Source: Bacteroidota bacterium
Lineage (GTDB): Bacteria; Bacteroidota; Ignavibacteria; SZUA-365
Assembly (NCBI GenBank): GCA_016928515.1
Contig: JAFGKR010000208.1
Span: forward strand, 1-40,872
Direction: 5' to 3'
DNA length: 40,872 nt
The notes under the pieces were generated by a model. The model had not been told where the DNA came from, ran no database searches, and was given only the letters and a program-made list of their open reading frames with translations. The position numbers and the translations under genes were made by a program. Numbering within the stretch: the stretch's first letter is position 1; each line of letters opens with the position of its first letter. Below are positions 1 through 40,872 of the stretch, in pieces.

Positions 1-799
1 ATGCGTGAATTCTCGTGCCACACATCTCTCCGATAGACGCCTGGCGCAGCTGTGCGGGCTTCCGGCCGTTGAGAATGCTGGCTTCCCTCGCTCCGGCTTC
101 GAGAGCGATCCGGCAGGACTCCAGCTTCGGAATCATTCCACCGGTGATGACCGTGTCCAGCATGCATTGCAGTTCATCGATGGTCATGTCGGTAATCAGA
201 CTCCCGGGATCATCGAGATCCCGCAAAACACCGTCCACATCCGTCAGCACCAGATAGTGATCCGCGCGCAATGCGCCGGCGAGATGGCCGGCGAACATGT
301 CGGCGTTGATATTATAGTCTTCCCCCTGTTCATCCGCGGCGATGCAGGTCACGACGGGGAGATAGTCCTCCTCGAGCAACATGCTCAACAGACGCGTATC
401 GATCGATGCCACATCCCCCACCTGTCCAATATCGATGGGGCGTCGTATCCCGTCCACATCTTCCGTATGCACACGCCGCACGGCGGTGACCATGCGACCG
501 TCCTTCCCGGAAAGACCGACCGCGCGCGCTCCCGCGGAATTGAACAATCCGACAAGCTCTCCGTTCACGCGTCCCTTCAATGCCATCTCCACGTAGCGCA
601 GCGCCTCTGGCGTCGTACGGCGGTGTCCTGCAATGAATTCCGACTCCACACCGGCCATATCGAGTGTCTCCTGAATGAAAGGGCCACCCCCGTGCACAAC
701 CACGACCCGCATGCCGCGTCTCCGCATCGCGATGATTTCCGCGACAATTGATCGGGTGAGCGCAGCATTGCGCATGGCATTGCCGCCGTACTTGAGCAA
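1..799 (-). CDS. argB: Acetylglutamate kinase, 3' end cut by window edge
   Basis: The minus strand here reads an amino-acid kinase absent from the ORF track because it leaves the window. Visible motifs in order are LLLKYGGNAM (phosphate-binding strand and loop), VVVVHGGGPFI (substrate-binding glycines), NINADMFAGHLAG, LVLTDVDGVL, and ITGGMIPKLESC near the C-terminus. This is the acetylglutamate kinase pattern: ATP-dependent phosphorylation of N-acetylglutamate, second step of arginine synthesis in the cytosol. About 265 residues are visible, close to the family's usual length, so few residues are lost. The start is odd. After an in-frame TGA at 899-901 there is no ATG or GTG, only a TTG at 799 with an AGG six bases upstream. 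That start gives an unusually short N-terminus (M-L-K-Y-G-G). Function is secure; the start is not. Confidence 0.85.
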   Translation of the reverse strand, partial: MLKYGGNAMRNAALTRSIVAEIIAMRRRGMRVVVVHGGGPFIQETLDMAGVESEFIAGHRRTTPEALRYVEMALKGRVNGELVGLFNSAGARAVGLSGKDGRMVTAVRRVHTEDVDGIRRPIDIGQVGDVASIDTRLLSMLLEEDYLPVVTCIAADEQGEDYNINADMFAGHLAGALRADHYLVLTDVDGVLRDLDDPGSLITDMTIDELQCMLDTVITGGMIPKLESCRIALEAGAREASILNGRKPAQLRQASIGEMCGTRIHA

Positions 800-919
800 A
801 AGAAGCCTGGAAGGATCGGATGTGCCGGAATATGTGGTGAGTTCAGTGATAACGGTGCAATATACAAAAAATCCCTGAAAGAGAAAATATGATGGTATTC
901 AATACATATTCCTATTGTA

Positions 920-3340
920 TTATCCTGTTTTATTCTTTCGTGGGAAGCGCAGCAGCAATGCGGCTGCGGCCGCGCCGGCATACAGAATCGACGCAGCGAG
1001 CAGCACGACGGAAAAGCCGAATTCCAGTGCGAGCAATGTGGCCAGACCGGTGCTGATAACGGAGAAGCAGCCGTTGACCGCCCAGGCCCAGGGGATGATA
1101 CCGGGCGACATGTCTCCGAGGATTCTGATACCGAGCGGAAACGGCATGCCCATGAGAAGTCCGGCGGGAAGTATCAGGAGTAGTCCGATCAGGACTTTCA
1201 TCATCGGGGAAGCGGCCACGGTGCTGGCGAGAAGAGCCTGCCATATGAATGCGCCGCTGCCGATCAGCAGGGCAATGGCGGTACACGTCAACACGAGCGC
1301 CCGCCACCCCGGCTGCAGGCGTTCGGAAAGCCGACTGCCAAATCCTGCAGAGAGCAGTAACGCGGTAATGACACCTGCGGCGGCATATACGGGATTCCCG
1401 AAATACAGGACGAAAGCATGCAACAACAGAATCTCGACGAAGAAAAATCCCGTCCCGATCGTCGCGAAATGCAGAAATGCCCAACCACGCCTCTTTCCAC
1501 GCATGCGACGCGGGAGGAGCGGGACGATAATGAACACGATCGAGAGCAGAATGACCGTCGCCACTGTCGCAAGCACGGTGACCGAACCGAGCTCCATTGC
1601 GGGGATCCCCGCCCGGCCGGCATCCTCTCCGATCACTCGCAGGGAAGCAGGGGTCAGGAACTGCGAAAAAAACGGACGATCATCCGTAGCCGGTGCGATG
1701 CGGAACGGGTACGATTCGATATATGCGTCCCGACCGGATCCGAGCAGGGTCTCCAGTGTGCGAAAGAATCCCTTTTCTCCCATCCCGTGATAACGAGCGG
1801 TTTCCTCCGGACGGAGGTCGGGCAGAAGAGCCGGATCGAACTGCAACCGCTCGCAGAATTCGCGCGTGCGAACCGCATGTTCTCCGGTCACGGGGAATCG
1901 AGTCACCACAAACGTCAGCATACCCCAGCCGCGCACAGCGATCAGATGGTGACGCGGGGAAAAACCGACGCGTTCGAGCATTGTCGCGAGAGTGGCGCAA
2001 AGCCGCAGGGGACTGCGCCAGGGATAATCCATCCATACGGTGACTTCGATCCGTCCCCGGGGAGAGAGACGCTGCCACATCGCTTCGAACGCCTCGACGG
2101 TGAGCGTATATTCCTCCTGCAATGCGTGCAGGCCCGCACTGCCGCCCATGGACTCAACCACCGGGTGGACAATCAGATCATATCTCCCTTCCGATGCCAG
2201 AACACTGCGTGCATCGCGTGGGAGCATGCGCACCCCTGGATGGTGAAATAGCGAGTCCGTCATTCGTGCCAGTGATCCGTATAAAAGCGACCGCAGTCGT
2301 GCGTCCGGCTGCAGCGCCGTGACCAGGGCTGCTCCCCTGTCCACTGCCTGTGCCACCTCCTCACCGGCGCCGGCTTCCAGCACGAGCACGCGCTCCGCTC
2401 GACCGAGCGCGTAGGGAAGGGCTCGGGTGGTCCAATCCAGAAGAACCGACGCTCCTTCTTCAGGATGCTTCTCCGATGATTTCCCCGTCAGGACCCCGAG
2501 CATGTTGCCGTCGCGAAACAGGGCATCCCGCGCAGGGATACTTCCCCTGTATGTCAGACTGAGGCCAGGGGCGTGCCGAAGTGCAGGGGCGCGCACGACG
2601 TGCAGCATCCCTGCGGGACTGTTCGCCTCCAGCAGAACTTCCGCGTCCGGAAGATCCAGCGTCCGCGAAAGACTTTTATATTCGGAGATTTTTGCATCCG
2701 GTTGCAGCACAATGGAGAGCAGGCAGAGCAGCAGAGCCATCGCGGGAATCAGCACGCTCCCGCGTGGTGAGGAGGGAAGCAGAAATGCAGACGCAAGCAC
2801 GGCAAGCAGAGCAACACCGGAGGGGATGTGCTCGGGAGAGAGAAGCCACGGCAGCAGCAGGGCAAGGATTCCGCCTGCGGCGGAACCGGCGAGATTGCTC
2901 CGGTACAGACTGCCGATGTGTTGCGGCCAAGTGGCGAAGGCCAACACGAGCACCAGTGCTCCCGGAACGAACGGGAGAAACAGCAGGATACAGGTGCCGA
3001 GGAGGCGCCCGACGTGCCGGGTATCCGTAAACAGGAGAAATGGATCGAATCCGGAGGACGTCAGCAGTGCCGCGCCGGTCGTGAGAATCATCAGCACGGC
3101 ACACAGGGATGCCAGCGCAGGGAACAGCGACGTACGGGCGGCGAGCATGCGATCCCGCAACAATGCGAAGATGCTTCCCGATGCGCCAAAGCCCATCAGT
3201 GCTATGGAGATGACCAGATACGCGTAATGATGCCACTGCACCAGGCCGAACAGCTGCATCAGTGCCAGCTGAAAGGCGAGCAATGAAGCGGAGAGAGCCG
3301 CAATCGCGACATGGGTACGCAGGGTCGGACTGGCATCCAT
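920..3340 (-). CDS. Polytopic membrane protein with degenerate spermidine-synthase-like domain
   Basis: About 806 residues from the ATG at 3340; the track's longer version starts at a TTG inside pcm. The N-terminal ~220 residues form several hydrophobic helices (start THVAIAALSASLLAFQLALM). A soluble middle (~240-540) resembles the Rossmann fold of spermidine synthases (VLVLEAGAGEEVAQAV, then YDLIVHPVVES). The C-terminal third is again all membrane helices. This is the layout of membrane-fused polyamine-aminopropyltransferase-like proteins. The usual glycine-rich GGGDG motif and the catalytic Asp of the YD(V/I)I.D motif are not visible, so aminopropyl transfer is doubtful and the substrate unknown. 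It lies just downstream of pcm on the same strand, so co-transcription is likely. Architecture is fairly certain, function open. Confidence 0.6.
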   Translation of the reverse strand: MDASPTLRTHVAIAALSASLLAFQLALMQLFGLVQWHHYAYLVISIALMGFGASGSIFALLRDRMLAARTSLFPALASLCAVLMILTTGAALLTSSGFDPFLLFTDTRHVGRLLGTCILLFLPFVPGALVLVLAFATWPQHIGSLYRSNLAGSAAGGILALLLPWLLSPEHIPSGVALLAVLASAFLLPSSPRGSVLIPAMALLLCLLSIVLQPDAKISEYKSLSRTLDLPDAEVLLEANSPAGMLHVVRAPALRHAPGLSLTYRGSIPARDALFRDGNMLGVLTGKSSEKHPEEGASVLLDWTTRALPYALGRAERVLVLEAGAGEEVAQAVDRGAALVTALQPDARLRSLLYGSLARMTDSLFHHPGVRMLPRDARSVLASEGRYDLIVHPVVESMGGSAGLHALQEEYTLTVEAFEAMWQRLSPRGRIEVTVWMDYPWRSPLRLCATLATMLERVGFSPRHHLIAVRGWGMLTFVVTRFPVTGEHAVRTREFCERLQFDPALLPDLRPEETARYHGMGEKGFFRTLETLLGSGRDAYIESYPFRIAPATDDRPFFSQFLTPASLRVIGEDAGRAGIPAMELGSVTVLATVATVILLSIVFIIVPLLPRRMRGKRRGWAFLHFATIGTGFFFVEILLLHAFVLYFGNPVYAAAGVITALLLSAGFGSRLSERLQPGWRALVLTCTAIALLIGSGAFIWQALLASTVAASPMMKVLIGLLLILPAGLLMGMPFPLGIRILGDMSPGIIPWAWAVNGCFSVISTGLATLLALEFGFSVVLLAASILYAGAAAAALLLRFPRKNKTG

Positions 3341-3356
3341 ATGTTCCGCCACCCGC

Positions 3357-4133
3357 TCAGTTGTCACGTGTAAAGGGGACAAAGCGCACGGGCATGAGCG
3401 TCCGGGTTCGTACCTCTCCGTTCCGTTTCTCGACGAGCATCAGGTACTGCGTCCGGAACGGCGATCCGACGGGGATGATCATGCTTCCGCCCTCCTTGAG
3501 TTGCTCCACGAGGGGTGGCGGGATATGCTCAGAAGCGGCGGTCACCACGATGGCATCGTACGGGCCGTGCTCCTTCCACCCATGATATCCGTCACCGTGC
3601 CGCACCGTGACGTTGCGATATCCAAGCGTCGAGAGTCGTTTTCTGGCGCGTTCCGCAAGCTCGCTGATGATTTCCACCGTGTACACGTGCTCGACCAGGG
3701 GAGACAGTACTGCTGCCTGGTAGCCGGTGCCGGTGCCGATTTCCAGGACTACATCATCTTTTTTCGGATCGATCACCTGCGTCATGTACGCGACGATGTA
3801 GGGCTGCGATATCGTCTGGCCGTGTCCGATCGGCAACGGCTGGTCGGCGTACGCCATCGCACGCATATCCTCGGGAACGAAGCGATGCCGCGGTACCGTG
3901 CGCATTGCCCGCAGCACTCCGGGATGATCCACACCGCGCGCAGCGAGCTGTCGTTTGACCATCAGCCGTCGCGCCTGTTGCATTGCATCATCATTCTGTG
4001 CGATCAATGGTGACCAAAACGCAAGGGAGAACAACAGGAGAGCTGCCGGCAGCAGCATGGACGACAGGATGGAAGCACCGCGCCTCCGGTCAGAGCTTGT
4101 CATCATCTTCAAGACATAGCGTCCGTGTTTCAT
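3357..4133 (-). CDS. pcm: Exported protein-L-isoaspartate O-methyltransferase
   Basis: Uses S-adenosylmethionine to methylate isoaspartyl residues in damaged proteins. The body matches the family: RHRFVPEDMRAMAYADQPLPIG and GHGQTISQPYIVAYM, the SAM loop VLEIGTGTGYQAAVL, then DAIVVTAASEHIPPPLVEQL and a C-terminal strand PVRFVPFTRDN. The track's start at 4238 runs back toward the tRNA-Cys promoter. I prefer the ATG at 4133 (AGGT about 8 bases upstream), giving 258 residues; another ATG pair lies at 4106/4103. With either start the N-terminus carries a hydrophobic segment (SMLLPAALLLFSLAFWSPLIAQ) like a signal peptide, so this copy probably acts in the periplasm or is membrane-anchored, unlike the cytosolic E. 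coli enzyme. Confidence 0.88.
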   Translation of the reverse strand: MKHGRYVLKMMTSSDRRRGASILSSMLLPAALLLFSLAFWSPLIAQNDDAMQQARRLMVKRQLAARGVDHPGVLRAMRTVPRHRFVPEDMRAMAYADQPLPIGHGQTISQPYIVAYMTQVIDPKKDDVVLEIGTGTGYQAAVLSPLVEHVYTVEIISELAERARKRLSTLGYRNVTVRHGDGYHGWKEHGPYDAIVVTAASEHIPPPLVEQLKEGGSMIIPVGSPFRTQYLMLVEKRNGEVRTRTLMPVRFVPFTRDN

Positions 4134-4237
4134 GTCATACACCTGGCATCGTGTCCATATATCCTCGAAAAAATTGCGGTAAAAGGCAAGAGGAGCGCCG
4201 GATGACTCCCCATGGCAGCCGATGCACCCAAAATCCA

Positions 4238-4266
4238 TTGCATTTTGCCTGCATCGTTGCTATCTT
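4238..4266 (+). promoter_or_regulatory. Sigma70-like promoter of tRNA-Cys
   Basis: TTGCAT at 4238-4243, a 17-base spacer, then TATCTT at 4261-4266, ending 12 bases before the first base of mature tRNA-Cys. Spacing is ideal, and the same TTGCAT -35 box appears upstream of rpsT in this window. Transcription start is inferred from position only. Confidence 0.55.
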
Positions 4267-4278
4267 GGATATCCCAAT

Positions 4279-4354
4279 GGCGACGTACCCAAGTGGCTAA
4301 GGGGACGCTCTGCAAAAGCGTTATTCATCGGTTCGAATCCGATCGTCGCCTCCA
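4279..4354 (+). tRNA. tRNA-Cys (anticodon GCA)
   Basis: A full cloverleaf can be drawn. The acceptor stem GGCGACG pairs with CGTCGCC. A D-arm follows (CCCAAGTGGCTAAGGGG), then anticodon stem ACGCT/AGCGT with loop CTGCAAA carrying anticodon GCA, and T-arm ATCGG-TTCGAAT-CCGAT. The discriminator is T, as expected for tRNA-Cys, and CCA is encoded in the DNA at the 3' end. It has its own promoter upstream and a Rho-independent terminator immediately downstream, so it appears to be a single-gene unit. Confidence 0.96.
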
Positions 4355-4355
4355 G

Positions 4356-4385
4356 GCCGGGACTTCTCCTCCCGGCACTTTTTTT
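4356..4385 (+). terminator. Rho-independent terminator after tRNA-Cys
   Basis: A perfect 7-bp stem GCCGGGA/TCCCGGC with loop CTTCTCC is followed by AC and a run of seven T. It begins two bases after the encoded CCA, as expected for a terminator of a monocistronic tRNA. Confidence 0.8.
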
Positions 4386-4390
4386 CCCAC

Positions 4391-4470
4391 GCTTCCACGC
4401 TTCCACCCTTCCACCCTTCCACGCTTCCACGCTTCCGCGCTTCCACGCTTCCACCCTTCCACGCTTCCAC
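4391..4470 (+). repeat. 8-bp tandem repeat, ten units of (G/C)CTTCCAC
   Basis: Ten consecutive 8-base units: GCTTCCAC seven times (one as GCTTCCGC) and CCTTCCAC three times, with no gap, after a partial unit at about 4383-4390. The tract lies between the tRNA terminator and the GT2 start, in that gene's probable leader. The long track ORFs running through it are repeat translations. Because the unit is not a multiple of three and is short and near-identical, slippage in copy number is plausible. Confidence 0.9.
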
Positions 4471-4529
4471 GCATTTCCCTCATTCCCCCCATTCCTGTAT
4501 TTTTAAGCTTTCATCATCACACGCCAGGC

Positions 4530-5231
4530 ATGCCCAAAACCCTCTCCATTATCATCCCCTGCTACAACGAAGAAGACACCATCCTCGAGCTGATCCGGCG
4601 TGTGGAGCGTGCGGACGTGGGGGAGGTGCGCAAGCAGCTTGTCATCGTTGATGACGGTTCGACGGACAGCACGGCGGAGCTCCTGCGAACGAAAGCCGCG
4701 CAGCACACTCTTCTCATCGGGGAAAAAAATCAGGGGAAGGGTGCAGCCATCCGTCGTGGACTCGAAGCGGTGACAGGCGACATCGTTATCATTCAGGATG
4801 CCGATCTGGAGTACAATCCCGATAATTATGCTGCACTGATCGCCCCGATTCTGGCAGGGAAGACACCGGTCGTCTACGGCTCGCGGGAGCGAAACGCACA
4901 GAACCGCCTGCATTCGGGAATGACGTACTACGCCGGGGGAAAATTCCTCTCGGCCGTGACGAACCTGCTCTACGGGTCCGAAATCACGGACGAACCGACC
5001 TGCTACAAAGTGTTCGATGCAGCACTGCTGAAAAGCCTTCCGCTGCAGTGCACCGGCTTCGAATTCTGTCCTGAAGTCACCGCCCGCGTGCTGCGTCGCG
5101 ACATCGTCATCGAGGAGGTACCGATCGACTATTTCCCCCGAAAGAAAAACGAGGGAAAGAAAATCCGCTGGCGAGACGGCATCGAGGCGGTCTGGACACT
5201 CATCCGCTACCGTTTCGCCCGGGAGGTCTGA
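4530..5231 (+). CDS. GT2 glycosyltransferase, polyprenyl-phosphate sugar synthase-like
   Basis: 233 residues from the ATG at 4530; the track version from 4212 reads through the tRNA and repeat and is not credible upstream. It has the full GT-A pattern: LSIIIPCYNEEDTI, VIVDDGSTDSTAELL, GKGAAIRRGLEAV, the metal-binding DADLEYNPDNY, VYGSRER, then DEPTCYKVF and the C-terminal GFEFCPEVTARVLRR...VPIDYFPRKKNEGKKIRW. This is the DPM1-like branch that moves a sugar from a nucleotide donor to polyprenyl phosphate at the inner face of the membrane. No membrane helix is present. Its TGA overlaps the next gene's ATG by one base, pairing it with a GT-C membrane enzyme that would use such a lipid-linked sugar. 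The sugar cannot be read from sequence. Confidence 0.85.
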   Translation: MPKTLSIIIPCYNEEDTILELIRRVERADVGEVRKQLVIVDDGSTDSTAELLRTKAAQHTLLIGEKNQGKGAAIRRGLEAVTGDIVIIQDADLEYNPDNYAALIAPILAGKTPVVYGSRERNAQNRLHSGMTYYAGGKFLSAVTNLLYGSEITDEPTCYKVFDAALLKSLPLQCTGFEFCPEVTARVLRRDIVIEEVPIDYFPRKKNEGKKIRWRDGIEAVWTLIRYRFAREV

Positions 5232-6529
5232 TGCCGAGCGAAGAGATGAATCTCCGACGAGGTCTGCGGCACGTCCTTGACCACCTGCATCCCACACGAA
5301 TCATTTTCGCCGCGATCGTCGTACGGCTGCTGTTCGGCCTGATCTGGATGCTGACCGTCAACATGCCGCCGGAGAATGTTCCGGTCTCCGGAGACACCTG
5401 GTTTCAGGCCGGAGCCGACGGATATCTGCAGATCGCGAGGACACTGATCGAGAGCGGCGAATATGCATTCATGCCAGGCGGTCCGCCGGTGCACAATCGT
5501 CCCCCGGTACAGGTGCTTCTTCTTCTCGTCTTCGGCGCCTGGTGGCCGGAGTACTGGTATCTTATCTGGATGGTCGGAAGCACGCTGCTCTCCCTGCTGA
5601 TGCTTTCCGGTCTGCACAGACTCACGAGAGAATTCTCCCTCTCCCCTCGACTCCGAAACGCCGTGCTCCTCTTCGCGGGATTTCACCCGTACCTGATTTT
5701 CATCAGCAAGACCACGACGTTCATCAATGCGGCCACACTGCTGCTGGTACTCGTGACGCTGTTCGTACTCCGGATCAGACACAGACCGCTTGTGGCTGCT
5801 CCATTCGCGGGACTGTTCATGGGCATCGGCGCGCTGACGCATGGGACATTCCTGTTGATGCCCCTGCTCGCCGCACCATACATCCTGACGCGTCAGAGGA
5901 TTTTGGCGATACGCCGTGTCGCCGCGACTGGATTGCTGATCATCTGTGCAGCGGCTGTGGTCGCGCCCTGGACGATGCGCAATATCCGGACCTTCGATCG
6001 TGCGATTCCCGTGGTGACCGGAAACGGCTATCATTACTGGAAGGGGGATGCCGTGTACTTCGGGGGGCACTATCCCATGGCGCGGCTGTATGAAGCGGAA
6101 ACCGGAAAGCCGTTTGAGGAAATGTATTATGGCGCGGTGGATCCGGATGCCGATGACGTGCTGTGGCGACTGGCGAAGGAGGATATGACAGTGCGTCCGG
6201 AACGCATTCCGCTGCGTCTGCTTATCGGGACCGGTGCATTTTTCGCACCATGGGACGGCGGACCGAAGAAGGCTGTTGTATCAGCCGTTCTCAATGTTCC
6301 TCTTCTGCTCCTGCTGTCCTATGGTTTCCTGCGAGCGCTGCGACGGAGACAGATCACAACCGAGCAGATTGCACTCACTGTTCTCCTCATCTACATCGTC
6401 GAAGCATTCGCCTTCTTCGTCTCCTGGGGATCGTATTTCACCATGCTCCTCCCACTGGCAATCCTGTTAGCGGCATCTCTCTTTGAAAACACGAAGACAC
6501 CGGGACCCGAAGACACGAAGGAAGTCTGA
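5231..6529 (+). CDS. GT-C (ArnT/PMT-like) membrane glycosyltransferase
   Basis: 432 residues, mostly hydrophobic helices. An acidic first loop (VPVSGDTWFQAGADGYLQIARTL) and a second segment (MPGGPPVHNRPPVQVLLLL) match the layout of GT39/ArnT-like enzymes, whose catalytic Asp sits in the first periplasmic loop. A soluble loop near residues 255-330 (NGYHYWKGDAVYFGGHYP) interrupts the helices. These enzymes take a sugar from a polyprenyl-phosphate carrier outside the inner membrane. It starts within the stop codon of the GT2 gene (TGATG), so the two are translationally coupled and probably form a donor-maker/donor-user pair. The hydrophilic tail ENTKTPGPEDTKEV comes from a GAAGACAC-rich stretch and may be low-complexity. 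Acceptor unknown. Confidence 0.72.
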   Translation: MPSEEMNLRRGLRHVLDHLHPTRIIFAAIVVRLLFGLIWMLTVNMPPENVPVSGDTWFQAGADGYLQIARTLIESGEYAFMPGGPPVHNRPPVQVLLLLVFGAWWPEYWYLIWMVGSTLLSLLMLSGLHRLTREFSLSPRLRNAVLLFAGFHPYLIFISKTTTFINAATLLLVLVTLFVLRIRHRPLVAAPFAGLFMGIGALTHGTFLLMPLLAAPYILTRQRILAIRRVAATGLLIICAAAVVAPWTMRNIRTFDRAIPVVTGNGYHYWKGDAVYFGGHYPMARLYEAETGKPFEEMYYGAVDPDADDVLWRLAKEDMTVRPERIPLRLLIGTGAFFAPWDGGPKKAVVSAVLNVPLLLLLSYGFLRALRRRQITTEQIALTVLLIYIVEAFAFFVSWGSYFTMLLPLAILLAASLFENTKTPGPEDTKEV

Positions 6530-6601
6530 GCACCATCCACCTTCGCTTCCCTCACGCACTTCAGCGTTCCTGTTCTGTTCGTGGCTCGTGTCGTTGTGCC
6601 G

Positions 6602-7540
6602 TTACGATCCAAGTCTGTCTTTGAAATACGCCGCCGTGCGCCGGAGACCTTCTTGGCGGGCGATCTGCGGTTCCCACCCGAGAAGTGAGCGGGCGAGACT
6701 GATGTCCGGTTGCCGAACCTTGGGATCGTCTTCGGGCAGGTCCCGGTGGACAATACGGCTGTCACTTCCGAGGATGGAAATAATTTCCTCCGCCAATCCC
6801 AGCATGGTGATTTCGTTCGGATTGCCGATGTTGACCGGATCGCTGTAATCCGACATGAGGAGACGGTAAATGCCGTCCACAAGGTCAGATACATAGCAGA
6901 CGCTGCGGGTTTGCAGCCCGTCGCCGAACACGGTTACATCCTCCCCGCGGATGCCCTGTGACATGAATGCCGGTATTGCCCGTCCGTCATCGACACGCAT
7001 GCGCTCCCCGTAGGTGTTGAAGATGCGTACAATGCGTGTCTCGACGCTGTGATAGCGATGATACGCCATTGTCATGGCTTCCGCAAAGCGCTTCGCCTCG
7101 TCGTACACCCCGCGTGGTCCCACGGGATTGACATTTCCCCAGTAGCTCTCCACTTGTGGATGGATCTCCGGATCCCCGTAGACCTCGGATGTCGACGCAA
7201 GGAGGAAGCGTGCATTCTTCGCCTTCGCAAGTCCCAGAGTCTTGTGGGTTCCCAGTGAACCGACTTTCAACGTCTGTATCGGCAGTTTGAGATAATCGAT
7301 CGGACTCGCCGGCGAGGCGAAGTGCAGGATGTAATCGAGCCCGCCTTCGACATGGACGAACTCCGTGACATCATACTTGATGAAGCGGAAACCGGGGTGA
7401 CCGAACAGATGATCGATGTTGGCGAGATCGCCGGTGATGAGGTTATCCATGCACAGGACCTCATGGCCTTCGTGCAGGAGACGGTCGCAGAGATGGCTCC
7501 CGAGGAAGCCGGCTCCGCCGGTGATAAGGGTACGTGGCAT
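6602..7540 (-). CDS. UDP-glucuronate decarboxylase (UDP-xylose synthase), SDR family
   Basis: 312 residues from the ATG at 7540. The track start at 7552 is a GTG overlapping the upstream stop; the AGGAG 11 bases before 7540 serves the ATG better. The NAD-binding [19 protein letters not shown] opens the protein, followed by [31 protein letters not shown] (typical of UXS), [14 protein letters not shown], the catalytic YDEAKR (YxxxK), [16 protein letters not shown] and a C-terminal [13 protein letters not shown]. The enzyme oxidises and decarboxylates UDP-glucuronate to UDP-xylose in the cytosol. It directly follows the DUF2723 gene, so UDP-xylose may feed envelope or protein glycosylation (inference). 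Confidence 0.88.
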
Positions 7541-7548
7541 GTCAGCAA

Positions 7549-10362
7549 TCACTCCTGTGCGGCAACAGTGTCCGGAACCGCAGCGGGAGCCTCGCCTCGT
7601 TGCTTCAGCATTTCGTACAGACGAATCTGATCCTGCAGACCGGGATCCTGCGGATAATATGCGCGCAACTGCTCGAGCAGATCGATGGCCTTCTGGTATT
7701 CTCCGCCGCGTTCGTAATATCGCATCAGGAAGAAATAGCCTGACCGTGCGGTGGCATCCACGGTGGGATCCGCGTCGGCAAGCTTCGGGAGAAACCAGGC
7801 TTCGAGATCCTTCGCCAGCTCCATATAGGTCGTTGTGTCGCCGGCCATCAGGTAGAAATTGGCGAGATCCGTGCGCAGAGAGTTGTCGAAACGATGGTAC
7901 TCGGAAGGTATGACCTCTTCCATTTTCTTCAGCAGTGCTGTGGCACGTTCGGAATCGCCACGCTCCTCTGCGATATACTGCGAGAGTCCCATGTACAGCG
8001 CCCGGAAACTGAAGATCATCTTTGTGCTCGCTTCATCAAGATTGATTTCCGGATTGTTCAGTTCGCGGAACATGAAACCGAAAGCACGGTTGCTGTCAGG
8101 TTCCTGCCGCAGATTCATCAAATGCTTATAAGTGGATTCGATGTTCATGGCCTCGTAGTAACGCCCGCCTTGCCGCGGCAGTGATATCGGGGTCACCCGG
8201 GATGCGAGTCCCTCGACAATCATATGATCGTCGAGACCGATGCGGTCTTCCTGCGCGGTACTCAGCGCAAAGTAGATCGGCCGTGTGTTGAAATTCTTGG
8301 TCAGGATGTCCAGGATCAGCAGATCCTGAATGCGGATGCCCTTGTTGCCCGCAGGATCCGTGTACGACGCCTGCACGGTGAAGTCGAGGGAAGACGGCAG
8401 CGTGGCGCGGTTCTGCAGTTCGGGTACATCGGCAAGAGATGCCAGGTTGAATGACTCCCGATCGATGGGGATGCTGATCTTGCGTGGCTCCCACAGGATG
8501 GGCCGCAGGTCCTCGAGCTCCGCATCACTGTATGAAAGCGGGACTGTCTTTGCGCCATAGGGCTGTTCATTTTTCAGCTGCTTGCTGTACCATGGGGTAT
8601 TGAGCAGACTGAGGTTGACGACGCGAACGTCGCGGCGGATACCCGCGGAGTACTGCAGATACCACACCGGGAAGGTGTCGTTGTCGCCTCCCGTGAACAG
8701 GATCGCATCCTGATCGCAGCTTTGCAGCAGATTGTAGGCGTAATCGAACGCAACATAGTTGTAATGACGGTCGTGGGTGCGGTAATTCTGTGAGAGCATG
8801 TTGATCGGTGCAAGGACGAAGAGCAGCCCGGCAAGCGCCAGACCGACGGCTTCGTTCCTGCCGGTTTTGGTCAGGAGCCACTCGACAATCCCGTAGACAC
8901 CGAGGCCGGCCCAGAGCGCAAAGACATAAAACGAACCGACAAAAAAGTAGTCTCGCTCACGGACCTGGGGTTCCGCCATATTGAAATAGACCACCAATCC
9001 GAATCCCATGATGAAGAACAGCGCAGCCATCGCCGTGCCCGTCCGATAATCCTTGCGGAAGTGGTAGAACATGCCGATGAGTCCGAGCAGCAAGGGAATG
9101 GCATAATAGCGATTGGGATACCCCGGACTTTCCGACCAGTCTCCCACCTCCTGGAAATGGGCGACCGGTGCCCCCTGGATATCACCGGCACGTCCGACGA
9201 AGTTCCAGAGGAAATAGCGAAGATATATCTCCCCCATCTGGAACTTGAGAAAATATTCCATGTCCGATGAATACTTGGCGTACGAATTCAGATGTATCTG
9301 ATCCGGACTCCAGCGACGCGGAAAATACTGCACGTTCCTATCCATCTGCACGGTACGCGTGCGCTCGTCGAAGTTCGGTCCCTTCAGCAGCGGATACGTT
9401 CCGTACTGATCGCGGTTCAGATAGCTGTACAGACCTTCGAGTGTCGTCGGCGCGTTCTCATTCAGCGCCGGTTGCTGATTCGCGCGGATGGGGACGATGG
9501 CGTACGTGCTGTATCCGAGTGTGACAAGCAGAATCGCAAGTGATACCATGCGAAAATGCGGATGCAGATCCTTTTTTGCCACCACGGCGATCAATGCGGC
9601 GAGGACGAGGACGATCACATACCGCCCAACGTCACCGCTCAGCGTCTGCGGGATGTACTTCACAATACCCGGATAGATGACGGCGAAACCCAGGACCATG
9701 AGCAGCAACGCGATACTGAAACTCTTGAGTGTCATATCCTCGCGATGACGGTCACGGAAATAGATCAGGAAAAACACGAAGAAGATGGCGAGCAGTGACA
9801 AAAGATGTACACCAATGCTCAATCCGATGAGATACGCGATGAGGAGAAGAGAGCGTTCGGAATCGAACACACCGATATGGAAATACCACTCGATGGCAAT
9901 CCACACGACGATGGAGACGAAGAACATCCCGATGCCGTACACTTCCGCCTCGGAGGCGTTGAACCAGAACGTATCACTGAAGGAGAGAATGAGGGCACCG
10001 CTCGCGCTGGCCAGGATCATGCTCAGTGCAGCGATCGGGGACTGCGGATCGCCCTTCCACTGCCGCAGCAGACGCATGGATACGAGATAGACGAACAGAA
10101 CGGTCAGCGAACTCGAGAAGGTGGACATCAGATTCACGCGGAATCCCAGATCATCCGAGAAAGGGATCAGAGAAAGAACACGCCCGACCAGCTGGAAGAA
10201 CGGAGCGCCCGGGGGATGGGGCACCCCCATGGTGACCGCGGATGTGATGAATTCCCCCGCATCCCAGAACGAAATCGTGGGAGCGACCGTCATGAGGAAA
10301 ACGATCGTGGAAAAGAGAAAGACGGCTACAGCAGAAATACGATGCCAGAGATTGAAATTCAT
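7549..10362 (-). CDS. DUF2723 (TMEM260/GT117-like) membrane protein with TPR-like tail
   Basis: 937 residues. The N-terminal ~500 residues are membrane helices with the family signature in the first external loop: [20 protein letters not shown] followed by [15 protein letters not shown]. The acidic pair after FWDAGEF is the expected GT-C catalytic region. A periplasmic domain follows (~530-760), and the C-terminal ~150 residues are helical repeats with a TPR look ([25 protein letters not shown]). The human relative TMEM260 is reported as a protein O-mannosyltransferase, so protein O-glycosylation is a reasonable guess here, not a demonstrated role. AGGA lies upstream of the ATG. The gene continues directly into UDP-glucuronate decarboxylase and follows a small membrane protein, likely in one transcript. 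Confidence 0.82.
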
Positions 10363-10458
10363 GATTGTGTCTATCCTGATGATACGTGTCTGTCGTGGGA
10401 ATTCATCCGCCCCCGCAGCGCCGGCTGACGCAACACGGCGGAATATCGACGGGGCCTC

Positions 10459-10725
10459 CTATCCGGCAGCCTGCCCGGATTTCTTCGGCTTCATGATGAT
10501 GCCGACAGGTATGACCACGCAATAGCCGATAAAAAGGATGATCGGAGCAACGGTAACGGACAGTGGACTGACCGCGTCTCCCATGCTCATGACCAGGATG
10601 CCGAGAAAAACCACGGCGATACCGGCAACCAGGATGATGTAATTCAATCGCTGCGGGAGCTCGGCCTCAGGGACGGCCTGCAGCTTCTTTCTTGCTCCCT
10701 TTCGTCTTTTCTGCACCTTCGCCAT
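10459..10725 (-). CDS. Small two-helix membrane protein, DUF3098-like
   Basis: 88 residues: a very basic N-terminus (KVQKRRKGARKKLQ), then two hydrophobic helices (YIILVAGIAVVFLGILVMSMG and VAPIILFIGYCVVIPVGIIM) and a short basic tail KPKKSG. Length, charge and helix spacing resemble the small DUF3098 proteins of Bacteroidota, but I cannot confirm family membership by eye. GGAG precedes the ATG at a good distance. It sits between lolD and the DUF2723 gene with short gaps, so co-transcription is likely. Function unknown. Confidence 0.65.
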   Translation of the reverse strand: MAKVQKRRKGARKKLQAVPEAELPQRLNYIILVAGIAVVFLGILVMSMGDAVSPLSVTVAPIILFIGYCVVIPVGIIMKPKKSGQAAG

Positions 10726-10798
10726 GCTATGACTCCGTTCGTGAAATTGGTATATCGTTGATCAAACACGAAAAATACGAAACTTGCAGGGAAAATCG

Positions 10799-11482
10799 CT
10801 ACGCTTCCGGGAGAAGTTTTCCCTCGTGGAGACGCCATGTGGCATTCGCCCGGGCGGCCAGTTCTGCATCATGTGTGACGATAACAAAGGTCTGCCCGTG
10901 ATCCTTCGCGAGCCCCCAGAGAAGCTCGTGCAACCGGGCGGCATTCTCTTCATCGAGATTTCCCGATGGTTCGTCCGCCAGCACAATGCGGGGATGGTTT
11001 ACCAGGGCACGCGCAACAGCGACACGCTGCTGCTCTCCACCGGACAGTTCGGATGGACGGGCATCAGCACGATGCATCACGTGCACGGTTTCGAGCAGCT
11101 CGTCCGCGCGTCGCTGCGCCTCGACGAGTGAGAGACCGGCAATCATCGCTGGAATGGCGACGTTCTCCCGCGCGGTGAACTCCGGCAGGAGATGATGAAA
11201 CTGGAACACAAAACCCATTCTGCTGTTGCGGAAGCCCGCCAGTGCATGATCGTCCATACCAAACAGATCCTGCCCGTCAAGAAGCACGCTTCCGCTGTCC
11301 GGACGATCCAGCGCTCCGATGATATGCAGCAGGGTGCTCTTTCCCGTGCCTGAGGCACCGATGATGGCAACCACCTGACCTTCCTCGACATCCATGGATG
11401 CCCCGCGCAGCACGGTGAGCGTGCGGTCTGCGCCGGTGGGATAGGATTTCGTGATATCGCGGATCTGTACGACGTTCTTCAT
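10799..11482 (-). CDS. lolD: LolD-type ABC transporter ATPase
   Basis: 227 residues with all ABC elements: Walker A GASGTGKST (42-50), Q-loop in FVFQFHHLLPEF (91-102, characteristic of LolD/MacB-type ATPases), signature LSGGEQQR (146-153), Walker B IVLADE (166-171) with EPSGNLD, and switch His in VIVTHD. It would energise release of lipoproteins from the inner membrane to the carrier LolA together with LolC/E permeases, and two such permeases lie just upstream on the same strand. The 150-bp gap before it holds inverted repeats, so it may also have its own control. No strong ribosome-binding site is visible before the ATG. Confidence 0.88.
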   Translation of the reverse strand: MKNVVQIRDITKSYPTGADRTLTVLRGASMDVEEGQVVAIIGASGTGKSTLLHIIGALDRPDSGSVLLDGQDLFGMDDHALAGFRNSRMGFVFQFHHLLPEFTARENVAIPAMIAGLSLVEAQRRADELLETVHVMHRADARPSELSGGEQQRVAVARALVNHPRIVLADEPSGNLDEENAARLHELLWGLAKDHGQTFVIVTHDAELAARANATWRLHEGKLLPEA

Positions 11483-11552
11483 GGAATTCTACTATTTCGT
11501 GATGTACCGCAAGGATGGGTAGCTGTTTGGAGCAACGTATTTGTTGATGTGC

Positions 11553-11585
11553 GGATTCGGGAATCCACGGGCGGATTCATGAATC
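11553..11585. promoter_or_regulatory. Two palindromes 20 bp apart upstream of lolD
   Basis: GGATTCGGGAATCC (11553-11566) and GATTCATGAATC (11574-11585) share the half-site GATTC/GAATC and have centres 20 bp apart, about two helical turns. They sit 70-105 bp upstream of lolD in the only sizeable gap of this gene run. The arrangement would suit a dimeric regulator, but no regulator is identified. Confidence 0.35.
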
Positions 11586-11610
11586 AACCGTACAGGCATG
11601 TGTTTGACGT

Positions 11611-11641
11611 ATGGGAATGTGTTTTGATCCGTCATTCCCAT
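11611..11641. repeat. 9-bp inverted repeat at the permease stop codon
   Basis: ATGGGAATG (11611-11619) and CATTCCCAT (11633-11641) pair perfectly around a 13-base loop, and the right arm includes the TGA of the second permease. No T-run follows in either direction, so it would be a 3'-end hairpin or weak terminator at most. Confidence 0.4.
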
Positions 11642-12849
11642 CGTACCGCGTCGATTATTTCTACATTCCGTGCGCGGCGGGCCGGGAACCATGCTGCGAG
11701 CAGGCAGAGTCCGAACGTCCCGGCAACGATGAGTGCGATGTCCGGCAAGCGGATTTCCACCGGTATGGCGGGAATGATGAACATCGCATCGAGACGGAAC
11801 AATCCGAATTCCGCCTGCAGCCAGGTGATCAGCAGACCGATCACGAGACCGGCCGCGACACCGATGGCTCCGATCCAGACGCCCTCGATGAGGAAAAGAC
11901 GCTGAATCCTCCGCGACGGCATGCCGACCGTACGGAGAATGCCGATATCCCGTCGCTTCTCGAGCACGAGCATGGTCAGGGATGCCAGGATGTTGAAAAC
12001 CGCGACCGCAATAATGATTCCCAGTAAAATGAAGGCGCTCCAGCGCTCGATCGCCATGACGGAATACAGATCTCCGTGCAGATCATACCACGTCAGGACG
12101 TTCCACCCCGGTCCGATGGCCTCCTGCAGCGTGCGCTGCATCTGTTTGCTGTCGTCGATGTCCTCCAGCCGCAGCTCGAAACCGGTGATATGTCCCCTCA
12201 TGCGGAACAGCGTTTGAGCATCTTCGAGGGAAAGAAAGGCATACGCGCCGTCATAGACCTTGTTCTGGGACCGGTAGATCCCCGTGACCGGACAGCGCAG
12301 TACGGTCGGGGCTACGTACTGAGTGAGCATGTTCTCCATGCCGGCAGGACTGTACAGCAGCAGCGTGTCGCCAACCAGCACGCGGAGCTCATCCGCGAGG
12401 CCTTCCCCCAGCACGATGCCATTGTCCTGTGAGAAGCGGAAATCTCCGAGCACGATTTTTTCGCCGACACGCGATACCTCGGCCAGGCTGTCGGGAGGGA
12501 CGCCCTTGATCCAGACGAACTGCGAATTCCCGTTGACCATCGCCATGGCCTTGCGCTGGATGAAGGGAGACAGCCCTGTAATGCCATCCTTCTCGCGGAG
12601 CAGCGTACGCACCGCTTCCGCGTCCTTCCCCTCGCTGCGCGGAATGCGTTCCACCTTGAGATGCGGATCGAAATCCTGCAGGATGGACGTCACCAGTCCG
12701 TTGAATCCGTTGAACACCGACATCACGACGATCAATGCGGCAACACCGAACATGATCCCGAGCGTCGCGAGCAGCGAGATGATGTTGATGAAACTGAAGC
12801 GCTTTTTTCCGTACAGGTATCGGCGCGCGATGAAGGATTCTACGGTCAT
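11632..12849 (-). CDS. LolC/LolE-family lipoprotein-release permease (second copy)
   Basis: 405 residues with the LolC/E layout: an N-terminal membrane helix after SFIARRYLYGKKRFSFINIISLLATLGI, a periplasmic domain (~50-265: VFNGFNGLVTSILQDFDPHLKVE onward), then three C-terminal helices of the FtsX type (AFILLGIIIAVAVFNILASLTMLVLEKRRDIGILRTVG is the conserved coupling segment). It starts three bases after the stop of a paralogous permease, so translational coupling is likely. The two would form the heterodimeric membrane part of a Lol complex with the LolD ATPase downstream. Which copy plays the LolC or LolE role cannot be told by eye. Confidence 0.85.
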   Translation of the reverse strand: MTVESFIARRYLYGKKRFSFINIISLLATLGIMFGVAALIVVMSVFNGFNGLVTSILQDFDPHLKVERIPRSEGKDAEAVRTLLREKDGITGLSPFIQRKAMAMVNGNSQFVWIKGVPPDSLAEVSRVGEKIVLGDFRFSQDNGIVLGEGLADELRVLVGDTLLLYSPAGMENMLTQYVAPTVLRCPVTGIYRSQNKVYDGAYAFLSLEDAQTLFRMRGHITGFELRLEDIDDSKQMQRTLQEAIGPGWNVLTWYDLHGDLYSVMAIERWSAFILLGIIIAVAVFNILASLTMLVLEKRRDIGILRTVGMPSRRIQRLFLIEGVWIGAIGVAAGLVIGLLITWLQAEFGLFRLDAMFIIPAIPVEIRLPDIALIVAGTFGLCLLAAWFPARRARNVEIIDAVRWE

Positions 12850-12852
12850 GCG

Positions 12853-14067
12853 TCAGTGATAACGGATGGAACGGATAGGATCGAGCCGTGCGGCAAGCGC
12901 TGCGGGGATGAGGGATGACAACAGCGCGAGCAGCACACCCGCGGCGGAGACCCCTGCGAACACAGTCAGGGTCATGTGAATGGGCACGGTCGTCATGAAG
13001 TAAACATCCTGCGGCAGGCTGAAAAACTGTAATTCCTGCTGAGCCAAGCTGAACCCGAACGCGAGCGCCGCACCGATCAGTACTCCGGCCGTGCCGATGA
13101 AAACACCCTGCATCAGGAAAATGCGTCGGATATGCCGGCGCGATGCTCCCATGGCCAGCAGGATACCGATGTACGACGTTTTTTCGATGACGAAGAGCAG
13201 CAGCGTGGCGATCACGTTGAAGACGGAAATGACGATCAAGGAACCGACGACGATCGGGATCAGTTCCTGCTGCAGGTCGATCCAGACGAAAAGATGCCGG
13301 TAGAGCGAAAACACCGACCGTGGATCGTACGGGTAACCGATTTCTGTCTGTATGCGGTCGACCGTTTCCTCCACCGTCGCGACGTCCCGGCAAAGCACAT
13401 CATACCCGTTGATGCTACCGGGCAACCCGAAGGTCCGTTGTGCCGTTCCCAGCGAAGTGAAGACATAAATGTCATCGAGATACTCCGCCATACCGGTTTC
13501 ATAAATCCCACGGATCGTGCACTGCACTTTGGGAGCGTGATAGATGTCGGTGAAATCGGTGACGCCGAGCAACAGCATGCGGTCGCCGACGCGCAGGTTG
13601 AGCTTGTCGGCGAGGCGCTTCCCGATAACGATGGAGTGGCGATCATCCACGGGTCCCAGTGTATAGGATCCTGCGACAAGCTTGTCGGCGATGCGGGAGA
13701 GGTCCCGCGCGGAATCGAGTCCCTTTACCCGTACTCCTTCGATGTCGTCGCGAGTGACGACGAGCGCTTCGCGTTCGAGAAAGGGTCCTGCCTGCGCGAC
13801 GTTCTGCACGGCCCGGAGTTTCTTCAGCGTTGCGGGTTCGGCGGTCACGACACCGTTGCGAAACACGTTGACCTGGATATGCGCCGAAAAGCCGATGAGA
13901 TTGGAACGCAGCTCCCGCTCGAAGCCATCGAGGATGGTGAAGGCGATGATGAGTGCGGCGGTGCCGATGGCGACGCTGCCGATGGCGACAGCGGTCATGA
14001 AGGAAAGGAAACGGCTCAGATTCCGTTTCCGCAGGTAGCGCAGCGCTATGAAAGATGCAAAAGACAT
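12853..14067 (-). CDS. LolC/LolE-family lipoprotein-release permease (first copy)
   Basis: 404 residues, same architecture as the next gene: SFASFIALRYLRKRNLSRFLSFMTAVAIGSVAIG with the first helix, a periplasmic domain from about residue 50 (FTILDGFERELRSNLIGFSAHIQV), and C-terminal helices with LLLFVIEKTSYIGILLAMGASRRHIRRIF. It lies 21 bases downstream of prfB and 3 bases upstream of the second permease. Together with LolD it would extract outer-membrane lipoproteins from the inner membrane. The two permeases are clearly diverged, which fits a heterodimer better than a recent duplication. Confidence 0.85.
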   Translation of the reverse strand: MSFASFIALRYLRKRNLSRFLSFMTAVAIGSVAIGTAALIIAFTILDGFERELRSNLIGFSAHIQVNVFRNGVVTAEPATLKKLRAVQNVAQAGPFLEREALVVTRDDIEGVRVKGLDSARDLSRIADKLVAGSYTLGPVDDRHSIVIGKRLADKLNLRVGDRMLLLGVTDFTDIYHAPKVQCTIRGIYETGMAEYLDDIYVFTSLGTAQRTFGLPGSINGYDVLCRDVATVEETVDRIQTEIGYPYDPRSVFSLYRHLFVWIDLQQELIPIVVGSLIVISVFNVIATLLLFVIEKTSYIGILLAMGASRRHIRRIFLMQGVFIGTAGVLIGAALAFGFSLAQQELQFFSLPQDVYFMTTVPIHMTLTVFAGVSAAGVLLALLSSLIPAALAARLDPIRSIRYH

Positions 14068-14088
14068 GCAGAGGATGTGTGCCCCGCC

Positions 14089-15211
14089 CTATGTCGGCAT
14101 GGAAGCCACGGCGTTGCCGAACTGCAGCAGGTAGGCCTGGGCAAACGCTTCGAGATCTCCGTCCATGACGGACTGCACGTTGCTTGTTTCCGCCCCGGTG
14201 CGGTGATCCTTGACCATGTTGTAGGGATGAAACACATACGAGCGGATCTGACTTCCCCACTCGATTTTCTTCTTGCTGTCTTCGATCGACGCCAGGCGGT
14301 TTGCCTCTTTCTCACGCTCGAGCTGATACAGACGCGATTGCAGCAACTTCATCGCAGTGGCACGGTTCTGATGCTGCGAGCGTTCCTGCTGGCAGGCGAC
14401 CACGATACCGGTCGGCACATGTGTGATGCGGACCGCCGTCTCGACCTTGTTGACATTCTGTCCACCCTTCCCACCGCTGCGGAAGGTGTCGACTTTCAGA
14501 TCCGAGGAATTGATTTCGATCTCGATTTCATCGTCGATCTCCGGATATACGAAAACGGAGGCGAAGCTGGTATGCCTCCGTTTTGCCGAGTCGAAAGGCG
14601 ATATGCGCACGAGACGGTGCACGCCGATTTCCGATTTGAGATAGCCGTACGCGTATGGTCCTTTCACTTCGAACGTCGCGCTCTTGATCCCCGCTCCCTC
14701 GCCTTCGAGTTCGTCGACGAGCAGCACCTCATAGCCACGGCGTTCGCAGTAGCGCAGGTACATGCGGTAGAGCATTTCCGCCCAGTCCTGCGATTCGGTG
14801 CCGCCGGCACCGGAGTGAATGGTGACGATGGCGTTGCGCCGGTCATCCTCACCCGAGAGCATGTTCTTGAACTCGAGTTCCCCGAGCAGGCGTTCGAGAT
14901 CCTTGAGTTCAGAAGCGATTTCCTCCCCGAGGGCTTCGTCCTTTGACTCCTCGGCGAGCTCCACGAGCGCATTGAAGTCCCCGGTTTTCCGATCCACTTC
15001 GTCCCAGAGTTCCACCCACTCCTTGCGCACGGAGATTTCCTGCATCACCTTCTGCGCCTGTATGTTGTCATCCCAGAAACCCGGGGCGTGGGTTTTCCCC
15101 TCGTAATCCGCTATCTCCGATTTCTTGGTGTCGATGTCAAAGATACCCCCGGAGATCGTGGACGCGTTTACGGATTTCGTTTCCCTTGCTTTGGAATTCT
15201 TCGAACATCAT
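14089..15211 (-). CDS. prfB: Peptide chain release factor 2 with programmed +1 frameshift
   Basis: RF2 terminates translation at UGA and UAA. The track gives only the 319-residue part from 15048, but the gene begins at the ATG at 15211 (AAGGA seven bases upstream). The first 24 codons encode [20 protein letters not shown]...YL and reach CTT TGA C at 15142-15136. Preceding it is GGGGGTAT, the internal Shine-Dalgarno-like stimulator, giving CGGGGGTATCTTTGAC, almost identical to E. coli prfB. Skipping one T restores the frame into [15 protein letters not shown] and yields 373 residues, the normal RF2 length. The codon-reading motif SPF ([16 protein letters not shown]) and catalytic GGQ ([17 protein letters not shown]) are both present. 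Low RF2 lets ribosomes shift, making more RF2: autoregulation is built into the sequence. Confidence 0.97.
15134..15151 (-). promoter_or_regulatory. RF2 programmed frameshift site (CTTTGAC with SD-like stimulator)
   Basis: On the minus strand the sequence reads CGGGGGTATCTTTGACA. The GGGGG element lies at the spacing used by E. coli prfB to push the ribosome forward at the slow in-frame UGA (15139-15137). The upstream 24-codon frame ends here and the main RF2 frame begins one base on. Confidence 0.95.
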
Positions 15212-15215
15212 CGGT

Positions 15216-15455
15216 TTATCCTTCAAGACAGTACAATGATTCAATGGATGAAAAACGGTGTGACCGGGGAAAACGCCGGCGACGCAGACGGCGTCGTCGG
15301 ACGGGCATGACGTACTCGACTGCTGTGCGATCAACGCGCACGGACGAGGTGTTGACCCCCGGATCGAATGACAGCATGAAGACCAGGAAAAGCACCAGAA
15401 GGAGCTTCCGCAGACGGAACTCACCGCCGATATTGTCAAACTGCCCTGTCGCCAT
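15216..15455 (-). CDS. Small membrane-anchored arginine-rich protein between phoH and prfB
   Basis: 79 residues from an ATG at 15455 that overlaps the last codons of phoH, ending with TAA four bases before the prfB start. It has a basic start, one hydrophobic helix (LRKLLLVLFLVFMLSF), then a hydrophilic tail with a dense arginine patch (VRRRRLRRRRFPRSH). I recognise no family. The snug fit between two conserved genes, with start and stop both embedded in operon junctions, argues that it is translated. The helix could be an uncleaved anchor or signal peptide. The stop-to-start distance suggests coupling to prfB. The track's 143-residue ORF is this frame extended upstream across phoH. Confidence 0.55.
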   Translation of the reverse strand: MATGQFDNIGGEFRLRKLLLVLFLVFMLSFDPGVNTSSVRVDRTAVEYVMPVRRRRLRRRRFPRSHRFSSIESLYCLEG

Positions 15456-16452
15456 GGTAGCGTTCGTATGCATCGATAATATCCATGACCAGGCGGTGCC
15501 GCACCACGTCGGTCTTGTCGAGATATACGAATCCCACGCCTTCGACGCCGCTGAGAACGTCCCGGATTTCGACCAGTCCGCTGGCGGTTTTCGCCGGCAG
15601 GTCGATCTGGGTGATATCTCCCGTGATGATTGCACGGGAGTTCGCACCTATGCGTGTGAGAAACATTTTCATCTGTATGGAGGTTGCGTTCTGTGCCTCG
15701 TCGAGAATGATGAACGCGTTGTTGAGCGTCCGCCCACGCATATAAGCCAACGGCACGATCTCGATGGTACGACGCTCGATCGAGGCTTTGAGCTTTTCCG
15801 CCGGAATCATGTCATCCAGCGCGTCATAGAGCGGTCGCAGGTAGGGATCGATTTTCTCGCGAAAATCTCCGGGCAGGAAGCCCAGGCTTTCCCCCGCCTC
15901 CACTGCCGGCCGCGCCAGGACAATTTTCAGCACCTCGTGCTTGCGCAGCGACGCAACGGCCGCAGCCACGGCGAGATAGGTTTTTCCCGTCCCTGCCGGT
16001 CCGATGGCGAACACGATATCATTTGCTTTGATTGACCTCAGATAATTGATCTGTCCCGGCGTCCGCGCCTTGATATAGTCCTTCTTTGCATAGAGGATGA
16101 CATTATCCAATTCTTCGGGACTGAGTTCGGGCGTCGCGCCGCCGGTCATGATGTCGATGACGGTGTGCACGTCGCGCTCGGAAAGTGAATCGGTCTTGTT
16201 GACAATGAAGACCAGTTCCCTCAGTACTTTCTCGATCTGGTCGACGATCGCATCCTCGCCGCGGATCATGATACTTTCACCGCGGGCGACGATCACCGCC
16301 TCGAAGCGTTCTTCGAGGATGCGCAGGTGCGCGTCGTTGAAACCGTAGAGAACGACCGGGTTCGTCCCGTCGATCCGAATGCGCTTTTCTATTTCCAAAC
16401 ACACTCCACTGCCTGTGACACCGTCGTCGATCCGATTTCCGCGTCCCGTCAT
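15436..16452 (-). CDS. phoH: PhoH-like ATPase
   Basis: About 338 residues from the ATG at 16452. The family core starts near KRIRIDGTNPVVLYGFNDAHLRILEERF, so a TTG at 16398 with GGAG upstream is a better-looking alternative start. Then come Walker A GPAGTGKTYLAVAAAV, ARPAVEAGESLGFLPGD, the Walker B-like FIILDEAQNAT, and sensor residues in RAIITGDITQIDLP. PhoH-like proteins are cytosolic ATPases of uncertain role linked to RNA metabolism. It is separated from the LysM gene upstream by a strong terminator and leads directly into the small ORF and prfB. Confidence 0.88.
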   Translation of the reverse strand: MTGRGNRIDDGVTGSGVCLEIEKRIRIDGTNPVVLYGFNDAHLRILEERFEAVIVARGESIMIRGEDAIVDQIEKVLRELVFIVNKTDSLSERDVHTVIDIMTGGATPELSPEELDNVILYAKKDYIKARTPGQINYLRSIKANDIVFAIGPAGTGKTYLAVAAAVASLRKHEVLKIVLARPAVEAGESLGFLPGDFREKIDPYLRPLYDALDDMIPAEKLKASIERRTIEIVPLAYMRGRTLNNAFIILDEAQNATSIQMKMFLTRIGANSRAIITGDITQIDLPAKTASGLVEIRDVLSGVEGVGFVYLDKTDVVRHRLVMDIIDAYERYHGDRAV

Positions 16453-16462
16453 CACAAAGGAA

Positions 16463-16505
16463 ACGGAAAAACCCTTACATCATATTAATGTAAGGGTTTT
16501 TCCGT
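16463..16505. terminator. Perfect 18-bp inverted repeat, bidirectional terminator
   Basis: ACGGAAAAACCCTTACAT and ATGTAAGGGTTTTTCCGT pair without mismatch around the loop CATATTA. Each strand ends its GC core with GGGTTTTT, so it can terminate in both directions. It lies between the LysM gene's stop (16585) and phoH's start, ending the lipoprotein-LysM transcript. Confidence 0.85.
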
Positions 16506-16584
16506 AAAAACGTGGTGTTCAAAGCCGGTAGCATCGGAAACGGATGCTCTTCGTCTTTGTTCTGTCGATACCGGAACGCGCCGA

Positions 16585-17379
16585 TTATTTGTTCACGTTC
16601 TCCGGAGATACTCCGGTGTCGGTTGTGCCGCCCATTTCCGCTTCGCGTTTCTGGCGATAGTAACGGCGGGCTGCACTTTCCTCTTCCGGCGTCAACGGCG
16701 CCGGTGCGGGGATCTTCAGAACCTGACCCGGATAAATCAGATCCGGATTCTTGATCTGCTCGCGATTCTTCTGCCAGATTTTTGGCCACTTGAATGCGTC
16801 GCCGTAGATGTCCGGCTTTTTCGCGATGTTCCACAGGCAGTCGCGGTCACGCGACCAGGTACCGACGACGTAGGTCTTCTCGGCACGGCTCAGCGTTTCG
16901 CGCAGCGTGCGGATATTCTCACCCATGCGCTGGATGCGATCATAGAACGCCGGTAGCAGGCTGATTTTGTTTCCGGAAAGATTCTTGAATTCCTCCTCGG
17001 CCTCGTCGACCTCAGCCTTGCGGGCGAGCAGGTCCATCGGGGACAGCCGAAGCAGTTCGGCGATCTTGTTCTCGTTGCGCTTCAGGCGCGCTTCGAACGC
17101 ATCGACATCCTGACGGGTGGCGCCGACGAGCGCATACAGCTCATCGATGCATTTCTCGTAATCATCCTGTTTCTGCTTGAGAACCTTGTTCTTCTCTTCG
17201 AGCTGTTTGTCCAGCGCATCCTGCTGCCGCTTCAATTCGGTGGAGCGCTTCTCGAGCTGCTGGATCTTTTGTACTGCCTGCTCCTCGGTCATTTCCTCCT
17301 GCTGGGCGAACGCGGCACTGCCCGCCATCAGGAACAATCCGAGTGCGATGGTCAGCACGGAAATGCGATTCCATTTCAT
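16585..17379 (-). CDS. Exported coiled-coil LysM protein
   Basis: 264 residues from the ATG at 17379, which has AGGAG upstream; the track extends it further without support. Residues 1-25 form a signal peptide (VLTIALGLFLMAGSAAFAQ). Residues ~30-160 are a long charged coiled coil (EEQAVQKIQQLEKRSTELKR) containing a lone Cys in YEKCIDELYAL. The C-terminal ~65 residues are a LysM-type module (DCLWNIAKKPDIYGD ... PDLIYPGQVLKIP), which binds peptidoglycan glycans. It is therefore a periplasmic cell-wall-binding protein. It follows a small coiled-coil lipoprotein by 50 bases behind a shared promoter; the two look like partners. Confidence 0.82.
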   Translation of the reverse strand: MKWNRISVLTIALGLFLMAGSAAFAQQEEMTEEQAVQKIQQLEKRSTELKRQQDALDKQLEEKNKVLKQKQDDYEKCIDELYALVGATRQDVDAFEARLKRNENKIAELLRLSPMDLLARKAEVDEAEEEFKNLSGNKISLLPAFYDRIQRMGENIRTLRETLSRAEKTYVVGTWSRDRDCLWNIAKKPDIYGDAFKWPKIWQKNREQIKNPDLIYPGQVLKIPAPAPLTPEEESAARRYYRQKREAEMGGTTDTGVSPENVNK

Positions 17380-17429
17380 AATATTTCTCCTCGCTTGTAC
17401 GATTGTTTCTAGAGACGTGACGGTGGACA

Positions 17430-17711
17430 CTAGTTGCCCTTCCAGTTGGCGAGACGCTGTTTGACCAGCTCCTTGTCCTTGGCGCACTGTTCCAGCTTGG
17501 CTTCCTGGGCTGAGATCTGACGGTCCAGGGTACCGATCTGGGACTGCTTCGTTTGGATCGCTGACTCGAGGGCCGTGATTTCACGCTCCAGCTCAGCAAT
17601 GCGTGCAAGCTGCTCGGGTGTTGCATACGAGGTGCAGCCCGAAAGGACAGCTCCGGCACCCATGATAGCCGCAGCACAAACGAGCACCACAGATTTGCGG
17701 AGTTTTTTCAT
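17430..17711 (-). CDS. Small coiled-coil (Lpp-like) lipoprotein
   Basis: 93 residues. A lipoprotein signal (KSVVLVCAAAIMGAGAVLSGC) has lipobox LSGC, so the mature protein begins with a lipidated Cys. The rest is nearly all heptad-like coiled coil (AELEREITALESAIQTKQSQ) with one further Cys in EAKLEQCAKDKEL. GGAG precedes the ATG. It resembles murein-lipoprotein-like spacers in size and form but lacks the terminal Lys used by Lpp for covalent wall attachment (it ends NWKGN). It is first in a two-gene unit with the LysM coiled-coil protein. Confidence 0.82.
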   Translation of the reverse strand: MKKLRKSVVLVCAAAIMGAGAVLSGCTSYATPEQLARIAELEREITALESAIQTKQSQIGTLDRQISAQEAKLEQCAKDKELVKQRLANWKGN

Positions 17712-17779
17712 AATAGTCTCCTTTGCGGTGATGAGTTAAAGTAACAGGTTAGACTCAGGAATTATCTGCATATATGTCA

Positions 17780-17808
17780 ATAATAACAAGAATACTACAC
17801 GTTGTCAA
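17780..17808 (-). promoter_or_regulatory. Consensus sigma70-like promoter of the lipoprotein-LysM unit
   Basis: On the minus strand TTGACA (17808-17803), 17 bases, TATTAT (17785-17780). A second TTGACA overlaps just downstream but lacks a good -10. The surrounding 100 bases are AT-rich against a GC-rich background. Expected start is about 60 bases before the lipoprotein ATG. Confidence 0.75.
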
Positions 17809-17895
17809 GAAACGAACGCTATAAGTCTCGAAAATAGCCGCCTTTCGCAAGCGGGGAATGGAAAAAACACGAGAAATCCGTAAAACACCGTACGA

Positions 17896-18909
17896 TCAGG
17901 CTGCCTGCAATTCCGGTTCATGCCGCGCATCGCCGGCATAATACTGGAGACTGTGCAGAACGTCTTCCGCCTCGGCGAGCGTTTCCGGCTTCATCAGAAT
18001 ATTGCGCATCTGCCGGCTGTTGGGAACGTACTTCAGATACGCGATGTAATGCTTGCGCATCTCCAGTACCGCACGCCGTTCTCCTTTGATTTCTACGGCC
18101 AGACGAAGATGCCGCAGAGCGGTGTCGATGCGCTCCTGAAAATCCGGCGGCACCGGCATATCGCCTGTACGCAGATATTCCTTCGCTTCGCGGAAGATCC
18201 AGGGATTCGCGATCGCACCGCGTGCGATCATCACCGCGTCGCACCCGGTCACGGAAAAGGCGCGCTTCACGTCTTCCGGCGTCATGATGCCGCCATTGAG
18301 AATGATTGGTATCGAAACCGCTGCGCGGATTTTCGGGATCCACGACCAGTCGGGATCCCCACTGTGCCCCTGCTGACGCGTACGGCAATGCACGGTGAGA
18401 GCACGAACACCGACATCCTCAAGCATCCGTGCCAGTTCCACAATACGGATTTCCGAATCGTCCCACCCGAGGCGTGTCTTGACTGTCACCGGAAGGCGTA
18501 CCTGCTCGACGATGGTTTTCGCCATGCGCACCATGGCGGGCAGATCACGAAGCAGGCCGGCACCGGCACCGCGGGTGGCGACTTTCTTCACCCAACATCC
18601 GGCATTGATATCCAGGATGTCCGGCTTCTGAGTCTCGACGATGGACGCCGCTTCCTGCATGGTGTCAAGATTTCCACCATAAATCTGTATGCCGACAGGC
18701 CGTTCTTCCTCACGGATCAGCATTTTCTGCCGCGTTTTCGTGGGCTTCCTGCTGCGGACGAGCCCGTCGGCATTGACGAATTCAGTGAACACAATATCCG
18801 CACCGAATTCCTTGCAGATCTGACGGAAGGAAAGATCGGTCACATCCTCCATTGGAGCGAGAAGCAATCCGTTCTGAACACCGAGAAGATGAAGAAGATT
18901 CGTTTGCAT
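17896..18909 (-). CDS. dusB: tRNA-dihydrouridine synthase, DusB-like
   Basis: 337 residues. FMN-dependent reduction of uridines in tRNA D-loops. The TIM-barrel opens with LLLAPMEDVTDLSFRQIC, continues with ADIVFTEFVNADGL, PVGIQIYGG, the catalytic-Cys region DINAGCWVKKVATRGAGAGLL, TVKTRLGWD, LTVHCRTRQQGHSG, PIILNGGI and GCDAVMIARGAIANPWIF (FMN phosphate loop). A C-terminal helical domain with RKHYIAYLKYVP binds tRNA. The usual Cys-Pro after the catalytic Cys is Cys-Trp here. Its ATG overlaps the stop of the glycosyltransferase gene by one base (TAATG), so it is the last gene of the wecB-GT4-dusB set. Confidence 0.92.
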   Translation of the reverse strand: MQTNLLHLLGVQNGLLLAPMEDVTDLSFRQICKEFGADIVFTEFVNADGLVRSRKPTKTRQKMLIREEERPVGIQIYGGNLDTMQEAASIVETQKPDILDINAGCWVKKVATRGAGAGLLRDLPAMVRMAKTIVEQVRLPVTVKTRLGWDDSEIRIVELARMLEDVGVRALTVHCRTRQQGHSGDPDWSWIPKIRAAVSIPIILNGGIMTPEDVKRAFSVTGCDAVMIARGAIANPWIFREAKEYLRTGDMPVPPDFQERIDTALRHLRLAVEIKGERRAVLEMRKHYIAYLKYVPNSRQMRNILMKPETLAEAEDVLHSLQYYAGDARHEPELQAA

Positions 18910-20057
18910 TAGGAATGTGTTTGGTCTATTGCACGCATATAAGAGTTAACAGTCGCTTCTGCAACACGGTTCCACGAGAACTGCTGAACACGCTGTCGGC
19001 CTTTTTCAATGAGAGTCTCTCTCAACGTACTATTTTCGACAAAACTTTTCAACGTACGCGCAAAGTGATCGGTCTGTTCCGGATCGATGTACAGCACCGC
19101 GTCGCCACCGACTTCCGGAAGGGAGGCACGATCGGAACTCACAACGGGAGTGCCGTGAGCCATGGCATCGAGCAGCGGCAGTCCGAAACCCTCGTAGAGG
19201 GACGGGAAAACCAGGCCCAGTGCATGCGTGTACAGCACGGAAAGATCGTCGCGGCTGATGTAGTCGAGCAGCACGACCCGATCCTGCAATCCCAGCTCCC
19301 GGGCCGTTTCCTCGAAGGGATATCGCGCATCACGCTTGCCGGCCACCGCGAGCTGAATTTCATCGGACAGACCGTCCTGCACGGCCCGCGCGAAAGCTTG
19401 CATCAACAGACCGAGCCCCTTGTATGGATCATGCCGACCGACGTACAGCAGGTACTTGCCAGGAATAAGCCGGTGGTCAGGAACTGCGGTCGCAGGATCA
19501 CCGTTCGGTTGCAGCGTGTTCGCGGCGAAGACGAGATCCACTGTTTCGGGACGCGCACCCAGCAGACGGAGAATGTCCGCGCGACTGCATTCGGAGATCG
19601 TGATCACCCGTGCACTTCTTCGCGCCGCGGTTCGTACCAGAAAACGGTACAGCGGCAGGATACGCACCTTCAGCGCCTTCACCAGATACTCTGGGTGCAC
19701 GAGGGGAATCAAATCGTAGATCGTGCTGACAACCGGCAACGGACAGAGAAAGGGATACATGAAATCGGGACTGTGAAACAGATCGTACTCCCCTTTCCGC
19801 AGCAGACGCGGGAGCCTCCACTGATGACGCAGCCGATAGAAATCACCATCCTGCACCTTCTGCGTCAGACGCACGATGTCGCCTTCACTCTCGACGGCAA
19901 CGATCCCCGACGGGACGTAGAGGTACAGCCTGACCCGATCGGAGCAGTGATCCACCATGGCGCGGAGGAGATGCCAGTTGAATTCTCCGATACCCGACCG
20001 ATGAGGAGTCAGCACATGAGCGTCGAAGACGACACGTATGGGACGCGTTTCAGCCAC
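18909..20057 (-). CDS. GT4 family glycosyltransferase
   Basis: 382 residues from a GTG that overlaps the wecB stop by eight bases. GT-B fold: an N-terminal domain with a glycine-rich loop (HVLTPHRSGIGEFNWHLL) and SPDFMYPFLCPLPVV, then a C-terminal nucleotide-sugar domain with YVGRHDPYKGLGLLMQAF and the E-x7-E motif in FPSLYEGFGLPLLDAMAHG, followed by PVVSSDRASLPEVGG. Retaining transferase, probably adding a sugar to a lipid-linked glycan at the inner membrane. Coupling to WecB suggests ManNAc or a derivative in the product, but donor and acceptor are not readable. Confidence 0.85.
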   Translation of the reverse strand: MAETRPIRVVFDAHVLTPHRSGIGEFNWHLLRAMVDHCSDRVRLYLYVPSGIVAVESEGDIVRLTQKVQDGDFYRLRHQWRLPRLLRKGEYDLFHSPDFMYPFLCPLPVVSTIYDLIPLVHPEYLVKALKVRILPLYRFLVRTAARRSARVITISECSRADILRLLGARPETVDLVFAANTLQPNGDPATAVPDHRLIPGKYLLYVGRHDPYKGLGLLMQAFARAVQDGLSDEIQLAVAGKRDARYPFEETARELGLQDRVVLLDYISRDDLSVLYTHALGLVFPSLYEGFGLPLLDAMAHGTPVVSSDRASLPEVGGDAVLYIDPEQTDHFARTLKSFVENSTLRETLIEKGRQRVQQFSWNRVAEATVNSYMRAIDQTHS

Positions 20058-21210
20058 GAAGCCGGTCGCTCAGTATGTCGGCGATCTGTGCACTGGCGGT
20101 TCCGTCACCGTAGGGATTCAATCCGGTCGCCATGGCGGCATATGCCTCCGCATCATCGAGCAACTGACTGACCGTCGCGACGATCCGCTCGCGGTCCGTA
20201 CCGACAAGACGCGCGACACCTGCGGCGATCCCTTCCGGACGTTCGGTGACCTCTCGCATTACCAGGACAGGTTTTCGCAGCGACGGTCCCTCTTCCTGAA
20301 TACCACCGGAATCCGTCAGCAGCAGCACGCTGTTGTCCATGAGCGAAAGCAGCTGCTCGTACCGCACCGGTTCGATCAGGTGGATTCGCGGCTTTCCCTC
20401 CAATAAGCGCTTCACGGCTTCGCGGACGTTTGGATTCGGATGCACGGGATACACGATCTCCACGTCCGGATATCGCAACGTGATATCGTGCAGCGCCTGC
20501 AGCATGGCATCGAACGGTTTGCCGAAACTCTCCCTCCGGTGGGCGGTGACCGTGATGAAACGTCCCTCTCCGTGAAGCAACCGGTCGACAACATCGGATG
20601 CAAGGCCACTTTCTTCGAGCAGAGCCACCCGCTGTGCCTTCTCCCATCGACCCAGCATGTCACGTCCCAGAAGAAGTGCATCGACGACGGTATTGCCCGT
20701 GACGAAAATACTCTCTTCGCTTCGCCCTTCGTGGCGCAGGTTTGCGGCCGCCGTTTCCGTAGGTGCGAAATGGAAGTCGGCCAGGGAAGCGGTGAGAGTG
20801 CGATTCATTTCCTCGGGGAAGGGACTGAAACGGTTGAAGGTCCGTAGCCCGGCCTCCACATGTCCCACGCGGACCTTCTGATAGAAAGCAGCCAGGGATG
20901 ACGCGAACACCGTCGTTGTATCACCCTGCACGAGCAGTACATCGGGCTGCATGTCGGCGAGTACCTGCCGCATCTTCATGAGCACTCCCGCAGTCACATG
21001 CTCCAGCGTCTGGTTGTGTACCATTATGTCGAGATCCACATCCTCCCGGATGCCGAAAAAGTCCGTCACCTGCCGCAGCAGTTCCCTGTGCTGCGAGGTG
21101 AGACAGACGGAAACACGAAAACGATCCGGCAGGGACTGCAGATGCTTGATGACGGGGGCAAGCTTGATGGCTTCGGGACGTGTCCCGAAGGAAAACAATA
21201 CATGGGTCAT
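20050..21210 (-). CDS. wecB: UDP-N-acetylglucosamine 2-epimerase (non-hydrolysing)
   Basis: 386 residues. Interconverts UDP-GlcNAc and UDP-ManNAc for surface glycans. Family motifs: FSFGTRPEAIKLAPVI at the N-terminus, LTSQHRELLRQV, VLVQGDTTTVFASSLAAF, GHVEAGLRTFNRFSPFPEE, ITVTAHRRESFG, and the UDP-binding LLTDSGGIQEEGPSL with VMREVTERPEG. All expected catalytic-region residues (Asp in VQGDTTT, Glu in HVEAG, His in TAHRRES) are present. It is the first gene of an overlapping set with a GT4 transferase and dusB. Confidence 0.93.
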   Translation of the reverse strand: MTHVLFSFGTRPEAIKLAPVIKHLQSLPDRFRVSVCLTSQHRELLRQVTDFFGIREDVDLDIMVHNQTLEHVTAGVLMKMRQVLADMQPDVLLVQGDTTTVFASSLAAFYQKVRVGHVEAGLRTFNRFSPFPEEMNRTLTASLADFHFAPTETAAANLRHEGRSEESIFVTGNTVVDALLLGRDMLGRWEKAQRVALLEESGLASDVVDRLLHGEGRFITVTAHRRESFGKPFDAMLQALHDITLRYPDVEIVYPVHPNPNVREAVKRLLEGKPRIHLIEPVRYEQLLSLMDNSVLLLTDSGGIQEEGPSLRKPVLVMREVTERPEGIAAGVARLVGTDRERIVATVSQLLDDAEAYAAMATGLNPYGDGTASAQIADILSDRLRG

Positions 21211-21241
21211 GGGATTCGATCCGGATTCATGGAGCTACAAT

Positions 21242-21393
21242 GAAAAGACTGTCCGAAAAGCCCGGAATGATCGTCACCCTGATCCATCGAAGGCGGCAAA
21301 GGTGACGTTGGCCAAACAGTCGTCATGCTTCATCCACCCGAGGCGCAGCAGCATGACCGTGACGAATCGGCGGGACTTATTGGACAGCCTCTC
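21242..21393. mobile_element. Possible MITE or insertion-sequence remnant with imperfect terminal inverted repeats
   Basis: The left end reads GACTGTCCGAAAAGCCCGG. The right end, reverse-complemented, reads GGCTGTCCAATAAGTCCCG. They match over about 18 bases with four substitutions and one gap, and face each other across ~150 bp. CTGTCC-AATAAG-type ends are familiar from insertion sequences. The interior has no complete transposase; an 84-residue minus-strand ORF (MLLRLGWMKHDDCLANV) crosses it without recognisable domains. No clear target-site duplication was found. Confidence 0.35.
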
Positions 21394-21433
21394 ACACAAG
21401 GCAAAGTAGCACTGTGCGCAGTGCGGAGCAAGG

Positions 21434-22393
21434 TCAGTGCAACTGTGCAGCATCGGACTCGCGCTCGTCACGCAGCACATCGTCGATGTCCGCCCGGAGC
21501 TGTTCGATCTCTTCGAGGTAGAATGCACGGTCGACCGGACGGCAGTTCCTGCTCTGGAATTTCCGGAAAGCGAGCCGCGTACTGAGCTGGATGTAACGCT
21601 TGCGATCCACCACCGGTGAAATCCAGCCCAGCAGCTTGCGCTTACTGGTATAGGGGAGATACTGCATGTGTGTGGCCGGGATGAGCCCCAGCTCGGCCTC
21701 CTCGGTAAGCTCGCGGATGATCAGACGGTTTTCGGCCAGCAACGCGAGCTGCATGACACCCATGATCACGATGAGACCGAGAAAAATGAAGACCATGCCC
21801 AGTCCCGCCGCCGCGGGATTGTTGATGCTGACAGAGAAATTCCAGAAGAAGTGGATGAAGATTGCCAGGACAAGACCCAGCAGGCGCAGCGGCCAGCGGG
21901 TAGAGGGTGATCCGAATTTTGTCAGTCCGAAGAAGGCACCGAGAATGCCTGTGGCCATGGCGTGCATGATCACCGTGTAAATCGTGCGCACGACGACAAG
22001 AAATACCCATTCCTCGGGTGTGGTCGCGCCGAGAAAATAGAGGAAGTTTTCCGTCATGCCGAAACCCAGACCGATCGCCATGCCGTAGACCACTCCGTCG
22101 GTGATGTTGTCGAAACGGCGGTCGCGGACTGTCCACAGGAGAAAGACACCTTTCATGATCTCCTCGCTCACCGGCGCGATGAGGATAACATCGAGCGTTT
22201 CCGAAACACCCAGGGAAAGGGACAGAAAAACACTGAACAGGATACCGAAAAAGATGGCACCGAGAGCTCCCCAGGCGAAATTGGCGAGGAGCAGGCTGAT
22301 AGGTTCGCGGTCGTAGCGATCCATCAGCCAGATGCTCCACAAATACAGCAGGACGGGAACGATCGCGAAAACCAGGGACGCAATGGCGAGCAT
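21434..22393 (-). CDS. PrsW-family intramembrane protease
   Basis: 319 residues from the ATG at 22393, which has GGAGG five bases upstream; the track uses a GTG two codons earlier. Around eight membrane helices. The family motif appears as APVSEEIMKGVFLL (the Glu-Glu pair), followed by GVVYGMAIGLGFGMTENFLYF and conserved His residues in YTVIMHAMATG and IFIHFFWN. PrsW-type proteins are membrane metalloproteases related to CAAX/Abi proteases; Bacillus PrsW cleaves an anti-sigma factor. A soluble C-terminal tail of ~90 residues with a charged helix (EEIEQLRADIDDVLRDERE) is longer than in minimal members. No sigma/anti-sigma pair is nearby, so the substrate is unknown. Confidence 0.8.
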   Translation of the reverse strand: MLAIASLVFAIVPVLLYLWSIWLMDRYDREPISLLLANFAWGALGAIFFGILFSVFLSLSLGVSETLDVILIAPVSEEIMKGVFLLWTVRDRRFDNITDGVVYGMAIGLGFGMTENFLYFLGATTPEEWVFLVVVRTIYTVIMHAMATGILGAFFGLTKFGSPSTRWPLRLLGLVLAIFIHFFWNFSVSINNPAAAGLGMVFIFLGLIVIMGVMQLALLAENRLIIRELTEEAELGLIPATHMQYLPYTSKRKLLGWISPVVDRKRYIQLSTRLAFRKFQSRNCRPVDRAFYLEEIEQLRADIDDVLRDERESDAAQLH

Positions 22394-22466
22394 CGGCACC
22401 TCCAGAACGGACCGGGTGCAACCGGTCAGAATGGGACAGTATTATCGCACGGGAATAAGATACGGA

Positions 22467-23795
22467 TCAGGCGCCATTTTTACGACCGTTCCCCTTGTCC
22501 TCGCGGGTGATGCGCACACGCGTCACCCGGCGCTCTTCCGCCTCCAGGACTTCGATGGTCATCTGATCGTGGGAAATACGGTCGCCGGTTTCAGGGATAC
22601 GCCCGAAGAGCGTTGTCACAAAGCCGCCGACCGTATCGTAGTCGTCGCTCTCGGGGATGCTCATATCGGAGAAAGAATTGAAGTCCGAGATGTTCACCAT
22701 CGCCTCGACCTCGATCCCGCCGTCGGGAAGCAGTTCGTAGGGGATATCCTCTTCGTCATATTCATCGCGGATCTCTCCGACGATTTCCTCGAGGATATCT
22801 TCCATGGTGATCAGGCCCTCCGTGCCGCCGAACTCGTCGACGACGATGGCCATGTGCAGCCGTTTCAGCTGGAATTCACGCAGCAGTTCCGAAATGGGCT
22901 TGGTCTCGGGAACGATGAATGCGGGGCGGATGATATCCTGCAGCACAATGAGATTCGGATGCTGGATCAGGCTGATGACATCCTTCGCGTAGATGATGCC
23001 TACGATGCGATCCATCGACTCCTCGAACACCGGCATGCGGGTGAAGCCTTCTTCGAGGAACATCTCGAGAATCTGGTTCGGAGGCATCCCCAGATCCACG
23101 CCGATCATGTCCGTGCGAGGGATCATCACCTCGCGCGCTGTGGTCTCGGTAAACTGGAAAATGCTCTCGATCAGCTCATGCTCGGTTCGGTCAAGCAACC
23201 CGGTTTTGGCACCGTCTTCGAGGATGTCCATCAGATTCTCTTCCGTCGTCACGGCCTCCCGGAAACGTGCCTCTCCCCGCAGCGGATGCAACATGATGTT
23301 CGCCAGAAACGTCAACACTCTGCGCGGGAGTCGCAGCAGACGTATCAGACGGCTGAGACCGGAGGCAACACGCAGGGCGAGTGCATCCGCGAACATTGCT
23401 CCAACGGAGCGTGCGACAAGGTTGACCAGGACCAGGGCGGTTGCCGTCAGTGCGAGTGCGATCAGCACGGAACCAAGAATGCGCAGAATCGGCTCGAGCC
23501 ACGGCTGCACATCCGGACGCAGCAGATGCTCGATCCAGTGCAAAACGTACGGTGTGAGCAGAAAGGCGGGAAAGATGATGAAAAAAAGTACGGCGATCTG
23601 CGTGGCGCCCTGCACGTCCTCGTCCAGATCCTTGAGGGAAAGCGCACGCTGCGCATCGGGATCATCGTGCTCGGCGAGTTGCTCGATTCTGCTGCGGGAA
23701 GCAGAGGCGATGGCGGATTCCGCGAGGGTGACGAAAACCGCCGCCAGGAGGGAGGCAAGAAAAAGGATGCTGTCAAGCACCGGTGACCCGGTCAT
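22467..23795 (-). CDS. CorC/HlyC-type CNNM-CBS membrane protein
   Basis: 442 residues. Residues ~1-190 form a CNNM/DUF21 membrane domain (ILFLASLLAAVFVTLAESAIASASRSRIEQL, then LVNLVARSVGAMFADALALRVA). A CBS pair follows (~205-335: EVMIPRTDMIGVD, TRMPVFEESMDRIVGIIYAKDVI, MAIVVDEFGGTEGLITMEDILEEIVGEI), and the C-terminal ~85 residues are the CorC_HlyC transporter-associated domain (VGGFVTTLFGRIPETGD). The family is linked to Mg2+ and Co2+ efflux, with CBS binding of Mg-ATP. The older haemolysin label has no support here. It ends 73 bases before the PrsW gene. Confidence 0.88.
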   Translation of the reverse strand: MTGSPVLDSILFLASLLAAVFVTLAESAIASASRSRIEQLAEHDDPDAQRALSLKDLDEDVQGATQIAVLFFIIFPAFLLTPYVLHWIEHLLRPDVQPWLEPILRILGSVLIALALTATALVLVNLVARSVGAMFADALALRVASGLSRLIRLLRLPRRVLTFLANIMLHPLRGEARFREAVTTEENLMDILEDGAKTGLLDRTEHELIESIFQFTETTAREVMIPRTDMIGVDLGMPPNQILEMFLEEGFTRMPVFEESMDRIVGIIYAKDVISLIQHPNLIVLQDIIRPAFIVPETKPISELLREFQLKRLHMAIVVDEFGGTEGLITMEDILEEIVGEIRDEYDEEDIPYELLPDGGIEVEAMVNISDFNSFSDMSIPESDDYDTVGGFVTTLFGRIPETGDRISHDQMTIEVLEAEERRVTRVRITREDKGNGRKNGA

Positions 23796-23882
23796 GATGG
23801 TTCGACTCCATCATGTCGTTTGATACACGCCTGACTGCTGCTACTCGGAGGTTCCATATCGATGTTGTACAGGACAATACCG

Positions 23883-23899
23883 GGCATGGTAACCATGCC
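23883..23899. repeat. 17-bp palindrome between rpsT and the CBS protein gene
   Basis: GGCATGGTAACCATGCC is a perfect inverted repeat of 8 bp around one central base. It could fold as a 7-bp hairpin with loop TAA or serve as a protein-binding site. No T-run follows, so I do not call it a terminator. Confidence 0.35.
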
Positions 23900-23950
23900 T
23901 GCGTGCGCCGTGACCCTGTGTGTCGGACCAGCGGCGCTGTGCCTACACTG

Positions 23951-24205
23951 CTATCCCAGGCTCTGAACGAATTTGGCCAGCTGGGATTTCCTGTGCGCCG
24001 CGTTGTTCAGGTGAATAATGCCCTTGCCCGCGAGACGATCAAGGATTTTCGTTACCTCACGGTACTTCTGCTCTGCGACAGTCTTGTCCTGCGTGTTGCG
24101 CAAATCCTTGATCACGGTTTTCATGCGGGATTTGTTCGCCCGGTTGTACGCGCGCTTCTTCTCCGAAGTGCGCATGCGTTTCTTTGCTGACTTATGCTGA
24201 GGCAT
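23951..24205 (-). CDS. rpsT: 30S ribosomal protein S20
   Basis: 84 residues, very basic: MPQHKSAKKRMRTSEKKRAYNRANKSRMKT, then helices ending AAHRKSQLAKFVQSLG. This is the S20 pattern of binding 16S rRNA in small-subunit assembly. AAAGGAG precedes the ATG at ideal spacing. It appears to have its own promoter just after the stop of the giant secreted protein gene. Confidence 0.96.
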   Translation of the reverse strand: MPQHKSAKKRMRTSEKKRAYNRANKSRMKTVIKDLRNTQDKTVAEQKYREVTKILDRLAGKGIIHLNNAAHRKSQLAKFVQSLG

Positions 24206-24234
24206 GTTGCTCCTTTCAATAAAATACGAACTTA

Positions 24235-24263
24235 AATATACGCAGGGTTGGAAATGAATGCAA
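24235..24263 (-). promoter_or_regulatory. Likely rpsT promoter
   Basis: Minus strand TTGCAT (24263-24258), 17 bases, TATTTA (24240-24235), about 30 bases before the rpsT ATG. The -35 hexamer is the same as that of the tRNA-Cys promoter. The -10 is a weaker match. Confidence 0.4.
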
Positions 24264-24277
24264 GAAATCGCTGAATA

Positions 24278-27200
24278 TCAACGCAAAACGGTGATTCGCT
24301 GCAGCATGTGATCACTTTCACTGCGCAGGAGAACGAAATAGCTCCCCACATCCAGGGCTCCTGCATCGAAAATATATTCGTGCCTGCCTGCCGGGAGAAC
24401 GGCATGCAGCAGCACGGTGACTTCCCTCCCCTGCATGTCGGTGACGGAGAGCCGTACCGGGCGTTGCCGGTCCAGTGTGAATGCGAGCGTTGCCCTGCTG
24501 TGGACCGGATTCGGTACGGACGGAGCGAGTGTTATCCCTCCGTCACTGCGGATCAGTCGTCTCCCGTCCGCAAGGCAGTATCCCTCGAGCAAAAAGCGCC
24601 CGGCCTGCATTTCACGCACACGCACGGCAGGATGATCAAAGATGAATGCATCCGGTGTCAGTGCGGTGGCCGTGTCGTTCCCGACGAGAACCAGCAGATC
24701 GACGAACAACAACTCCCGGCCCTCCGCAAGCATCCCGCTGTCCGCGAGCACATGAACTGTTCCCGATGCCTGGTCATAGTCCCAGATCACACGCATTTGC
24801 GCGGAGGCCGATCCGACAGTCGCTGTCCCGAGCGGATACAGCATGCTCGGATTGAAACGCAGCTCTCCGGACCAACGGCGGATACCGAACCCGGACAGAT
24901 CCCGTGACAGCCGCAACGGTACGCGAATAGTGTCGTCCACCGTGCCACGCAATACCGCCGTACTCAGATCGAGGGCCTGCAGATCGCCATCGCCATGAAA
25001 GGAGACCGGGAGGGGCGAACGTACCACACAGGGTGCCGTCGCGTCCAGAAACAGGCTGTCGGTGATTGCGCCCTGGCGGTCAGGCGTGAAGGTCAGCCGC
25101 ACACGCAGACTGTCTCCCGGCGCTATCGCTGCCGGCAGTGGTGGAAGTGTTCCGATGACACGCAGGCGTGTGCCGCCGGGTACCACCTGTTCAACATGAA
25201 CCGCATACTGCGCGCGATTGAAGCCGCTGAATTCCGCCACGGGACTTTCATCACCGACCGGCATGCCCCCGAGAAAGACGGGATCGGGAAATTCGAGTCC
25301 ACCATCTCGCACGAATGCCCGAATCATGGAAGTGAAATCATATGTCTGCCCGTCCACGTGCACACGCACCGAGAGCGTAGCGGTCACCTCTCCCCGGTCT
25401 CCGGGTGCCGGCGTGAAATGCACCGGCAGCGTAACAGTCTCGCTCCAGAGCATCGGGAACGGCAGCGGCGCGTGATCGACGATGAAACGGTCGGCGAAGG
25501 GTCCGAGAAGAGAAATGCTTTCGATCAGAAGATCGGGGTCGGCATACGCCTGCATCGTCACGATGCCGCTGCGGGTTTCGCAGAACGGCAGTTCGCCAAG
25601 ATCGAGATCTGTCTGCGTGAAGAGTCGGACCGCCGTCCCCCGCACGATGATGCGCATGCTGTCGAGACAGGGTTCGAACACCATGTACAGCGTATCCTCG
25701 AAGGGGCCTTCGACCGTCGGACGGAAACTGATGCGGTACGTTTCCGGATGGCGCGGAAGCATGTCCTTCGGAACAGTGGGTCGAAGCAGGGAGTACTCCG
25801 GCGGGGCATGCAGCGCAACGAGTCGAAGGTGGGAGGTACCACTTTGCGAAAGCTGGCCGGTTATGAACACTTCATCACCGACCACCACCGGCCCTGTACC
25901 GCCCTGTTGGTCCGGCGGCGTCACCTGTGTTACGCGAACCCCACGCAGCGGCAGTTCGAGTACCGGCTGTTTCGGCACAGTCGTACTGACAAAGAACGAT
26001 GCCACGATGGGACCGTCGGTTTCAGCTGCCGGTGCAAAACGAACACGGAAACGGCGCTGCTGCCCTCCCTGAAGGGTCTCCACGCCGGTGACCGGATCAA
26101 GCATCGAAAAGGCCGCCGCGCCTGCGCCGCTGATCGTGCTCGACTGCAGTTCGATTGCCGAGTTGCCGGAATTCACAAGGCTCGCGAAAAGAACCTGATC
26201 CTGGCACTGCGCAAGAGAGTCGAAGCGCAGGTCCGGCTCTGCAAAAATGAGATCGCCGTCCACCCCCTGTCCTTCGAGAGCGATGCATATGGTGTCGGAA
26301 CACGGCTGATCGAAATACAGGCAGAGTGCGCCGAACACGCTCCCCACCGAATCGGGAAGGAAGCGGACGTCGATGTCCAGTACATCTCCGGTGTCGAGAG
26401 AAACCGGTTGTGCGAGTTCCGCGAAGAACGGTGGAGCGGGATCGATACCGACGGCAGCCAGATGTAATCCGTGCATGTCACGGTTCCGCACACGCAGGGT
26501 TCGTGTCTGACTCGTGCCGGCGACGACATTCGCGAAGAGCAGCGATGAAGGGGTCATGTCGAGATATGGCTCTGCAGATCGTCCGGTGAGCACGATATCA
26601 GTGATACGCTCACAGTGCCCGATGCGACTGCGCAGCGTCAGCACCGTGCTGTGCATACCGGGAGAGGAGGGCGCGTACAGAAGACGGAGCGCACCCATCC
26701 CTTGTGCGGGTACCTCCACGGGCAGACCGGTCAGAAGCGTGAATGCGGGATCGCCGATCAATACATCGGATATCGTGACCGGTATATCCGCGGTATTGAC
26801 GAGATCCCGGCTGAAAATGATTTCCGTCTTGCAGACGGGAATGTTCCCCGCGTCGATCGTATCGGGAAGCTGAAGCCCGCCGTCGTCTCTGAGCGCATGC
26901 AGCTGGACGACGGTCAGCGCGCCGCTGCTGCCGCGAAGCAACATCTCTCCACGTGTCTCCGTGCCTGCAGGCTTGCGGCTGCAGATGCGGAACAGGGCCG
27001 TGCCGCCCACATCGGTCGACGTGGCCGTATCCGGTGTCACAGAGAAAAATACGGGATTGTTGAGCACGGGCTCGATCGACTCGACTTCGCTGAGCATGTT
27101 TTTCACCAGCAGGGTGTCGCAGATCAGCGTATCGCAGAACAGATGCAGGAAAGACAGGGTATCCGCGTCGACGGCCAAAGCGCGGTCTTCGATCCGCATC

Positions 27201-30200
27201 CGCAGCGGGAAGCAGAGCGTATCCGGACACGGGGAAGACAGAACCACACACAGGTTTCCGGCCACCGTACCGGTATCCTTGAGTAGGCGGAAGCGAAATC
27301 CGGCCGGAACTATCGAATCCGGCGCGAGAGAGGCCGGCAGGGATGGGAGAGCGTCCATCTGCAACACCGAGGCAACGCCGGAGAGAAAGACGGTCTCGAC
27401 CTCCACTGCCAGTGTGTCGCTGTTCATCACGTAAACGACGATGTGTGACGTATCGGCTGTCGAGCGGATACCAAGATCCAGCGGATCCGGGAACACCGTC
27501 AACGCGGGATGAAAAACTCCCGCCGAAAACCGAAGGAGATACTGTACACTGCAGGGTTCGGTATTCACGCGCAGAACGATCGGCAGAACAGTATCGACCG
27601 GAACCGTCACCGATACATCGATCGGAAATTCTCCAGCCGGTGGCACCTCCGCAGCAACAGCGGCATGCCGCACAGACGTGAACGGCGCCCCCGCTTCGAG
27701 ACTGATGTCCGTTATCCGAAGAGGGGTGTCGTGGGGATTGCGGAAGACGAAGCGCCGGGTACCTTCCTCCCCGAGGCAGAGGGGGAGCGACGTCACCGTA
27801 TCACCGTCCAGCACCAGGGAACGCACATTCCGTCTCCCGATCAGACGAACCCGCGACTCCCCGAACACACTGGAATCGTCGTGGCTGAGCAGTAGGACCG
27901 CGCGACTGTCCTGGTTGGCGGGTGCGTCATAGAGCAGGACGAACTGCACCGCGGAATCCGGCGGCAAGGTCAGCGGCAGGCGGGGACGCAACAGCTGGAA
28001 ATGCGTCGGATGAAGACCGATCACTTCCGTGCGGCGCAGATGCAGTGGTTGCTGCCCGGCGTTGCGTACCTCTATGCTGTCGATGACCGGCGCTTCACAG
28101 ATCTGGTCGTCGAAACGCAGAGAATCGGGGATGAGGGCAAACGGCAATTCGGCGCTGAAGAGGAACACAGGCAGACGAAGCGTGTCAGGGCAGGGTGACG
28201 ACCAGGTGACATGCAGCCATGTCATGCTGCTGTCGGAACGCGGCGCCCGGTAGGCAACGACGACTTCGAGTTCGTCGCCGATGTCGCACTGCCGGGGGAA
28301 GCCGGTGGGTGAAAGTATCGTCAATCCATCGACCGGGGGATCGGTCCAGATCATCTCCACCGTCACATCATCATAGCCGCGATTCCGGAGAAACACACTC
28401 CTGCGCACCTCGATGTTCAACGGCACGGGCCCGATGACCAGCGCGGAATCGGGATCGGTTTGCAGAACGGCATCCTTCCCTCGACCGGTGCAGACGAAGT
28501 CGAGCGTATCGGGGCAGGGGCCGAGCACCAGTCGAAACAATGCCGCATGTGATATGGAATCCGCGCGAGTCGGTACGAAACGAACGGGGATCTTCAGCGT
28601 CCCGTCAGGTCCGATCCGCCTGGCAGTGTCGACGAGAACCGCAAAATCCGTCCTCCCCTCGGTCTGCAGCACTGTCGTTACCCGGCCGTCTGTATTTCCG
28701 GTATTGCGTAGCTCGACATATTCGATCCGGGCATCCCCGACGCAGACATCACCGAAAGCGATGTCGGGCGGAGCGATTTGCATGCGATTACTCTCGATGA
28801 ATCCCTCATAGGGGATCTGAATGAGCTCGGGGCAGTCCTCATGCCCCGCGAGCAGATGGATGCTCCCGAGAATGGGACCATCGAGACTGCTGGTCAATGA
28901 TACGCGAAGGGAATCGACGGCCGTGACACTGTCCCCGAGCAGGTGGGAGAGCAGTGTGACCGTACCCCGTGACCCGAGATCATCGATCCCCAGGATGCGC
29001 GGTGCCCTGTTGCCGTAAGTGGAAACCGGTAACACGAAAACGGCGGTATCCTTTCGGCAGACGGTGGGAAAGACGATGCGCGCCGCGCCGGGACGCAGTT
29101 CGTTGATGACGCGCATTCCCTCCAACGAGACGGTCCATGGCGTATGATCCGGATCGTTCGAGACGATATGCATCCGGCTGCCCACGGGGACCGGTCCGAA
29201 ATACGCGGCGTCCGGTTCCCAGCGGACGGTTACGAAACGGGTTTCTCCCGGGGGGATGACCAGAGGCCAGGTCGCCCCGCGCAATTCGAAATCCGCATTA
29301 CTGAACGTCACATCGCCCCGCTGAATCGTCAGATTTCCCGATCCCTTGTTCACAATGGAAAAAGAGCGATCCTTCCAGTCACCGCAGGCGAGCGTATCGA
29401 AAGAGAGAACGGATGACGTCGCAGAGATGTCGGGACGCTGTGTTCCGTTCCACTTATAGATCCAACCCTCCGAGACGCTGGGATAGCCCGACGTGCGTTG
29501 AATGCCGCCGACTGCCCAGCCCACGGCTTCGTTGAGAAAGATCATCTTGTTGAAGGGCTGATACGTCTTGTTGCCGAACACATTCGGATAGTAGCGATGC
29601 CAGCTCGATCCACCGTCAAAGGTGTAGGCAATTTCATTGTACGCACTGGCCACCCATCCCTTGAGGGAATCGAAGAAAAAGAGAGCTCGATGCGCACCGG
29701 GCGTTGAATTGAAAGTCGGTTGTGAAGGACTCGGAAACCAATCGACACCTCCATTCGTGGTGGTGATCAGATGGTTGCCGGTTCCCTGGTTGTACCCGTA
29801 GAGGAAGCCGCGGGTGTCGTCGACGAAGCTGATCTTCATATGGCTGCCGTACATCTCGATGGAGCCATTGAAGGAAAGATTGATCCACTTCTGATTCGAA
29901 GGATTGTAGCGGAAGAAAGCATTGTCCCCGCCCGCCACGATCCAGACCGATCCTGTGTACTTGACATCCGTCAACGCGGCGGTGACCGGGAGAGTGTAGT
30001 TGGTCCATGATACTCCCCCGTCCAGCGTGTGATGGACACGCCCGGGGCCCTCACCAACGATCATCCCTTCACGAACATCCTTGAAGGTCACTGCATAGCG
30101 GGTACCGTAGAGAATGGGATTCTGCGGAGAGACGCTGAACCAGGTGGAACCGTAATCCACCGTTTTATAGACAAGGCTGCGATAGTCGTCGCGCCACGAG

Positions 30201-30541
30201 ACAAAGGCGATGCCGGTATTCGGTACGGCGAAGACGTCCTGCGCCCACGATGTGAGCGCGATGTTCAGCGCGGGAGTAAAAGCCGACTGCGGCACCGGCT
30301 GCCATGTCGGATTCCCCGTCCGTTTCACGAGAACGCCCGTCTGTCCGAGCAGCACGTCCACATCCCCCACCGCGTACCCGTTCCCCGTATCGGCCATGGA
30401 AATTCCCATCAATCCGCGTACCGGAACGGCAATCGGTTGCTCCTTCCACGTTCCCACCGGCTGGGCCGGCAACACCGCGGACAGCAATGCGAGCAGGACA
30501 CAGATGAACAGAAGTTGTCGATGCAAGGAGCGATCACGCAA
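24278..30541 (-). CDS. Giant exported protein: beta-propeller, 14 choice-of-anchor-D modules, cohesin-like domain, likely T9SS tail
   Basis: About 2,087 residues from a TTG at 30541. The track's GTG at 30730 adds an implausible N-terminus, a second TTG lies at 30526, and no start has a good ribosome site. A signal peptide (HRQLLFICVLLALLSAVLPAQ) is followed by ~350 residues of YCF48/BNR-type propeller repeats (TTNGGVDW, FDGGSSWHRYYP). Then come 14 Ig-like modules of ~105 residues of the choice-of-anchor-D/ASH type (AFGDVCVGDARIEYVELRN), most with a Cys early in the module and another late (PCPDTL). A cohesin-like domain follows (LDLSTAVLRGTVDDTIRVPL). The C-terminus fits a T9SS type A sorting domain (APSVPNPVHSRATLAFTLDR ... 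QRITVLR). It should be displayed or released outside the outer membrane; the ligand is unknown. Confidence 0.8.
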   Translation of the reverse strand: MRDRSLHRQLLFICVLLALLSAVLPAQPVGTWKEQPIAVPVRGLMGISMADTGNGYAVGDVDVLLGQTGVLVKRTGNPTWQPVPQSAFTPALNIALTSWAQDVFAVPNTGIAFVSWRDDYRSLVYKTVDYGSTWFSVSPQNPILYGTRYAVTFKDVREGMIVGEGPGRVHHTLDGGVSWTNYTLPVTAALTDVKYTGSVWIVAGGDNAFFRYNPSNQKWINLSFNGSIEMYGSHMKISFVDDTRGFLYGYNQGTGNHLITTTNGGVDWFPSPSQPTFNSTPGAHRALFFFDSLKGWVASAYNEIAYTFDGGSSWHRYYPNVFGNKTYQPFNKMIFLNEAVGWAVGGIQRTSGYPSVSEGWIYKWNGTQRPDISATSSVLSFDTLACGDWKDRSFSIVNKGSGNLTIQRGDVTFSNADFELRGATWPLVIPPGETRFVTVRWEPDAAYFGPVPVGSRMHIVSNDPDHTPWTVSLEGMRVINELRPGAARIVFPTVCRKDTAVFVLPVSTYGNRAPRILGIDDLGSRGTVTLLSHLLGDSVTAVDSLRVSLTSSLDGPILGSIHLLAGHEDCPELIQIPYEGFIESNRMQIAPPDIAFGDVCVGDARIEYVELRNTGNTDGRVTTVLQTEGRTDFAVLVDTARRIGPDGTLKIPVRFVPTRADSISHAALFRLVLGPCPDTLDFVCTGRGKDAVLQTDPDSALVIGPVPLNIEVRRSVFLRNRGYDDVTVEMIWTDPPVDGLTILSPTGFPRQCDIGDELEVVVAYRAPRSDSSMTWLHVTWSSPCPDTLRLPVFLFSAELPFALIPDSLRFDDQICEAPVIDSIEVRNAGQQPLHLRRTEVIGLHPTHFQLLRPRLPLTLPPDSAVQFVLLYDAPANQDSRAVLLLSHDDSSVFGESRVRLIGRRNVRSLVLDGDTVTSLPLCLGEEGTRRFVFRNPHDTPLRITDISLEAGAPFTSVRHAAVAAEVPPAGEFPIDVSVTVPVDTVLPIVLRVNTEPCSVQYLLRFSAGVFHPALTVFPDPLDLGIRSTADTSHIVVYVMNSDTLAVEVETVFLSGVASVLQMDALPSLPASLAPDSIVPAGFRFRLLKDTGTVAGNLCVVLSSPCPDTLCFPLRMRIEDRALAVDADTLSFLHLFCDTLICDTLLVKNMLSEVESIEPVLNNPVFFSVTPDTATSTDVGGTALFRICSRKPAGTETRGEMLLRGSSGALTVVQLHALRDDGGLQLPDTIDAGNIPVCKTEIIFSRDLVNTADIPVTISDVLIGDPAFTLLTGLPVEVPAQGMGALRLLYAPSSPGMHSTVLTLRSRIGHCERITDIVLTGRSAEPYLDMTPSSLLFANVVAGTSQTRTLRVRNRDMHGLHLAAVGIDPAPPFFAELAQPVSLDTGDVLDIDVRFLPDSVGSVFGALCLYFDQPCSDTICIALEGQGVDGDLIFAEPDLRFDSLAQCQDQVLFASLVNSGNSAIELQSSTISGAGAAAFSMLDPVTGVETLQGGQQRRFRVRFAPAAETDGPIVASFFVSTTVPKQPVLELPLRGVRVTQVTPPDQQGGTGPVVVGDEVFITGQLSQSGTSHLRLVALHAPPEYSLLRPTVPKDMLPRHPETYRISFRPTVEGPFEDTLYMVFEPCLDSMRIIVRGTAVRLFTQTDLDLGELPFCETRSGIVTMQAYADPDLLIESISLLGPFADRFIVDHAPLPFPMLWSETVTLPVHFTPAPGDRGEVTATLSVRVHVDGQTYDFTSMIRAFVRDGGLEFPDPVFLGGMPVGDESPVAEFSGFNRAQYAVHVEQVVPGGTRLRVIGTLPPLPAAIAPGDSLRVRLTFTPDRQGAITDSLFLDATAPCVVRSPLPVSFHGDGDLQALDLSTAVLRGTVDDTIRVPLRLSRDLSGFGIRRWSGELRFNPSMLYPLGTATVGSASAQMRVIWDYDQASGTVHVLADSGMLAEGRELLFVDLLVLVGNDTATALTPDAFIFDHPAVRVREMQAGRFLLEGYCLADGRRLIRSDGGITLAPSVPNPVHSRATLAFTLDRQRPVRLSVTDMQGREVTVLLHAVLPAGRHEYIFDAGALDVGSYFVLLRSESDHMLQRITVLR

Positions 30542-30991
30542 GTGAATGAGAATGCCGGGAATCCGGACATTTCCTGCCCGGAAACACGAATGGAAATATT
30601 CGTTATGATACCGTAAAGACGCGTGAAAGACAAGAGTGGCTCTTTTCCGAAATCCACCCGGTACATCACCTCCGCCCTGCCCCACCAGTAGCCGTCGGCG
30701 GTGGACGAATTCGAAGCATCCGCGTACCACATGCGCTCAAGCAGTACGTGTCCTGAAAGCGGTCCTTCCGGAAGGAACTTCACCTCGGCGATGACCAAGC
30801 GTGCCCACGACGCGCGAATCCCCTTTCGGGATCACGCTCATGTGCGCGTTGCAAATATGCTGCAGCATCCCGCGAAGCACCATTTCCTTCACTAGCCGCC
30901 ATCAGAGCTGAAGATACGGTGCGAGGAGATTACTCCACTGCGCGATTCCTCCCCGCAACTGCATGAATATGCAGGTTCTGCAAGTCCGGTC
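30542..30991. other. 450-bp gap between two exported-protein genes
   Basis: No recognisable gene, RNA or terminator. A minus-strand ORF (track 30409-30798) crosses it. Its first ~70 codons (VIAEVKFLPEGPLSGHVLLE) have third positions richer in G/C than expected for random sequence, but the rest overlaps the signal peptide of the giant protein in another frame. It could be a gene remnant or chance. No consensus promoter was found for the giant gene in this gap. Confidence 0.4.
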
Positions 30992-33823
30992 TTACTCCCG
31001 CGGCGGCGGGGGCGGAAGCGGACGGACGTACGCGGCGGGGAGACGCAGCAGGGCATCCACTTCGGGGAGCTCACCGGGAGCGAAGGACTGCACGATCATC
31101 CGCAGAAGGGCCTCGGTGTTCACCTTGGCGAAATAGCCGCGGCCGGGACGAAGAACGCCGCCCTCCGGTTCGATGTACCCCAGCTCCGGATGATAATCGT
31201 AGATCGCGATGAGCGCTCCGGCGGGATCGGTCTGCACGGCGGCAAGTGGCACGGGACCGCTCGGTGCACCGATCAGGTTCCAGCCGCCGAATTCGTCCTC
31301 CATCATGACCTCCATCGCGGTGGTGTAGCTCCCGCTGACGACGATGGAATCCTCCCGTGAGAACTTGATCCAGTATCCCTTTCCGTATTCCAGTTCCTCC
31401 GCCTCGACATATCCCTTCTCAGGTACGTATTCATAGGCCTTTCCCTCCGCCGCAGGGAACAGATCCTCCACGCCGGAAGGAGACAACGGTAGCGGCAGCG
31501 AAATCAGGTTCCATCCTTGCGCGAAGCGGATGACGATATCGCCCTTCGCACGTTCGCTGATGAAATCCCAGTCCGTCTGATTGCCGGACAGACCACTGAC
31601 AGTGCGCGATGCCGGCGTAAAACTGAAGTACGGACTCGCCGGTGCGACGCTGTAGTCCCCCGGAACGAGCCCCGTTACGACATACTCACCGTTTTCGTCG
31701 GTAAAGGCCTCCGTCGACATCGTTCCGACGACGACCATGCGCACACCCTCCGCGGGGTTACCGGCCGTGCTCTTCACCTTTCCGGAGATTTCGTACGAGA
31801 CGGCCGGAACGACGTTGCAGACGACGTTGACCAGGATACCCGCATTCGCCGCGTTGCCGCCGATTGTGACGTTGTCACTGTATGTCCCGATCGATAACTG
31901 TGTATCCGTGATCTCGACGCGCACGGAGTCTTCATTGGATGTGCCGGATCCGGGTGTCAGATCGTACCACTGTGCGGAGGTTTTGGATGCAGTCCAGGAA
32001 AGAGTCTTTCCCCCCGTATTTCGCAGATGAATGTATTGCGCCTGAGGAGCCGGACCGTTCTGGTACACGGTGAACACGAGCTGACGCGGACGCACGTCAA
32101 GCACTGGCACCGGATCTTCGATGCTGAACGGCGCGCTCGCATCCTCGAGCATGATGGTAGACGGCGGCCGAATACGTACAACCGCATCATTGCTGACCGG
32201 GGGACCGGTGACCGTCCACTGGAAACCGCCGGCGTTCGCCGCAACAGACGGCGCGAGCACCTCAGAGAATGTTTTCCCTCCGTCACGTGACAGCTCGACG
32301 CGCAGATTCACGAGACCGGTGGCATTCCACTTGACGGTTTCGCTGTCGCCGATGTCCCAGCGCTCTCCGCCGGTGGGATGCAGCAGTGTGAGAGACGGAA
32401 GTGACGGAAGCGAGGATGCGTCGGCAAAATATGCTTGTGAGGATGTCCGGAAGCTGCCCGTGCCGTGCAGGCCGCTGCCCGAGCGGTCGAGGTCGTCGCC
32501 CTGGAAGCGGTAGACCGCGACGAGCCCGGCGGTCGGCCCTTCGAATTCCATCCGGTGATGATCTGCGATCTGGTCGTCGGTGCGTGCCGTGTTCCAGATG
32601 CGCACCTCGTCGATGGCACCGCTGTACCCGTAGGCCGTGGTGCCGGTGGACTGAACATCCGCTGAGCCAATCAGGAGTTCATCCTTGTTGCCACTGCCTG
32701 TCGTCGTGTAGGTCTGGGTCTGATCCGGAATACCATTGATGAAAATCGTGGCGATGGAGCCGTTACCGCTTCGTTCGAAGCGCGCGGCGACATGCGTCCA
32801 TGTGTTCAGGGACAGGGTGGCTTTACTTTCCAGGGGAAGCTGCCAGTTGCCGGTCGGCAGAAAGCGAACCCGCCCGTTGCTCTTGTTCAACCCGAGCCAG
32901 TAATTCCAGCGGTTCGCCGAATGCGAACCCTTGGTGAGGAAGGTCTGGAACTGTGCATGTCCGCCCGTGGCCGGTCGCACCCAACACTCCAGGGTAAAAT
33001 TCTGTGTCAACGTGAGTGCCGGATCATTCGGGATGGTGACATGGTCACCGCGATCGGGACCGTTTGTCACGATGAGGCTGATCCGCTGGTAATGCGGAGG
33101 ATCCGGTGTCTGTGCGTACGATACACTCCCGACGTTGCTGCCGTTGTGTCCTCCGACGGCGGCCAGTGCGTTGCCGTTCAGGCGCCAGGCCCCCTGCAGG
33201 AAGCGGCCGTGCAACCCGCCCGCCATCGCCCAGGGGATGCGGTACAGCAGACCGGCGGCGTTCGAGAAATCCACCACGGACCGCCAGATGCGCACTTCGT
33301 CGATTCCACCGGTCCAGTAATCCGCAGGACCGGCATTATCACGATCGGCCCCGATGCGGAGATCGAAATATCCGTAGCCGAGGTAGCTCTGTCCGGTTTT
33401 GATCTGCCGGTCGAGCGCGCCGTTGATGTAAAACTTCATTTCATTGCCGCTGGCGTCGAAGCTCACGCCGACATGCGTCCATGTATTCAGCGGAATCGTA
33501 CTGCTGCTCTCCTCGTGATACGCCGGATTCGGATAGAAACGAAGGCGGCGCTGTGGGGAAAGTCCGAACCAGTATGAGGACACGTTCCGGTCGTTTCCCA
33601 CAATGCACATGAGCTGTCCCGACTGCGTGGGTCGCACCCAGGCGTCGATGCTGATGGCGGCTGCCCGTGCGATATCGACGTTGAATGCGTCGTCGTAGGC
33701 AATGGACAGATAAGACGATCCGCCGAGCTGAAGCGATGCGTTTTCCGATTCGTACGGCTGTGCAGCGGTCGTGGATGCTGCCAGCAGACACAGGATGATC
33801 AGGAGGGAGCGTGTGCGTGTCAT
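30992..33823 (-). CDS. Exported LamG-domain protein without a sorting domain
   Basis: 943 residues. Signal peptide RSLLIILCLLAASTTAAQ, then two LamG-like jelly rolls (about 25-230 and 245-450; NTWTHVGVSFDASGNEMKFYINGA and NTWTHVAARFERSG). Next are an Ig-like GGERWDIGDSETVKWNATG module (~480-570), a BACON-type module (~580-670, LSWTASKTSAQWYDLTPGSG), a carboxypeptidase-regulatory-like fold (~675-760, YEISGKVKSTAGNPAEGV), and a tandem domain with GWNLISLPLPLSP ... YGKGYWIKF and GGWNLIGAPSG ... PGRGYFAKV (~770-905). LamG folds usually bind glycans or proteins. Unlike its neighbours it stops at LPPPPPRE with no T9SS sorting domain. It is probably co-transcribed with the 362- and 1,688-residue proteins upstream. 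Confidence 0.82.
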   Translation of the reverse strand: MTRTRSLLIILCLLAASTTAAQPYESENASLQLGGSSYLSIAYDDAFNVDIARAAAISIDAWVRPTQSGQLMCIVGNDRNVSSYWFGLSPQRRLRFYPNPAYHEESSSTIPLNTWTHVGVSFDASGNEMKFYINGALDRQIKTGQSYLGYGYFDLRIGADRDNAGPADYWTGGIDEVRIWRSVVDFSNAAGLLYRIPWAMAGGLHGRFLQGAWRLNGNALAAVGGHNGSNVGSVSYAQTPDPPHYQRISLIVTNGPDRGDHVTIPNDPALTLTQNFTLECWVRPATGGHAQFQTFLTKGSHSANRWNYWLGLNKSNGRVRFLPTGNWQLPLESKATLSLNTWTHVAARFERSGNGSIATIFINGIPDQTQTYTTTGSGNKDELLIGSADVQSTGTTAYGYSGAIDEVRIWNTARTDDQIADHHRMEFEGPTAGLVAVYRFQGDDLDRSGSGLHGTGSFRTSSQAYFADASSLPSLPSLTLLHPTGGERWDIGDSETVKWNATGLVNLRVELSRDGGKTFSEVLAPSVAANAGGFQWTVTGPPVSNDAVVRIRPPSTIMLEDASAPFSIEDPVPVLDVRPRQLVFTVYQNGPAPQAQYIHLRNTGGKTLSWTASKTSAQWYDLTPGSGTSNEDSVRVEITDTQLSIGTYSDNVTIGGNAANAGILVNVVCNVVPAVSYEISGKVKSTAGNPAEGVRMVVVGTMSTEAFTDENGEYVVTGLVPGDYSVAPASPYFSFTPASRTVSGLSGNQTDWDFISERAKGDIVIRFAQGWNLISLPLPLSPSGVEDLFPAAEGKAYEYVPEKGYVEAEELEYGKGYWIKFSREDSIVVSGSYTTAMEVMMEDEFGGWNLIGAPSGPVPLAAVQTDPAGALIAIYDYHPELGYIEPEGGVLRPGRGYFAKVNTEALLRMIVQSFAPGELPEVDALLRLPAAYVRPLPPPPPRE

Positions 33824-33909
33824 GATGTCCGTCTCGTATGGTGCGACAGGAAGCGCACATCCGCGGGAAAAGCCCCGCGGATGTGCTCGAAAGAAATCAG
33901 TGCTCTCAT

Positions 33910-34998
33910 TTACTTGACCAAAAGCATGCTGCGGCTGCGTTGGATGCCGCCGGATCGCAGGGTGTACATGTACACACCGCCCGAGAGCGGTCCCGCATCG
34001 ACACGAATGCTCTGCGGACCATCACGCTGTTGCAGCGCGTGCGTCAAATCCATCACCTCGACACCCAGCATATTATGCAGCGTGAGGGTAGCATCCCCGC
34101 GGAGAGCACCGCGGCCAAGATCCAGTTCGATGACGGTGGACGGGTTGAACGGATTCGGGTAGTTCTGTCCGATCCACATACCGTTGGCTGCCGGAACATC
34201 TGCAACACCCACCGTCATTTCCATGCGCACCGGAATATCCAGTTCAACATTGTACAGTTCGGAACGCATGATGATCATGGTCTCGTACGTTCCCGCCGGA
34301 AGACGTTGCGTGTTGACCGACACGACAACGGTCTGTTCTCCCTCGCCCGAGGCAGGCACGATATCCAGCCAGTCGGCCTCGGTGGAGAGCACCCAGGACG
34401 CATGCGTGTCGCCTTTCGGCGATACGACCAGATCCCGGGTGGGGAGAGGATCGCGGTTGTTCACCGCGAAGATGATGGGATTCGGTGTCGCTTCGAAGCT
34501 CAGTGGTGCCGGATTGAAGGTCGCTTCAACGACGAACTGGCCGGTGATGAACTGCGCCTCGATGCTCGACTTCCCGCTGACATCCTCCCCGTCGATCATC
34601 AGTTTCGTGATGCGTCCCGGGAGCGGATCCGGCCAACTGAGCGTCACGCCGGCGGCATTGAGACCGGCCTGATAGGAAACCGTATAGGTTTCCGTGTTGC
34701 TTGCCGTGGGATAGGCCCGGTAGTCGGAGAGAGACCCGAGTCCGAGCTGCGATTTTCCCGGCGTGCTGATCACGCGGGCGTCGAAGATTTCGTTGGGCGG
34801 CTGCGGAGGCAGCTCCGATTCGTCGAGGGTCGGATCGATCGCCGACGTGGCTCCTTCTCGTATACCGACGGCGAGGCGTTCCTTCCTCCCCTGTCCGTTA
34901 TCGACCATCAATTCAAGCGTGACGCCACGGTATTCCTGCGCGGCCGCGGATGCGGCCAGCAGCAGGAAACCGATGAAAAGGATACGTGTGTATTTCAT
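33910..34998 (-). CDS. T9SS-exported protein with BACON-like module
   Basis: 362 residues. Signal peptide (ILFIGFLLLAASAAAQ), a beta-rich region with the linker ELPPQPPNEIFDARV common in such proteins, a BACON/choice-of-anchor-like module (THASWVLSTEADWLDIVPASG ... LPAGTYETMIIM), and a textbook type A sorting domain: IGQNYPNPFNPSTVIELDL, LTLHNMLGVEVMDL, GGVYMYTLRSG, ending SRSMLLVK. The sorting domain directs passage through the type IX secretion pore and cleavage or anchoring. GAGGAG precedes the ATG. It lies 12 bases after the 1,688-residue gene. No enzymatic motif is visible; an adhesin or scaffold role is possible but unproven. Confidence 0.85.
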   Translation of the reverse strand: MKYTRILFIGFLLLAASAAAQEYRGVTLELMVDNGQGRKERLAVGIREGATSAIDPTLDESELPPQPPNEIFDARVISTPGKSQLGLGSLSDYRAYPTASNTETYTVSYQAGLNAAGVTLSWPDPLPGRITKLMIDGEDVSGKSSIEAQFITGQFVVEATFNPAPLSFEATPNPIIFAVNNRDPLPTRDLVVSPKGDTHASWVLSTEADWLDIVPASGEGEQTVVVSVNTQRLPAGTYETMIIMRSELYNVELDIPVRMEMTVGVADVPAANGMWIGQNYPNPFNPSTVIELDLGRGALRGDATLTLHNMLGVEVMDLTHALQQRDGPQSIRVDAGPLSGGVYMYTLRSGGIQRSRSMLLVK

Positions 34999-35010
34999 GA
35001 GTGTGCTCCT

Positions 35011-38000
35011 CTACTTGACTATCGTAAGTGTGCGCGAAACGACACCGGTCGCCGTCTCGAGACGGTATGTGTACATCCCGGCGGGAACCGCCGCGCCCGT
35101 GTCATCCATTCCGTCCCAGGTCACATACTTGCTGCCCTGAGACTGGCTACCACGCACCAACGCGCGGACCTGGCGGCCGAGCATATCGTATATCGTCAGG
35201 TGAACGGCACCCTCCTCTGACAGTGTGTACGGAATGACAGTGGACGACGTTGTCTGGAAGGGATTCGGATAATTGCTTCCCAGAACGACCTTCGCATCGG
35301 CAGGACGCACACGGGTATTCAGCTTCAGGACGCTGGTCCCGGTGACGTCGAGGATGAGATGGTCCCCTGCGGAGCCGTCGAACGTATGCAGGAGACGACC
35401 GTCTTCGTCGCGCACCTCGATCAGGATGCGATCGGATGAGACCGGCGTCGAGAGGACGCAGCGTCCCTGCCCGCCGACATGGACCGTCGTTTCTCCGGGA
35501 AAGACGAACTGCGTTCCCTCCGCGGTGCGCACATCGAGGATGTCCGCAGGCGGAGCGGCCGGCAGTGCCAGCACGTTGCGCAGTTCATCGGTCGCCCGGT
35601 CGCCGGCGACGTAGAGCCTTCGAGTGTGACCCTCGGCGTTCTCCAGCGTCAGCAGACCAGCCAGATCCATACCGGCAACCGCCTTGCTGTATGCCGTCGC
35701 ACCAGCACCGCTTCCGGTGAAACCGCTGGTGCTGATGCGGAGATTTGTTCCCGCATCGACACGTACCCAGTAGCCCTTGCCGGGTTCCATCTGCGTCGGC
35801 ACGATGTATCCCTGACCGGGATCCCACCCGAAGATGGACTTGAGTCCGCCGGCGGGATTCTGCTGGATGGACGCGACGGGTACCGGCTTGAGAAGGGCGC
35901 CGACCATGTTCCACCCGTAGCCGTACGGCTCACCGATGCCATTGAGCTCGGTCCATTCGAAGGTGGATTTCGAGAGTCCGATCAGTACCTCCTCCAGGGG
36001 ACCGGCTTTGATCCAGTAACCACGGCCGAGTACCATATCGCTTGCGGCGTCATATTGTCCCGCGTCGGTGTCGAACAGGTACATTTTCATATCCGGCTCC
36101 TGTGCCAGGGCGGCGAAGTCAGGATTCTGCAGCTCGAGCGGCGTGGAAACCATTTCCCAGTCTCCACTGGTACGGAAGACGAAGCGCTCGGGATCGCCCG
36201 TACCATCGGGGATGGGAGGATCGATCGGCACCCGTGTGGTGTCATCGACCTGGTCGTCGTCCTCGTTGTCGTTGATGACGACAATTTCGCGATCACGTTG
36301 TGGATCGTCCGGGTCACCGCAAAGTCGGAAGACCAGAATTGAGTCGCGCTGCACGATGTCGGTGATCTGTGTCGGTTTCATCGCACCGGTCGGCATGCGC
36401 TCCATCAGCTTGATGTTGAAGGGATTGTAGTACGGACGGGGATCGCCGGTCTGGCGGTCGCGCACTTTGAGTTTCAGGTCCACGCACGGCCAGTTCTTTG
36501 TATCCACGTCCTCGGTCGTGATGACGACTTCGTTTTCCTTGGTAGGTTCGGGACAGATCGGCTCCTTCACCTCAATGGTGAAGATATACCGTCCGTCGTT
36601 CGCGAAGGTGTAACTCGATGCCGATCGCATGTCGATGCTGCCGGGTTCACCCTGTATTTTCAAGGTAAAACTTGCGCTTGGAGAGGCCGGAAGCGCACCC
36701 CAGGTCATGGTCACCGGATTGGTCGGCCCGGTCTGCACCTGTCCCTGGAAGGTATGGGACGCCTTGATCGCGCGGATGTCGGTCAAGCTGCCCTGCGACC
36801 CGGGAATATTCAACCAGCGGATGTCGAACGCCGTCGGGGGCGGTGTCGGGGGCAGATCGGTCTGTCCCGCTTCGAGTCCGTCTCCGGCTCCTTCCTGCAT
36901 GCCGTACTCGAGTGTGATCTCATTCTGGCGTGCATTGCGGAAGAGAATCGCATGTTGCCATTTGCTCATCGGCTCGGGGACGCACGGCTTCTGCCGGTAA
37001 TACGCGATGAGCTTCTTGCTCTGCCACATCGTGACGGTCAGCGGATTAGTTGTCGTCGTCGTGTCACCGCCCCAGCCCACGAATTCAAATCCCGACGGCG
37101 CCGTGGCGGTTGCGGTCAGGGTCGAACCGACGGGGCCGGACTGACGATCGTCGAACGGACCGCCCGGTCCTTCCGGATTGATGACGACCAGTTCGGCCAG
37201 AGCGCTGCTGATGGGCTCGATGATCGGGAACACTTCGTACTCGCGTGCTTCGGTGTTCGGACCGATGTTCACCGCGGCCGGATTATCCCGCAGATTTCCG
37301 AAATCTCCTCCGAATCCCTGGAAGGAATAGCCCGGCGGCACCTGGTAATACATGTTGAACAGTAACGGGGTCGACTTGTCCACGCCCTTCGTGAACAGGT
37401 CGAACTTGGGATGCGGTCGCATGATGACCTGTCCCGGGAACGGTTGGACGAGGTGGAACTTCACGCAGTTCAGGCAGAGGTCCGGCAATTTGAAGCCGGG
37501 TTCGATCTGCTCACGCATGACTTCGATTTCGTATTCCCCGAAGGAGAAAAAGCCACCGTAGCGATTCACCAGATCGTTCCATGCACCGCCGGACACCTGC
37601 GATTCCACCTTGATGATGTACTCACCATCTGAGGTCAGGCGCAATGTATGCACGCCACCCAGAACGGTGGAGCTGGTATGCGTGGAGGTACCGGCACGCT
37701 GCGCGCGGAATTTCGGCTCGAAATCGGAGCCGTCCTTGACGCGCAGTTTCAGCACCAGTCGTTCACCGAACACATTCGGTGTGACGTTGATGACGGTCAC
37801 ACGGAAGTAATCCCACTGTGGTACGTTGAAGGAGAATTCTCCGACCAGCGGCTGCAGAGGGATCGCACCTTCAATGACATACGGATCCATTCCCGGACCG
37901 GAGGATGGCAGCAACTTCGGATTCGCGAGCGTCGCCGGTTCATTGGCGTCCACGCAGTACACGGTATCCACCGGGGTCGACGGACGCGTGGTAATGGATG

Positions 38001-40077
38001 CACTCTGCGAGGGTGTGCCGCGATTCGTATTGAACTCGCCCACGATACGGAACCTGTATGTGCGGTTGGACTGAATATCCGTCGATCCGCTACCCGTTGC
38101 GTTGGGTACTTTCAGGATCAGCACGCCGGTCCACTGCCCGATATTGACGCGGGTCGGCTTCCCGAGATGGTGATTCCCGTCGAGCTGCTTCCAGTTGCCC
38201 GGAGATGCCTCGTATTCGACGTATGTCTCCGCGGCATCCATGTCGAACTTGTTGCGCCACCGGAGTGCGACAGCCGGGGGCGGCGTGGCACTGCCACTGG
38301 CAGTGGCGAGATGCGCGGTAAGCGTGGTGTTGGCGGCAAAGATATCCGGAGGATTGCTGGTGTACACCGCCTTGACGTCGGTCACCGGATTGGAAAATGA
38401 GGACGGAAGCGAATACGATGGGAGTTCGTTCGCGTAATAATCGATTTCGGAAGTCGCTCCGCTTTTTCGTTTGATCTCCCAGTACGAAAAATACCACTTG
38501 GTGCCACTGCGTGTGAAATTCGACGGGGCGACGACACGGTGACAGTAGTCGAAGTCCACGGGTATGCCGATCGGTGTCGCGCGGTTCACCGTCTGAATGT
38601 TGTCGCAGTTGCGGAATTCCAGCGTGACATTCGTCGGCTGACTGGCGAACATACGCACCGGCACCGCCTGGCCTGCATTGATCACGCCCGTGTGCACTGG
38701 CGTAGCAAGGCTGTTACCGCTGATGTAATTCGTTTTCATGATGCCGTCCCAGCCACGCATGCTGCCGGACCGTCCATATGCCGGCTGCGTTGCCTGGCAA
38801 TTCACGTTCGGCATGCCGCGGTAGGACCATCCGCAGTTGTCATTCTTATACTCGTCTGGTGCTCCCCAGATATGCCCGATTTCATGCGCAATAACGTTGC
38901 GACGCGGTGCGGAAAATGGATCGAGCTCCGCCTGCCAGTACTGCGTATCCATGGCGAAATACACACCCTCCCGGTCGCCGTTGCCCCAGCGGATCACTGC
39001 CGCATGCGGCCAGATGCCTTCGTCGCCGGACGGTTTGTAGGCGATGAAACCGCAGATGGCCTCGTCGGAATTGAAGGCATCCCGTACCTGATTGTTGTAG
39101 AACCAGCACCATTCATAACCGGGACCCGCCCAGCTCCATGAGGGCGGCAGATTGAAGATGTTGATGGTCGCCAGCTTGGAGACGATCTGGGGAATGAAGG
39201 AATCCTCCCCGATGGCGACCGGTTCACCGGAAACCTGTGACGCCGTGTGGTACGGGGAATAGAGCCGCCAGTGATGCGTGATGGATTTGCCGTAGCGGGC
39301 GACGAAGGAAGACCAGTAGTTCATTGCCGCGATGTAGAAATTGCGGTAGCGGCTGTAGACCGTGGGATCCCAGTTCCATGTCCCGGTCCCGGATTTGCTC
39401 TCGACAAAAAAGCTGGAATGGACGATATAGCCGCGGACTTTCGTCCGCCGCAGCAATGCGTTCTCCGACGGATCGTGCGTCGGAATGCCCTGGATCACCG
39501 CACGCGGCGAGTGCTCGTCGGTCTCCACGAGACCGACACAGTCCATTTCGGGACGAATCTTGAGCTGCTCCTCGATTTCCTTTTCCCGCTCCCGGATGCG
39601 AAGCATATCTTCCTCGGTCAGCGGCCGCTTGATGAAGTCGAGATACTCGACAATCGCTTCATCGGCCTCGCTGACGTCGGCCATGATCCGGTACTGCTGT
39701 TGATCCAGATCGCGCTGGAATTCCGCACTGGAATAGGAAACGGACAGGACGCCGACCGGCTCACCGTTTGCCATCTGCAGTTGCGTGCCCATGATGGCGT
39801 CCTTGCTCTCTGGGGGCACCCATGCCAGCATGCGCTGCGGTGAGGTGATGATAGAGACCAGTGCTCCGTTCCGGACCAGTGCGTCGCGAAGGTCGATGGC
39901 CTGGTCCACGGACGTGCAGTTCGTCTGCAGCACGGCGAGATGCTGGTTGTGCGCCGCAAGTCCGACCTCGGCGGCGTCGGGTGGAACGTATCCCGGCTGC
40001 GGCGCCTGCGCGGAAGCAGTCACAGCGAGGACGAAACAGGCGAGCAGCGTCAACTGCAGGCGTATCCAGTGTTTCAT
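35011..40077 (-). CDS. T9SS-exported multidomain metalloprotease with metzincin-type zinc site
   Basis: 1,688 residues; AAGGA seven bases before the ATG. Signal peptide to about residue 24 (LTLLACFVLAVTASAQ), a probable propeptide (~25-205), then a catalytic region with zinc motif HEIGHIWGAPDEY: His398, Glu399, His402 and probable third ligand Asp408. The later SGSMRGWDGIMK (Met440/Met447) could supply the Met-turn. Downstream are Ig/fibronectin-like modules, a repeat-like segment (SGFEFVGWGGDTTTTTNPLTV), and two GWNMVG/GKGYW-type domains shared with the 943-residue neighbour. The C-terminus is a type A sorting domain (LGSNYPNPFQTTSSTVIPYTL ... GMYTYRLETATG ... RTLTIVK). It should be secreted across the outer membrane as a zinc protease. 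Cys pairs in the catalytic region suit disulfides. Substrate unknown. Confidence 0.85.
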   Translation of the reverse strand: MKHWIRLQLTLLACFVLAVTASAQAPQPGYVPPDAAEVGLAAHNQHLAVLQTNCTSVDQAIDLRDALVRNGALVSIITSPQRMLAWVPPESKDAIMGTQLQMANGEPVGVLSVSYSSAEFQRDLDQQQYRIMADVSEADEAIVEYLDFIKRPLTEEDMLRIREREKEIEEQLKIRPEMDCVGLVETDEHSPRAVIQGIPTHDPSENALLRRTKVRGYIVHSSFFVESKSGTGTWNWDPTVYSRYRNFYIAAMNYWSSFVARYGKSITHHWRLYSPYHTASQVSGEPVAIGEDSFIPQIVSKLATINIFNLPPSWSWAGPGYEWCWFYNNQVRDAFNSDEAICGFIAYKPSGDEGIWPHAAVIRWGNGDREGVYFAMDTQYWQAELDPFSAPRRNVIAHEIGHIWGAPDEYKNDNCGWSYRGMPNVNCQATQPAYGRSGSMRGWDGIMKTNYISGNSLATPVHTGVINAGQAVPVRMFASQPTNVTLEFRNCDNIQTVNRATPIGIPVDFDYCHRVVAPSNFTRSGTKWYFSYWEIKRKSGATSEIDYYANELPSYSLPSSFSNPVTDVKAVYTSNPPDIFAANTTLTAHLATASGSATPPPAVALRWRNKFDMDAAETYVEYEASPGNWKQLDGNHHLGKPTRVNIGQWTGVLILKVPNATGSGSTDIQSNRTYRFRIVGEFNTNRGTPSQSASITTRPSTPVDTVYCVDANEPATLANPKLLPSSGPGMDPYVIEGAIPLQPLVGEFSFNVPQWDYFRVTVINVTPNVFGERLVLKLRVKDGSDFEPKFRAQRAGTSTHTSSTVLGGVHTLRLTSDGEYIIKVESQVSGGAWNDLVNRYGGFFSFGEYEIEVMREQIEPGFKLPDLCLNCVKFHLVQPFPGQVIMRPHPKFDLFTKGVDKSTPLLFNMYYQVPPGYSFQGFGGDFGNLRDNPAAVNIGPNTEAREYEVFPIIEPISSALAELVVINPEGPGGPFDDRQSGPVGSTLTATATAPSGFEFVGWGGDTTTTTNPLTVTMWQSKKLIAYYRQKPCVPEPMSKWQHAILFRNARQNEITLEYGMQEGAGDGLEAGQTDLPPTPPPTAFDIRWLNIPGSQGSLTDIRAIKASHTFQGQVQTGPTNPVTMTWGALPASPSASFTLKIQGEPGSIDMRSASSYTFANDGRYIFTIEVKEPICPEPTKENEVVITTEDVDTKNWPCVDLKLKVRDRQTGDPRPYYNPFNIKLMERMPTGAMKPTQITDIVQRDSILVFRLCGDPDDPQRDREIVVINDNEDDDQVDDTTRVPIDPPIPDGTGDPERFVFRTSGDWEMVSTPLELQNPDFAALAQEPDMKMYLFDTDAGQYDAASDMVLGRGYWIKAGPLEEVLIGLSKSTFEWTELNGIGEPYGYGWNMVGALLKPVPVASIQQNPAGGLKSIFGWDPGQGYIVPTQMEPGKGYWVRVDAGTNLRISTSGFTGSGAGATAYSKAVAGMDLAGLLTLENAEGHTRRLYVAGDRATDELRNVLALPAAPPADILDVRTAEGTQFVFPGETTVHVGGQGRCVLSTPVSSDRILIEVRDEDGRLLHTFDGSAGDHLILDVTGTSVLKLNTRVRPADAKVVLGSNYPNPFQTTSSTVIPYTLSEEGAVHLTIYDMLGRQVRALVRGSQSQGSKYVTWDGMDDTGAAVPAGMYTYRLETATGVVSRTLTIVK

Positions 40078-40235
40078 GTTCTATCCTTCATTGATGAAAA
40101 AATGTCGAAATGATGCATTGCAGTCTGGCTCTCATCCGCAAGCCGCTACCATGTATTGGTGTGCACTTGCTGCGCCGTCCCATCGGAGAAACATGCGCCG
40201 GATATTCTTCAGCAAAACGGATTATCGTCGGGCAA

Positions 40236-40264
40236 AGTATACTAATTCAGATCAACATTGTCAA
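40236..40264 (-). promoter_or_regulatory. Near-consensus sigma70-like promoter of the metalloprotease gene run
   Basis: Minus strand TTGACA (40264-40259), 17 bases, TATACT (40241-40236). Placed to give a leader of about 150 bases before the 1,688-residue gene, and likely to serve the two short-gapped exported-protein genes after it. The surrounding 279-base divergent gap is AT-richer than the genes. Confidence 0.75.
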
Positions 40265-40356
40265 GTATTCATTTTTTCGCGGGCCTCCGGCGCAGTTCGC
40301 TTCAATCCGGTGTTTTTCTATTTTACCGTCAGCCGAAAATCAGCTGTCGGAGCCGT

Positions 40357-40872
40357 ATGGAATTGATCACAGACCTCGCCGCATTCTGCAGCCTGCATCA
40401 TGAGAAGGACATCCGGATCATCGGGTCGTCCCGTTCTGTCGGGAAACAGCTGATTGCGCGCCTGCAGCGTGACGGCGTGCAGACGGATGCCGTCCGTGAA
40501 GCGACGGTAGCAGAGGTCGCGTGCCACCTGATGGGTGAAACACATGCTGCCGTGCAGGGCATGTTGTCCCCTGCCAGTGCACAGTGCGTGCTGGAAGCGG
40601 TTTGCCGCGACGCGGGGGATGCGGCGGCATTCTTCGCTGCAGAACGGGAGGATGCTGCATTCCATGCCGCCCTCCTCACAAGCTTTGACGATTGCATCCA
40701 TGCAGGACTGGATCCTGCCGCTCTCCCTGATCAGGTCTTCTCCTCTCCCGAAAAGGGAACGGCATTCCGCTTCCTCGCGGAGGAATTCTCCCGCACATGC
40801 CGCGTCCGGGGAAGCATAACGGAGGCGATGATGCTGCGCGAGGCTGCGACGATATCGCGTCCACCGAACACC
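40357..40872 (+). CDS. Probable AddB-like nuclease/helicase subunit, N-terminal part only
   Basis: An open plus-strand frame from the ATG at 40357 (GGAG four bases upstream) runs off the right edge after 172 residues; the track lists only shadows here. The start MELITDLAAFCSLHHEKDIRIIG and the helical stretch PASAQCVLEAVCRDAG, AAFFAAEREDAAFHAALLTS, GLDPAALPDQVF resemble the N-terminal helicase-like part of AddB/PD-(D/E)XK proteins, in which a Walker-like loop (here IIGSSRSVGKQL) is degenerate. Nuclease motifs would lie beyond the window, so the assignment is tentative. If right, it acts in double-strand-break end processing with an AddA-type partner downstream. Confidence 0.45.
   Translation, partial: MELITDLAAFCSLHHEKDIRIIGSSRSVGKQLIARLQRDGVQTDAVREATVAEVACHLMGETHAAVQGMLSPASAQCVLEAVCRDAGDAAAFFAAEREDAAFHAALLTSFDDCIHAGLDPAALPDQVFSSPEKGTAFRFLAEEFSRTCRVRGSITEAMMLREAATISRPPNT

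Follow-up and report, generated by a model that had tools for sequence, protein, structure and literature searches.

Mirolysin and cytophagalysin are T9SS metzincins of the lower pappalysins (M43). Both carry an N-terminal prosegment and an HExxHxxGxxH/D zinc motif, and in cytophagalysin Ig-like domains are present at the C terminus as well (PMC11674741). Snapalysin (M7) is a metzincin of only 132–134 residues, whose motif is HExxHxxGxPD. In the PUL, surface glycan-binding proteins such as the LamG3 protein BT3986 and the BACON proteins carry LamG or BACON-like domains, are exported and are encoded in gene clusters (PMC11216935). The cip-cel operon, which codes for the cellulosome, is an example of an operon for exported proteins whose stoichiometry is set by stem-loops, through selective RNA processing and stabilization (SRPS) (PMC4423207).

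The locus that we describe here is a real, conserved and apparently undescribed gene unit built from such familiar parts; our literature searches returned no description of it. It is located in a stretch of 40,872 nucleotides from a Bacteroidota genome (the window, by which we mean the whole of the DNA analysed), where the list of open reading frames and domain searches define gene A (35011..40077, 1688 aa), gene B (33910..34998, 362 aa) and gene C (30992..33823, 943 aa). All three genes, and all the features of the locus whose coordinates are given below, are on the minus strand. The gaps are 12 nt between A and B and 86 nt between B and C, as the initial annotation of the window had described from the open reading frames. 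That annotation spoke of a three-gene run: the genes are confirmed, but the run is longer than described, since a porin relic and a gene for a Hydin-like protein follow downstream. It did not mention four elements discussed below: the module common to A and B, the B–C hairpin, the second (paralogous) operon and the relic of the porin gene.

Gene order had been named beforehand as the test that could refute the proposal, and a lack of conservation is excluded: the order A–B–C is found in 19 further operons, that is 20 operons in 14 genomes when that of the window is included, from two families of one uncultured Bacteroidota order. A and B are adjacent in 22 of the 23 loci where the contig permits judgement and C comes next in 20 of 22 (in three of these 20 cases the contig ends within C), which supports the view that an exported protease and two partners are encoded as one conserved gene unit. 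The window's own genome contains a second A–B–C run (contig C184), 42–45% identical to the first. Trees built for the three proteins are congruent, with the clades type I, type II, f3 and G005/G007 recurring in each, so the A–B–C block has been duplicated as a whole.

In the window's family A is found at full length, and in the second family of the order it is found as such or as long fragments; the protease domain is present in 15 of the 15 genomes of the two families. It was not found in the one sampled genome of the third family of this order, and among 376 other genomes of the class it occurs in a single distant solo gene (L136). In a sample of the phylum (396 genomes), the only match is the window's own genome. 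The public records are MAGs labelled Ignavibacteria, Bacteroidetes or Chlorobiota. What was an isolated observation is now a defined gene family, with the operon, or at least gene A, in every sampled genome of two families, where it has been duplicated and retained.

There are exceptions to the three-gene arrangement. The second copy in G008 consists of A and B without C; the same is true of a locus in G004 (contig C292), where a FISUMP-like protein, recognised by inspection, is encoded next. Conversely, G009 has a solo C (G009:C2). In G011 (C53, L041), two A genes are in tandem at a contig end, with no B between them, and in the low-completeness MAG G014 (L052:5875-10927), A is split into three open reading frames in different frames, as a result of either pseudogene formation or assembly errors.

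The protein A consists of a signal peptide, an alpha/beta N-terminal domain that may be a prodomain, a metzincin protease, an InlB-B repeat, a domain shared with B (the A–B domain), a tandem GWN domain and a type-A T9SS tail. The N-terminal domain (residues 24–130, 39688..40008), a putative propeptide, is modelled with a pLDDT of about 90, and its elements follow each other in the order E-H-E-E-H-E; from this topology we infer a propeptide-type alpha/beta unit. In L136, a solo relative from the class, the protease also has a comparable stretch ahead of it.

The zinc motif of A, HEIGHIWGAPDEY (residues 398–410, 38848..38886), follows the metzincin pattern HExxHxxGxPD, which is invariant in 22 homologues of A, as are the individual residues H398, E399, H402, G405, P407, D408, E409, Y410 and Met447. 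In a wider alignment of 17 rows, the positions of the motif vary little, with the exception of the second G. Met447, which we assign to the Met-turn from its position in the sequence alone, is invariant in both alignments, and the key residues of the motif and this methionine are kept down to 25% identity. A has every catalytic residue expected of a metzincin; it is a metzincin by motif and fits no curated family. The naming of A as a protease and of B as a BACON protein rests on motif conservation and profile searches, and both assignments remain below the curated cut-offs of Pfam.

Around the active site, the model of the catalytic domain has a pLDDT mostly between 50 and 75, and when this middling-confidence model is used in a fold search, the top matches are the metzincins TACE and ADAMTS, with E-values of 0.02–0.4, and there is no match at E ≤ 0.001. 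Against the NCBIfam model of snapalysin, A scores 15.8 bits for a cut-off of 300, and it has no match to M7 in Pfam. Like mirolysin and cytophagalysin, A would be an exported metalloprotease with a motif of the HExxHxxGxxH/D type and a (putative) N-terminal prosegment; unlike them, it has Asp as the third ligand (PDEY), has no match to the pappalysin M43 family of Pfam and comes with two conserved partner genes. Among solved structures, snapalysin is the closest to A: the profile built from the wider family retrieves it (1c7k and 4hx3) at E = 2e-6, followed by weak matches to ADAM10 and others. Snapalysin has the same HExxHxxGxPD motif as A, which is however a far longer protein and remains below the cut-offs of the M7 models.

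This wider family has the signature AHExxHxxGxPDEY...NxNC...M and members in Actinomycetota, Pseudomonadota, Acidobacteriota, Chloroflexota, Cyanobacteriota and Nitrospirota (phyla assigned from the titles of the records and general taxonomy). Several of the members that we scanned (L076–L123) have the protease joined to repeats, either BTRD1 or beta-propeller-lectin (CV39L/BP39L type). These lectin-fused metzincins, from Frankia, Streptomyces, Sphingomonas and others, have the signature in common with A, but they carry protease and lectin repeats in one chain, whereas in our locus a separate protein, C, bears the LamG domains. Judging from these profile matches, A is part of an unnamed metzincin branch that spans several phyla, is nearest to snapalysin and lies below all the curated family cut-offs that we consulted. 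The comparison exposes this branch, to which repeats of carbohydrate-binding type have been joined in several lineages.

Regarding export, Sec signal peptides are recognised by inspection on A, B and C. The two sorting tails predicted in the initial annotation are those of A (35023..35271, 37.7 bits) and B (33931..34161, 25.5 bits), both above the cut-off of 23 bits of the NCBIfam model TIGR04183; no T9SS tail was found in C with this model. The tails of A and B should be usable, since the window's genome encodes PorU (944 bits) and SprA (above cut-off). The tail of B matches some 80 other proteins of this genome. The predicted mature N termini of A, B and C all begin with Gln (ASA|Q, AAA|Q and TAA|Q), a residue that is invariant in B and almost invariant in C; this pattern fits the Q-rule described in Bacteroidetes (PMC5837995).

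The protein B consists of a signal peptide, the A–B domain, a BACON-like domain and the T9SS tail, of type A; in C, the signal peptide is followed by two LamG domains, a BACON-like domain, a CarboxypepD_reg domain, the GWN tandem and a proline-rich C terminus. The A–B domain, of 125 residues, spans residues 1043–1171 of A (36565..36951) and 29–160 of B (34519..34914), with an hhalign probability of 99 and E = 2.3e-18 between the two. Four of its five copies in the window's genome are in A or B. The GWN tandem that was said to be common to two of the proteins is indeed shared, by A (residues 1299–1453, 35719..36183) and C (residues 763–914, 31082..31537, modelled with a pLDDT of 91), with a BLASTP E-value of 4e-19. 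All four copies in the window's genome are in A or C, so the tandem is nearly specific to these genes there, but it is not exclusive to them in the class, another family of which has 13–14 copies per genome. The idea that it is a unique assembly module is weakened by this abundance. When its model is compared with the PDB, the matches are mainly due to the neighbouring domain of CarboxypepD_reg type.

The BACON-like domain of B (34210..34521) is common with C (hhalign probability 97.7, E = 2e-12), and neither protein reaches the BACON cut-off of Pfam, 25 bits (18.1 and 14.5 bits for B, 21.7 for C). A search of PDB profiles with that of B gives a match (E = 9.5e-4) to the N-terminal region of 3zmr, a GH5 protein. 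The LamG assignment of C is certain: Laminin_G_3 (PF13385) is matched with 168.9 bits over two stretches, the second LamG being at 32564..33052, for a cut-off of 27.6 bits. Each pair of proteins is therefore linked by a different module, the A–B domain, the GWN tandem (A and C) or the BACON-like domain (B and C), and this pairwise sharing is suggestive of assembly. As for the C terminus of C, PLPPPPPRE (30995..31021), such ends are seen only in C among the open reading frames of at least 250 aa in the loci that we read; the C proteins of several lineages end in 5–6 prolines and those of type II do not. We discarded the idea of a general sorting tail, since the feature is confined to C proteins and is missing in type II.

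The near-consensus promoter reported ahead of the trio is borne out. It is of sigma-70 type, TTGACA-N17-TATACT (40236..40264), and matches the consensus at 11 of 12 positions. In the comparison of the type I orthologues whose upstream sequence is complete, a TTGACA-17-TATACT/TATTAT element with 11/12 matches is found 183–216 nt above A in the window and in six orthologues, and versions with 10/12 matches lie above both copies of G008. Of the shuffled versions of the 330-nt upstream region, no more than 0.4% contain an 11/12 match. Across the whole region, promoter-like sites are not in excess over shuffles, and it is the conservation of the element in type I orthologues, whereas the flanking sequence has diverged, that leads us to reject a chance match.

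The gap between B and C contains an RNA stem-loop of about 14 pairs (33853..33888). A strong stem-loop is present in 19 of the 20 B–C gaps, with a mean z of −3.9 with respect to dinucleotide shuffles; the hairpin is weak in G013 only, and the stems of G006 and G014 exceed, by inspection, the count given by our script. Its sequence differs between lineages. The type I hairpins are too diverged to be aligned as a set, and covariation was therefore tested on five type II gaps: all cells pair (55/55) and 3 of the 11 pairs have changed on both sides, in a compensatory manner, whereas only 38–49% of the cells pair when the register is slid in the same gaps. Among 37 co-directional gaps of 25–300 nt, six reach the same hairpin score, four of which are B–C gaps. 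A hairpin also follows C in two type II operons (L063 and L070), and Rfam gives no match to the hairpin at E ≤ 1. The number of T after the stem is irregular (0–7 of 10), so that the hairpin would be a leaky terminator at best; alternatively, it may stabilise the 3' end, as the stem-loops of cip-cel do (PMC4423207). Like cip-cel, the trio encodes exported proteins and has a strong, stable stem-loop between two genes, where the upstream one ends, as is found in SRPS operons; Pfam recognises no cohesin or dockerin in it. Conserved by structure rather than by sequence, within an operon for exported proteins, this hairpin is a testable case.

We argue that the locus is an operon for a T9SS-displayed metalloprotease together with two accessory proteins dedicated to it, and that a single transcript gives all three, in a ratio adjusted by the hairpin; we give this reading a probability of about 0.55. 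Since the trio has been kept together, promoter and hairpin included, its products probably form one surface machine that degrades a protein target. In the mechanism that we propose, A, B and C would come from a single transcript, and the hairpin would either shield the A–B part or halt some of the polymerases, so that less C is made. A would be exported as a zymogen with its N-terminal prodomain. A and B would then cross the outer membrane via the T9SS and remain at the surface, and C, which has no tail, would stay in the periplasm or the outer membrane, or exit by another route. C could hold A, B or the substrate by means of its LamG and GWN domains. The target would be a protein or glycoprotein outside the cell that serves as food or belongs to a matrix. 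In type I operons, an AlgE-like porin may once have completed the set, before it decayed in the window's genome.

The proteolysis may even be guided by glycans, which is plausible given that BT3986 holds glycans at the cell surface (PMC11216935). The trio resembles the PUL in its LamG and BACON-like domains, but its enzyme is a protease, and no SusC/SusD pair or glycoside hydrolase is recognised among the adjacent genes examined. It may also be that C and A–B never meet, because C has no T9SS tail, and that the GWN tandem is a mere stalk, because T9SS proteins of other families often carry it. Not all LamG and BACON domains bind sugars.

A bolder version of the same idea is that A, B and C form an obligate proteolytic complex at the surface, held together by the pairwise-shared domains, with a stoichiometry set by the hairpin, as core equipment of the two families and as the split counterpart of the single-chain lectin-fused metzincins; we consider it tentative and rather doubtful. 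We find it unlikely that the three proteins act separately at the surface and are merely co-expressed for the same growth condition, their common modules being ordinary stalks of the exported proteins of the class. GWN tandems are plentiful in the T9SS proteins of family f13, the tail of B is of a widespread type, and one solo C and two A–B pairs without C exist, all of which would fit separate action; but in the window's genome the GWN tandem and the A–B domain are nearly confined to these genes, and the trio stayed together through duplications.

The lack of a T9SS tail on C, which has a signal peptide and may stay on the inner side, and its GWN module, which in A is located before the tail, could also mean that C (perhaps B too) serves in the periplasm as a dedicated chaperone or inhibitor and silences the protease before export, or else that it is a substrate processed by A; the system would then be a protease with a partner for maturation or immunity, and not a complex that binds a target. 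This is quite improbable in our opinion, considering that A has its own N-terminal domain of propeptide type (in the model), that some A–B pairs do without C and that LamG domains are not known to act as protease inhibitors. Even less probable is the existence of two transcription units, in which the B–C hairpin would terminate A–B and C would be transcribed separately. A strong GC hairpin follows B in 19 of 20 operons, in some cases with 6–7 T in the next 10 bases, and comparable hairpins are found at convergent gene ends; however, most stems have no T run, a scan of the window region detects no terminator-like site on the minus strand, and in most operons the 14–55 nt from the stem to the start of C are too short for a promoter below the hairpin. 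An operon with dedicated accessory proteins is the reading that we retain, and it offers A–B–C as an example on which the idea of a T9SS enzyme with partners of its own can be tested.

Downstream of C, the window contains the relic of a fourth gene, which coded for an outer-membrane barrel of Alginate_exp type (30655..30964; tblastn E = 2e-17 with the intact gene of G001); the N-terminal three quarters are gone and the remaining pieces are in different frames. A porin-like (AlgE-like) gene follows C in six type I relatives: that of G001 is above the Alginate_exp cut-off and the others were placed by homology to it, the G002 member having no Pfam match of its own. With the relic in the window and the absence of the gene at the same place in G010, the porin has been lost at least twice. 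Most of the sampled genomes have another Alginate_exp porin elsewhere. The next gene, D (24278..30730, 2150 codons), codes for a Hydin/choice-of-anchor D protein with a YCF48-like propeller, according to domain searches, and its T9SS tail only scores below the cut-off. Its start is uncertain and is probably further in, since the longest reading overlaps the porin relic. Gene D is also downstream in G001, G002, G006 and G010.

Last, we note three features of the rest of the window. A TMEM260-like protein O-mannosyltransferase (190 bits) is encoded at 7549-10362 on the minus strand and a GT87 glycosyltransferase at 5231-6529; O-glycosylation of exported proteins is a possible function of these genes. 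Two adjoining genes for permeases of MacB/FtsX type, 3 nt apart, are found at 11632-12849 and 12853-14067 (minus strand).
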